A stretch of DNA of 41,475 bases from an uncultured Bacteroidia bacterium. Lineage in GTDB: Bacteria > Bacteroidota > Bacteroidia > Bacteroidales > UBA932. Below, one piece after another: positions 1 through 41,475 of the stretch. The position numbers and the translations under genes were made by a program. Where the stretch lies: contig CADBPR010000079.1 of NCBI GenBank assembly GCA_902796555.1, positions 1-41,475 on the forward strand, given 5' to 3'. Each line of letters starts with the position of its first letter. Position 1 is the first letter of the stretch. A model generated the notes under the pieces. That model was not told the origin of the DNA, ran no database searches, and saw only the letters and a program-made list of their open reading frames with translations.

Positions 1-102
1 GAATAAAGCAACCTGACTCTCAGGAGAGCCGGTGTCCGTATTGGACTTCCCGTACTTCGCGAAAATCTCTTGCTTCTTTTCAGGCATCAAATATTCAGCC
101 AT
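1..102 (-). CDS. rpsO: Ribosomal protein S15, N-terminal fragment (gene runs off the left edge)
   Basis: The first 34 codons of a minus-strand gene are present, starting with ATG at 102. The translation contains the stretch KKQEIFAKYGKSNTDTGSPE and then SQVALF, which matches the conserved N-terminus of bacterial S15, a primary binder of 16S rRNA in the small-subunit platform. The rest of the roughly 90-residue protein lies outside the window, so the 3' end is a window cut and not a truncation. The fragment is too short for the usual ORF-length cut-off. A good promoter and a small leader hairpin lie directly upstream, so the gene is transcribed independently of the DUF5107 gene above it. Identification rests on the recognised S15 motif and is strong despite the short length. 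Confidence 0.92.
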   Translation of the reverse strand, partial: MAEYLMPEKKQEIFAKYGKSNTDTGSPESQVALF

Positions 103-136
103 CTTGCAAAAGTTTTTGGTTAATAAATAGGCAATT

Positions 137-150
137 CCGCACCCCTGCGG
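137..150 (-). promoter_or_regulatory. Small hairpin in the rpsO 5' leader
   Basis: On the minus strand CCGCA-GGGG-TGCGG forms a perfect 5-bp stem with a 4-base loop, in the leader between the rpsO promoter and its start codon. A second CCGCA copy lies about 10 bases upstream (minus-strand sense, around 156-160) and could pair with the same TGCGG, so two alternative hairpins are possible. S15 is known in several bacteria to repress its own mRNA through leader structures. That this one does so is inference. Confidence 0.4.
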
Positions 151-162
151 ATTTTTGCGGTG

Positions 163-194
163 CAAAGGTAGAGAAAAATCTCCGGAATACCAAA
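163..194 (-). promoter_or_regulatory. Promoter of rpsO, Bacteroidota type
   Basis: Reading the minus strand, TTTG (194-191) is followed after 20 bases by TACCTTTG (170-163), an exact match to the Bacteroidota -33/-7 consensus TTTG...TAnnTTTG. Transcription would start near 156 and give a leader of about 50 bases before the rpsO ATG at 102. The -33 element lies beyond the stop codon of the DUF5107 gene at 216. Confidence 0.7.
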
Positions 195-215
195 TAACTC
201 CGTCATTTTTCTGAC

Positions 216-3125
216 CTAGAACAACTTCTTGTCCACCGGGACGTCACCGGTCTTGACCAGGGGAACCAGGGCGGGATACTTCTTGCCTGACTTGGTCAAA
301 GCCTTGTCATAGAGTGCCTTCCAGTCATTCGCAGGGTCCTTTTCTGCGAGTTTGTCCAGATATTCGGAAGCCTTTGCCTTATCGCCCAGGCGGGCATACA
401 GGACGGCGTCGAGCCAGTCCTCCGTCCGTTCGTCCACGAGGTTGTCATAGGGCTTGCCCACCCCGAGGGATGTGGGCCATACCCGGGCCTGGGCGACCTT
501 TTCCAGGGCGGCCTTTGTCTTGCCCTTGTCGGCGAGTGCTGCCGCCTGGTGCAGCTTCACGTTGCGATATAGCACACGGCTGCCGCTCTGGCCCTCGAAA
601 GGAAGGATCCGGATGCCGTCGAGCACCTTTTCCGCCTTGTCATACTGACCGGCCGCAATGAGGCTCTTGGCGTAGGTGTCGCCCACATGGAAATTCTCCT
701 TGTTCTTGTTATAGAACTTTTCTGTCAGCTCGATGGCCTTCTGATAGTTACCCTCATCGTAATATTTCTTCGCCAGGTTGTTGCGGTACCGCCACTGGCT
801 TTGGTCGAGGGAAAAGGCTTTTTCGAGGTCGGACCGGCTGCCGCTGAGGGTAGCACGGTAGGCATAATACGGGGCATAGCCGGTGTTCTCGTCGTCCAGC
901 AGAACGCGGGCGCCGGCCTTGTCTCCGAGCGCATCCTTCAGCATGGCCAGCAGGTATTTGCTCTTCCAGCCCCCGCCGTTTTCAACAGCCCAGGACAGCA
1001 CCTCGGCGGAAAGTTCGCGGGAAGGGAACACGAAATCGAGTCTTGCGTTTTCCGCAGGACCGATCAGGGAGACGTCGTCCTTGAACCAGGCCTTCCAGAG
1101 CTCAAGCAGGATATCGCTCTCCTTGGCGGCCTCCAGCACGCCCAGGGCCTTTTCGTCCAGGCCCAGGTTATGGTAAAAGACGGCATATTCGTAATAATTC
1201 TGCAACTTCAGCTCCTCTGCAATCGAAGCGTCGAGCGCACCGGAAGAGAGTTTCCCGGCTAGCATTTTTTCGATATCGGGGAAATGGCACAGCGGATCCA
1301 GGACGGCAATCCTGTCCAGAATCTTGGGATCCTGGACAACCTGATAGAGTATTTGCAGGGCGGAGATGTTGTTGGCATTGCCCACCAGGCTCTTGCGGGC
1401 GTAGTCGGCGGCCAGTTCCTTTTCCCCTTCCTTGAAATAGACTTCGGCAAGACGGGTGTACGCCGCGCTGCGGAGCTCCGTGGTCAGGGCGGCCAGTTCG
1501 AAACGGTCCAGCGCGTCATAGACCTTTCCCAGACGCAGGGCTACGATACCGCTGTTGTAATTGGCCGCAGGATTGTATTCATCTATCGCGAGAATCTTGT
1601 TGTAGCATGTATATGCGCCTTCGTAGTCCAGCCGGCGGGAGAGCAGCATGCCCTTGATGAACAGCGCCTCCACGAGGGTGGGGTCGAGGGACAGGGCCCT
1701 GTCCGCCTTTTCCTCTGCACGGGGGTATTCCCGCATGCCGAAAAGATAGGAGGCCCATGCCGCCTGTCCGCGTGCGCTCTCCAGGCTGAAGCCGGGATTG
1801 ATGGTATGCGGACGGTCGGTGGCCTGGGTGTCTGCAGAATAAATCTTCTTGCCATCCACTGTGATGACGGCCGGGGCGGAGGAGAAGCTGTAGGTCTTGG
1901 AGAATGTCTCGGAAGGATGCAGCGTGCAGGCCTCCGAAGCGAGGACTTTTCCGGCGGCGTTCTCGATGACCAGCTGCCCCATGAGCTTCTGCAGGGGATA
2001 GATGGCCACCGTCGTCTTGCCGGCGGACTCGGTCACATTGACCACGGCCCGCAGCGTCATGTCAGCCACGCCGCCGATGCCGGCAAACGGAAGCCAGTAC
2101 TCGTTCCACTCGTCCGTGCCGAAGGGCGTGAAGAGGAACTGCTTGTAGGGCGTTTCGACGCTGGAAAGGTCATTCTGGTTGAAAAGCCTTCCGCTCTGGA
2201 GCTCGACATATTGCGGCCTTCCGTCCGTCAGCAGGTCTACCCAGATGCTTCCCTGCTCGGACTGGGCCCAGGAGAAATACTTTCGGCCCAGCTTCTCGTC
2301 GCGAAGGGCGAAATGGAGCATGCCGAAATCGTCAGAAGGCCAATAGACGCCGAAGTACCCCTTGTGCGAACCTCCGGGATGGAAGGATTTGTCCATGCCG
2401 AAACGCTGGTCGCTGTACAGGCGCAGGTCGCGGCCTTCGTCGAAGGGGAAGGGCGTGGTCTTGCCGTTGTGCCCGATGGTGTACTCCGCCGGGTAGATGA
2501 TCTGCATGTCATCCGTGGCGGTGACACCGGAATTCGCCCATGTGTAATAAGGCTGATACTCACCGGAATAGTTGTGCCAGAACGAGCGCGTCCTCACCCA
2601 GACGGCATCTTTCGGGAGGTTGATTTCCACCGCCCAGCGGCTGCCCGAGAGCAGTTCCGTGACGCCGATGTAGCAGCTGACGCTCCCGTCCAGGTTGTTG
2701 ACCGTCTTCCAGTCCACAGGGTGGGCGCAGGAAGGGGCATGGCCGATGACGCCGTAGTTGAATTCAATGCCGCCGCTGGTCCAGGGACCGCGCAGGGAAA
2801 TCTCCCGGAATTTCACCACGTCGTTGTCATAAAACATCTCCTTGCCCTGCTTCTTGTCATAGATGGACCAGATCTTGCCGCCGATTTCGGGGAAAATCTT
2901 CACCCGGAGATAGTCGTTCTCCAGGACGACCATCTTCCACGTGCGGTCCACTCCCTGGAAATCGAAATGGTTGAAACGGGTGTACGGATAGACCCTGTCG
3001 GTCCGTGCGACGGGATCGGGGTCGGAGAAATTATAGGTCCTGATGACCGTGTCTTTCACCGACACCGTCTGGGCAGCTGCCATGGTGCATGACAGCAGAA
3101 ACAGCAATACCAAACTCTTTTTCAT
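216..3125 (-). CDS. Secreted DUF5107 domain protein with C-terminal TPR repeats
   Basis: 969 residues. The N-terminus (KKSLVLLFLLSC, then TMAAAQ) is a signal peptide; it can be read as lipoprotein (LLSC) or as a type I signal cut after AAAQ. Residues about 45-345 resemble DUF5107, a beta-sandwich family related to galactose-mutarotase-like folds, with motifs such as FPEIGGKIWSIYDK and GGIEFNYGVIGHAPS. After a spacer, residues about 450-610 and 770-960 hold tetratricopeptide repeats. DUF5107-TPR proteins are common in polysaccharide utilisation loci, and a role in glycan cleavage or recognition is likely, but the reaction is not known to me. The gene lies 30 bases downstream of the last gene of the second cassette and has its own promoter-like sequence (3148-3180), so it may be expressed both with the operon and alone. 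It is not duplicated, unlike the genes upstream. Confidence 0.85.
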   Translation of the reverse strand: MKKSLVLLFLLSCTMAAAQTVSVKDTVIRTYNFSDPDPVARTDRVYPYTRFNHFDFQGVDRTWKMVVLENDYLRVKIFPEIGGKIWSIYDKKQGKEMFYDNDVVKFREISLRGPWTSGGIEFNYGVIGHAPSCAHPVDWKTVNNLDGSVSCYIGVTELLSGSRWAVEINLPKDAVWVRTRSFWHNYSGEYQPYYTWANSGVTATDDMQIIYPAEYTIGHNGKTTPFPFDEGRDLRLYSDQRFGMDKSFHPGGSHKGYFGVYWPSDDFGMLHFALRDEKLGRKYFSWAQSEQGSIWVDLLTDGRPQYVELQSGRLFNQNDLSSVETPYKQFLFTPFGTDEWNEYWLPFAGIGGVADMTLRAVVNVTESAGKTTVAIYPLQKLMGQLVIENAAGKVLASEACTLHPSETFSKTYSFSSAPAVITVDGKKIYSADTQATDRPHTINPGFSLESARGQAAWASYLFGMREYPRAEEKADRALSLDPTLVEALFIKGMLLSRRLDYEGAYTCYNKILAIDEYNPAANYNSGIVALRLGKVYDALDRFELAALTTELRSAAYTRLAEVYFKEGEKELAADYARKSLVGNANNISALQILYQVVQDPKILDRIAVLDPLCHFPDIEKMLAGKLSSGALDASIAEELKLQNYYEYAVFYHNLGLDEKALGVLEAAKESDILLELWKAWFKDDVSLIGPAENARLDFVFPSRELSAEVLSWAVENGGGWKSKYLLAMLKDALGDKAGARVLLDDENTGYAPYYAYRATLSGSRSDLEKAFSLDQSQWRYRNNLAKKYYDEGNYQKAIELTEKFYNKNKENFHVGDTYAKSLIAAGQYDKAEKVLDGIRILPFEGQSGSRVLYRNVKLHQAAALADKGKTKAALEKVAQARVWPTSLGVGKPYDNLVDERTEDWLDAVLYARLGDKAKASEYLDKLAEKDPANDWKALYDKALTKSGKKYPALVPLVKTGDVPVDKKLF

Positions 3126-3147
3126 AGTGTACTTGAACGTCTTTTCC

Positions 3148-3180
3148 CAAAGATACTACTTTTTTACGTAATCGCGCAAA
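3148..3180 (-). promoter_or_regulatory. Promoter-like sequence for the DUF5107-TPR gene
   Basis: On the minus strand TTTG (3180-3177) is followed after 21 bases by TATCTTTG (3155-3148), matching TTTG...TAnnTTTG. It covers the last codons of the upstream gene and ends 22 bases before the ATG at 3125. An internal promoter here would uncouple this gene from the 21-kb transcript upstream. It rests on consensus match alone. Confidence 0.6.
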
Positions 3181-4280
3181 TACGTGGCATATTTGTCGAT
3201 GCAGTCGGGATAGCCGAACTTCTCCACGTATTTGGCGCTGATGTAGGACGTGTATGTGGTGATGTTGCGGATGCCGTAGGAGGCATAGGTATCCACATCG
3301 TCCTCGAACAGTTTCTGGTTCCAGGCCACTTCCTTCAGGTTGCTTTCGTCCCAGCTGCTGAAGAGCGAGCAGTCCAGCCAGTACTCCAGCACCTGGGCCG
3401 TTTCTTTCGGGAACACCTTGAGGTTGTCCCCCAGGGCCTTGAGATACTGCCCGTGGGTGCGTCCGTCCTTGCCGGAAGCGAAGGTGTCCGACATGGGGTG
3501 GTAGTGGTCCCGGTCAATCGGGGCGAACTCCAGGAAAATCCCTTCGGCCGGCTTTACCTTGGTCGGGGCCTCAACGGTGTTGTAATAGGCCAGATGGGCC
3601 AGCATGGCATCCGGATTGACTTCCCGCAGGCCCTCAATGATTACGTTTTCGAAGGTCAGCGCCTGGTCGGCAGGGCTGAGGTCCTTGCACAGGGGGCAAT
3701 GGCAGATATCGCCGGTATCGTCCATCCAGCAGTAGTATTTGTTGTTGGTGGAACGGTATCTTTCTGCGATAATCTTGGCCCTTTCGCGGATAATGTCCAG
3801 GGCTTCCGGGCTGGACGGGCAGCCGTTCACATCGTTGTTGCGGTTGCCGTTCTTGTCCATCCGGTAGTACTCGGGATGCTCCCCGAAGAGGTCACGCGGC
3901 AGCAGCCAGCCCAGCATATGCTCCTCGAACTCGATGTCGATGCCCTTCCTGGCACATTCGCCGCTGTAGGCCGTCCATGTGTCCGAGTCCATGGGGAAAT
4001 TGTAGATGCTGAAGGTATTGATGCCGGTGCGTTCGGCGATTTCAATATAATCCAGCTTGCTGCGCCGGGCCACATCCGTCCAGCAGCAGATGATGCCGAT
4101 CATCTTGAACCATTTCTCGCCGCTGGCGGGATCATAACTGTCGTCGGGATCCTCGCTCTCGTCCGGCACCGCCGGTTTGAACATGTCTTCCCATCCGCTC
4201 CTGGCGTCGGCATAATCCTCCTTCCCGGAACAGGAAAGGAGGACGGCCGCAGCCAGAACTGCCAAAAAGAATTGCTTCAT
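3156..4280 (-). CDS. DUF4838-like lipoprotein, type A, cassette 2
   Basis: 374 residues with a lipoprotein signal ending LLSC (Cys17), then an acidic low-complexity linker (about 22-55). The rest looks like a single TIM-barrel-type domain resembling DUF4838/glycosidase-like proteins. Conserved marks are NGCPSS (Cys154), WMDDTGD (185-191), the Cys motif CHCPLC (Cys193, 195, 198), MLAHLAY (226-232), FLEFAP (249-254) and EYWLD (299-303). The same four cysteines with the same 39-residue spacing occur in all four paralogues here, which suggests a structural metal site. Here the residue after EYWLD is Cys where two of the paralogues have Asp. Its start overlaps the previous gene's stop as TAATG at 4280. 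Closest relative in the window is the gene at 13356-14537. A glycan-active enzyme is the best guess, but catalytic residues cannot be assigned. Confidence 0.72.
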   Translation of the reverse strand: MKQFFLAVLAAAVLLSCSGKEDYADARSGWEDMFKPAVPDESEDPDDSYDPASGEKWFKMIGIICCWTDVARRSKLDYIEIAERTGINTFSIYNFPMDSDTWTAYSGECARKGIDIEFEEHMLGWLLPRDLFGEHPEYYRMDKNGNRNNDVNGCPSSPEALDIIRERAKIIAERYRSTNNKYYCWMDDTGDICHCPLCKDLSPADQALTFENVIIEGLREVNPDAMLAHLAYYNTVEAPTKVKPAEGIFLEFAPIDRDHYHPMSDTFASGKDGRTHGQYLKALGDNLKVFPKETAQVLEYWLDCSLFSSWDESNLKEVAWNQKLFEDDVDTYASYGIRNITTYTSYISAKYVEKFGYPDCIDKYATYLRDYVKK

Positions 4281-5329
4281 TATTTCTTGGGTCTATAGTC
4301 TCTCAGCGATTCTCCGTAGTACTTGACGAAGGAGATGTCGCCATATGTCTTTACATAGTAGTCGTCTATCCACGCGCCGTAGCTGGTGATATTGCGTATG
4401 CCCAGCGAGGCGTAGAGTTCCAGGTCGGCATCGAAAACCTCCTTGCTCCAGCGAACGGGCTGCTGCGGCCTGGTCCACATGCTGAACAGGGAGTCGTCCA
4501 GCCAGTATTCCAGCACCTGGGCGTTTTCCGCGCCGAACCAGGCCAGGTTGTCCTTCAGCATCTGGAGGTACTCGCCGTTGCACCACCGGGGACGGTCGGC
4601 CCAGCGCGCGGTGCTGTCGGTCAGCGGCGCTTCGTGGCAGCGGTCGATGGGCGCATATTCCAGGAAGATGCCTTCTGCGGGCTTGACGCAGGTCGGAGCG
4701 GGCGTCGTCTTGTCATAGGCCAGATGGGCCAGCATCGCCTCGGGATCGATTTCGCGCAGGCCCCGGATCATGGCATTCTCGAAGAGCAGACCCTGGTCGG
4801 CCAGGTTCAGGTGCTCGCAGTCCGGGCAGTGGCACTTGCCTCCGCCGTCATTCAGCCAGAAGTAGTACTTGTGGTTGCTGGGACGGTACTGCGCCTCCAT
4901 CTTCTTGACGTTCTCATAGACGACCTGCAGGGCGCCCTGGGAGGAGGGACAGCCGTTGTAGTCGGGGGTACGGTTGCCGTTTTCATCCATGCGGAAGTAT
5001 TCCGGATGCTCGGCGAACAGCTCGCGGGGCAGCATCCAGGTCATGCCGTGCTCTTCGTACTCGAAGTCGATGCCCATGTCGATAATCTTCTGCTTAAGCT
5101 CATAATATTCAGGGCTTTGATAATCCTTTCCGAAGATGCTGATGGTGTTCATCCCGGTCTCCTTCATCATGCCGAGCCAGTCGATGATGGAAGGATCTGC
5201 GGTCACGTCTGTCCAGGCGACGCAGATTCCGCGCAGCTGGAAGAAAGGTTCCTCGGATGTTTTGGATTTGCATCCGCCCGCCAAAAGGGCGATGGCCGCG
5301 ATGGCGGCAAACAGGTTAATTCGCTTCAT
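4280..5329 (-). CDS. DUF4838-like lipoprotein, type B, cassette 2
   Basis: 349 residues with lipobox LAGGC (Cys20) and almost no linker before the domain, which sets type B apart from type A. It carries the shared marks NGCPSS (Cys127), DGGGK, CHCPDC (Cys166, 168, 171), MLAHLAY, FLEYAP and EYWLDD (274-279). In the WxxDGG motif it has Asn-Asp (WLND) where the type A copies have Asp-Asp; the second Asp is the invariant one. The 14-base overlap with the upstream CBM9-type gene (5316-5329) and the TAATG junction with the downstream type A gene indicate one translationally coupled operon. Closest relative is 14537-15580. Likely exported to the periplasm or cell surface and glycan-active, by analogy with DUF4838 proteins, but no activity is proven by sequence. 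Confidence 0.72.
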   Translation of the reverse strand: MKRINLFAAIAAIALLAGGCKSKTSEEPFFQLRGICVAWTDVTADPSIIDWLGMMKETGMNTISIFGKDYQSPEYYELKQKIIDMGIDFEYEEHGMTWMLPRELFAEHPEYFRMDENGNRTPDYNGCPSSQGALQVVYENVKKMEAQYRPSNHKYYFWLNDGGGKCHCPDCEHLNLADQGLLFENAMIRGLREIDPEAMLAHLAYDKTTPAPTCVKPAEGIFLEYAPIDRCHEAPLTDSTARWADRPRWCNGEYLQMLKDNLAWFGAENAQVLEYWLDDSLFSMWTRPQQPVRWSKEVFDADLELYASLGIRNITSYGAWIDDYYVKTYGDISFVKYYGESLRDYRPKK

Positions 5330-6737
5330 ATGCAGGGAGATTGATAAGTGCCATATCCACCTTGTTGCTTCCCGAGCCTACCGGGGTAAGGCCATAGCAG
5401 GACCAGTGGTTGTTTCCGTTCATGAGTTTAATCCCGACGCGGGCCTGTTCTCCGACGATTTCGAAGTAGGTCCTGTCGAGCTGGACCTCGATCCGGCCGA
5501 TGCCGTCTTCACCCAGCGTGCCCGTACCGAAAATCTCATTGGACGTGTACTGGCCGGTTTGGTTTTCCAGTTTGCTGAAAATGCCGTCCTTGTCCTTCCC
5601 GCTATACTTGTAGGCGCCGGAAGTGAAGTCGATGTAATCGTCTTTGCCCAGGTGGACATTGGCCACCTCGATGTACCAGCTCAGGCCGGAATCCACATAC
5701 GGAGGCACCTGGTGGTCGTCATCAATCGACCCGAGCTTGCCGCCGGTGTCGTAGTTACCGTCGCTGTCCAGGAAAATATCGATAGGCATCGGGAACATGT
5801 CAAAATCCTCCGGTGAGGGCTCAACGATTTCGAAGTAAATATACAACTTTTTAGGCGTACCTGCAAGTTTAAGCGTCCGGATTCCCTGATAATCGGCGCC
5901 GCTGGGGGTAGCCCACTCCAGGGCGTCCTGCCAGTCGTCGAATTCTCCGTCTATCGTCACCAGGGCGCTGAACGGATAATTGAGGTTGATGGTGGCCTTG
6001 GGGCTGACGCCCGCACGGCCGTTCTCTACGGAAGCGATGCCGATGATTACGGGATAGGTGCCGGCTGCAAGACCGGCAGGGACGGTGACGGTGACCTCCG
6101 TATCAGCGCTGGTCTCTCCGGCCGGGATGGTCACTTCCTTGGCGAAGGAGACCTGGGCCTGGGAAGCGGGGTCCAGTTCGAGCCGCACGATGATATCCTT
6201 GTCGTGGGCCTTGGCGATGGCCGCCGTAAGGGTGGCCTTGCAGGTGGAGGCGAACTGGGAGTCGCTGTAGAGATTGACTTCCGGGAGGAAGACATAGCTG
6301 AGGTTGATATACGCAACGGCAGGTTCTCCCACCGTAGCGCCCTCGGCTGAATTGATCTTCAAGGCGAACTGATAATCGCCTTCCTTGAGACCCATGACGT
6401 CGGCCTCCAAATCGATCTGCAGGCTCTTTTCCCCGGCGGGGATGGTCACAGATTTCAAGTAGTCGGCAGGGACCCTGGATTTTCCGTCCTGGACGGTCGC
6501 ATTGCCGAGCTTGACACTGATATCAGAAGCGGAAGCTTCCGACAGGGTAAGGGTCGCCTTCGCCATGAAGGCTGCATCGAAGGAAGCGTCGGCCGTGAGG
6601 GTCACCGTAGGAACGTTGCCCGAGGGCTGTTCTTTCTGCCCTTCTTGACCTGGTTTCTCGGACGGTTCGCCGGTCTTTCCACAGGAGGCGAGAAGCGCCA
6701 GGACGGCGATACCCGACAGAATCAGATTCTTTTTCAT
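5316..6737 (-). CDS. Surface lipoprotein with two Ig-like repeats and a CBM9/DOMON-like domain, cassette 2
   Basis: 473 residues; lipobox LLASC (Cys19) and a Gly/Pro/Glu-rich linker to about 42. Two related beta-sandwich repeats of about 100 residues follow (about 43-148 and 150-256), each ending in a strand like AYINLSY or TINLNYPF and containing TIPAGE, a Calx-beta-like look. The C-terminal domain (about 258-473) opens with TIDGEFDDW and contains DIFLDSDGNYDTGG, typical of CBM9-like/DOMON carbohydrate-binding domains. It lies directly after SusD, the normal place of a surface glycan-binding protein, so binding of substrate at the cell surface is the likely role. The paralogue is at 15570-17048. 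Confidence 0.78.
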   Translation of the reverse strand: MKKNLILSGIAVLALLASCGKTGEPSEKPGQEGQKEQPSGNVPTVTLTADASFDAAFMAKATLTLSEASASDISVKLGNATVQDGKSRVPADYLKSVTIPAGEKSLQIDLEADVMGLKEGDYQFALKINSAEGATVGEPAVAYINLSYVFLPEVNLYSDSQFASTCKATLTAAIAKAHDKDIIVRLELDPASQAQVSFAKEVTIPAGETSADTEVTVTVPAGLAAGTYPVIIGIASVENGRAGVSPKATINLNYPFSALVTIDGEFDDWQDALEWATPSGADYQGIRTLKLAGTPKKLYIYFEIVEPSPEDFDMFPMPIDIFLDSDGNYDTGGKLGSIDDDHQVPPYVDSGLSWYIEVANVHLGKDDYIDFTSGAYKYSGKDKDGIFSKLENQTGQYTSNEIFGTGTLGEDGIGRIEVQLDRTYFEIVGEQARVGIKLMNGNNHWSCYGLTPVGSGSNKVDMALINLPAYEAN

Positions 6738-6757
6738 AACGGTTATCTGTTTTATTG

Positions 6758-8467
6758 TTATTGATTCCAGCCCGGATTCTGTTCCAGCAGGCGATTCTTG
6801 TCTATCTCACCCTGGGGAATCGGGAAGAGATAACTCTTCGCGGGGTCGAACACGCGGTTCTGGAACACAGGATAGGAAATATTGCCGTCGGCGTCGATAT
6901 GGACCTTATGGACCTTGCCCACATCCACCTTTTCGGCGATTTTCCAGCGCCTGACATCCCAGAAACGGTGGTTCTCGAAGCAAAGCTCGATCTTGCGCTC
7001 ATGGCGTATCCGCTCGCGCATCTGGTCCTGGTCCAGCCCGGCGGGCAGTTCCTTGACCTTCGCCCTGCGGCGGATGGTGTTGACCAGCTCATAGACACGC
7101 TCCGTGGGACCCTCCGTTTCGTTGAGCGCCTCAGCATAATTGAGATACAGTTCAGCCGTCCGCATGATGGCAAAGCGCCGGTAGGTCTCGCCCGCATCGG
7201 TGTAGAGGTTATGGTTGAGCTCCACATATTTCTTGTTGAAATAGTTGGTGCGCGTGACGGGGCCGTAATTGAGGTTGTCCTTGCCGTTTTCGGAAATGTC
7301 TATCGCCCTTCCCTGCAACTCCATCCCGTGGGTGAGGATGACGCAGTAGAACCGCTCTTCGCGGCCGTCCCAGGGCTTGAGGGGATTGTAGTCCGTCGCC
7401 AAGGGGTTGATAATCTGTTTGTTGTCGGCCGTATAACCCAGGACGGGAATTTCGCCGGAGGCCTGCATCTCGAAGCTGTCCACGAATTCCTGCAGCGGGC
7501 CGTCCACATTGAAGGCGCCGTATCCCAGCGGCAGGGCATAGACATCCCACCAGTGGCATTCCATGTGCTCGGAGTTCTTCACCCAGATCACCTCGGGCTC
7601 CTGGGCGGAAGTGACCTTGTTGAACAGGTCGCCATACGCCAGGGCCAGGGTATGGCCTTCTTCGAGGGCCTGCTTGTAGGCAATCCGGCAATAATCGGCA
7701 GCGTCTTCCCAGCGGTCCATGTCATTCTCCGGGTTCCAGAAAGGACTGGCCCAGTAGAGTTTGACCTGGGACTGGACGATGGTACAGACGAGCCGGGTAA
7801 AGCGGCCGAACTCGCCGTCGGTGAGCTTTTCCGGAAGATGCCGCTTGGCTTCTTCCATGTCGTCAAGTACCTGATTCAGCGTTTCTTCGGCCGTAGCCCT
7901 GCGGATGCCCTGGGTGGACTCCACATTGCCCGGGTCGAGCACCGACTTGATGATGGGAACGCCGCCCCACTGCTTGAAGAGCAGCCAGTAATAGTAGCCT
8001 CTCAAGGCATACGCCTCGCCTAGCATCCGTTCCCTTCTGTGCGTGGGGGCACCGTTGGAAATCTCTTCGGGGACCAGGTCGAAGTTCTCGATGAATTTGT
8101 TGCAGCGGCGGATGCATCCGTAATAGTCGCGCCAATTGCGCTCCATGGGCATCCGGTTGGGGCTCCAGCTGCCGATGTTGATGTCAAAGGGACAGGCCTG
8201 GTAGTCATACCCCTGCTGGAACCCGCCTTCATCGGTGCAGTCGCCCAGCTTGTATCGTCCAGAAAGGTCTTCCGTCGGGTACTGGTAGTCGGGCAGGTAG
8301 ATGTAGGCGTTGTTGAGGTACTTCTCTGCGGTCTCGATGTTCGAGAAGAGCTCCTCCTTGGTGAGGTTGTCGCCGGGGGCCCTGTCCAGATAGTCCTTGC
8401 AGGAGACCAGCCCCGCCGCAAGGGTTATGATAGCAATTGCTGTGTATATTCTTTTCATGGTCGTCAT
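6758..8467 (-). CDS. SusD/RagB-family substrate-binding lipoprotein, cassette 2
   Basis: 569 residues from the chosen ATG at 8467, which lies 4 bases after the SusC stop; an ATG at 8458 (MKRIY) is an equally good start. The longer reading from 8491 overlaps SusC and adds eight residues before the signal peptide, so it was rejected. Lipobox LVSC is followed by KDYLDRAPGDN, the typical N-terminus of SusD proteins. The C-terminal region has the family's ERIRHERKIELCFENHRF and WDVRRWK, and ends in LEQNPGW. SusD forms the lid over the paired SusC barrel and captures ligand at the outer membrane. By eye about three quarters of the aligned N-terminal part is identical to the copy at 17076-18785. Confidence 0.95.
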   Translation of the reverse strand: MTTMKRIYTAIAIITLAAGLVSCKDYLDRAPGDNLTKEELFSNIETAEKYLNNAYIYLPDYQYPTEDLSGRYKLGDCTDEGGFQQGYDYQACPFDINIGSWSPNRMPMERNWRDYYGCIRRCNKFIENFDLVPEEISNGAPTHRRERMLGEAYALRGYYYWLLFKQWGGVPIIKSVLDPGNVESTQGIRRATAEETLNQVLDDMEEAKRHLPEKLTDGEFGRFTRLVCTIVQSQVKLYWASPFWNPENDMDRWEDAADYCRIAYKQALEEGHTLALAYGDLFNKVTSAQEPEVIWVKNSEHMECHWWDVYALPLGYGAFNVDGPLQEFVDSFEMQASGEIPVLGYTADNKQIINPLATDYNPLKPWDGREERFYCVILTHGMELQGRAIDISENGKDNLNYGPVTRTNYFNKKYVELNHNLYTDAGETYRRFAIMRTAELYLNYAEALNETEGPTERVYELVNTIRRRAKVKELPAGLDQDQMRERIRHERKIELCFENHRFWDVRRWKIAEKVDVGKVHKVHIDADGNISYPVFQNRVFDPAKSYLFPIPQGEIDKNRLLEQNPGWNQ

Positions 8468-8471
8468 CTGT

Positions 8472-11400
8472 TTAAAGGTCAACGCGTACACCCATGTTGA
8501 TTACCCGCTGGAGCGGATACGGGAGGGTTCCCGTTCCCGCGGCCTCGGGGTCTCTGTCCTTCAGCCACATGGTATCCCAAATCGCGACGTTCTGGGCATT
8601 GACGTAGATACGCAGGGCATCGATGTGAATCTTGCGCAGCCACTTGGCGGGCACCCGGTAACCGAGTTCCACGTTGCGGAGCTTCAGATAATCCGTCTTC
8701 ATCAGGTTGAAGTCGTTGAGCATGTTGTTGTTCGACGAATTGTGGGCCACGGGCAGGATGGCGCCCGTGTTGGAAGGCGTCCATCGTTTGAGATTGATGA
8801 TGCTGGACTCATACACCCACAGACGGGCGGTGCTGCCAAGCGCTCCGCTGAGCATCATGCTGAAGTCGAAATTCTTCCAGTTGAATCCCAGGGAAAGACC
8901 GCCGGTGAAGACAGGCACGGAGAAGCACTTGATGGGGATGCGGTCGTTGGAATCGATGTTGCCGTCGCCGTTGGCGTCCCAGTATTTGATATCGCCGGGG
9001 ATGAGGGCGGTACCCAGGTTCTGGGTAGGGCTGTTGTCGATTTCTTCCTGGCTCTGGAAGAGGCCCAGGGCGTGGTATCCCAGTTCATAGCCAATCTCAT
9101 AGCCGCGAAGGTCCTGATAATCGAACTTCGGGGTGGGCTGGTCATTCTCCAGGACCTTGTTCTTGGCCCAGGTGCCCTGGAGGTTGGCGAACATGGAGAA
9201 ATCCCGGCCGAGCTGCTTCTGGAAGCGGAGCTCGAACTCGAAGCCATGGTTGAACACCTTTCCGGAGTTACGCGGGGCGATGTTTTCGATACCCACATAC
9301 AGGGGCACGCTGGCCGCTTCGGTGAGGATGTTGTTGCGCATCTCCCGGAAATAGTCCACGGTGAAGTTGAGCATGTTGCCCTTGAACAGGGACAGGTCGA
9401 AACCGATATTCATCTTGTGCGCCACTTCCCAGGTCACGAATTCATTGCCGACGCGGGTTTCATTGTATCCGCCCGCGGAATTGGTGCCGCTTGTCGTCTT
9501 GCCGAAATAATAGCCGGCACTGTACATGTATCCCATGCCTCCGCCGGGGCCGTAGTCGGAGATATACAGGAACCGGGCACCGCCAATCTGGTCGTTGCCG
9601 ACCGTTCCGTAGGAACCGCGCAGCTTCAGGATTTTCACCCAGTCGGGCATATGCAGCCAGGGTTCGTCGCTGATGACCCATCCCGCCGAGAAGGAGGGGA
9701 AGAGACCGTAGCGCCTTCCGGGAGGGAAGTTCTCGGAACCGTTGTAACCGAGATTGAACTCGGCGAAATAGCGTTTGGCGTAATTGTAGGTGGCCCGGGC
9801 GCTGATGCCTTGATAGGCATACATGTACTCCGAGTTCTGGATGTTCTTCAGGGTGCGGTTGCCGAGCGCCTGGGCATAGACCTGATGCTCGCCGAAAGTC
9901 CTGTCGTAGTTGAGCCGGACATCAAAGTAGGAATACCGCTCGACATAGGTTCCCGTGCTGGCCGCCAGACGGCCCTCGGTGGTATAGTCCTGATAGACGG
10001 GCTCCCCTTTCTCGTCGAGGCCGCGGTACCATTTCTGCTCGAATTCCTGGGACCAGTAGCGGTTGAGGTTCGCCGTATTCTCAAAGCTGTAGAAGCCCTG
10101 GATATACAGGCCCTTGGTGATGAAGTCGAGGTCGTATTTGGCCGAGACCGTACCGTAGAGGACATTGGAGCCGTTGTTATAGTAACCGCTGTGCGTCAGG
10201 ACGCCGTAGGGGTTGCCCGGGTGGGACGGGTTCACCAGACCGGAGCCGGCCGCCAGGGAGCCGTCCGGGTTGAAGACGGCCTGCGAGGCCGGAAGGCGGT
10301 TGGTGATCTGCCCGAAGATATAGGAGAAGCTCTGGCTGGGGCCTACCCGGGTTTCCAGGCGGGCCGCCAGGTCGATCCGGACGTTCATCCGCTTGGTAAT
10401 CTGGACGTCCAGGTTGGAGCGGAAGTTGACGCGGTCGTATTTGGCCTTCACCCCATAGTTGGATTCAAAGACGTCTTCATGATTGAGCAGCGTGCCCTGG
10501 CGGACGTAACTTCCCGATATGAAGTAATTGACCTTGAACCGTTTACCGGTAGAGCCGGACACGTTTACATTGTATTGCTGCTGCCAGGAATGCTTCTTCA
10601 GCACCACGTCGAACCAGTTCGTGCTCGGATACATATACGGGTCGGAGCCGGTGCGCAGGGCCTCGATTACTTCGTCGCTGTAGGTCAGCGGCTGGCCGTT
10701 GTTGAAGTCCAGCGCCCGGTTATAGAGGGCCTGGTCGTAGGAAGACATGATCTGCGGAAGCCGGATTGGCTGCTGAAGCGCCTGCTGGATGTTCACGGAG
10801 ATGCGGGGCTGCTCGTCTCCGCCACCGCGGCGGGTGGACACGACCACGACGCCGTTGGCCCCCTGGATACCGTACAGGGAGGATGACGCGGCATCTTTCA
10901 GGATTGTAATGGACTCGACCTCATTGGGGTCTATCATGTCCAGGTCGGCCTTGTTTCGGGGCAGACCGTCGATAACGACCAGCGGGGCGCTGCTGCCATA
11001 GGTGCCCAGGCCCCGGATGTACAAGGTCGCGGCGTCGGCGCCCGGCTCGCCCGAATACTGCACCGTCATCAGGCCGGGCAGCTTGCCGGCGAGGGCGTTG
11101 GAGATATTCGCTACAGGGCTCTGTACCAGTTCCTTCGTCTGGATGGTGGAGATGGCGCCGGTGATGGCCCGCTTGGTCTGGCGGTTGTTCATACCCACGA
11201 CGACCACTTCGTCCAGCACATTGACGTCGTCTTCGAGGACGATATCGATGTGCTGCCTGCCTTTCTGCACCTCGAAGGAATAGGGCTGGTATCCCATCGC
11301 GGAGACGGACACCGTGCTGTAGTCTTCTGTGAAGGACAGGGAATACGCACCGCCCACGTCGGTAATGGAGGAAATCTGCGTCCCCCGAATCCACACGACC

Positions 11401-11795
11401 GCGCCGATGACGGGCTCGCCGCCTTTATCCGTCACCGTGCCGCTGACCTCTGTCTTTTGGGGCTTGGGCGCCGGCTGCGGGGACGTTTTCTGGGGTGCTT
11501 TGCGGGTAACGGCCACAATCTTGCCCTTCATCTCATAGCTGAAAGGCGGTTTGATTACCGTGGACAACACCTGTTGGAGCGGGGTGTCGTTGAACGTGGC
11601 GCTTACGGCGGGAGCGCTGCGGAGGTCGCCGGAATCGAACAGGAAAGAATATCCGGTCTGACTCTCGATTTCCTTGAGCACATCGACGAGCGAAGCGTTC
11701 CTGAACGTCTGGGTTACCGTCTGGGCACCCAGGCTCAGGCCCGCAAGGAGCAAGACTGCACTCAGGAAGACACGTAAGGTTCTTAGTCGGGTCAT
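8472..11795 (-). CDS. SusC/RagA-family TonB-dependent receptor with STN domain, cassette 2
   Basis: 1107 residues. A signal peptide ends near GLSLGAQ; an STN domain (about 25-95) contains FLFDSGDLR; a carboxypeptidase-regulatory-like domain (about 113-205) starts VSGTVTDKGGEPVIGAVVW; a TonB box-like DEVVVVGMNN follows; then the plug (about 215-325, with VIDGLPRNKADLDMIDPNEV) and a 22-strand-type barrel. It imports ligand with SusD using TonB energy. The STN domain is the part that contacts FecR anti-sigma factors, so this receptor should also signal to the sigma/FecR pair encoded just upstream (fecR ends 16 bases before). It is highly similar to 18786-22115. The ligand is unknown. Confidence 0.96.
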   Translation of the reverse strand: MTRLRTLRVFLSAVLLLAGLSLGAQTVTQTFRNASLVDVLKEIESQTGYSFLFDSGDLRSAPAVSATFNDTPLQQVLSTVIKPPFSYEMKGKIVAVTRKAPQKTSPQPAPKPQKTEVSGTVTDKGGEPVIGAVVWIRGTQISSITDVGGAYSLSFTEDYSTVSVSAMGYQPYSFEVQKGRQHIDIVLEDDVNVLDEVVVVGMNNRQTKRAITGAISTIQTKELVQSPVANISNALAGKLPGLMTVQYSGEPGADAATLYIRGLGTYGSSAPLVVIDGLPRNKADLDMIDPNEVESITILKDAASSSLYGIQGANGVVVVSTRRGGGDEQPRISVNIQQALQQPIRLPQIMSSYDQALYNRALDFNNGQPLTYSDEVIEALRTGSDPYMYPSTNWFDVVLKKHSWQQQYNVNVSGSTGKRFKVNYFISGSYVRQGTLLNHEDVFESNYGVKAKYDRVNFRSNLDVQITKRMNVRIDLAARLETRVGPSQSFSYIFGQITNRLPASQAVFNPDGSLAAGSGLVNPSHPGNPYGVLTHSGYYNNGSNVLYGTVSAKYDLDFITKGLYIQGFYSFENTANLNRYWSQEFEQKWYRGLDEKGEPVYQDYTTEGRLAASTGTYVERYSYFDVRLNYDRTFGEHQVYAQALGNRTLKNIQNSEYMYAYQGISARATYNYAKRYFAEFNLGYNGSENFPPGRRYGLFPSFSAGWVISDEPWLHMPDWVKILKLRGSYGTVGNDQIGGARFLYISDYGPGGGMGYMYSAGYYFGKTTSGTNSAGGYNETRVGNEFVTWEVAHKMNIGFDLSLFKGNMLNFTVDYFREMRNNILTEAASVPLYVGIENIAPRNSGKVFNHGFEFELRFQKQLGRDFSMFANLQGTWAKNKVLENDQPTPKFDYQDLRGYEIGYELGYHALGLFQSQEEIDNSPTQNLGTALIPGDIKYWDANGDGNIDSNDRIPIKCFSVPVFTGGLSLGFNWKNFDFSMMLSGALGSTARLWVYESSIINLKRWTPSNTGAILPVAHNSSNNNMLNDFNLMKTDYLKLRNVELGYRVPAKWLRKIHIDALRIYVNAQNVAIWDTMWLKDRDPEAAGTGTLPYPLQRVINMGVRVDL

Positions 11796-11811
11796 ACTTG
11801 GTTATGTTTAG

Positions 11812-12780
11812 TTAATATTCTGTGACACAATAGGTTCCATCCGGGCTTACCGTCCACTTCACCGGACGGATCAGGGTCAGGCCGTCCAGGATGCCGCTCA
11901 GGCTTTCCTCCAGGTTGAGGATGACGCCGAAGGTGGCGCCCGGATGCTTGCCGGGGGTATAATCTATCTGGACGCCATACAGGGAAGACAGCCGGCGGAG
12001 GAGCCTGTCCAGGGTGATCCTGTCGTAGTCCAGCTTGTTGTCCATCCAGCTGATGTCTTTGGAAGCGTTCCCTTTGATTTTCTCCATTTCTCCCTGGGCC
12101 GTATCCATCCGGAGGATTTCCCCGGGAATCATTTCCACCCGGGTACCCGGCGTGGTGAATTCCACGCTGCCCTCCAGCAGGGCCACTTCGCAAAGATTCT
12201 CGCCCCGGTAGGCGGAGACATTGAATTTGGTGCCCAGGACGTTGACGTGGCTCCCGTCCAGGTTGACGGTGAATTTCCGGCCGGGGAGCTTCTTGACGTC
12301 GAAATAGGCTTCCCCTTCCAGGCTGACAATCCTGTCGCCGGAGAGGAAATCCTTGTTGTAGGATATTCTGGAGAAGGCGTTGAGCCATACCTGGGTGCTG
12401 TCCGGGAGGACGACCTTGGTCTTTTCCCGGCAGCCGGTCTCCACGATGCACAGCATTTCCTCCACCTTTGGGGAAGGTTTGCGTCCGGGGACGAGCAGGA
12501 CCGTGGAGATGACCACAATCGCCGCGCATGCGGCCACCGCCGCCCATCGCCAGGCACGGGCGACTTTGCGGGAACGGATATCCGCTTTGATCCGGGCAAA
12601 AGAATTGACTTGGGAGAACGACGGTACTTCACGGGCATACCATTCGTTCTCCCAGGTTTCATAGAGGGCCCGGTGGGAAGGGCTCTCGGACAGGAATTCC
12701 TGTATTTCTGCCGCCCGGCGCTCGTCGGTATCTCCGGCGAAGAATTCCAGGCATATTTTCTTGATATGGTCCATCATCAT
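11812..12780 (-). CDS. FecR-family anti-sigma factor, cassette 2
   Basis: 322 residues. The N-terminal cytoplasmic part (1-75) would bind the sigma factor; a single membrane helix lies at about 78-97 (WAAVAACAAIVVISTVLLV). The periplasmic FecR domain (about 115-220) includes VLPDSTQVWLNAFSRISY, EGEAYFDV and VLGTKFNVSAY, and a DUF4974-type C-terminal domain lies at about 245-320. The start has three adjacent ATG codons (12780, 12777, 12774), so the exact start is uncertain by two residues. It transduces occupancy of the STN-bearing SusC to the sigma factor. Visible identity to the cassette 1 FecR is much lower than that between the SusC copies. Confidence 0.93.
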   Translation of the reverse strand: MMMDHIKKICLEFFAGDTDERRAAEIQEFLSESPSHRALYETWENEWYAREVPSFSQVNSFARIKADIRSRKVARAWRWAAVAACAAIVVISTVLLVPGRKPSPKVEEMLCIVETGCREKTKVVLPDSTQVWLNAFSRISYNKDFLSGDRIVSLEGEAYFDVKKLPGRKFTVNLDGSHVNVLGTKFNVSAYRGENLCEVALLEGSVEFTTPGTRVEMIPGEILRMDTAQGEMEKIKGNASKDISWMDNKLDYDRITLDRLLRRLSSLYGVQIDYTPGKHPGATFGVILNLEESLSGILDGLTLIRPVKWTVSPDGTYCVTEY

Positions 12781-12822
12781 ACGCTTTGAACTGACAGTAT
12801 AACGGATGAACCGGTATTTTCC

Positions 12823-13356
12823 CTACCCTTTTTCCAATAGTTTTTCCCGGAAAACGCGCAGCGCGGTGGTGATGTTTTTTTCCACGGCTTTTTCGGAGAT
12901 GCCCAGCCGCGCGGCGATTTCGCTGTTCTTCAGCCCCTCGACGCGGCTCATGTCGAAAATCTGCCGGCACCGCGGCGTGAGCGAATCCGCCACGGCTTTG
13001 ATCCGGCGGTCCATTTCGTCGAGCAGCAGGGAGTCGTCGGCGGCGCCGCAGGACAGGGTCTGGTTGAACAGGATTTCCTCATTCCTGCCCATGGAGACGC
13101 CGGGGACGGTCAGCGAGCGTTTCAGGGCGAGGTGACGCAGTGAATCGATGCAGCGGTTGCGGACCATGGAAAAGAGCACCGGCACCCACGATTCGGACGT
13201 CTTGCCCTGGTATTTTTCCCAGAAGCGGACGAACACGTCATGGATGGCGTCTTCGGCGCTGCGGCCGTCACCCAGAAATTTACGGGCATAGGCTGAAAGC
13301 CGCTGCCCGTAACGATAATAGAGTGATTCAAACGTATTTCTGTCCAGCCGGACCAT
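12823..13356 (-). CDS. ECF RNA polymerase sigma-70 factor, cassette 2
   Basis: 177 residues. Region 2 has AIHDVFVRFWEKY and VRNRCIDSLRHLAL, and region 4 has LTPRCRQIFDMSRVEGLKNS followed by the helix-turn-helix EIAARLGISEKAVEKNI. This is the FecI-like sigma class of Bacteroidota, held by the adjacent FecR and released when the receptor binds ligand. Its ATG at 13356 shares one base with the TAA stop of the last cassette 1 gene (TAATG), so there is no room for a promoter between the cassettes except inside that gene. It therefore appears translationally coupled to cassette 1. Confidence 0.94.
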   Translation of the reverse strand: MVRLDRNTFESLYYRYGQRLSAYARKFLGDGRSAEDAIHDVFVRFWEKYQGKTSESWVPVLFSMVRNRCIDSLRHLALKRSLTVPGVSMGRNEEILFNQTLSCGAADDSLLLDEMDRRIKAVADSLTPRCRQIFDMSRVEGLKNSEIAARLGISEKAVEKNITTALRVFREKLLEKG

Positions 13357-14537
13357 TACTCCTTGACAAAGTCGTACAACCCGTCGGCATAGTCAATCAG
13401 GAACTGCGGGAATCCGAACTTCTTGTTGTAGTCCGGACCGACATAGGCGCAGTAGCAGGTAATATGCCGGATGCCGTATTTGGCGTAGGTCTTCAGGTCA
13501 TCCAGGAATATTTTCTGGTTCCAGGGAACCGCCTTCAGGTTGGAGGGGTTCCATCCGCTGAACAGGGAGTCGTCCATCCAGTATTCCAGCACCTGGGCGG
13601 TTTCCACAGGGAATACTTTCAGGTTTTCCTGCAAGGCCCTGAGATATTTGGCGTGCGTCCAGCCGCTGTTGCCTTCCGCCCACGTTTCGGACAGGGCGTT
13701 CGCCCAAGTCCGGTGGAACGGAGCGAACTCCAGGAAGATACCCTCCGCCGGCTTCACGTTTTTCGGGGCGTTCGTGGTATTGTTGTAGGCCAGATGCGCC
13801 AGCATGGCGTCGGGGTCCAGCTCCTTGAGCGCCTCGATAACCTTGTTTTCGAACATCAGGGCCTGGTCGGAAGCCGAAAGGCCCTTACATTTGTCGCAAT
13901 AGCATACGTCTCCGCCGTCGTCCAGCCAGAAATAGAACCGGTGGTTCGTAGGCATATAGCTGGCGCCCAGGCGTTTGGCGTTATTGTAAACTTCCTTCAG
14001 CGCCCCCTCGGAGGAAGGACAGCCGTTGGCGTCCTTGACCCGCTTGCCGCTCTTGTCCATCCGGAAGTACTCCGGATGCGTGTCATACAGGCTGCGGGGC
14101 AGCAGGAAAGACATCATATGCTCCTGAAACTCGAATCGCACACCGATCAGCGAGGCCTCTGTCATATAGTCTTTCCAGGCTTTGGAGTTCCTGTCGGCAT
14201 TGTACACGCTGAAAGTGTTGAGGTGGTGATCCTTAGCTATTTTGAGATAATCAATGGCATATTCATTACCGGGGGCATAGATGTCGCTCCAGCCGCATAC
14301 GATGCCGCGGGTCTTGAACCAGCGGTCTTCGTCAGGATCTTTGGAATTGTCATCTGCAGACGGGTCTGAAGAGCTGTCGTCCGACGGGTCTTCAGATGCG
14401 GGTTCGGCGGAAGGTTCGTCGAACATCTTTTCCCAGGCATCCAGTGCGGATGTCTCATTTCTTTTCTCACAGGAAACCGCCCCGGTGCCGCCAAGCAGCA
14501 GCACCAGGAGGGTCACCGATATGAATCTTTTGCTCAT
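13356..14537 (-). CDS. DUF4838-like lipoprotein, type A, cassette 1
   Basis: 393 residues; lipobox GAVSC (Cys23), then a long acidic Ser/Pro/Asp linker (about 40-72) that should hold the domain away from the membrane. Domain marks: NGCPSS (Cys173), WLDDGGD (204-210), CYCDKC (Cys212, 214, 217), MLAHLAY, FLEFAP and EYWMDDSLF. This copy has Tyr in place of His in the CxC motif. The spacing Cys173 to Cys212 is 39 residues, as in the other three paralogues. Both ends are tightly coupled: its start overlaps the type B stop at 14537 and its stop overlaps the cassette 2 sigma start at 13356. Putative glycan-active lipoprotein; no catalytic assignment is possible by eye. Confidence 0.72.
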   Translation of the reverse strand: MSKRFISVTLLVLLLGGTGAVSCEKRNETSALDAWEKMFDEPSAEPASEDPSDDSSSDPSADDNSKDPDEDRWFKTRGIVCGWSDIYAPGNEYAIDYLKIAKDHHLNTFSVYNADRNSKAWKDYMTEASLIGVRFEFQEHMMSFLLPRSLYDTHPEYFRMDKSGKRVKDANGCPSSEGALKEVYNNAKRLGASYMPTNHRFYFWLDDGGDVCYCDKCKGLSASDQALMFENKVIEALKELDPDAMLAHLAYNNTTNAPKNVKPAEGIFLEFAPFHRTWANALSETWAEGNSGWTHAKYLRALQENLKVFPVETAQVLEYWMDDSLFSGWNPSNLKAVPWNQKIFLDDLKTYAKYGIRHITCYCAYVGPDYNKKFGFPQFLIDYADGLYDFVKE

Positions 14538-15580
14538 TATTCGTTTTTGAAATCTCTCAGGCCGCGGCCGTAGTCATAGACCCACTCGGGGAAGCCGAAG
14601 GTCTTGGTGTAGTAGTCGTCTATCCACACGCCGTAGCCGGTAATGTTCCTGATGCCCAGAGAGGCATACGTCTTGAGGTCGTCCTCGAAAACGTCCTTGT
14701 GGAAAGTAAGCTCCTTCTGGGGCTTTTTCCAGTCGCTCACCAGAGAAACGTCCATCCAGTATTCCAGCACCTGGGAATCCTCGGTGCCGAACCATTCCAA
14801 ATTGGCCTTCAGCATATCCAGATAGTCGCCGTGCGTCCATCCGAAGGGCAGTCCGGGGCGTATCGCATCCCGCTTGGAAAGCGGTTCGGACCAGCTGCGG
14901 TAGAAGGGGGCGAACTCCAGGAAGATGCCTTCCTCGGGCTTGACTTTCGTCGGGGCCGGCGTCGTGGTGTGATAGGCCAGGTGCGCGAGTTTCGCCTCGG
15001 GGTCGAAAGCGCGAAGGGCTTTGATGATATGGTTCTCGAAAATCAGACCCTGGTCGGAAGCGGAAAGGTCCTTGCACGCGGGGCAATGGCAGATGTCGCC
15101 GCCGTCGAAAAGCCAGGTGTAATAGCGATGGTTGGAAGGCATGTGCGTCTTGGCGAAGCCTTCCACGTTGCTCATCATCACAGCAAGGCCTTCCTGGCAG
15201 GAAGGACATCCGTTGCCGTCGGCCTTCCGTTCGCCGTTCTCATCCATACGGAAGTATTCCGGATGGGTAGCGAACAGCTCGCGGGGGAGCAGGAAGGACA
15301 TGGCGTGCTCCTCATATTCAAAGTCAAAGCCCGCGTCAATCCATTTCTGCTTCATCTGCGCATATTCTTCGTCATCGTAGCGGTGACCGCAGATGCTGAT
15401 GGTGTTCATGCCTGTCTCCTTCATAATCTTCATCCAGTCAATGGTTTCAGGATGAATCACGTCGTCCCAGGCCAGCACTACACCTCTCATCTGGAAGAAC
15501 GGAGTCTCCTCCTTGGGAGCGCAGCCGCAAAGCAGCGCTCCCAGGAGCAGACAACAGGTCGCGAATCGTTTAATTTGCAT
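14537..15580 (-). CDS. DUF4838-like lipoprotein, type B, cassette 1
   Basis: 347 residues from ATG 15580 (MQIKRF). The open frame extends to 15679, but that longer start lies inside the upstream gene and puts 33 non-signal residues before a good lipoprotein signal ending LLCGC (Cys20), so 15580 is preferred. It overlaps the upstream CBM9-type gene by 11 bases, mirroring cassette 2. Marks: NGCPSC (Cys125), WLFDGGD (156-162), CHCPAC (Cys164, 166, 169), FLEFAP and EYWMD (273-277). After EYWMD it has Val-Ser-Leu-Val where two other copies have Asp-Ser-Leu-Phe, so the region around the second acidic site varies among paralogues. Type B has no linker. Function is inferred only from family resemblance and locus context. 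Confidence 0.72.
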   Translation of the reverse strand: MQIKRFATCCLLLGALLCGCAPKEETPFFQMRGVVLAWDDVIHPETIDWMKIMKETGMNTISICGHRYDDEEYAQMKQKWIDAGFDFEYEEHAMSFLLPRELFATHPEYFRMDENGERKADGNGCPSCQEGLAVMMSNVEGFAKTHMPSNHRYYTWLFDGGDICHCPACKDLSASDQGLIFENHIIKALRAFDPEAKLAHLAYHTTTPAPTKVKPEEGIFLEFAPFYRSWSEPLSKRDAIRPGLPFGWTHGDYLDMLKANLEWFGTEDSQVLEYWMDVSLVSDWKKPQKELTFHKDVFEDDLKTYASLGIRNITGYGVWIDDYYTKTFGFPEWVYDYGRGLRDFKNE

Positions 15581-17048
15581 ACGGAGGGAGATAAATGTAC
15601 AGAAGCTCTTCCGCGGCTGTGTAAGTAGGAGCATTGGGCTGTTCTGCCTGAGGAGCCAGACCGAGCGCTGTCCAGCCATTGAAGCCGTCCATGAGTTTCA
15701 CACCAAAGGCAGCCTTGGTACCCTTGATGTTAAACGCCTCTCTGCTGAAGACAATTTCAACCTTGCCCACAGTGCCTTCAATGACACCCTGCGCAAATAT
15801 TTTTTCAGGATGAGCTTTGAAAGCATCATTGAGGTTTTCAAAGCCCGACCAGAACGAAGCACCGTCGGCGCCATTGTACCTCAGATACCACTGCAATTCC
15901 GTGAGATCGGCAAATCCCGGGACCACCGACTCATCTTCAAGCGTCACGTTCTTGTTCAGAAGTCCTTCCAGATAATACTCGATACCCGGGTTCACCCATT
16001 GCTGGATATTGACATACGGATCTCCATTATTATTGTCAATACTGGCGATGATACATCCCGTGGCATTGTTACCGTCTGCATTGATGTAGATGTCGAAAGG
16101 CGTCAGGTCACCTTCAACGTTATTGACTTCGTAAGTCTCAAGATACATATAGACACACTTCGGGTCGGCAGCAAGTTTCATGCACTTGAGCTGCGTGAAG
16201 ATAGCCTTTTCCGGTAGCGTCCAGGTCACGATGCTGGGATCATTCCAGTCGTCGAAAGCACCGTCAATGGTAATCGGGACCTGGAAAGGATACGAGAGGT
16301 TGATGGTAGCGCTGGACGCGGAACCCACCGTGGCGTTATTGGCTTCGGCAATCTTGATGATAGCCGGATAGACACCGGCTTCAAGGCCGTCAGGAATCGT
16401 CACCGTCACGACAACATCCTTTTCGGTTTCGCCGGCAGGAATCGTGACAGTAGCCTCGTAGCTGACAGTCGCCGTGGACGCGGCATCGGTTTCGAGCTTA
16501 ATCGTTACATCAGCCGTGGTGGCCTTGGCCAGGACGAGCTTGAGCACCGCGGTCTTGTCGCTCTTGAACTGACCGTCAGCATAGAGGTTGACTTCCGGCT
16601 TGAAGGCGAAGGACAGGTTGATGTACACCGTGGCGTTGTCGGCCACTTTGGCGCCTTCGGCGGAATCAATCTTGATGGCCGCCTGGAAGTCACCGCTTTC
16701 CAGACCGAGCGCGTCGGCGGTCACTTCTACGGTAGCGGAAGTTTCGCCGGCCTTGATGGTGACATTCTTGGAGAAGTCGGCAGGGACTTCCTTCTTGCCG
16801 GACTGGATGTCAGCCTTGGCGAGTTTCACCTTCACGTCCGTGCTGGCAGCAGCGGAGAGGGTGAGCGTTACATTGGCCTTGAGGGCGTCTGAGAAGGAAG
16901 CGTCCGCAGAAATGGAGACGGTAGGAGTCTCCCCCTGGGGACCTACGGGGTCCTTGCTGGTGTCGGGGGTAACGGGGGTTTTCGAGCAGGATGCGAAGAT
17001 ACCTGCAGCGAGGAGCATAACGCTCGCAATTAAAATTGATCTTTTCAT
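15570..17048 (-). CDS. Surface lipoprotein with two Ig-like repeats and a CBM9/DOMON-like domain, cassette 1
   Basis: 492 residues; lipobox IFASC (Cys21), linker to about 43, then two Calx-beta-like repeats (about 44-150 and 151-258, each with TI.AGET and a closing YINLSF or TINLSYPF strand). A CBM9/DOMON-like domain follows, starting TIDGAFDDW and containing DIYINADGNN. The paralogue is at 5316-6737. The binding domains differ noticeably in length and sequence between the two copies (for example, around the DGN loop and the C-terminus), so the two may bind related but not identical ligands. Expected role: surface glycan-binding protein beside the SusCD complex. Confidence 0.78.
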   Translation of the reverse strand: MKRSILIASVMLLAAGIFASCSKTPVTPDTSKDPVGPQGETPTVSISADASFSDALKANVTLTLSAAASTDVKVKLAKADIQSGKKEVPADFSKNVTIKAGETSATVEVTADALGLESGDFQAAIKIDSAEGAKVADNATVYINLSFAFKPEVNLYADGQFKSDKTAVLKLVLAKATTADVTIKLETDAASTATVSYEATVTIPAGETEKDVVVTVTIPDGLEAGVYPAIIKIAEANNATVGSASSATINLSYPFQVPITIDGAFDDWNDPSIVTWTLPEKAIFTQLKCMKLAADPKCVYMYLETYEVNNVEGDLTPFDIYINADGNNATGCIIASIDNNNGDPYVNIQQWVNPGIEYYLEGLLNKNVTLEDESVVPGFADLTELQWYLRYNGADGASFWSGFENLNDAFKAHPEKIFAQGVIEGTVGKVEIVFSREAFNIKGTKAAFGVKLMDGFNGWTALGLAPQAEQPNAPTYTAAEELLYIYLPPYAN

Positions 17049-17075
17049 AATGTTAATATTGTGGTTGATATTTGA

Positions 17076-18785
17076 TTATTCCCATCCGGGATTTTGGGTA
17101 AGCAGCCTGTTCTTGTCGATCTCCCGCTGGGGGATAGGGAAGAGATAGTGCTTGCTGGGGTCGAACACCCGGGTCTGGAAGACAGGGTAGGTGATGGTTC
17201 CGTCCGCTGCCACCCGGACCATGTGGACCTTCTTGTTGTCCACTTTCTCGGCAATCTTCCAGCGACGGACATCCCAGAAGCGGTGGTTCTCGAAGCACAA
17301 CTCGATGCGCCGCTCATGACGGATCCTTTCCCGCATCTCTTCCTTGCTCAAACCGGTCGGGAGTTCGATGACATTGGCGCGGCGGCGGATTACGTTGACC
17401 AGCTCCCGGACACGCGGGGTGGCGCCTTCCACTTCGTTCAGCGCTTCGGCGTAGTTCAGGTAGAGCTCGGCCGTACGCATGATGGCGAAGCGGCGATAGG
17501 TCCATTGGACATTGGTCACCAGGTTGTGATTCTGGTCCAAGTACTTGTTGTTGAAGTAGTTGGTCCTGATGATGGAGCCGATGTTGATATTGTCCGTACC
17601 GGTCTCGGAGATGTCAATCGCGCGGCCCTGCAGGGTAGCTCCATTGTACAGGATGCAGGAGTAGAACCTGTCTTCCCTGCCTTCCCAGGGCTTGAGCGGA
17701 TTGTAGTCCGTGGCCTTCGGGTTGATAATCTGGGTGTTGTCCTCGTTGTATCCGAGCACGGGAATTTCGCCGGTGGCCTTCATTTCGAAGTCGTCCACCA
17801 TCTCCTGGATAGGGCCGTCCACGTTGAAGGCGCCATATCCCAGCGGCATGGAGTAGAAATCCCACCAGTAGCACTCGTAGTGTTCCGAGTTCTTGGTCCA
17901 GATGACCTCGTTTTCAATGCCTTCCTTGTTGAAAAGGTCGCTGTATTTGAGGGCGAGGGTGTGTCCGGCTTCCTTCTCTGCCATCTGGAGCGCTTCGCGG
18001 CATTCGTCCGCGGCTGCCTCCCAGCGGTCCGGGTCGTTGTCCGGGTTCCAATAAGGACTGGCCCAATAGAGTTTCACCTGGGACTTGACAATCTTGGCCA
18101 CGACTTTGGTGAAGCGGCCGAAGTTGGCGGCATCGTGCTTGAGCGGCAGGATTTCCTCCGCCTTGTCCATGTCGTCGAGTACCTGCTTGAGGGTCTCTTC
18201 AGCCGTTGCCCGCTTGATGCCCTTGATGGATTCTACCTGGCCGGGATCGAGCACTTCGTTGATGATCGGCACGCCGCCCCACTGCTTGAAGAGCAGCCAG
18301 TAGAAATAGCCCCGCAGCCCGTAAGCTTCGCCCAGGAGGCGTTTCTTACGGTCGGAACCGCCGCCGGCGCTCATATCCTCGGGGATGAGGTCGTAGTCCT
18401 TGATGAACATGTTGCATCTGCGGATGCACTCATAGTAGTCCTTCCAGTTGCGTTCCATCGGCATCCGGTTGGGGTTCCAGTTGCCGAGGTTGATGTCGAA
18501 AGGACTGGCAGGATAGCCGGAGCCCTGCTGGAAACCGCTCTCGTCGGTGGCATCACCGAGCTTGTAACGGCCAGTGAGGTCTTCGGTATTGTATTGATAG
18601 TCGGGCAGATAGATATAAGCATTGTCCAGATACCGCTCGGCCGTCTCTATCTTGGAAAACATTTCCTCTTCGGTGAGGTTGTCTCCCGGTGCACGGTCGA
18701 GGAAATCTGTGCAGGAAACAGTCACTGCAAATGCGCCCAGAAGCGCTGCCGTATATTTCAGAAAACTCTTCATAGTCGTAAACAT
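17076..18785 (-). CDS. SusD/RagB-family substrate-binding lipoprotein, cassette 1
   Basis: 569 residues, the same length as the cassette 2 copy. The lipobox VTVSC is followed by TDFLDRAPGDN. Family motifs near the C-terminus include ERIRHERRIELCFENHRF, and the chain ends in LTQNPGW. The ATG at 18785 directly abuts the SusC stop (TAA then ATG), and an alternative ATG at 18773 (MKSFLK) would give a shorter, equally valid signal peptide. Partner of the SusC at 18786. The ligand-facing middle region is strongly conserved with cassette 2 (for example, HTLALAYGDLFNK and HTLALKYSDLFNK), so the two complexes probably take closely related ligands. Confidence 0.95.
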   Translation of the reverse strand: MFTTMKSFLKYTAALLGAFAVTVSCTDFLDRAPGDNLTEEEMFSKIETAERYLDNAYIYLPDYQYNTEDLTGRYKLGDATDESGFQQGSGYPASPFDINLGNWNPNRMPMERNWKDYYECIRRCNMFIKDYDLIPEDMSAGGGSDRKKRLLGEAYGLRGYFYWLLFKQWGGVPIINEVLDPGQVESIKGIKRATAEETLKQVLDDMDKAEEILPLKHDAANFGRFTKVVAKIVKSQVKLYWASPYWNPDNDPDRWEAAADECREALQMAEKEAGHTLALKYSDLFNKEGIENEVIWTKNSEHYECYWWDFYSMPLGYGAFNVDGPIQEMVDDFEMKATGEIPVLGYNEDNTQIINPKATDYNPLKPWEGREDRFYSCILYNGATLQGRAIDISETGTDNINIGSIIRTNYFNNKYLDQNHNLVTNVQWTYRRFAIMRTAELYLNYAEALNEVEGATPRVRELVNVIRRRANVIELPTGLSKEEMRERIRHERRIELCFENHRFWDVRRWKIAEKVDNKKVHMVRVAADGTITYPVFQTRVFDPSKHYLFPIPQREIDKNRLLTQNPGWE

Positions 18786-21700
18786 TTACAGGTCGAAACG
18801 AATTCCCATGTTGATGATACGCTGCAGCGGGTAGGGCAGGGTGCCGCTGCCGGCTGCTTCAGGGTCGCGGTCTTTGAGCCACAGGGTGTCCCATACGGCC
18901 ACGTTCTGCGCGTTGATATAGACACGGGCGCTGGCTATCCTGATCTTCTGGAGGAAGGTGCGGGGAAGGGTGTACCCTATCTCTATATTCCTGAGTTTCA
19001 GGTAGTCCGTGCGCATGATGTTGTAGTCGCTGGCCTCCGTGTTGTTGGCCGTCGTATGGGCCACGGGCAGGAGCGCGTCGGGCGTGGCGGGCGTCCATCG
19101 CTGGAGGTTGATGATGCTGGAAGGATAGACGAAGAATCGGGCCCTTCCGCCCAGTGCTCCGCTGAACATGATGGAGAAGTCGAATCCTTTGAAGTTGACG
19201 CCCATCGAAAGGCCGCCGGTAAATCTCGGGACGGAGGATATCGTCAGCGGCACCCGGTCGTCCGGATCGATTTTTCCATCCTTGTTGACGTCTTCGTATT
19301 TGATGTCGCCGGGGATGACGGGACCGAAGACCTGGGAAGGACTGTTGTCAATCTCGTCCTGGCTCTGGAACAGGCCGAGGGAATGGTAACCGAGGGCGGT
19401 GCCGATTTCATATCCGCGAAGGTCCTGATAATCGAACTTCGGCGTAGGCTGGTCATTCTCCAGAACGGTGTTCTTGGCCCAGGTGCCCTGGAGGTTGGCG
19501 AACATCGACAGGTCGGAAGTGAGCCGCTTGTTGAAGCGGATCTCCGCCTCTACACCGTGGTTGAACACCTTACCGGAGTTACGGGGGGCGACGACCGCGA
19601 TACCCACATAGTCGGGCACGCTGCCGGCCTCGGTGAGGATATTGTCACGCATCTCGCGGAAGTAGTCCACCGTGAAGTTGAAGGAATTGTCCTTGAAGAG
19701 GGAGAGGTCGAAGCCGATATTCATCTTCCTGGCCTTTTCCCATGTCACATAGGCATTTCCGAAACGGGTCTGGTTGTGTCCGCCGGCAGCCATCGTACCG
19801 CCGTTGGTGGTACCGAAGTAGTAACCGCTGGGGAAGATGGAGCCCAGACCGCCGCCGGGGCCGAATTCGGTGATGAACAGGAAGCGGGAACCGCCAATCT
19901 TGTCGTTACCGACCACGCCGTAGGAGCCCCTGATCTTCAATATCTTCAGCCAGGAAGGGGCATGCAGCCAAGGTTCTTCGCTGACCACCCAGCCTGCGGA
20001 GAACGCCGGGAACACACCGTAGCGTCTTCCGGGAGGGAAGTTTTCGGAACCGTTGTAACCGATGTTGCCTTCGAGGAAGTACCGGCGGGCCCAGTTGTAG
20101 GTGACACGGCCGGAAAGACCCTGATATGCATAGCTGTATTCCGAGCTCTGGAGGTCCTTGACGGTCCGGTTCGCCAGGATCTGGGCATTCAGCTGGTGCT
20201 TGCCGAAATCCCTGTCATAGTTCAGCCGGACGTCGATATAGGTGTACCGCTCGGCATATCCGCCGGTGCTGGCGGTCAGACGGCCGTTGGTGGTGTAGTC
20301 CTGATAGACGTCTTCCCCGTCAATATTCTTGCCCCTGTACCAGTAGGACTCGAAATCCTGGCTCCACTGGCGGTTGAGGTTGGAGGTGTTCTCGAAGCTG
20401 AAATAGGCCTGGATGCTCAGACCCTTGGTGATGAAGTCCAGCTGGTGGCGGGCGGAAATCGTACCGTTCATCACGTTGGAACCGTTGTTATAGTAACCGC
20501 TGCGGGTGATGAGGCCGTACGGGTTGCCTGGCTTGAACGGGATTTCCAGGGCGGATCCTGCGGCGAGGGTGCCGTTGGGGTTGAAGATGGCCTGGGTGCC
20601 CGGGAGACGGCTGGTGATCTGGCCGAAAATGTAAGGGAAGCTGTAGCTCGGTCCTACCCGTGTCTCCAGACGACCGGCCAGGTCGATGCGGATGTTGAGC
20701 ATCTTGGTGGCCTGGAAGTCGATGTTGGAACGGAAGTTATAACGGTCGTACTTGGACTTGACGCCGTAGTTGGCCTCGAATTCGTCCTCGTGGTTGAGCA
20801 GCGTTCCCTGGCGGATATAACTACCTGACACGAAGTAGTTGATCTTGTGATTCTTGCCGGCGGTACCGGAGATGTTCACATTGTATTGCTGCTGCCAGGA
20901 GTGGTTTTTCAGCACGACGTCGAACCAGTCGGTGTTCGGATAGAGGTAGGGGTCGGAACCGTCCTTGATAATCTGGAGGACTTCCTCGGTGTAGCGGAGG
21001 GGCTGCCCGTCGTTGGCGTCCTGGGCGCGGTTGTAGAGGGCCTGCTCATAGGAGCTCATGGTCTGGGGCAGCCGGATCGGCTGCTGAAGGGCCTGCTGGA
21101 CCGTGAAGGAAATCTTCGGCCGCTCGTCGCCGCCGCCTCTCCTGGTCGTGACGACCACGACGCCGTTGGCGCCCTGGATGCCGTACAGGGAGGATGAGGA
21201 GGCATCCTTCAGGATGGTGATGGACTCGATTTCATTGGCATCGAGCATATCGAAATCGGCCTTGTTGCGGGGCAGACCGTCGATAACCACGAGCGGGGCA
21301 CTGGAGCCATAGGTACCGAGGCCTCTGACGTACAGCGAAGAGGCATCCGCGCCCGGTTCACCGGAGTATTGGACGGTGAACAGGCCGGGAAGCTTGCCGG
21401 CCAGGGCGTTGGAGATGTTGGCCACCGGGCTCTGGACCAGTTCCCTGGTCTGGATGGTGGAAATGGCGCCGGTGATGGACCTTCTGGTCTGCCGGTTGTT
21501 CATACCCACGACGACAACCTCTTCCAGGACATTGGCCTCGTCACGCAGGACGATGTTCAGGGTCTGGGAGCCCGGCGTGATCTGGAGTTCCCAGGGCTGA
21601 TAGCTCAGCGCGGAAACACACAGGGTGCCTTCTTCCACCGAAGGGGTGAAGGAGAACTTACCGTCGAGGTCTGTGGTCGTGGCGGAGCGGGTGCCCTTAA

Positions 21701-22115
21701 TCCAGACGGCCGCCCCGATGACGGGTTCACCCCGCATGTCGAACACGGTACCCGAGACGACGTTTTTCTTGGTCTTCTCCTTGCCGGGACCGCCTTTGTC
21801 GTCTTTCGGAAGGTTCTCTTTGGTAATCACCACGATAGTACCTTTGACTTCGAACTTGAAAGGAGGACGTAGCACTTTGCCAAGTACCGATTCCAGAGGT
21901 TCGCTGTCAAAAGAAGCGCTTACAGCCGGGGCGTCCCGAAGGTCGCCCGGCTCGTAGATGAACGAGCAGCCGGTCTGACCGCCTATTTCCTTGAGGACCT
22001 TCTCAAGGGGCTCGTTCACAAACGTCTTGGTTACGGTCTGGGCCATGACGGCAGGGATGGCTGCCGCCGCGAGCAAGACCGTGACAAGAACTTTCTTGAA
22101 TAGAGTTTTGAACAT
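18786..22115 (-). CDS. SusC/RagA-family TonB-dependent receptor with STN domain, cassette 1
   Basis: 1109 residues: signal peptide ending AIPAVMAQ, STN domain (about 27-97) with FIYEPGDLR, carboxypeptidase-regulatory-like domain (about 118-210) starting VSGTVFDMRGEPVIGAAVW, TonB box-like EEVVVVGMNN, plug, and outer-membrane barrel ending in LQRIINMGIRFDL. The barrel and plug align almost without gaps to the copy at 8472-11795; by eye roughly three residues in four match in the plug and first barrel strands. It starts 13 bases after fecR, so it is co-transcribed with the signalling pair and should act both as importer and as ligand sensor. Confidence 0.96.
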   Translation of the reverse strand: MFKTLFKKVLVTVLLAAAAIPAVMAQTVTKTFVNEPLEKVLKEIGGQTGCSFIYEPGDLRDAPAVSASFDSEPLESVLGKVLRPPFKFEVKGTIVVITKENLPKDDKGGPGKEKTKKNVVSGTVFDMRGEPVIGAAVWIKGTRSATTTDLDGKFSFTPSVEEGTLCVSALSYQPWELQITPGSQTLNIVLRDEANVLEEVVVVGMNNRQTRRSITGAISTIQTRELVQSPVANISNALAGKLPGLFTVQYSGEPGADASSLYVRGLGTYGSSAPLVVIDGLPRNKADFDMLDANEIESITILKDASSSSLYGIQGANGVVVVTTRRGGGDERPKISFTVQQALQQPIRLPQTMSSYEQALYNRAQDANDGQPLRYTEEVLQIIKDGSDPYLYPNTDWFDVVLKNHSWQQQYNVNISGTAGKNHKINYFVSGSYIRQGTLLNHEDEFEANYGVKSKYDRYNFRSNIDFQATKMLNIRIDLAGRLETRVGPSYSFPYIFGQITSRLPGTQAIFNPNGTLAAGSALEIPFKPGNPYGLITRSGYYNNGSNVMNGTISARHQLDFITKGLSIQAYFSFENTSNLNRQWSQDFESYWYRGKNIDGEDVYQDYTTNGRLTASTGGYAERYTYIDVRLNYDRDFGKHQLNAQILANRTVKDLQSSEYSYAYQGLSGRVTYNWARRYFLEGNIGYNGSENFPPGRRYGVFPAFSAGWVVSEEPWLHAPSWLKILKIRGSYGVVGNDKIGGSRFLFITEFGPGGGLGSIFPSGYYFGTTNGGTMAAGGHNQTRFGNAYVTWEKARKMNIGFDLSLFKDNSFNFTVDYFREMRDNILTEAGSVPDYVGIAVVAPRNSGKVFNHGVEAEIRFNKRLTSDLSMFANLQGTWAKNTVLENDQPTPKFDYQDLRGYEIGTALGYHSLGLFQSQDEIDNSPSQVFGPVIPGDIKYEDVNKDGKIDPDDRVPLTISSVPRFTGGLSMGVNFKGFDFSIMFSGALGGRARFFVYPSSIINLQRWTPATPDALLPVAHTTANNTEASDYNIMRTDYLKLRNIEIGYTLPRTFLQKIRIASARVYINAQNVAVWDTLWLKDRDPEAAGSGTLPYPLQRIINMGIRFDL

Positions 22116-22128
22116 ATTGAACGGTTAA

Positions 22129-23091
22129 TTATATGGTTTCAACGATATATCCGCCGTTTTCGTCCCGGTGCCATTTCACAGGGCATATATACGAGATGGC
22201 GTCGAGGATATTGGGAATGGATTCCTTGATATTGAGGATGATGGCGAAGGGCTTGACGCCCTTGCCGCCGCCGATGTAGGTGATTTTGTTCCCCGAGAGG
22301 GCGGATATCCGGCCGAGCAGGTCGGGCAGGGCGATGGAGGAATACACGAGGGTACCTCCGAGCCAGCTCGTGCGGCTGCTGACGTCGCCGGCGTATTTTT
22401 CCAGTTTATCCTCCACGGTGTTGTAGGAGAGGATTTCGCCGGGCTGCATCCTGACCGAGGCGGAAGCATTCGAAAAGGCGATGCTGCCTTCGAGCAGCGC
22501 CGCTTCTATCCGTCCTTCGGAAGGATAGGCGCTGGCGTTGAAACGGGTGCCGAAAACGGTGATCTCGCTACCTTCCATTTTCACGATGAAAGGCCGTTCT
22601 GGATTGTGGCGGACATCGAAAAAGCCTTCGCCCAGGAGGCTGACCGTGCGGTTGCCTTTCATGTAATCGTCGCTGTAGCTCAGCCGGGAGGCGGCGTTGA
22701 GCCAGACAACCGTGCTGTCCGGGAGAATGACTTTCGTCTGCTCGCAGAAGCGGGTTTCGACGGTGAAGATGTTGGATTCCGGCTCCGGGGCCGGTGCTAT
22801 GTCCTTGCGGCTGAAGGGAATGCATATCAGCAGCAGGATGGCTGCGGCCGCGGCCGCCCATGCGAAGGCGCGACGAAGTGCGCGCGTGCGGATGCGAGAG
22901 CGCAGGGCCTTGAACGCGCGGACCTGCGCAAGGGTGGGAATGCTATTCTGTTTCCACTCCTGTTCCCAGCTTCTGAAGGCCGCCGCATTTTCCGCGGATT
23001 CCTGGAGGAAAGCACGAATCAAGGCGGCGTCAGCGTCTGATGCCTTACCGGAGAAATACTTGAAACAGAGGCTTTTAATGTTTTTGTTCAT
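22129..23091 (-). CDS. FecR-family anti-sigma factor, cassette 1
   Basis: 320 residues: cytoplasmic part to about 73, membrane helix at about 74-93 (AFAWAAAAAAILLLICIPF), and a periplasmic FecR domain (about 110-215) with ILPDSTVVWLNAASRLSY, LGEGFFDV and VFGTRFNASAY. The C-terminal DUF4974-type segment ends VETI. Its start codon is the last part of one arm of a 67-base inverted repeat (23091-23157), so its translation may be controlled by RNA folding. This is not seen in the cassette 2 copy. It should inhibit the sigma factor at 23166 until the cassette 1 SusC binds ligand. Confidence 0.93.
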   Translation of the reverse strand: MNKNIKSLCFKYFSGKASDADAALIRAFLQESAENAAAFRSWEQEWKQNSIPTLAQVRAFKALRSRIRTRALRRAFAWAAAAAAILLLICIPFSRKDIAPAPEPESNIFTVETRFCEQTKVILPDSTVVWLNAASRLSYSDDYMKGNRTVSLLGEGFFDVRHNPERPFIVKMEGSEITVFGTRFNASAYPSEGRIEAALLEGSIAFSNASASVRMQPGEILSYNTVEDKLEKYAGDVSSRTSWLGGTLVYSSIALPDLLGRISALSGNKITYIGGGKGVKPFAIILNIKESIPNILDAISYICPVKWHRDENGGYIVETI

Positions 23092-23157
23092 GTACGCAGA
23101 TAGGTGAGTCTCTATATTAAAACGATTTTAATCGTTTCTACCCTACCTCTGCGTACA
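23091..23157 (-). promoter_or_regulatory. Nested inverted repeats between sigma and fecR, reaching the fecR start codon
   Basis: Outer arms TGTACGCAGA (23091-23100) and TCTGCGTACA (23148-23157) are perfect 10-base complements. Inside them AAACGATT-TT-AATCGTTT (23120-23137) forms a second perfect 8-bp hairpin. In the mRNA the outer stem ends on the A of the fecR ATG, so the ribosome entry region would be double-stranded. The equivalent 42-base spacer in cassette 2 has no such structure. Possible roles are translational control of the anti-sigma factor, an attenuator, mRNA processing, or a DNA operator. Only the symmetry is directly seen. Confidence 0.62.
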
Positions 23158-23165
23158 GAAAAAAA

Positions 23166-23690
23166 TCAGTCGATGGCCTGGTGAAGAATTTTCAGTGCCT
23201 TGGTGATGTGCTTTTCAACGCTCTTGAGCGAGATGCCCAGACGCTGTGCAATCTCCTTGTTGCTCAGACCTTCCCTGCGGCTGAGGGAGAAAACCTCCCG
23301 GCATTTGGGCGGCAGGGAGGCGATTGCCTGGTTCAAGGTTTTGTCCAATTCGTCCTGGATGAGCAGGGCGTCGCTGGTAGAGAAATCGCCGGAGAAATCT
23401 TCCAGGGCGAGTTTTTCCAAATCCTCGCCGGGGAACTTCTGGCCCAGGATACGGTGCTTGACGCTCAGGTGTTTCAGCTGGTCGAGGCAACGGTTGCGGG
23501 TCATCGTAAAGAGGATGCCCGACCACAGCGGCGCATCCTGGCCCTTGTACTTTTCCCAAAAGCGGACAAAGATGTCTTGGACAAGGTCGGCCGCCATATC
23601 CACATCCTGCAATACCCGCCCCGCATAAGCGACGAGACGGGGAGAGCAGGAATAATAGAGCTTCTCGAATGTGTCCTTGTCCAATACCAT
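23166..23690 (-). CDS. ECF RNA polymerase sigma-70 factor, cassette 1
   Basis: 174 residues with region 2 LVQDIFVRFWEKY and TRNRCLDQLKHLSV, and region 4 LPPKCREVFSLSRREGLSNK followed by EIAQRLGISLKSVEKHI. It belongs to the FecI-like class paired with FecR and STN-type receptors. Its ATG at 23690 lies three bases after the stop of the small CBM9-like gene upstream (TAA-GCC-ATG), so it is co-translated with that gene. A 75-base spacer with strong symmetry separates it from fecR. It is clearly a paralogue of the sigma at 12823 but much more diverged from it than the receptors are from each other, which would suit separate promoter recognition. Confidence 0.94.
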   Translation of the reverse strand: MVLDKDTFEKLYYSCSPRLVAYAGRVLQDVDMAADLVQDIFVRFWEKYKGQDAPLWSGILFTMTRNRCLDQLKHLSVKHRILGQKFPGEDLEKLALEDFSGDFSTSDALLIQDELDKTLNQAIASLPPKCREVFSLSRREGLSNKEIAQRLGISLKSVEKHITKALKILHQAID

Positions 23691-23693
23691 GGC

Positions 23694-24314
23694 TTACCTG
23701 AGGGCAGCGCTGAAAAGGAGATCCGGCTTGTGGAAGTCGGGGGATTTGTCGGCGGTGGGGACGGCGGAATACCAGTTGACGCTCCCGTCCGGCCTGAAAT
23801 CGGCTCTGAAAACGCCCATTCGGAAGCCTTTTTCCAGGTCTATGCCCAGGTCGCCGAGTTCCTTCCTGGAGACCCGGCCGGCAACGATGTAGCGGTCGCC
23901 TTCTATTTTAGTTAGGACCTCCATCGTGTCAAAGTCCCAGTCATAGTCAAATTCCCGGTAATACTTGGCCTTATAGTCCATGATGTTTCCTGCCGGATCG
24001 ATTTCGGCGCAGTAGTATATGTCCATTTCCTCCCTGGGGCTGAAAAAGACTTCCACCCGGTCTTCCGGATCGACGTCCCTTTCTCCGGTGAACGGCAGGG
24101 TCAACGTCAGGGTGGGTTCATTTACCTCGAAGAAGAAGTAGAAACAATCCTGGTCCGTAAAACAGCGGAAACGGGTGTCGTCGTCCAGTCCGTCCCAAGG
24201 GGCATGCAGGCCGTCGATTGCGGCGCCATCCGTAATCAGGAATACATTACGCTGCCCTTTGCAGCACATAGAAACGGCCAGCGCCGTCAGAAAGATAAGC
24301 ATCAATCGTTTCAT
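23694..24314 (-). CDS. Small secreted CBM9/DOMON-like protein preceding the sigma gene
   Basis: 206 residues with a signal peptide (KRLMLIFLTALAVSMCC); the Cys pair could be a lipoprotein anchor. The mature part resembles the CBM9-like/DOMON fold of the C-terminal domains at 5316 and 15570: it has DCFYFFFEVNEP, the acidic pattern DPEDRVEVFFSP, and ends GSVNWYSAVP...FHKPDLLFSAAL. That pattern is typical of stand-alone CBM9-like proteins annexed to glycan loci. It is the first gene after the candidate promoter at 24333-24362 and is coupled to the sigma gene, so it would be made at basal level together with the regulator. A substrate-binding or carrier role is inferred; enzymatic function is not indicated. 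Confidence 0.75.
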   Translation of the reverse strand: MKRLMLIFLTALAVSMCCKGQRNVFLITDGAAIDGLHAPWDGLDDDTRFRCFTDQDCFYFFFEVNEPTLTLTLPFTGERDVDPEDRVEVFFSPREEMDIYYCAEIDPAGNIMDYKAKYYREFDYDWDFDTMEVLTKIEGDRYIVAGRVSRKELGDLGIDLEKGFRMGVFRADFRPDGSVNWYSAVPTADKSPDFHKPDLLFSAALR

Positions 24315-24332
24315 CGCTACAAGTATTTAGTG

Positions 24333-24362
24333 CAAATATGTGATTTTTTTTCAAAAAGCAAA
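24333..24362 (-). promoter_or_regulatory. Candidate promoter of the duplicated-cassette operon
   Basis: On the minus strand TTTG (24362-24359) is followed after 18 bases by CATATTTG (24340-24333), one mismatch from TAnnTTTG. It is the only spacer of useful size upstream of the sigma/FecR/SusCD genes and follows the terminator of the other operon, which supports a start here. The AT-rich surroundings fit, but the match is imperfect. Confidence 0.45.
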
Positions 24363-24380
24363 AGTGTAATTTTGATTTTT

Positions 24381-24412
24381 TTAAAAGAAAAAGCGGGGCC
24401 CGCAGGCCCCGC
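24381..24412 (-). terminator. Rho-independent terminator at the end of the ribose/ADP-ribosylglycohydrolase operon
   Basis: On the minus strand a perfect 8-bp stem GCGGGGCC-TGCG-GGCCCCGC (24412-24393) is followed by TTTTTCTTTTAA. It lies 20 bases after the stop codon of the lipoprotein gene at 24433. It separates the right operon from the left operon. Confidence 0.88.
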
Positions 24413-24432
24413 CATTCATCAAATGCGTAAAA

Positions 24433-25302
24433 TTATTTCACGGCTTTGAAGGTCTTCTTGGCAACCTCGAAGTTGACGTCGAAGTCATAGTCGCCAGCAT
24501 AGTACTTGGTCTCGTGGGTGATACCGTTCGTGGCCTTGTCGAACTCATATTCGTAGGTAGCCTTGGAATCGCGGTCCTGCCACTTGGCCTCGGTGCAGAC
24601 CTTGACGGAGCTGCGGCCGAACAGACCGGTCTCATAGAACAGACGGGAAAGGCCGGCATCCTCGGAATAGGAGGTGTGCAGGTCAGCGACATTGTCCGTG
24701 CTGTTGTATTTGTGCTCTTTCAGACGGCTTCCGTCACGGCTCCAGGTGAAGATGTTGCCGTTCTGGATGACATATTCGGTCTTCACTTCACCGTTCTTGC
24801 TGGCCTTGATCTGATAGCCATCGGCATCATACTCATAGGTCCAGGTCTCGGCCGGGTCGGCGGTGTTGTCCACCATCTTGGTGCAGAGGAGCTTATCGTT
24901 GAGTGTCAGCTGATACTTCACGATGTCTTCGTTCTCCTCGACCAGCACGTCGCAGGATTTGAAATCTTCGGTGTAATCGAAGATATAGCTCGCGGCCTTA
25001 TCGCTGTTCTTCAGGGCAAGGACACGGCCATAATCGTCATACTCGAATTCCCACTTGGTCTCACCGACGCGGGTCGCCTTCCAGTCATTCTCCTCGGGCC
25101 ACTCGCAGACAGCCTCGATATACGCTGTCTTGACAATCTTCTCGACCGTAGTCTCCACCGGAGCCGGGTCTTCAGATACAGTAGGGGTCGCGGAAGGATC
25201 GGCAGACTTGTCCTTGTTGGGATCGACAACCTCTTGGTTGGTCGGCTTGCAGCTCACCATCATGATGGCTGCAACTGCAAAAATAGAAAATACTTTTTTC
25301 AT
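24433..25302 (-). CDS. Lipoprotein of unknown function, last gene of the right operon
   Basis: 289 residues with lipobox MMVSC (Cys18) and a Pro/Ser/Thr/Asp linker to about 50. The remainder is rich in Tyr, Asp, Glu and Lys, with repeated YEYD-type segments (FEYDDYGRVLALKN, WTYEYDADGYQIKASKNG, ATYEYEFDKATNG), which resemble the loose YD-like beta repeats of DUF4595-type Bacteroidota lipoproteins. No catalytic motif is visible. It follows the esterase gene by 10 bases and precedes the terminator, so it is the promoter-distal member of the operon. A surface-exposed accessory role is possible; I cannot assign a function. Confidence 0.7.
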   Translation of the reverse strand: MKKVFSIFAVAAIMMVSCKPTNQEVVDPNKDKSADPSATPTVSEDPAPVETTVEKIVKTAYIEAVCEWPEENDWKATRVGETKWEFEYDDYGRVLALKNSDKAASYIFDYTEDFKSCDVLVEENEDIVKYQLTLNDKLLCTKMVDNTADPAETWTYEYDADGYQIKASKNGEVKTEYVIQNGNIFTWSRDGSRLKEHKYNSTDNVADLHTSYSEDAGLSRLFYETGLFGRSSVKVCTEAKWQDRDSKATYEYEFDKATNGITHETKYYAGDYDFDVNFEVAKKTFKAVK

Positions 25303-25312
25303 AATGTGTTGA

Positions 25313-26869
25313 TTAAAAAGTGAATAATGATTTATAATTGTCCAAACATCTGAGTAAATCCGCCGCCTTGTCCCCTGTGCCCTTGGCTACCCGATACTGA
25401 AAATCGGCGCCGGAGCGTTTGCAGGAGGCATACAGGGCTCCGGAGCAGCGGTAGAATGTGCCGTCATCCGTATTGAGAATCACATAGTCCTCGCCGGAGG
25501 CCGTCTGAGGGGCTTCCGGGGTCGAGGCATCGAAGAAATACAGCTTGGCGAAGGCCTCTTTGCACGCAAAGACCTCGTCGCCGGCCGTTCCTATGGCCAG
25601 CGCCTGCCTGGAAGTCGCCGGATAGGCGGCCTCGGCAAAGCGGTTGGCCTGATGGAGGGAAATATCCCAGGGCACGATGGCGCAGGCGGCGTACTCGGCT
25701 CTGAGGCTCAGGACGGCAACGACATCCGAGATACCCGGATAGGCTTCATGGAACACATACAGCACGGTGCCGGTGCCGTCGGCCGCGTAGCGTTCCGACT
25801 TCCAGGCGCCGGCGGGGTCCCTTTCCACATCCGGGACCTCGGGCACGGTCAGGGATTTCCCCGGCCATGAGGTGCCGCCGTTCATATAGAAGGAAAACAT
25901 CGGCAGAACCTCGTCCAGGGAATTCATCCAGTAGGTCGAAGTATGGCCTCCGTTGTTGACCCTGTACTCGTGGGCAAACCCTCGGTCGCGCAGCAGGACA
26001 TGCAGGGAATCGTTGGCAATCAGGAGCTGCTCTTCGTCATCCCCGCAGGTAAAGAACCATTTCACGCTCTCCAGCCCCGGCCTGTTCTCCTCCGCGAAGA
26101 CATAATAGGGGCAATGCGCCTTGTAATAGTCGGTCAGCCGGGCCGGACCGGTCTCCCCTTTCCCGCCGAAAATGCCGCCCCACTGGCTGTTCCAGCCCTT
26201 GGAGGATTCCGTCATGTATTGGGCGTCTGTGCGGAAAGACATCGACAGCGGCGCGCTGGCACAAAACAGGTCGGGGTTCTTGCCGGCCAGCACCCAGGCG
26301 CCAAAACCGCCCATCGAATAACCGGTGATGCAGCGATGCTGCTTGTCCGCCACGGTCCTCCAGGTCGCATCGATATGGGGCACCAACTCCTGGACAAACA
26401 TGTCCATGTAGGGGAAGGAGCCGTCGAATTTATTGACATAATAGCACTGATAGCCCATCGGATAGACATAAATCATGTCTTCCAGGCCCTGCCCTTCCAG
26501 CAGCTTGATGCGCTCGGCTGCGTGCAGCCAGTCCCCGTTCCAGGAATTCTGATCATCGCCCAGACCGTGCAACATATAGACCACCGGATAGCGGCGGTCC
26601 GGGCTCTCTTCATAGTCCCGGGGCAGCAGGACGGAATAGCGGATATCCGTATCCAGCACCTGGCTGTGCAGAATCTGGTCGCGCTGATACCGCGTGAAAA
26701 CGGGTTCCGCAGAGGGCTCTTCCGAAGGCTCGGGTGAAGGATCTTCCGAGGGTTCCAGGGAAGGCTCGGCGGAGGGGTCCGTCCGCTGCGCCGCCTTACC
26801 GCAGCCACAGGAAACCAGCAGGGCCCATGCACAGAGCGAAGTCAGTGATATGAATTTGATTCGGTTCAT
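25313..26869 (-). CDS. CE1-like alpha/beta-hydrolase (esterase) lipoprotein
   Basis: 518 residues; lipobox LLVSC (Cys21), then a Glu-Pro-Ser repeat linker (about 31-56). The alpha/beta-hydrolase domain (about 65-330) shows VVYMLHGLGDDQNSW, the nucleophile elbow GYSMGG (Ser185), a likely acid in TCGDDEE (Asp277) and a likely His in NNGGHTS (His309), so the triad appears complete. This is the pattern of feruloyl/acetyl esterases of the CE1/esterase-D type. About 190 further residues form a C-terminal domain that I do not recognise. The start overlaps the upstream ADP-ribosylglycohydrolase stop as ATGA. In this locus it may remove acyl groups from the substrate or cleave an ester-linked conjugate. 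Confidence 0.85.
   Translation of the reverse strand: MNRIKFISLTSLCAWALLVSCGCGKAAQRTDPSAEPSLEPSEDPSPEPSEEPSAEPVFTRYQRDQILHSQVLDTDIRYSVLLPRDYEESPDRRYPVVYMLHGLGDDQNSWNGDWLHAAERIKLLEGQGLEDMIYVYPMGYQCYYVNKFDGSFPYMDMFVQELVPHIDATWRTVADKQHRCITGYSMGGFGAWVLAGKNPDLFCASAPLSMSFRTDAQYMTESSKGWNSQWGGIFGGKGETGPARLTDYYKAHCPYYVFAEENRPGLESVKWFFTCGDDEEQLLIANDSLHVLLRDRGFAHEYRVNNGGHTSTYWMNSLDEVLPMFSFYMNGGTSWPGKSLTVPEVPDVERDPAGAWKSERYAADGTGTVLYVFHEAYPGISDVVAVLSLRAEYAACAIVPWDISLHQANRFAEAAYPATSRQALAIGTAGDEVFACKEAFAKLYFFDASTPEAPQTASGEDYVILNTDDGTFYRCSGALYASCKRSGADFQYRVAKGTGDKAADLLRCLDNYKSLFTF
26702..26779 (-). repeat. Short tandem codon repeat coding a Pro-Ser-Glu linker
   Basis: The esterase linker is built of imperfect Glu-Pro-Ser units (for example, DPSAEPSLEPSEDPSPEPSE) coded by near-repeating GAx-CCx-TCx triplets. 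Similar acidic Pro-Ser linkers occur in the lipoproteins at 13356 and 24433. It is probably a flexible surface spacer, and its length may vary between strains. Confidence 0.6.
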
Positions 26870-28380
26870 TGTTTGTCGTAAACCACGATTTCGGAAGCGT
26901 ACAATTCATAATCCGGATGAGGATTTTCAACCTTGAGCGTCAGGGTGTGGGCGCCGCTTTCGAAACAATAGGCAAAAAAGATTTCGTATTTGCGGGTGAT
27001 ATAATCGACCGGCATCCGGAAGCGCTCCACTTCCTTGCCGTCCAGCAAGGCGGTCACCTGCGCGACGTACGAGTCATCGGCATGTCCGGTCTTGCGGACA
27101 CTGCCCTCGACGACGATGCTGTTGCCGTTGAATGCGATTTCTGCGCTGTCTGTGAATGCCAGTTTCAACACGCGTTTCTCCACAGGACGGATGCCCTCGA
27201 AGCTCTGTTCATAGCGAACGGAGCGAGGCTCCTGTACAGAAAAGATGCATTTTCCTTCGGAAATGTTGCTTTCCGGCAAAGCCTTGAATATAAGGTCATA
27301 ATTGGACTGACACACCTGCTCCAGGCTGAGCGAGGTGTAAGGGAAAGGGATATCCTTGATGCGCTGTGCCCCTTTCTTCCAGACCTCGGGGATGGCGTTG
27401 TAGCCGTACATCACGCCCAGGATACCGGCAGCGGAAGCCGGATTGCAGTCGGAGTCCTCTCCGCAGCGGGTGGCGATGTCCATGGTGAGGGCGAAGTCGC
27501 CGCCGCCATACAGCAGGCCGATGACGACATAGGCGGCATTGATGGTGGCATCGATGTCAAAGCCGTTCCAGACCCCTTCCGGGCAGCCCACATCGTTGGC
27601 ATGGTGCTCCATCACTTCGAACCAGCAGCGTTTCCAATCCTTCGGATATTTCCGGTGGAAGGCGATGACATCCGAGATGGTGTTGTGAAACTTGGTCCCT
27701 TCGGGAATGGTCCGCAGGGCCTCATCGACCAGCAGGGGGATATCCGTGCAGACATAGGCCAGGCTGTAAAGCGCACTGATAAAGACCCCGCCGTACCAGC
27801 CGTCGCCGTAATTCATGATATGCCCGATGCGGTCGCAGGCCCGGACGGCGTCTTCGACCCGGCCGGGATAGAGCATGCCGATGAAGTCCGCCTCAATCTG
27901 GAAATCTATGTCGTCGGCGTGCGGGTTGTATTTCCAATGCCCGGACTCGGGCGCGCCCCGGCCATTCAGGATATTGTACCTGGCGGCCTGGTTGGCATGC
28001 CAAAGTTTGTAATCGGCATGGGCGAAGGCGTCGGCGAACAGCTCCGCAGGGGCGTCAATGCCATGACGGACCATGATTTCCAGGAAGGTCAGGTCCATAT
28101 AGACATCGTCATACAGCCCCGGGTCCCCGATAAAGGTATCGTAGATATAATCGTCATACCAGGGAATGGGAATATCGTCGGCAATCAGCCCGCCCTTGTA
28201 TTTGAACTCGGTCGGACCGCCGTAGGTGCAGCCGATGGTCTGGCCGTACCAGCCGCCCTTGATTTTGTCCGCAAGCGTCGCCGCGTCCAGCGTGACGGTC
28301 TCCCCGTAAGGGATGGCCGCGCGCTGCGAACAGCCCGCAAGCAGCACCAGGAAGGCGGCGTATAGGAAGATTCTTCGCAT
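26866..28380 (-). CDS. ADP-ribosylglycohydrolase-fold lipoprotein 3
   Basis: 504 residues from ATG 28380 (MRRIF); the open frame runs to 28437, but that start overlaps the previous gene and pushes the signal peptide inward. Lipobox LLAGC (Cys17). Residues about 30-360 carry the DraG/ARH pattern: KIKGGWYGQTIGCTYGGPTE, an acidic pair in LYDDVYMD (Asp91-92), HADDIDFQIEADFIG (154-168), GDGWYGGVF, and GEDSDCNPASAAGILG (Asp309, Asp311). Canonical family members have DxDT there; here Thr is Cys. A C-terminal beta domain (about 395-504) ending in YASEIVVYDK resembles a carbohydrate-binding jelly roll. The family cleaves N- or O-glycosidic bonds to ADP-ribose, but secreted members may act on other ribosides. 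Start lies one base after the previous gene's stop. Confidence 0.85.
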   Translation of the reverse strand: MRRIFLYAAFLVLLAGCSQRAAIPYGETVTLDAATLADKIKGGWYGQTIGCTYGGPTEFKYKGGLIADDIPIPWYDDYIYDTFIGDPGLYDDVYMDLTFLEIMVRHGIDAPAELFADAFAHADYKLWHANQAARYNILNGRGAPESGHWKYNPHADDIDFQIEADFIGMLYPGRVEDAVRACDRIGHIMNYGDGWYGGVFISALYSLAYVCTDIPLLVDEALRTIPEGTKFHNTISDVIAFHRKYPKDWKRCWFEVMEHHANDVGCPEGVWNGFDIDATINAAYVVIGLLYGGGDFALTMDIATRCGEDSDCNPASAAGILGVMYGYNAIPEVWKKGAQRIKDIPFPYTSLSLEQVCQSNYDLIFKALPESNISEGKCIFSVQEPRSVRYEQSFEGIRPVEKRVLKLAFTDSAEIAFNGNSIVVEGSVRKTGHADDSYVAQVTALLDGKEVERFRMPVDYITRKYEIFFAYCFESGAHTLTLKVENPHPDYELYASEIVVYDKQ

Positions 28381-28381
28381 A

Positions 28382-29989
28382 TCAGTTGTGGTAATAAGGG
28401 TCCGTATTGCAGGTAGCGCTATAATATTGGATGGCATTGATGCGCAGCAGGTAGGTGGACGGGTCGGGGTTCCGCCAGACCATCTTTACGGTATGCCGGC
28501 CTTCCGGCAGGCCGTATTTCCAGGCCGGTTCCAGCTTGCGGGACGTGCCGCGCATGGGCAGGAGCGCGACCTGGTCGAGCTCGCCGTCTATCCAGACTTC
28601 CACTTCGGCCACATAGTCATCATCCTCCTCGGCCAGTGCGAACACTTCCGAGCCGACATGCTTTTTGGACACCCGGGCCGCATAGTCTGGGGTAATGCCG
28701 CGCAGGCAGACCAGGTTGCCCCAGATGACAAAGCCGTTGCCGCTGAAGTCGAAGCTGTATTCCTTTTCCATCCAATCGTCCTTCTGGTCGCGGTACAGGG
28801 GCCAGGTGTCGATGAAATTCTGTTCCAGGGGAAGCACCTGGGGGCGGGAAACCGGGATATCCACGCTGTTTTCGCGGACCACCCCGCCGTTCTTTTCAAT
28901 CAGTTCCAGGGCATGGCGGAAGGAATATTCCGAGCCCTTGGCCAGCGAGACGTCGGTTCCCTCGAAATCGGCCTCCCAGATATCCATGACCGGATTTTTC
29001 CAGAAGTCCGGTATCCCTTCCAGGCCCAGGACGACGCCCAGCACGCCGCCCACCGTGGCGGGGTTGCAGTCGGAATCCTGGCCGCAACGGGTGGCGATTT
29101 CCAGGGATTTCCCGAAATCTCCGCCGCCGTACAGCAGGCCCATGGCGACATAGGCCGAATTCAGTTTGGCGTCGATGTCAAAACTCAGATAGACGCCTTT
29201 CGGGCAGCCCGTGTCGTTGCCCCATTTTTTTAGGAGCTCAAACCAGCTCTGCTTCCAGTCCGCCGGATAGCGCTTGTGGAGCAGGCGGACGTCGTTGACG
29301 CACTGCCAAAAGGTACTCTCTTTGGGAATCCCTTCCAGGGCCATGTCCAGAATCCGGGCCGGGTCGCTCTCCACGAAGGCGGCACTGTACAGGCCCGCCA
29401 CGAAGGCGCCGCCGTAGAATCCGTCTCCGCTGTTCATGATATGCCCCACACGCTGGGCAATCTCCAGGGCCTGAGGGACCATACCCGGGGCCATAAGCCC
29501 GATAAAGTCGGCCTCAATCTGGAAGTCCAGGTCATCCGCATGGGGATTGTTCAGCCAACTGCCGGAGGCCGGCGGCATGATGCCCTGGCGGATATTGTAG
29601 CGGCCGGCCTGGTTGGCATGGGCCAGGTGATAGGGCGCGTAGGCGAAACGAATGGCCAGGGAATCGGTGCTGACATCGAGCCCCATCTGCTCGAAGGCTT
29701 CCGCAAAGGTGAGGTCGTTGTAGATATCGTCGAACAAGCCGGGCTTGCGGTCCCACCAGTGCTTGACGTAGCCTTCTCCCCAGGAGACGGGCTGCTGGTC
29801 GGGAATCAGCGTACCGCAGTATTTGAACTCGGTCGGAGCCCCATAAACCACACCGATGGTCTGCCCGGCCCAGCCGCCCATAATCTTGTCCATCAGGACC
29901 TCGCGGTCCAGGGTGACGACCTTGGACTGCGGCGCGGGAGCGCAGGCTGCGGCAAGCAGCAAAAGGGCAATCAAGCTATTGTGCTTCAT
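28382..29989 (-). CDS. ADP-ribosylglycohydrolase-fold lipoprotein 2
   Basis: 535 residues; lipobox AAAC (Cys16). Motifs parallel the downstream copy: KIMGGWAGQTIGVVYGAPTE, LFDDIYND (Asp87-88), HADDLDFQIEADFIG, GDGFYGGAF, and CGQDSDCNPATVGGVLG (Asp305, Asp307, with Cys at 308 instead of Thr). About 130 C-terminal residues form a beta-rich domain (ends with LRINAIQYYS plus a short tail). It overlaps the first ARH gene by 14 bases and is separated from the third by a single base, so all three are co-translated. Copies 2 and 3 are clear close paralogues and copy 1 is more distant. Located on the envelope according to its signal, unlike cytosolic DraG. Confidence 0.86.
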   Translation of the reverse strand: MKHNSLIALLLLAAACAPAPQSKVVTLDREVLMDKIMGGWAGQTIGVVYGAPTEFKYCGTLIPDQQPVSWGEGYVKHWWDRKPGLFDDIYNDLTFAEAFEQMGLDVSTDSLAIRFAYAPYHLAHANQAGRYNIRQGIMPPASGSWLNNPHADDLDFQIEADFIGLMAPGMVPQALEIAQRVGHIMNSGDGFYGGAFVAGLYSAAFVESDPARILDMALEGIPKESTFWQCVNDVRLLHKRYPADWKQSWFELLKKWGNDTGCPKGVYLSFDIDAKLNSAYVAMGLLYGGGDFGKSLEIATRCGQDSDCNPATVGGVLGVVLGLEGIPDFWKNPVMDIWEADFEGTDVSLAKGSEYSFRHALELIEKNGGVVRENSVDIPVSRPQVLPLEQNFIDTWPLYRDQKDDWMEKEYSFDFSGNGFVIWGNLVCLRGITPDYAARVSKKHVGSEVFALAEEDDDYVAEVEVWIDGELDQVALLPMRGTSRKLEPAWKYGLPEGRHTVKMVWRNPDPSTYLLRINAIQYYSATCNTDPYYHN

Positions 29990-31946
29990 AGAATTGCAGT
30001 TCAGTTATGGAGATAAAGGAGGATACGTCCTTGGTGTATTTGTTCCAGTGCTGCTCCACCTTGTCATGACCGATAATCCGCAGGGCGGTGGTGGTCACGG
30101 GCGCGAAACGGAAGAGGAACTCGCCGTTGTGCGGCTGGATAAACACGGCGTCGCTCTCGGGCAGGGCCGGCGAGATGGAGGCCTCTATGGGCTGCCAGTC
30201 GCCGGCCGCATCCATGTATTCCAGATGCATGTCGCTGTACCAGCCGCCGAATTCCTCCAGCGTACCATAGTGGAATGCAGCCATATCTACGGTCACCGGA
30301 CTGTCCCAGCGGTAGCCGAACCAGTCCTGTTTGGGGACGTTGCTCTTTTCGGAAAGCGAATAGAAGGATGCGCCGGGGCCCTCCAGCACGCCGTCATTGA
30401 TGACCTCAACGCCGGGTGCGCGGTAGGACTTCCCAATGGTGGTCCAGCAGGAGTCCAGCGTCGCATTGTCCGTCGTCCGGGAGAGCGCCAGGATTTCCGC
30501 CGCCTGCGGGGCCAGGTTGCGGCCGCGCACGACCAGGTCGAAATCCTTCGTGAGCGTGGCCTTGCCGTCGCTCAGGCTGAGGGTAATCCGATAGTCGCCG
30601 GGCTTGTCCGTACAGCCGGTCAGCCGGCTGCCTTCCAGGCGAAGGCCTTCGGGCAGGGTGCCGCCGGTCAGCGCCCATTTGTATTGGCGATTGGTCACGC
30701 AGGCGAAATCATACTCCACAGGCTCGCCCGCGACAATGCGCGGAGCAGGGCCGACGCAGAATTCGAGCGGGGCCTGGAAGCTTGCCCGCGTATTGATACG
30801 GTAAATCACTTCCCCGTTCTCCTCCCGGACGGAGCCGCCACGGGCCAGGATGACCTTCTCGGCCAGCACGACGGTCCGCTCGATTAAATCTTCGATGGAG
30901 GCGTCGGGCATATCGTAGCGGGTGACATTGATATAGCGGTCATTGAAGGGCTTGGTCCAATGATCGAAGGGCATGCTGCGGTCCGTCGGCACGGAACCGA
31001 CGCCGTTGATGACGCCCAGCAGGCCGCAGATGGTTGCGGTCTGGTTGTCGCAGTCGAAGCCCAGGGCGCAGCCGATATTGAGGGTCTTCTCGATATCTCC
31101 GCCGCCATACAGCAGGGACAGAATGCCCATGGCGCCGTTCAGGTCGGCATTCCAGATGGACTTCGTGGCGTCCGGTTCCTGGAAATACAGTTCGTCGGCA
31201 ATGACCTTGCGCGCCGCCTTCCAGTCTTCGGGATATTGCTTGTACAGGGCGATGCACTCCTCCATAATGGCCCGGAAACGGTCCTGCGCGGGCAGGTATT
31301 CCTTGGCATGGGCGATGAGGGTGGGGATGTCGGACTCGAAGAAAGCCTCCGAATACATGACCCCATAGACGACCGTCGGCGACGTGGCCCAGTCGTCGGA
31401 GGTGATGCGGGCCGCCCAGTCGGAAATCCCGGCCGCATAGGCAGGCATGCCCGGAGCCGTATAGGCCCAGATTTCGTTAATCAACTGAGGGTCAATCTGG
31501 AACCAATGCGGATTGTAGCGTTTGTCTCCGGTGAACGGCGGGGTCAGCCCGTGATGCATCAGGCCCAGGGCGGCCCGGTTGGCCAGCCATACGCGGTCGC
31601 GGATGTGGTACATCCAGCCTTCCTTCACCTGCGCATAGGTCGGGTCGGTGCCATATTTCTCCATCATCATCAGATAGAGATATTCCACATCGGTGTCGTC
31701 GTCAGAGAAGGCGCCATCGACGGCCGTCATCTTGCGCATGGCCTTGTTCCAGACGAAGGGTCCTTCGCCCGGTTCTTCCACGAACTTGTTTTCGTATTCC
31801 AGGCCGTATATATTGCCGACCATCTGGCCAATCCAGGCTCCGGCAATCTTGTCTTTGAGCTGTGTGCGGGTAATCTCCTGATACCGGCTGCCGCACGAGA
31901 CGGCGAGCAGCAGGAGCATTCCCTGTAAAATGAGCTTTTTCATCAT
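29976..31946 (-). CDS. ADP-ribosylglycohydrolase-fold lipoprotein 1 with Ig-like and discoidin-like C-terminus
   Basis: 656 residues; lipobox AVSC (Cys18). The N-terminal catalytic-type domain (about 25-370) has KIAGAWIGQMVGNIYGLEYE, FSDDDTDVEYLYL (81-86, the expected Ser-Asp-Asp cluster) and GFDCDNQTATICGLLG (Asp298, Asp300; Asn in place of the usual Thr). An Ig-like putative carbohydrate-binding module follows (about 410-470, with LPEGLRLEGSRLTGCTDKPG), then an F5/8-type-C-like beta sandwich (about 480-656, with FGYRWDSPVTVDMAAFHYGT and ITELQFYE). The add-on modules suggest it acts on a polymer or glycoconjugate, not on a small nucleotide only. Starts 2 bases after SusD; a second ATG at 31943 is equally possible. 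Confidence 0.86.
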   Translation of the reverse strand: MMKKLILQGMLLLLAVSCGSRYQEITRTQLKDKIAGAWIGQMVGNIYGLEYENKFVEEPGEGPFVWNKAMRKMTAVDGAFSDDDTDVEYLYLMMMEKYGTDPTYAQVKEGWMYHIRDRVWLANRAALGLMHHGLTPPFTGDKRYNPHWFQIDPQLINEIWAYTAPGMPAYAAGISDWAARITSDDWATSPTVVYGVMYSEAFFESDIPTLIAHAKEYLPAQDRFRAIMEECIALYKQYPEDWKAARKVIADELYFQEPDATKSIWNADLNGAMGILSLLYGGGDIEKTLNIGCALGFDCDNQTATICGLLGVINGVGSVPTDRSMPFDHWTKPFNDRYINVTRYDMPDASIEDLIERTVVLAEKVILARGGSVREENGEVIYRINTRASFQAPLEFCVGPAPRIVAGEPVEYDFACVTNRQYKWALTGGTLPEGLRLEGSRLTGCTDKPGDYRITLSLSDGKATLTKDFDLVVRGRNLAPQAAEILALSRTTDNATLDSCWTTIGKSYRAPGVEVINDGVLEGPGASFYSLSEKSNVPKQDWFGYRWDSPVTVDMAAFHYGTLEEFGGWYSDMHLEYMDAAGDWQPIEASISPALPESDAVFIQPHNGEFLFRFAPVTTTALRIIGHDKVEQHWNKYTKDVSSFISITELQFYEAQ

Positions 31947-31948
31947 TG

Positions 31949-33529
31949 TTATTCGCTGTCAGTCGGTGAACTGTATCCGGGGTTCTGGGTCAGATTGGGG
32001 TTGGCCCCGCGGATTTCTTCGGGAATCGGAAGGAGCAGTTCCCGCTCCTCGCCGGCGTCTTTCGCCCACCATTTATCCAGGTATTTTCCGAAACGAATCA
32101 GGTCCTGACGGGCCCAGCCTTCCATGCAGAGCTCATGCTGGCGCTCCCACAGGAAGTTGTCCGGCGTCAGCTCCGCCGCAGTCATGGGAGCCAGACCGGC
32201 ACGGGTGCGGATTTGCTGGAATTCCGGCACGGCGGCGGCTTCCGCCGTCTTGCCCTGACGCATCAACGCCTCCACATACATCAGCACCACGTCGGCATAG
32301 CGCATGGTAATGAAGTCATTTTCCATGCTGACGCTGTAGCCTGTCAGGCTGCCGTCATCCTGGTAATCCCATTTGACAATCCGGGCGCCGTCACGACGGG
32401 ACAAGCCCTTGATGTACTTGTCTTCCGGAATGTCGATATCTTCCAGGACATAGTCCTCATAGACCGGTTCGCCCTTGCGGTTTACGCCGATGGCGATGCG
32501 CCAGGGGGCTCCGCTCTTGTCATAGACCTGTCCATAGAGCCAGGTGTCGGATTTGCGCTTGTCGGCCGCGTCATACGAGGCCATGAAATCCGGCTGGCCG
32601 ATGAAGGAGCCGTTCCACGTGCCGCTGACATTGAAGAGTTTCTCCATGTCGGCGTTCAGGGTCATACACCAGATATAGAAGGCATTCCGGTCGGAAGTGG
32701 TGATGCCGGTGCTGTACGGAATGGCGAAAATAGACTCGGAGGAATTCTCGTTGTGGACCGTGAAATTCTCCTTGTAGGTCTTGGTCAGCTGATAGTTTCC
32801 GCTTTCCATGATTTCCTTGCAGACGGCCTCCGTCTCGCTCCACATTTCCCGGTCTATCCAGACTTTGGCATTCAGGTACATCTTGGCCAGCAGGAAGCGG
32901 GCCATGCCCTGGGTTGCGCGGCCGTATGTCGCGGCGGAAGGCTTCTCGGGAAGCAGCGGCAGGCTCTCGGTGAGTTCCTTGACGATGAAATCGAACATGA
33001 AGGCGCGGTCCTTCACCTCCGGCAGGCCGGTCTGGGCCTTGTCCACGGAATACGCCGCCTTGCCCCAGCAGTCGATGGCCATCATGTAGCAATAGGCCCG
33101 CAGGGTCCGCATTTCGGCCACGATGCCTTCCTTCGCCTCGTTCATCTCGCCGGCATGCTGCACTTCGTAGATGACGTCGTTGCAAGCGGCTATCGTGTTG
33201 TAGCAGAACTCCCATGACGTGCGGAGCAGCTTGTTGTTGGTCTGCATGCGATGGGTATGGAGCTCCCGATAGCGGGGTTCCGTCCAGGATCCGTTATAGG
33301 ACCGGGGGACGGCAATCTCGTTGCCCAGCTGCATGACCATGGTCCACATGCTTTGTTCGACACCCCAGTTCTGCAGCAAGGTATAGGGACGGGCGCTGTA
33401 GATTTTCAGCTGGTCTTCGTTGGCAAAGAATTCCTCTTTGGGCAATTGGGAGAAAATCGTCTCGTCCAGGTTGGTGCAGGCCGGCATGGCCAGCATCGTC
33501 ATCACGATGAGAATGAGTATTTTTTTCAT
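31949..33529 (-). CDS. SusD/RagB-family lipoprotein of the ribose/ARH operon
   Basis: 526 residues with lipobox AMPAC (Cys18) followed by TNLDETIFSQLPKEEFF, the usual SusD N-terminus. Near the C-terminus FLWERQHELCMEGWARQDL and the closing NPNLTQNPGYSS are family hallmarks. It pairs with the SusC at 33542, 12 bases upstream. It belongs to a different SusD branch from the two copies in the left block (different length and N-terminal motif), so it was recruited separately. Expected to bind the substrate fragment generated or captured by the envelope hydrolases encoded downstream. Confidence 0.94.
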   Translation of the reverse strand: MKKILILIVMTMLAMPACTNLDETIFSQLPKEEFFANEDQLKIYSARPYTLLQNWGVEQSMWTMVMQLGNEIAVPRSYNGSWTEPRYRELHTHRMQTNNKLLRTSWEFCYNTIAACNDVIYEVQHAGEMNEAKEGIVAEMRTLRAYCYMMAIDCWGKAAYSVDKAQTGLPEVKDRAFMFDFIVKELTESLPLLPEKPSAATYGRATQGMARFLLAKMYLNAKVWIDREMWSETEAVCKEIMESGNYQLTKTYKENFTVHNENSSESIFAIPYSTGITTSDRNAFYIWCMTLNADMEKLFNVSGTWNGSFIGQPDFMASYDAADKRKSDTWLYGQVYDKSGAPWRIAIGVNRKGEPVYEDYVLEDIDIPEDKYIKGLSRRDGARIVKWDYQDDGSLTGYSVSMENDFITMRYADVVLMYVEALMRQGKTAEAAAVPEFQQIRTRAGLAPMTAAELTPDNFLWERQHELCMEGWARQDLIRFGKYLDKWWAKDAGEERELLLPIPEEIRGANPNLTQNPGYSSPTDSE

Positions 33530-33541
33530 ATCGCCGCAGAA

Positions 33542-36436
33542 TTAGAAGGTTAATGAGGCACCCAGGGTGAACACCCTCGTCCGGGGATAATAGGTCAGCG
33601 GGGCAATGCCCGGAGCCAGGCCACCCAGCGAGACTTCGGGATCGACACCGCTGTAGCCCGTCAGAATGAACACGTTCTGGGCCGTCGCATAGACCCGCAG
33701 CCCTTTCAGGTAAGGGTTGTTCATCGGGATATCGTAAGCGACGGAGACATTGTCCAGCTTGAGGTACGTCGCGCTTTCGAGATATTTCGAGGAATAGACC
33801 ACGCTGCCGGTGAACTGCTGCTCGTTCAGCCAGGTGTTCTGGATATTCTGAAGGCCCAGGTTGGTGATGTTCTCATAGACACCGCGCATCTGGTTCAGCA
33901 CCTTGCCGCCGATGGCGGCACGCAGGGTGGCGCTCAGGCTGAAATGGCCGTAACGCAGGCTGTTGCTCCAGCCCAGGTTGAAATCCGGGAAGGCGCTGCC
34001 GAGCCGGACCCATTCGTTCTCGTCTTCGGTGGAGACGACGGCATTGCCGACCTCGTCCACGCCCTGATACAGCGGGCCGTAGAAGCTGCCCAGGCTCTCG
34101 CCTTCCTTCAGGCGCTGGGTATAGGCGCCGAGCGGGGTGTTCACCCAACCGATGCGATAGTCCTGGTCTTTGAATTCTTCGTTGGTGAATTTCACCAGTT
34201 TGTTGTTGTTGCGGGAGAAAATCAAGGTCGTATTCCATTCGAACTGCTCCGTCTTGACGGGGACGCCGCCCAGGGTCACCTCGATACCGCTGTTGCTGAT
34301 GGAGCCGACGTTGGTGAACAATGTCTTGTAGTCATACGGAGGCACCGGCACGGCATAGTGGTAGAGCAGGTCCGTGGTCAGGCGATAATAATAGTCGATG
34401 GTGGCGGTAAGGCGGCCATTGAAAACGGAGGCGTCGATACCGACGTTGAACTCGGCCTTCTTCTCCCAGCCCAGGTTCGGGTTGGCATTGTTGGCCGGCA
34501 CATAAGTGTTGTACCATTTTCCGCCCGAATAATATTTGCCGTTGGTGGCCATCAGCAGCAGAGACTGATAGTTGCTGAAATCCTGGTTGCCGGTGACACC
34601 GTAACCGGCGCGCAGCTTCAGCTCGTCCAGCCAGCCCACATCTTTCAGGAAAGGCTCCTGGCTGATGCGCCATCCCAGGCTGACGGCCGGGAACCAGCCC
34701 CATTTGTGGTCCTTGCCGAAACGGGAAGAGCCGTCCCGGCGCAGGGATACGGACAGCAGGTAGCGGTCTGCATAATTGTACATGGCCCTGCCGAAGAAGG
34801 CGATGTACCGGCTGCGGCTGCGTTCGGAATCCATGCCGGCCATGCCGTCCTGGAGCGCGTAGCCGGACCCGATGTTGTCCGTCTTGAAAAGGTCCGTATC
34901 GAAGCTGTAGTTGTCCATATAGGAGGAGCGGTCGTTGCGTTCCTGCCAGGTATAGCCAAGGACGGCCTGCACATGGTGGTCGCCGAAGTTGCCGGAATAC
35001 TGCAAGGTGCTCTCATACTGGAGGTTGCTGCCGACGGCGTTGCTGATTTCAGCCGTGCCCTTCTTGCCGGTTTCCCCGGGATAGTAGCGGGTCTTGTAAT
35101 CGCGGCTTTCGTAGCGTTCGCTGTTGAAGCTGATGAAGTTGTCCCACTTGAGGCCCTTGACCGGCTTGATGTTCAGGGTCGCACGGCCGTTGACGCCCAT
35201 CAGGTCGATGTCCGTCTCGCCCGTCCGCTCGTTGAGCATGGCCACGGGATTGTAGTAGTCCATGGCGGAGATGGTGAAATAGCCTCCGTTGTCCTTGTCG
35301 TTAGGGTCGTACACCGGTTCCGTCGGGTTGTGGAAGAAGGCCTGGCGGAAAATGCCGGAGCGGGTGCCGTTGTACTGGCGTTTGCCGTAGGTCAGGTTGT
35401 AATCCAGCGTCAGCCAGCCCTGGAGGGTCTCCTGGTGGATATTGGTCTTGAACAGATACTTGTTCGCATCGTTGTTCTTGAGCAGGCCCTGGTTCCTTTC
35501 GATGTTGACGACGGTCCGGTGCGAGAATTTGTCGCTGCCGCCGGCAATGGCGAGGCTGTGCCGATGGCTGAACGGGGTGCGGGTCACCTCCTTGAACCAG
35601 TCGGTTTCCGCTCCGTACAGGTAGGATTCCGGGCTGCTGACATGGACGCTCACCGCGTCGCTGAACTGTTTGGCCGTCAGCGGAACGGCGCGCGAGAGAA
35701 CGGTCTGCACGGAGACCTGGCCGTCATACTCGACGCTGGTCCGGCCGGCGCGGGCCCGTTTGGTGGTGATGATGATGACACCGTTCGTACCGCGCGTACC
35801 GTAAATGGCTGCGGCGGAACCGTCCTTGAGCACATCCATGCTCTCGACTTCCTGGAAGTTGATGCTGCTCAAATCGGCATCTACCACGCCGTCGATGATG
35901 ATGAGCGGTCCCTGACCGGCGCTGAGCGTGTTGGTACCGCGCAACAGGATCTCGAAGGAGCCATTCGGGTCGGCGCCATTGGGGTTGGTAATGGTCAGAC
36001 CGGCCACCTTGCCCTGCAACATGCCGGCGGGGCTGAGGAAGGCGCCCTTGTCGAAGTCTTCGCTGCGCAGGCTGGAGACGGACCCCGTCACCTCTTTCTT
36101 GGTGGTCGTACCGTAACCGATGGCGACCGCCTCGTTCAGCACGGTCGCGGCGGCCGGGGTCATGCGGACGGGATATACGGCGGCATCCCCGACGGTGAAC
36201 ACGAAGTCATCGTATCCCAGGAAAGAGACCGTAACCTCTTCGCCCTTGGCGGCTTTCAGGCTGTAGTTGCCGTTGTTCTCAGTCAGGGCATAGGCCCCGC
36301 TGCCCGTTACGAGGGAGGCCCCGGCCAGGGCTTCTCCCTTTTCATCGACAACCTTGCCGCTGATGCGGCCCTGCCCCCAGGCGGACAGACTGCCGACCAG
36401 GAGGAGTGTCGTCAATATTGTTCGGAAAGTTCTCAT
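33542..36436 (-). CDS. SusC/RagA-family TonB-dependent receptor without STN domain
   Basis: 964 residues from ATG 36436 (MRTFRT). The longer frame to 36490 overlaps the transporter gene and adds 18 residues before a clean signal peptide, so it was rejected. After the signal (ending LSAWGQ) comes a carboxypeptidase-regulatory-like domain (about 23-105, RISGKVVDEKGEALAGASLV), then a TonB-box-like NEAVAIGYGT, the plug with GQGPLIIIDGVVDADLSSI, and the barrel ending YPRTRVFTLGASLTF. The STN domain found in the other two SusC proteins is absent, which agrees with the lack of a sigma/FecR pair here and with control by the LacI regulator instead. Confidence 0.95.
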   Translation of the reverse strand: MRTFRTILTTLLLVGSLSAWGQGRISGKVVDEKGEALAGASLVTGSGAYALTENNGNYSLKAAKGEEVTVSFLGYDDFVFTVGDAAVYPVRMTPAAATVLNEAVAIGYGTTTKKEVTGSVSSLRSEDFDKGAFLSPAGMLQGKVAGLTITNPNGADPNGSFEILLRGTNTLSAGQGPLIIIDGVVDADLSSINFQEVESMDVLKDGSAAAIYGTRGTNGVIIITTKRARAGRTSVEYDGQVSVQTVLSRAVPLTAKQFSDAVSVHVSSPESYLYGAETDWFKEVTRTPFSHRHSLAIAGGSDKFSHRTVVNIERNQGLLKNNDANKYLFKTNIHQETLQGWLTLDYNLTYGKRQYNGTRSGIFRQAFFHNPTEPVYDPNDKDNGGYFTISAMDYYNPVAMLNERTGETDIDLMGVNGRATLNIKPVKGLKWDNFISFNSERYESRDYKTRYYPGETGKKGTAEISNAVGSNLQYESTLQYSGNFGDHHVQAVLGYTWQERNDRSSYMDNYSFDTDLFKTDNIGSGYALQDGMAGMDSERSRSRYIAFFGRAMYNYADRYLLSVSLRRDGSSRFGKDHKWGWFPAVSLGWRISQEPFLKDVGWLDELKLRAGYGVTGNQDFSNYQSLLLMATNGKYYSGGKWYNTYVPANNANPNLGWEKKAEFNVGIDASVFNGRLTATIDYYYRLTTDLLYHYAVPVPPYDYKTLFTNVGSISNSGIEVTLGGVPVKTEQFEWNTTLIFSRNNNKLVKFTNEEFKDQDYRIGWVNTPLGAYTQRLKEGESLGSFYGPLYQGVDEVGNAVVSTEDENEWVRLGSAFPDFNLGWSNSLRYGHFSLSATLRAAIGGKVLNQMRGVYENITNLGLQNIQNTWLNEQQFTGSVVYSSKYLESATYLKLDNVSVAYDIPMNNPYLKGLRVYATAQNVFILTGYSGVDPEVSLGGLAPGIAPLTYYPRTRVFTLGASLTF

Positions 36437-36446
36437 AATCAGCTTA

Positions 36447-37466
36447 TTATTGATTTCCAGCCACCACGATGCAAGCCAAGCCTGCCACAAAGAGGGCGAA
36501 CATCAGCGCCAGCAAGCCATAGACTTTCTTGTCCGATCCCTTGAACTCTTTCCAGACGAAGACGCCCCAGATGGCGGCAATCATCGGCGCACCCTGGCCC
36601 AGGGCATAGGAGACGGCCGCACCGGCCTTGCCGGAAGCGATATAGCTGAAAGCCGTACCCAGGCACCAGATGGCACCGCCGAGCATGCCGACGAGGTGGG
36701 TCTTGGCATTGCCGGCGAAATATTGCTTGTAGGTAACAGGCTCACCGACAAAGGGTTTGCGCATCACCAGTGTGTTGAAGCAGAAATTGCTCAGCAGGAC
36801 GCCCAGGGAGAAGATGAAGATGGCGGTATAAGGCGTCACCTTTCCTGCGGCGGGATTGGCGAAGTTCTCTCCGTCCATGCCTTTCTGCACGAGGAAGAAG
36901 AACAGCGACATCAGCACGCCGGCGCAGGCGGCCAGAATCAGGCCTTTCTTGGAGGAGGTACTGTCCTCACCGTCAGCAGAAGCGGCTTTCTTGCCCGAGG
37001 CGATGCCGTTGCAGATAATCGCGAGCACGACCAGGGCCACGCCCAGGAACAGGAGGAAGGGGTCTCCCTTGGACACGCCGCCGAAATAGTTGAAAAAGAC
37101 GCCCAGCACCAGCGCGAGGCCCACGCCCAGCGGGAAGGCTACGGACATGCCGGCCAGGGATGTGGATGCGGACAGGAGAATGTTCGAAGCATTGAAGATG
37201 ATGCCGCCCAGGGCAACCCATCCGATGCTGGCCAGGCTGGCCTGAGAGAGGTCCTGGAGGAAGGGACGGCCTTCGCTGCCGATACTGCCCATCGTAAAGC
37301 AGAGTATCAGGGCGAACAGCACCATACCGATGACATAGTCCCAATAGAAAAGTTCATAACGCCAACTCTTGGCGGCTAGTTTCTGAGTATTTCCCCATGA
37401 CCCCCAACAGAGCATGGTAATCAGGCAGAATACAACTGCAAGCGAATAACTGTTAACGATGAACAT
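36447..37466 (-). CDS. GRP-type inner-membrane sugar transporter, probably for ribose
   Basis: 339 residues, strongly hydrophobic, with about ten membrane helices starting at VNSYSLAVVFCLITMLCWGSW. Motifs GGIIFNASNILLSASTSLAG and SVAFPLGVGLALVLGVFFNY recall the glucose/ribose porter (GRP) branch of the drug/metabolite transporter superfamily, which moves sugars by proton symport. A hydrophilic loop lies at about 155-180. It sits between ribokinase (13 bases upstream) and susC (10 bases downstream), which favours ribose as cargo, although the related rhamnose-type transporters cannot be excluded from sequence alone. It would bring the free pentose from periplasm to cytoplasm. Confidence 0.8.
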   Translation of the reverse strand: MFIVNSYSLAVVFCLITMLCWGSWGNTQKLAAKSWRYELFYWDYVIGMVLFALILCFTMGSIGSEGRPFLQDLSQASLASIGWVALGGIIFNASNILLSASTSLAGMSVAFPLGVGLALVLGVFFNYFGGVSKGDPFLLFLGVALVVLAIICNGIASGKKAASADGEDSTSSKKGLILAACAGVLMSLFFFLVQKGMDGENFANPAAGKVTPYTAIFIFSLGVLLSNFCFNTLVMRKPFVGEPVTYKQYFAGNAKTHLVGMLGGAIWCLGTAFSYIASGKAGAAVSYALGQGAPMIAAIWGVFVWKEFKGSDKKVYGLLALMFALFVAGLACIVVAGNQ

Positions 37467-37478
37467 AAGGCTTGGATT

Positions 37479-38384
37479 TTATTGATTATCAATTTCTTTT
37501 CTGTATGGGACAGAGGCCTGCGCCCCCATTCGCTGTACGGTCAGGGAAGCCGCCTTCGTCGCGAAACGGGCCGCGTCTTCCAAGGTTTTCCCTTCGGACA
37601 GGGCTACGCAGAGGGCGCCGCAGTAGGTATCCCCCGCCGCCGTGGTATCGACGGCCTTCACCTTGCAGGCCGGCACGAGTGCCGTGCCCTGCTCCGTGCA
37701 GATGAGGGAGCCTTTTCCGCCCATGGTGACGATGATGCGTCCGACGCCTTTTTCGCGCAGGACGCCGGCCGCCTTTTCCGCCGAGGCGGCATCGGTGACT
37801 TCGACTCCGGTATAGCGCGAAAGCTCCGTCTCATTGGGAATGAACAGCGACACATAGCGGAAAAGCTCTTCGGGCAGGTCGCAGGCCGGAGCCGGGTTAA
37901 GGACCACGGTGGCGCCGGCTTTGGCGGCGATTTCCGCAGCCCGGCACACGGAAGGAACCGGGATTTCCAGCTGCATCAGCAGAATCCCGCAATGCTCCAG
38001 CGCGCCACGGGCGGACTCGATGTCGTTCACCGTGACATCTGCATTGGCACCGGATGCGACGACGATGCAGTTTTCGGCATGTTCGTCCACCGAAATCAGG
38101 GCGACGCCGGAAGGCTGCTCCGAACGGCGGACCAGGCTGATGTCTATGCCTTCCGAAGCGTAGCTCCGAAGGCTGTTCTCACCAAAAATATCATTTCCGA
38201 CTTTGCAGAGGAAGGAAACGTCTCCGCCCAGACGGCGGGCTGCCACCGCCTGATTGGCTCCCTTGCCACCGCCACCCATGGTAAAGGCGCCGCCGAGGAC
38301 GGTTTCACCGGGTTTCGGAAGGGATTTCGTCTTGACGGTCATGTCAGTATTGCTGCTGCCCACAACCAGTATTTTGCTGCTCAT
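37479..38384 (-). CDS. rbsK: Ribokinase
   Basis: 301 residues, full length for PfkB-family ribokinase. The substrate-binding motif GGGGKGANQA is at 37-46, preceded by SSNTDMTVKTKSLPKPGET. The NPAP and PNETE motifs (163-166, 183-187) and the ATP/anion-hole motif DTTAAGD (246-252, catalytic Asp252) are intact, and the C-terminus has QRMGAQASVPYR. It phosphorylates D-ribose to ribose 5-phosphate for the pentose phosphate pathway. It is the first gene of the right operon and diverges from lacI across 141 bases that hold inverted repeats. Together with the transporter it defines ribose as the expected end product of the locus. Confidence 0.93.
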   Translation of the reverse strand: MSSKILVVGSSNTDMTVKTKSLPKPGETVLGGAFTMGGGGKGANQAVAARRLGGDVSFLCKVGNDIFGENSLRSYASEGIDISLVRRSEQPSGVALISVDEHAENCIVVASGANADVTVNDIESARGALEHCGILLMQLEIPVPSVCRAAEIAAKAGATVVLNPAPACDLPEELFRYVSLFIPNETELSRYTGVEVTDAASAEKAAGVLREKGVGRIIVTMGGKGSLICTEQGTALVPACKVKAVDTTAAGDTYCGALCVALSEGKTLEDAARFATKAASLTVQRMGAQASVPYRKEIDNQ

Positions 38385-38440
38385 AAAAGGATTAGATGTT
38401 AGATATCACCTCTAATTTACGCACTTTCAGCCCCTTGACG

Positions 38441-38456
38441 ATGCAAATAATTGCAT
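38441..38456. promoter_or_regulatory. Candidate operator 1 for the LacI-type regulator
   Basis: ATGCAA-ATAA-TTGCAT is a perfect 6+4+6 inverted repeat in the lacI/rbsK divergent spacer, 57 bases before rbsK and 70 before lacI. Its dyad symmetry fits a LacI-family dimer. Binding is inferred. Confidence 0.5.
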
Positions 38457-38487
38457 TTTTTCGGTCTTTATAAATCGTTTTTCTGCG

Positions 38488-38503
38488 CAAATTATTATAT
38501 TTG
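38488..38503. promoter_or_regulatory. Candidate operator 2 overlapping the lacI -7 box
   Basis: CAAAT-TATTAT-ATTTG is a perfect 5+6+5 inverted repeat whose right half is part of the lacI -7 element. Occupation by the regulator would block its own transcription. It shares the GCAAAT half-site with operator 1. Confidence 0.4.
38496..38503 (+). promoter_or_regulatory. -7 element of the lacI promoter
   Basis: TATATTTG matches TAnnTTTG exactly and lies 22 bases before the lacI ATG at 38526. A clear TTTG at the -33 distance was not found, so the promoter is likely activator-helped or weak. Confidence 0.45.
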
Positions 38504-38525
38504 TTGTCGCAAAATACTTTGGCAG

Positions 38526-39566
38526 ATGAAAACGGAAACATTGGCTACCCTATCCGCCCGACTGGGCGTATCCATCACGTCTATATCACGCATTATCAAT
38601 GGGAAAGCGGAAAAATACCGCATCAGTCCCGCCACGGAGGAACGGGTGATGCGGGAGGTACAAAGATGTGGCTATATGCCCGCCGGATTTGCGCAAAATT
38701 TGCGCAACCCGAGAAGCGGATTGGTCGGCCTGATTCTCCCCTCCGTATCCAATCCTTTTTTCGCCGATATGGCCGCCGTGATTATCTCCGAATTGTACCG
38801 AAGGCACTACACCACCATCGTGCTGGACTCGATGGAAGACGAGTCCGTGTTCCTGGACAGCGTCAAGACCCTGCTGAGCCGGCAGGTGGAGGGAATGATT
38901 GCCGTACCCTGTGGCGAGGACGGGACGCTGATGGAGGCGGTAGGGAAACACACGCCGCTGGTCCTGGTGGACCGCTTCTACAAGGATACGCAACTGTCCT
39001 ATGTGACGACGAACAACTACCAGGGCAGCCTCGAAGCCACCCGCTATCTGCTCGACTGCGGCCACACGCGCATCGCCTGCATCCAGGGGGCGACGGCTTC
39101 CATGCCGAACCAGGAAAGGGTCAGCGGCTATCGCGACGCCATGCGCGGCGGGGACAAGGAGGCGTGGATCAAGATTGTCGGCAACGAATTTTCCGTCCAG
39201 AACGGATATCTAGAAACCAAGCTGCTGCTGGCCGCCCAGGAAAGGCCCACCGCCCTGTTTGCGTTGAGCAACACGATTCTGCTGGGCGCCGTCAAGGCCA
39301 TCCGCGAGGCCGGGCTCCGCATCCCGAACGACATCTCGCTGATAGCCTTCGACGACAATCTGTACATGGATTATATGACGCCGGTGATTACCCGGGTCAG
39401 CCAGCCGGTCACGGACATGGCCTTTCTCGCGACGAAGCTGCTGGTGGATTCGCTGGGCAACGACGCCCACGGCGGGTCGCAGCTGCGCCTGTCCCCTACC
39501 TTGATTCACGGAGGGTCCGTGTCCATTCTCAGTGCCGGCCCCGAGATAGGCTCCACGGAGATATAA
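38526..39566 (+). CDS. LacI-family transcriptional regulator of the ribose/ARH operon
   Basis: 346 residues from ATG 38526 (MKTETLATL). The open frame from 38451 would add 25 residues in front and remove the promoter, so it was rejected. The N-terminal helix-turn-helix is LATLSARLGVSITSISRIING (about residues 5-25), followed by the hinge region and a type-1 periplasmic-binding-protein fold with GLVGLILPSVSNPFFADMAA, LVDRFY, and ISLIAFDDNLYMDYMTPVIT. It is the only plus-strand gene of the accessory region. Divergence from rbsK indicates it controls that operon, with ribose or ribose 5-phosphate as possible effector. It ends 64 bases from the end of rpoC, convergently. Confidence 0.92.
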   Translation: MKTETLATLSARLGVSITSISRIINGKAEKYRISPATEERVMREVQRCGYMPAGFAQNLRNPRSGLVGLILPSVSNPFFADMAAVIISELYRRHYTTIVLDSMEDESVFLDSVKTLLSRQVEGMIAVPCGEDGTLMEAVGKHTPLVLVDRFYKDTQLSYVTTNNYQGSLEATRYLLDCGHTRIACIQGATASMPNQERVSGYRDAMRGGDKEAWIKIVGNEFSVQNGYLETKLLLAAQERPTALFALSNTILLGAVKAIREAGLRIPNDISLIAFDDNLYMDYMTPVITRVSQPVTDMAFLATKLLVDSLGNDAHGGSQLRLSPTLIHGGSVSILSAGPEIGSTEI

Positions 39567-39572
39567 AAGAGA

Positions 39573-39603
39573 CTGGCCGAGCATCTTATCGATGCAGGGC
39601 CAG
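39573..39603 (-). terminator. Hairpin between convergent lacI and rpoC, probable rpoC terminator
   Basis: CTGGCC (39573-39578) and GGCCAG (39598-39603) enclose GCATC-TTATC-GATGC, giving a stem of 6 plus 5 bp with a small internal loop. On the minus strand it is followed by TCTCTTTTATAT, so it may end rpoC transcription. On the plus strand no T-run follows. Confidence 0.5.
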
Positions 39604-39630
39604 CCCCTGAAATCATGCGGAAGCGCTCCG

Positions 39631-41475
39631 CTACAGATCGTTCATCTGGGCTTCGAAGTCTTCCTTGCTGCTCACCACAATGTCCTGGAAGTCCTTCTGG
39701 CCGGTACCGGCCGGAATCAGGTGACCGCTGATGACGTTCTCCTTCAGGCCTTCCAAGGTGTCGACGCGGGCGCGGATAGCGGCCTCGCTGAGGACCTTGG
39801 TCGTCTCCTGGAAGGAAGCGGCGGAGATGAAGCTGTCGGTCTTGAGGGCTGCACGGGTAATACCCTGGAGCACCTGGATGGCCGTAGCCGGCTTGGCATC
39901 ACGGGCGACCATCATCTTCTTGCCCTGACGCTCCAGCGAGTCGTTCTCATTCTTGAGATCGCGCGCGGAGATAATCTGGCCGATGGTGTAACGCTCGGAG
40001 TCGCCGCTGTCCATGAGGTAGTACTTCCCATAGATATCGTCGTTGGTATCCATGAATACCCACTTGTCCACCAGTTCCTCCGGGAGGAATTCGGTGTCGC
40101 CCGGATCCTGAATCTGGACCTTGCGCATCATCTGGCGGACGATGATTTCGAAGTGCTTGTCGTTAATCTTCACGCCCTGCAGGCGGTACACGGCCTGGAC
40201 CTCGTTCACAATATACTCCTGCGCCTTGACGGGGCCGAGCACATTGAGGATGTCGGAAGGAGAGGTGCCGCCGTCGGACAGACGGGTACCGGCCTTGACA
40301 TAGTCGTTCTCCTGTACCAGAATCTGCTTGGTCAGCGGGACCAGGTAGTGCTTCTCGACACCGGACTTGTTCTTCACCGTGATTTCGCGGTTACCGCGTT
40401 TCACCTTGCCCAGAATCACCTCACCGTTGATTTCGGAGATGATGGCCGGGTTGGACGGGTTGCGGGCTTCGAACAGCTCGGTCACACGCGGCAGACCGCC
40501 CGTGATATCGCTGGACTTACCGATGGCGCGCGGAATCTTGATGATGATGTCGCCCACGTTGGCCTGCTGGCCGTCCGTAGCGGTGACATGGGCACCTACC
40601 GGCAGGTTGTACTGCTTGAGGACCGTGCCTTCTTCGTTCACAATCAGGATGGACGGGTTCTTCGTCTTGTCGCGGGACTCGATGATGACCTTGTCGCGGT
40701 TGACGGAGTATTCGTCGGCTACTTCCTCATGGAAGGTGCTGCCTTCAATCATGTTGTCGAAGCGAATCGTACCGGCGGTTTCCACGATGGTGATGGCGTT
40801 GTACGGATCCCATTCGCAGATGAGGTCGCCGTTCGACACAATCTCGCCGTCTTTCTTGTGCAGGACGGCGCCGTAGGGCACGTCGTACTGGGAGTAGGTG
40901 ATACCGGTGTTCTCATCGATGATGCGGAGTTCGGTCATACGGCTGACGACCACGTCTTCGACGCTGCCGTCTTCCTTCACCCGTTCAATCGTCCTCAGTT
41001 CGTCGAACTGCAGGCGGCCCTTGTACTTGGACTCGATGGAGGAGTCGGCAGCCGTGCTGGATGCCGTACCACCGACGTGGAACGTACGCAGGGTCAGCTG
41101 AGTACCCGGCTCACCGATGGACTGGGCGGCAATCACGCCGACCACTTCGCCCTTCTCGACCATGCGGCTGGTCGCCAGGTTGCGGCCGTAGCACTTGGCA
41201 CATACGCCCTTGCGGGATTCGCAGGTGAGCACGGAACGGATTTCGACCTGCTCGATCGGGAGGGTGTCAATCAGGTTGGCCACATCCTCGCGGATTTCCT
41301 CGCCGGCCTTGATAATCAGCTCGCCGGTCAGCGGGTTGAAGATATCGTGGACGGAAGTACGGCCGAGGATGCGTTCGCCCAGGGACTCGACCACCTCATC
41401 CTTGTTCTTGATGGCGGTGGCGATGAGGCCGCGGAGCGTGCCGCAGTCCTCCTCGGTGATGATCACGTCGTGGGA
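39631..41475 (-). CDS. rpoC: RNA polymerase beta' subunit, C-terminal 614 residues (gene runs off the right edge)
   Basis: The frame is open through the right edge of the window (it reads SHDVIITEEDCGT from 41475), so the 5' part lies outside; the stop is TAG at 39631. Diagnostic segments include the zinc-binding cysteines in VLTCESRKGVCAKCYGRNLA, the trigger-loop region GVIAAQSIGEPGTQLTLRTF, DITGGLPRVTELFEAR, and the conserved C-terminal QVLQGITRAALKTDSFISAA. This is core transcription machinery and marks the edge of the conserved chromosome. The active-site Mg motif would be upstream, beyond the window. A GTG at 41464-41466 is only an internal Val codon and not a start. Confidence 0.97.
   Translation of the reverse strand, partial: SHDVIITEEDCGTLRGLIATAIKNKDEVVESLGERILGRTSVHDIFNPLTGELIIKAGEEIREDVANLIDTLPIEQVEIRSVLTCESRKGVCAKCYGRNLATSRMVEKGEVVGVIAAQSIGEPGTQLTLRTFHVGGTASSTAADSSIESKYKGRLQFDELRTIERVKEDGSVEDVVVSRMTELRIIDENTGITYSQYDVPYGAVLHKKDGEIVSNGDLICEWDPYNAITIVETAGTIRFDNMIEGSTFHEEVADEYSVNRDKVIIESRDKTKNPSILIVNEEGTVLKQYNLPVGAHVTATDGQQANVGDIIIKIPRAIGKSSDITGGLPRVTELFEARNPSNPAIISEINGEVILGKVKRGNREITVKNKSGVEKHYLVPLTKQILVQENDYVKAGTRLSDGGTSPSDILNVLGPVKAQEYIVNEVQAVYRLQGVKINDKHFEIIVRQMMRKVQIQDPGDTEFLPEELVDKWVFMDTNDDIYGKYYLMDSGDSERYTIGQIISARDLKNENDSLERQGKKMMVARDAKPATAIQVLQGITRAALKTDSFISAASFQETTKVLSEAAIRARVDTLEGLKENVISGHLIPAGTGQKDFQDIVVSSKEDFEAQMNDL

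Follow-up and report, generated by a model that had tools for sequence, protein, structure and literature searches.

The Pfam family DUF4838 (PF16126) is already known, although it has barely been studied. In Polaribacter it has been annotated as CAZy family GH163, endo-beta-N-acetylglucosaminidase, in a paper that is the only source used here for the link between DUF4838 and GH163 (PMC9870897), and a second source describes the activity of GH163 as endo-acting cleavage at GlcNAc-beta-1,2-Man within complex N-glycans (PMC10154615). In the open-access literature searched, DUF4838 is named by one paper, which lists it in a table and gives no mechanism (PMC9870897). At the N-terminus, long DUF4838 members carry a hexosaminidase/glucuronidase-type stretch, and at the C-terminus an F5/8-type domain, a multi-domain build that we assume to be part of GH163. 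A zinc site with four cysteine ligands has been described for the GH42 enzyme Gal42, in which the acid/base Glu148 precedes Cys153 by five residues and the ligands are Cys113, Cys153, Cys155 and Cys158 (PMC8573354); the GH42 zinc is reported there, citing Maksimainen 2012, as non-catalytic.

The window analysed here, a stretch of 41,475 nucleotides from an uncultured Bacteroidia bacterium, encodes four DUF4838 lipoproteins, P0001 to P0004. We consider it probable that these are surface lipoprotein glycosidases, related to DUF4838/GH163, in which a structural metal site stands beside a catalytic acid and which act as pairs of types A and B in a duplicated cassette. The cysteine that follows strand 3 and the three that follow strand 4 would together bind one Zn2+, although the bound metal could be another, and this ion would pin the strand-3 and strand-4 loops without taking part in catalysis. 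The general acid/base would be the invariant Asp just past strand 4 (Asp161 in P0002), the second carboxylate may come from the conserved Glu274/Asp278, where strand 7 ends, and the products would be imported by SusC/SusD.

Paired partner types in a duplicated cassette

Each pair belongs to one copy of a SusC/SusD polysaccharide-utilisation (PUL) cassette that occurs twice in tandem, and all features named here lie on the reverse strand. Cassette 1 comprises an ECF sigma factor (23166..23690; PF08281), a FecR anti-sigma factor (22129..23091; PF04773), SusC (18786..22115; PF07715), SusD (17076..18785; PF07980), a BT_3987-like lipoprotein (15570..17048; PF08522 at 25.7 bits, just below the cut-off of 25.9) and the DUF4838 lipoproteins P0004 of type A (14537..15580, 347 aa) and P0003 of type B (13356..14537, 393 aa). 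For P0004, the list of open reading frames also contains a longer in-frame start at 15679. The same series recurs in cassette 2 with an ECF sigma factor (12823..13356; PF08281/PF04542), a FecR anti-sigma factor (11812..12780; PF04773), SusC (8472..11795; PF07715 and PF13715; 70% identity to the first SusC), SusD (6758..8455; PF07980; 73% identity to the first SusD), a lipoprotein with a BT_3987-like N-terminal domain (5316..6737; PF08522 at 30.8 bits), which is likely to serve as an SGBP and is 41% identical to its counterpart, P0002 of type A as first of the pair (4280..5329, 349 aa) and P0001 of type B as second (3156..4280, 374 aa), and is closed by a DUF5107-TPR protein (216..3125; PF17128, 325 bits). 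Gene gaps in the cassette range from -14 to +74 bases, P0002 sharing 1 base with P0001 and 14 with the gene upstream of it. A secreted protein of 206 aa without a Pfam match is encoded at 23694..24314.

Of 77 loci, 15, located on 13 contigs, share the conserved order SusC-SusD-SGBP-A-B. A DUF5107-TPR gene comes after the DUF4838 genes in 13 of the 77 (L001-L010, L013, L015 and L016), and homologues of the 206-aa secreted protein directly follow the DUF4838 pair in L004, L005 and L007-L010. Searched against the PDB, neither an SGBP nor an ADP-ribosylglycohydrolase-type protein had a match.

In a quick tree with long branches, in which the split between short and long family members has a support of only 24, P0001 and P0003 form one clade and P0002 and P0004 another (SH-aLRT 98 for each). 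The residue before the predicted catalytic Asp is Asp in 17/17 type B genes, as in P0001, where Asp188 has an Asp directly before it, versus 0/26 type A genes; type B retains Asp-Asp at the end of strand 4, and type A replaces the first Asp by Phe, Tyr, Asn, Trp or His. The catalytic dyad of GH84 O-GlcNAcase is an Asp-Asp pair, which the Asp-Asp of type B resembles. Two ancient partner types whose predicted active sites differ, as read from these sequences, appear to be new. Because of the difference at Asp-Asp, the partners probably cut different linkages, or an N-acetyl-assisted mechanism may operate in B only. It is possible, if doubtful, that all four proteins share one function and that the A/B difference is functionless drift after duplication, an account compatible with the glycosidase explanation and in keeping with types that are still 46-50% identical and differ in a fixed manner at few columns. 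However, A and B are retained side by side in several genomes, the pair predates the cassette duplication according to the tree, and the division of the two types at the Asp-Asp position is complete, all of which argue for a functional difference.

Family membership and the predicted barrel

All four proteins exceed the PF16126 gathering cut-off of 26.6 bits (P0001 65.6 bits, E 5.7e-18; P0002 65.6; P0003 57.8; P0004 57.0), their best stretches lying within profile positions 17-214 of 325 and ending at 212-214, with no match to the full model. The first-pass annotation had proposed an unrecognised enzyme family, which is not supported as worded, since all four pass the DUF4838 cut-off, DUF4838 is annotated as GH163 in at least one paper, and the four cysteines and the Asp are found family-wide; what survives is that, for a short single-barrel clade, the match covers a part of the Pfam model and no more. 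No characterised member of this clade was found in the databases and literature searched, and an NCBIfam search of P0001-P0004 gave no match. The window proteins consist of one barrel (347-393 aa) and lack both additional domains of the long members, in 20 of which the open frame spans 589-889 aa (718-889 in 19), while the four cysteines of the window proteins and Asp are in register with those of the long members (hhalign 98.8%, E 1e-16). Two positions further set the short clade apart from the long members: strand 7 mostly ends in Glu, and strand 4 has W-[LM]-x-D in place of their SVSQND. DUF4838 proteins can be numerous: a Lentisphaeria genome of 2.7 Mb yields 22 matches, including a few that are fragments of a single frame.

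The AlphaFold2 model of P0002 (pLDDT 95.8, pTM 0.92) is a (beta/alpha)8 barrel with its eight strands in barrel order, in line with the TIM-barrel-like lipoprotein suggested earlier, and lipoboxes mark all four proteins as exported lipoproteins. Asp138 of the model (Asp161) lies three residues past strand 4 and Glu251 (Glu274) is the last residue of strand 7. The best Foldseek matches for the barrel in the PDB are GH20 structures (4h04, 5bxp), led by a lacto-N-biosidase (E 4.7e-10, TM ~0.5); GH42 3tts is matched with E 9.3e-7 (TM 0.31, rmsd 16.4), and the overlays are loose for both. The best match in a viral fold library is a phage beta-N-acetylhexosaminidase (E 9.8e-7). By sequence, no solved structure was matched, a single-sequence PDB search giving 0 matches up to E 10 and a profile search a best E of 0.53.

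Profile comparison points to GH42. Against six GH42 sequences, which were picked for carrying the cysteine cluster, hhalign gave the short clade 96.3% (E 1.5e-9), and 86.2% (E 4.9e-6) with the cysteines masked, while 5/5 column shuffles stayed at or below 0.3% and a reversed control at 0.1%. With 96.3% for GH42, neither GH20 (40.4%) nor GH84 (0.7%, a value from one GH84 sequence) was accepted as the barrel nearest in sequence to the short clade. The GH20 catalytic motif HxGGDE is absent from P0001-P0004. For the long members, GH20 scores higher than GH42 (99.5%, over several domains, versus 78.6%); GH84 is the second Foldseek match of a long DUF4838 model and reaches 48.7% with hhalign, over the N-terminal part and without alignment of the barrels (one GH84 sequence). 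The likeness to GH42 (3tts, Gal42) comprises the barrel fold match, four cysteines in register with the Cys4-Zn site, and a carboxylate at or beside the acid/base place ahead of CxCxxC. The equivalence of Asp161 with the GH42 Glu is read from the side of the cysteines; hhalign places the Asp two residues before that Glu, an offset due to the shorter end of strand 4 in the DUF4838 clade. In contrast to GH42, where the acid/base at the strand-4 end is a Glu preceded by Asn, the DUF4838 residue is Asp throughout; the window proteins form a single domain of ~320 residues, and P0001-P0004 do not match GH42 PF02449 up to E 1. Nor is the cluster general in GH42, as CxCxxC occurs in 0/3 strong and 2/2 weaker matches among the five Bacteroidota PF02449 proteins examined.

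The candidate acid lies five residues ahead of CxCxxC in all four window proteins (Asp188 of P0001 at 3717-3719, Asp161 of P0002 at 4847-4849, Asp207 of P0003 at 13917-13919 and Asp159 of P0004 at 15104-15106; these and the cysteine coordinates below are converted from residue positions). The motif W-[LM]-x-D-[GT]-G, named earlier for its invariant Asp, is true of all four, and its W and D alone are invariant in a 96-row alignment. Across the 158 rows that remain unique among 183 domains, which were excised from 187 matches, the strand-4 Asp is present in every one, which amounts to 156/156 distinct homologues, window proteins included, because two rows duplicate a gene. A His (155/158 rows, with 3 gaps) and a Tyr (157/158) are nearly as constant. 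Not every member has the acid of strand 7: an Asp follows W/Y in 136/158 rows, some long members having Asn or His there, and position 274 in P0002 numbering is Glu in 91/96 rows of the short family. Alignment A2 kept 92 relatives after removal of exact duplicates and of rows with matches to less than 230 positions of the model.

Like other PUL surface lipoproteins, P0001-P0004 might instead be non-catalytic glycan-binding barrels, or pseudo-glycosidases, that hand glycan to SusC/SusD, and it would suit such a role that their genes come after the BT_3987-type lipoprotein in the operon and that type A has lost the acidic neighbour of the key Asp. We regard this as rather unlikely, as the Asp is invariant and the His and Tyr nearly so, a long DUF4838 member carries the annotation GH163 (PMC9870897), and Pfam finds no other glycosidase in the cassette. 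The earlier remark that no ordinary glycoside hydrolase lies nearby holds for the Pfam matches of the 25 window proteins, with the exception of three proteins of the ADP-ribosylglycohydrolase family. Neighbours elsewhere, which come from 44 of the 77 loci, picked by hand, do not single out a substrate: beyond the 15 cassette loci, 60 of 61 selected neighbours from 21 loci include glycosidase matches to GH92 as the commonest (3), GH20 (2) and GH95, GH123 and GH65N (1 each) among the 25 commonest of 78 families, and 50 neighbours of 23 mostly Clostridia loci include GH32N (2), GH43 (2) and PL8 (1) among the 25 commonest of 71.

The four-cysteine site

The first-pass annotation had reported one four-cysteine pattern in all four lipoproteins, with 39 residues between the first Cys and CxCxxC, and both points are borne out at the residues claimed. 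C-x38-CxCxxC is present in P0001 (Cys154 at 3819-3821; Cys193/195/198 at 3687..3704), P0002 (Cys127 at 4949-4951; Cys166/168/171 at 4817..4834), P0003 (Cys173 at 14019-14021; Cys212/214/217 at 13887..13904) and P0004 (Cys125 at 15206-15208; Cys164/166/169 at 15074..15091). The fixed spacing is not remarkable in itself, since the four paralogues are 46-59% identical and common descent leads one to expect it, so that it adds no independent evidence; in the wider family the distance is 38-41, with 37 in one weak match (L108). Set beside the six GH42 sequences, which have 40-44, the DUF4838 distance is 39-41.

The pattern of four cysteines and Asp is common to the whole DUF4838 family and not specific to the window. 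All four cysteines are found in 149/156 distinct homologues (151/158 rows), and C-x37..39-CxCxxC occurs in 93/98 DUF4838 ORFs versus 1/2099 other ORFs of at least 120 aa in the same 77 loci; as these loci were retrieved by peptide patterns without cysteine, the cysteines were not selected for. The remaining 7/158 rows miss one to four cysteines and retain the Asp, and the homologue L180 has lost all four with the Asp kept. This family-wide conservation, together with the register with the GH42 Cys4-Zn site, supports the predicted metal-type site beside an acid, and the loop positions in the model and the GH42 zinc site suggest that the four cysteines lie close together.

Two extracellular disulfide bonds in place of a metal site seem unlikely: cysteine oxidation is possible in exported lipoproteins, but CxCxxC and the remote Cys line up with a Zn(Cys)4 site that is already known, and the records of many relatives name rumen, caecum or rectum samples, which are anoxic. 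The joint loss in L180 is compatible with a metal site and with disulfides alike. That the metal is itself catalytic, or part of an iron-sulfur cluster, in something other than a classical glycosidase is very improbable, for although three of the four ligands lie within 10 residues of the invariant Asp, cysteines are lost with the Asp retained, as a structural site predicts, and the GH42 zinc is reported as non-catalytic (PMC8573354, citing Maksimainen 2012).

Implications for DUF4838

A bolder proposal, which we offer tentatively and hold to be speculative, is that the short DUF4838 clade forms a separate GH family whose acid/base is an Asp held next to a structural Zn(Cys)4 site, itself a legacy of a GH42-like barrel, and which works as an obligate pair: B would use an Asp-Asp dyad with N-acetyl assistance, and A, in which the assisting residue has been exchanged, in most cases for an aromatic one, would attack the neighbouring linkage of the same glycan.

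Taken together, what appears new beside the known family is the pairing of partners with unlike predicted active sites. A predicted acid/base, a predicted structural metal and a pair differing at the predicted dyad would make the mechanism of DUF4838 addressable by a few point mutants, and the pair and its cassette suggest that Bacteroidales of the gut and the rumen possess a glycan-uptake cassette of an uncharacterised kind.

DUF4838 family membership and the cysteine pattern

The four lipoprotein genes P0001 (3156-4280), P0002 (4280-5329), P0003 (13356-14537) and P0004 (14537-15580), all on the minus strand, match PF16126 (DUF4838) above the cut-off, the sole Pfam match up to an E-value of 1, while a search of NCBIfam with the four proteins returned no match. 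In each of them the Cys of N-G-C-P-S is followed exactly 39 residues later by C-[HY]-C-x-x-C, and an Asp stands five residues ahead of the Cys triplet; a residue check confirmed the cysteine positions and the spacing given in the first-pass annotation. The equal spacing reflects common descent, since the proteins are 46-59% identical in pairwise comparison.

Loci with relatives were retrieved with two cysteine-free peptide patterns, [ET]HPEY[FY]RM and VKP[AE]EGIF; 87 of the 126 retrieved stretches encode relatives, the best 80 of which, in 77 loci, were retained. Within these loci C-x37..39-CxCxxC occurs in 93 of 98 DUF4838 ORFs, as against one of 2099 other ORFs of at least 120 aa. When 96 sequences sharing 31-98% identity with P0002 are aligned, the Asp and Cys 1, 2 and 4 are invariant, and Cys 3 is present in 95. 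The pattern extends to the long, multi-domain members, as C-x37..38-CxCxxC in 22 of 26 ORFs (L082-L106 and L110), following SVSQND in 14 of these, and the profile of the short, single-barrel clade aligns with that of the long members (98.8%, E 1e-16) with Cys and Asp in register.

In one paper a Polaribacter DUF4838 protein is listed as a GH163 endo-beta-N-acetylglucosaminidase (PMC9870897), and a review describes a GH163 enzyme of B. thetaiotaomicron that cleaves GlcNAc-beta-1,2-Man within complex N-glycans (PMC10154615). The earlier suggestion that these may be an unrecognised enzyme family does not stand, as the four-Cys pattern characterises a Pfam family that is already known and has one annotation linking it to GH163. 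Searches of an open-access collection that lacks most subscription papers found no statement on a metal site in this family, and the short clade with its gene pairing is a variant for which those searches yielded no description.

Among 395 genomes of the host's phylum 29 carry the family (own genome counted); in the phylum of a Paenibacillus it was found in 8 of 299 (that Paenibacillus counted). The host genome (2.13 Mb, 83% complete) holds these four matches and none besides. A Lentisphaeria genome of 2.7 Mb (G399, with locus L076) contains 22 matches, a few of which are two pieces of one frame, a striking expansion for a small genome.

Predicted barrel fold, probable metal site and conserved carboxylates

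The TIM-barrel-like fold proposed earlier is borne out by an AlphaFold2 model of P0002 residues 24-349 built from the 96 sequences (pLDDT 95.8, pTM 0.92; P0002 numbers are model numbers plus 23), which predicts a (beta/alpha)8 barrel with strands at 9-15, 39-43, 65-71 (one-residue break), 131-135, 176-182, 198-203, 248-251 and 290-294 and helices between. Cys104, the first Cys, sits between strand 3 and helix 108-124, and Cys143, 145 and 148 come after strand 4, the four being placed by the model in neighbouring loops at the barrel mouth. Asp138 lies three residues beyond strand 4; Glu251 ends strand 7, with Asp255 four residues on. In a Foldseek search with this model the top matches are GH20 lacto-N-biosidases (E 4.7e-10, TM about 0.5); the GH42 beta-galactosidase 3tts comes ninth (E 9.3e-7), with a TM of only 0.31 and an rmsd of 16.4. 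A separately modelled long member (pLDDT 89.2) matches GH20 BT0459, GH84, GH115 and GH67, and its conserved Asp261 and Asp364 are likewise modelled close to where strands 4 and 7 end.

The profile of the 96 sequences against the PDB gave 3tts as best match, at a non-significant E of 0.53, with all four Cys in register. Against six GH42 sequences picked because they carry the Cys cluster, taken from a Paenibacillus and two genomes of Clostridia type, the short-clade profile aligned by hhalign at 96.3% (E 1.5e-9) and, with the four Cys columns masked on both sides, at 86.2% (E 4.9e-6), compared with 0.1-0.3% for five column shuffles and 0.1% for a reversed profile. A point against a simple GH42 origin is that the long members score higher against GH20 (99.5%) than against GH42 (78.6%).

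For the GH42 enzyme Gal42, modelled on 3tts, PMC8573354 names Glu148 as acid/base and Cys113, 153, 155 and 158 as zinc ligands (one passage prints Cys11 in place of Cys113); it regards the zinc as a domain stabiliser and, citing Maksimainen 2012, as uninvolved in catalysis, whereas its abstract also gives the metal a role in catalytic function. Five residues separate Glu148 from Cys153, as they do Asp161 from Cys166 in P0002. Measured from the strand-4 Trp, however, the offsets differ by two, and hhalign puts the DUF4838 Asp two residues ahead of the GH42 Glu, so that the equivalence of the two is likely rather than proven.

Across 158 aligned rows (156 distinct genes, two rows being second copies), the Asp occurs in all 158 (156/156) and the four Cys in 151 (149/156). 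Loss of the Cys site is tolerated and loss of the Asp is not, a pattern that points to a catalytic role for the Asp and a structural one for the metal. One protein (L180 in G401, ORF 652-3603) lacks all four Cys and retains the Asp, and would, by its sequence, be a natural metal-free control; six further rows lack one or two of the Cys. The second carboxylate is assigned with less certainty: 136 of the 158 rows have an Asp after W/Y on strand 7, and the short family has Asp278 in 96/96 and Glu274 in 91/96 (P0002 numbers).

A duplicated cassette with paired genes

The minus-strand stretch 216-24314 is a single gene run with intergenic gaps of -14 to +74 bases. Its order is small protein, sigma factor, FecR, SusC, SusD, BT_3987-type lipoprotein (SGBP), type A DUF4838 gene (P0004) and type B gene (P0003), after which it repeats from sigma, ending in P0002 (type A) and P0001 (type B), and a DUF5107-TPR gene closes the run. 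Between the copies identity is 70% for SusC, 73% for SusD, 41% for the BT_3987-type lipoprotein, 56% for P0002/P0004 and 53% for P0001/P0003. In a tree of the 158 rows P0002 and P0004 fall within a 27-row clade and P0001 and P0003 within a separate 17-row clade (SH-aLRT 98 each), so the A/B pair predates the cassette duplication.

Of the 77 loci, 15 (on 13 contigs) show the order SusC-SusD-SGBP-DUF4838. Among the remaining 62 are contig ends, Clostridia that lack SusC/SusD, and Bacteroidales in which the genes have different neighbours. Gene neighbourhoods indicated no substrate. The DUF5107-TPR protein (216-3125, minus strand), whose N-terminal part is similar to PDB 5cd6 (E 5.1e-25), comes after the DUF4838 genes in 13 of 77 loci, either next to them or with the small protein in between. 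The small secreted protein itself (23694-24314, minus strand; 206 aa, no Pfam match) looks from its sequence like a CBM9-type beta domain, and may here be a displaced cassette member, as its homologues stand immediately behind the DUF4838 pair, ahead of DUF5107-TPR, in six loci (L004, L005, L007-L010).

Elsewhere in the window, a second polysaccharide-utilisation locus (24433-38384) carries a DUF4595 protein, an esterase, three consecutive PF03747 ADP-ribosylglycohydrolase-family proteins, a third SusD/SusC pair, a ureide/sugar permease and a PfkB kinase. It is reminiscent of the ribose/nucleoside-scavenging loci of Bacteroides, a likeness for which a literature search found nothing direct. 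A partial rpoC lies at the contig end (39631-41466).

Predicted activity

The two types differ in the residue immediately ahead of the putative catalytic Asp: all 17 type B genes have Asp there, and the 26 distinct type A genes have Phe (8), Tyr (8), Asn (7), Trp (2) or His (1). Among the remaining 113 distinct genes Asp (59) and Asn (39) predominate. GH84 O-GlcNAcases have an Asp-Asp pair in this position as their catalytic dyad. As the GH84 barrel does not align with DUF4838 by sequence, the likeness is one of analogy, and suggests that type B may use N-acetyl assistance and type A not. A substrate containing N-acetylhexosamine is conceivable, if somewhat doubtful. The predicted four-Cys metal site can be expected in P0001-P0004 with high confidence, the proteins are very likely enzymes, and the Asp probably serves as acid/base. 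On the most likely reading the four are glycosidases at the cell surface that belong to a SusC/SusD system, use the Asp as acid/base and hold a structural Zn(Cys)4 site.
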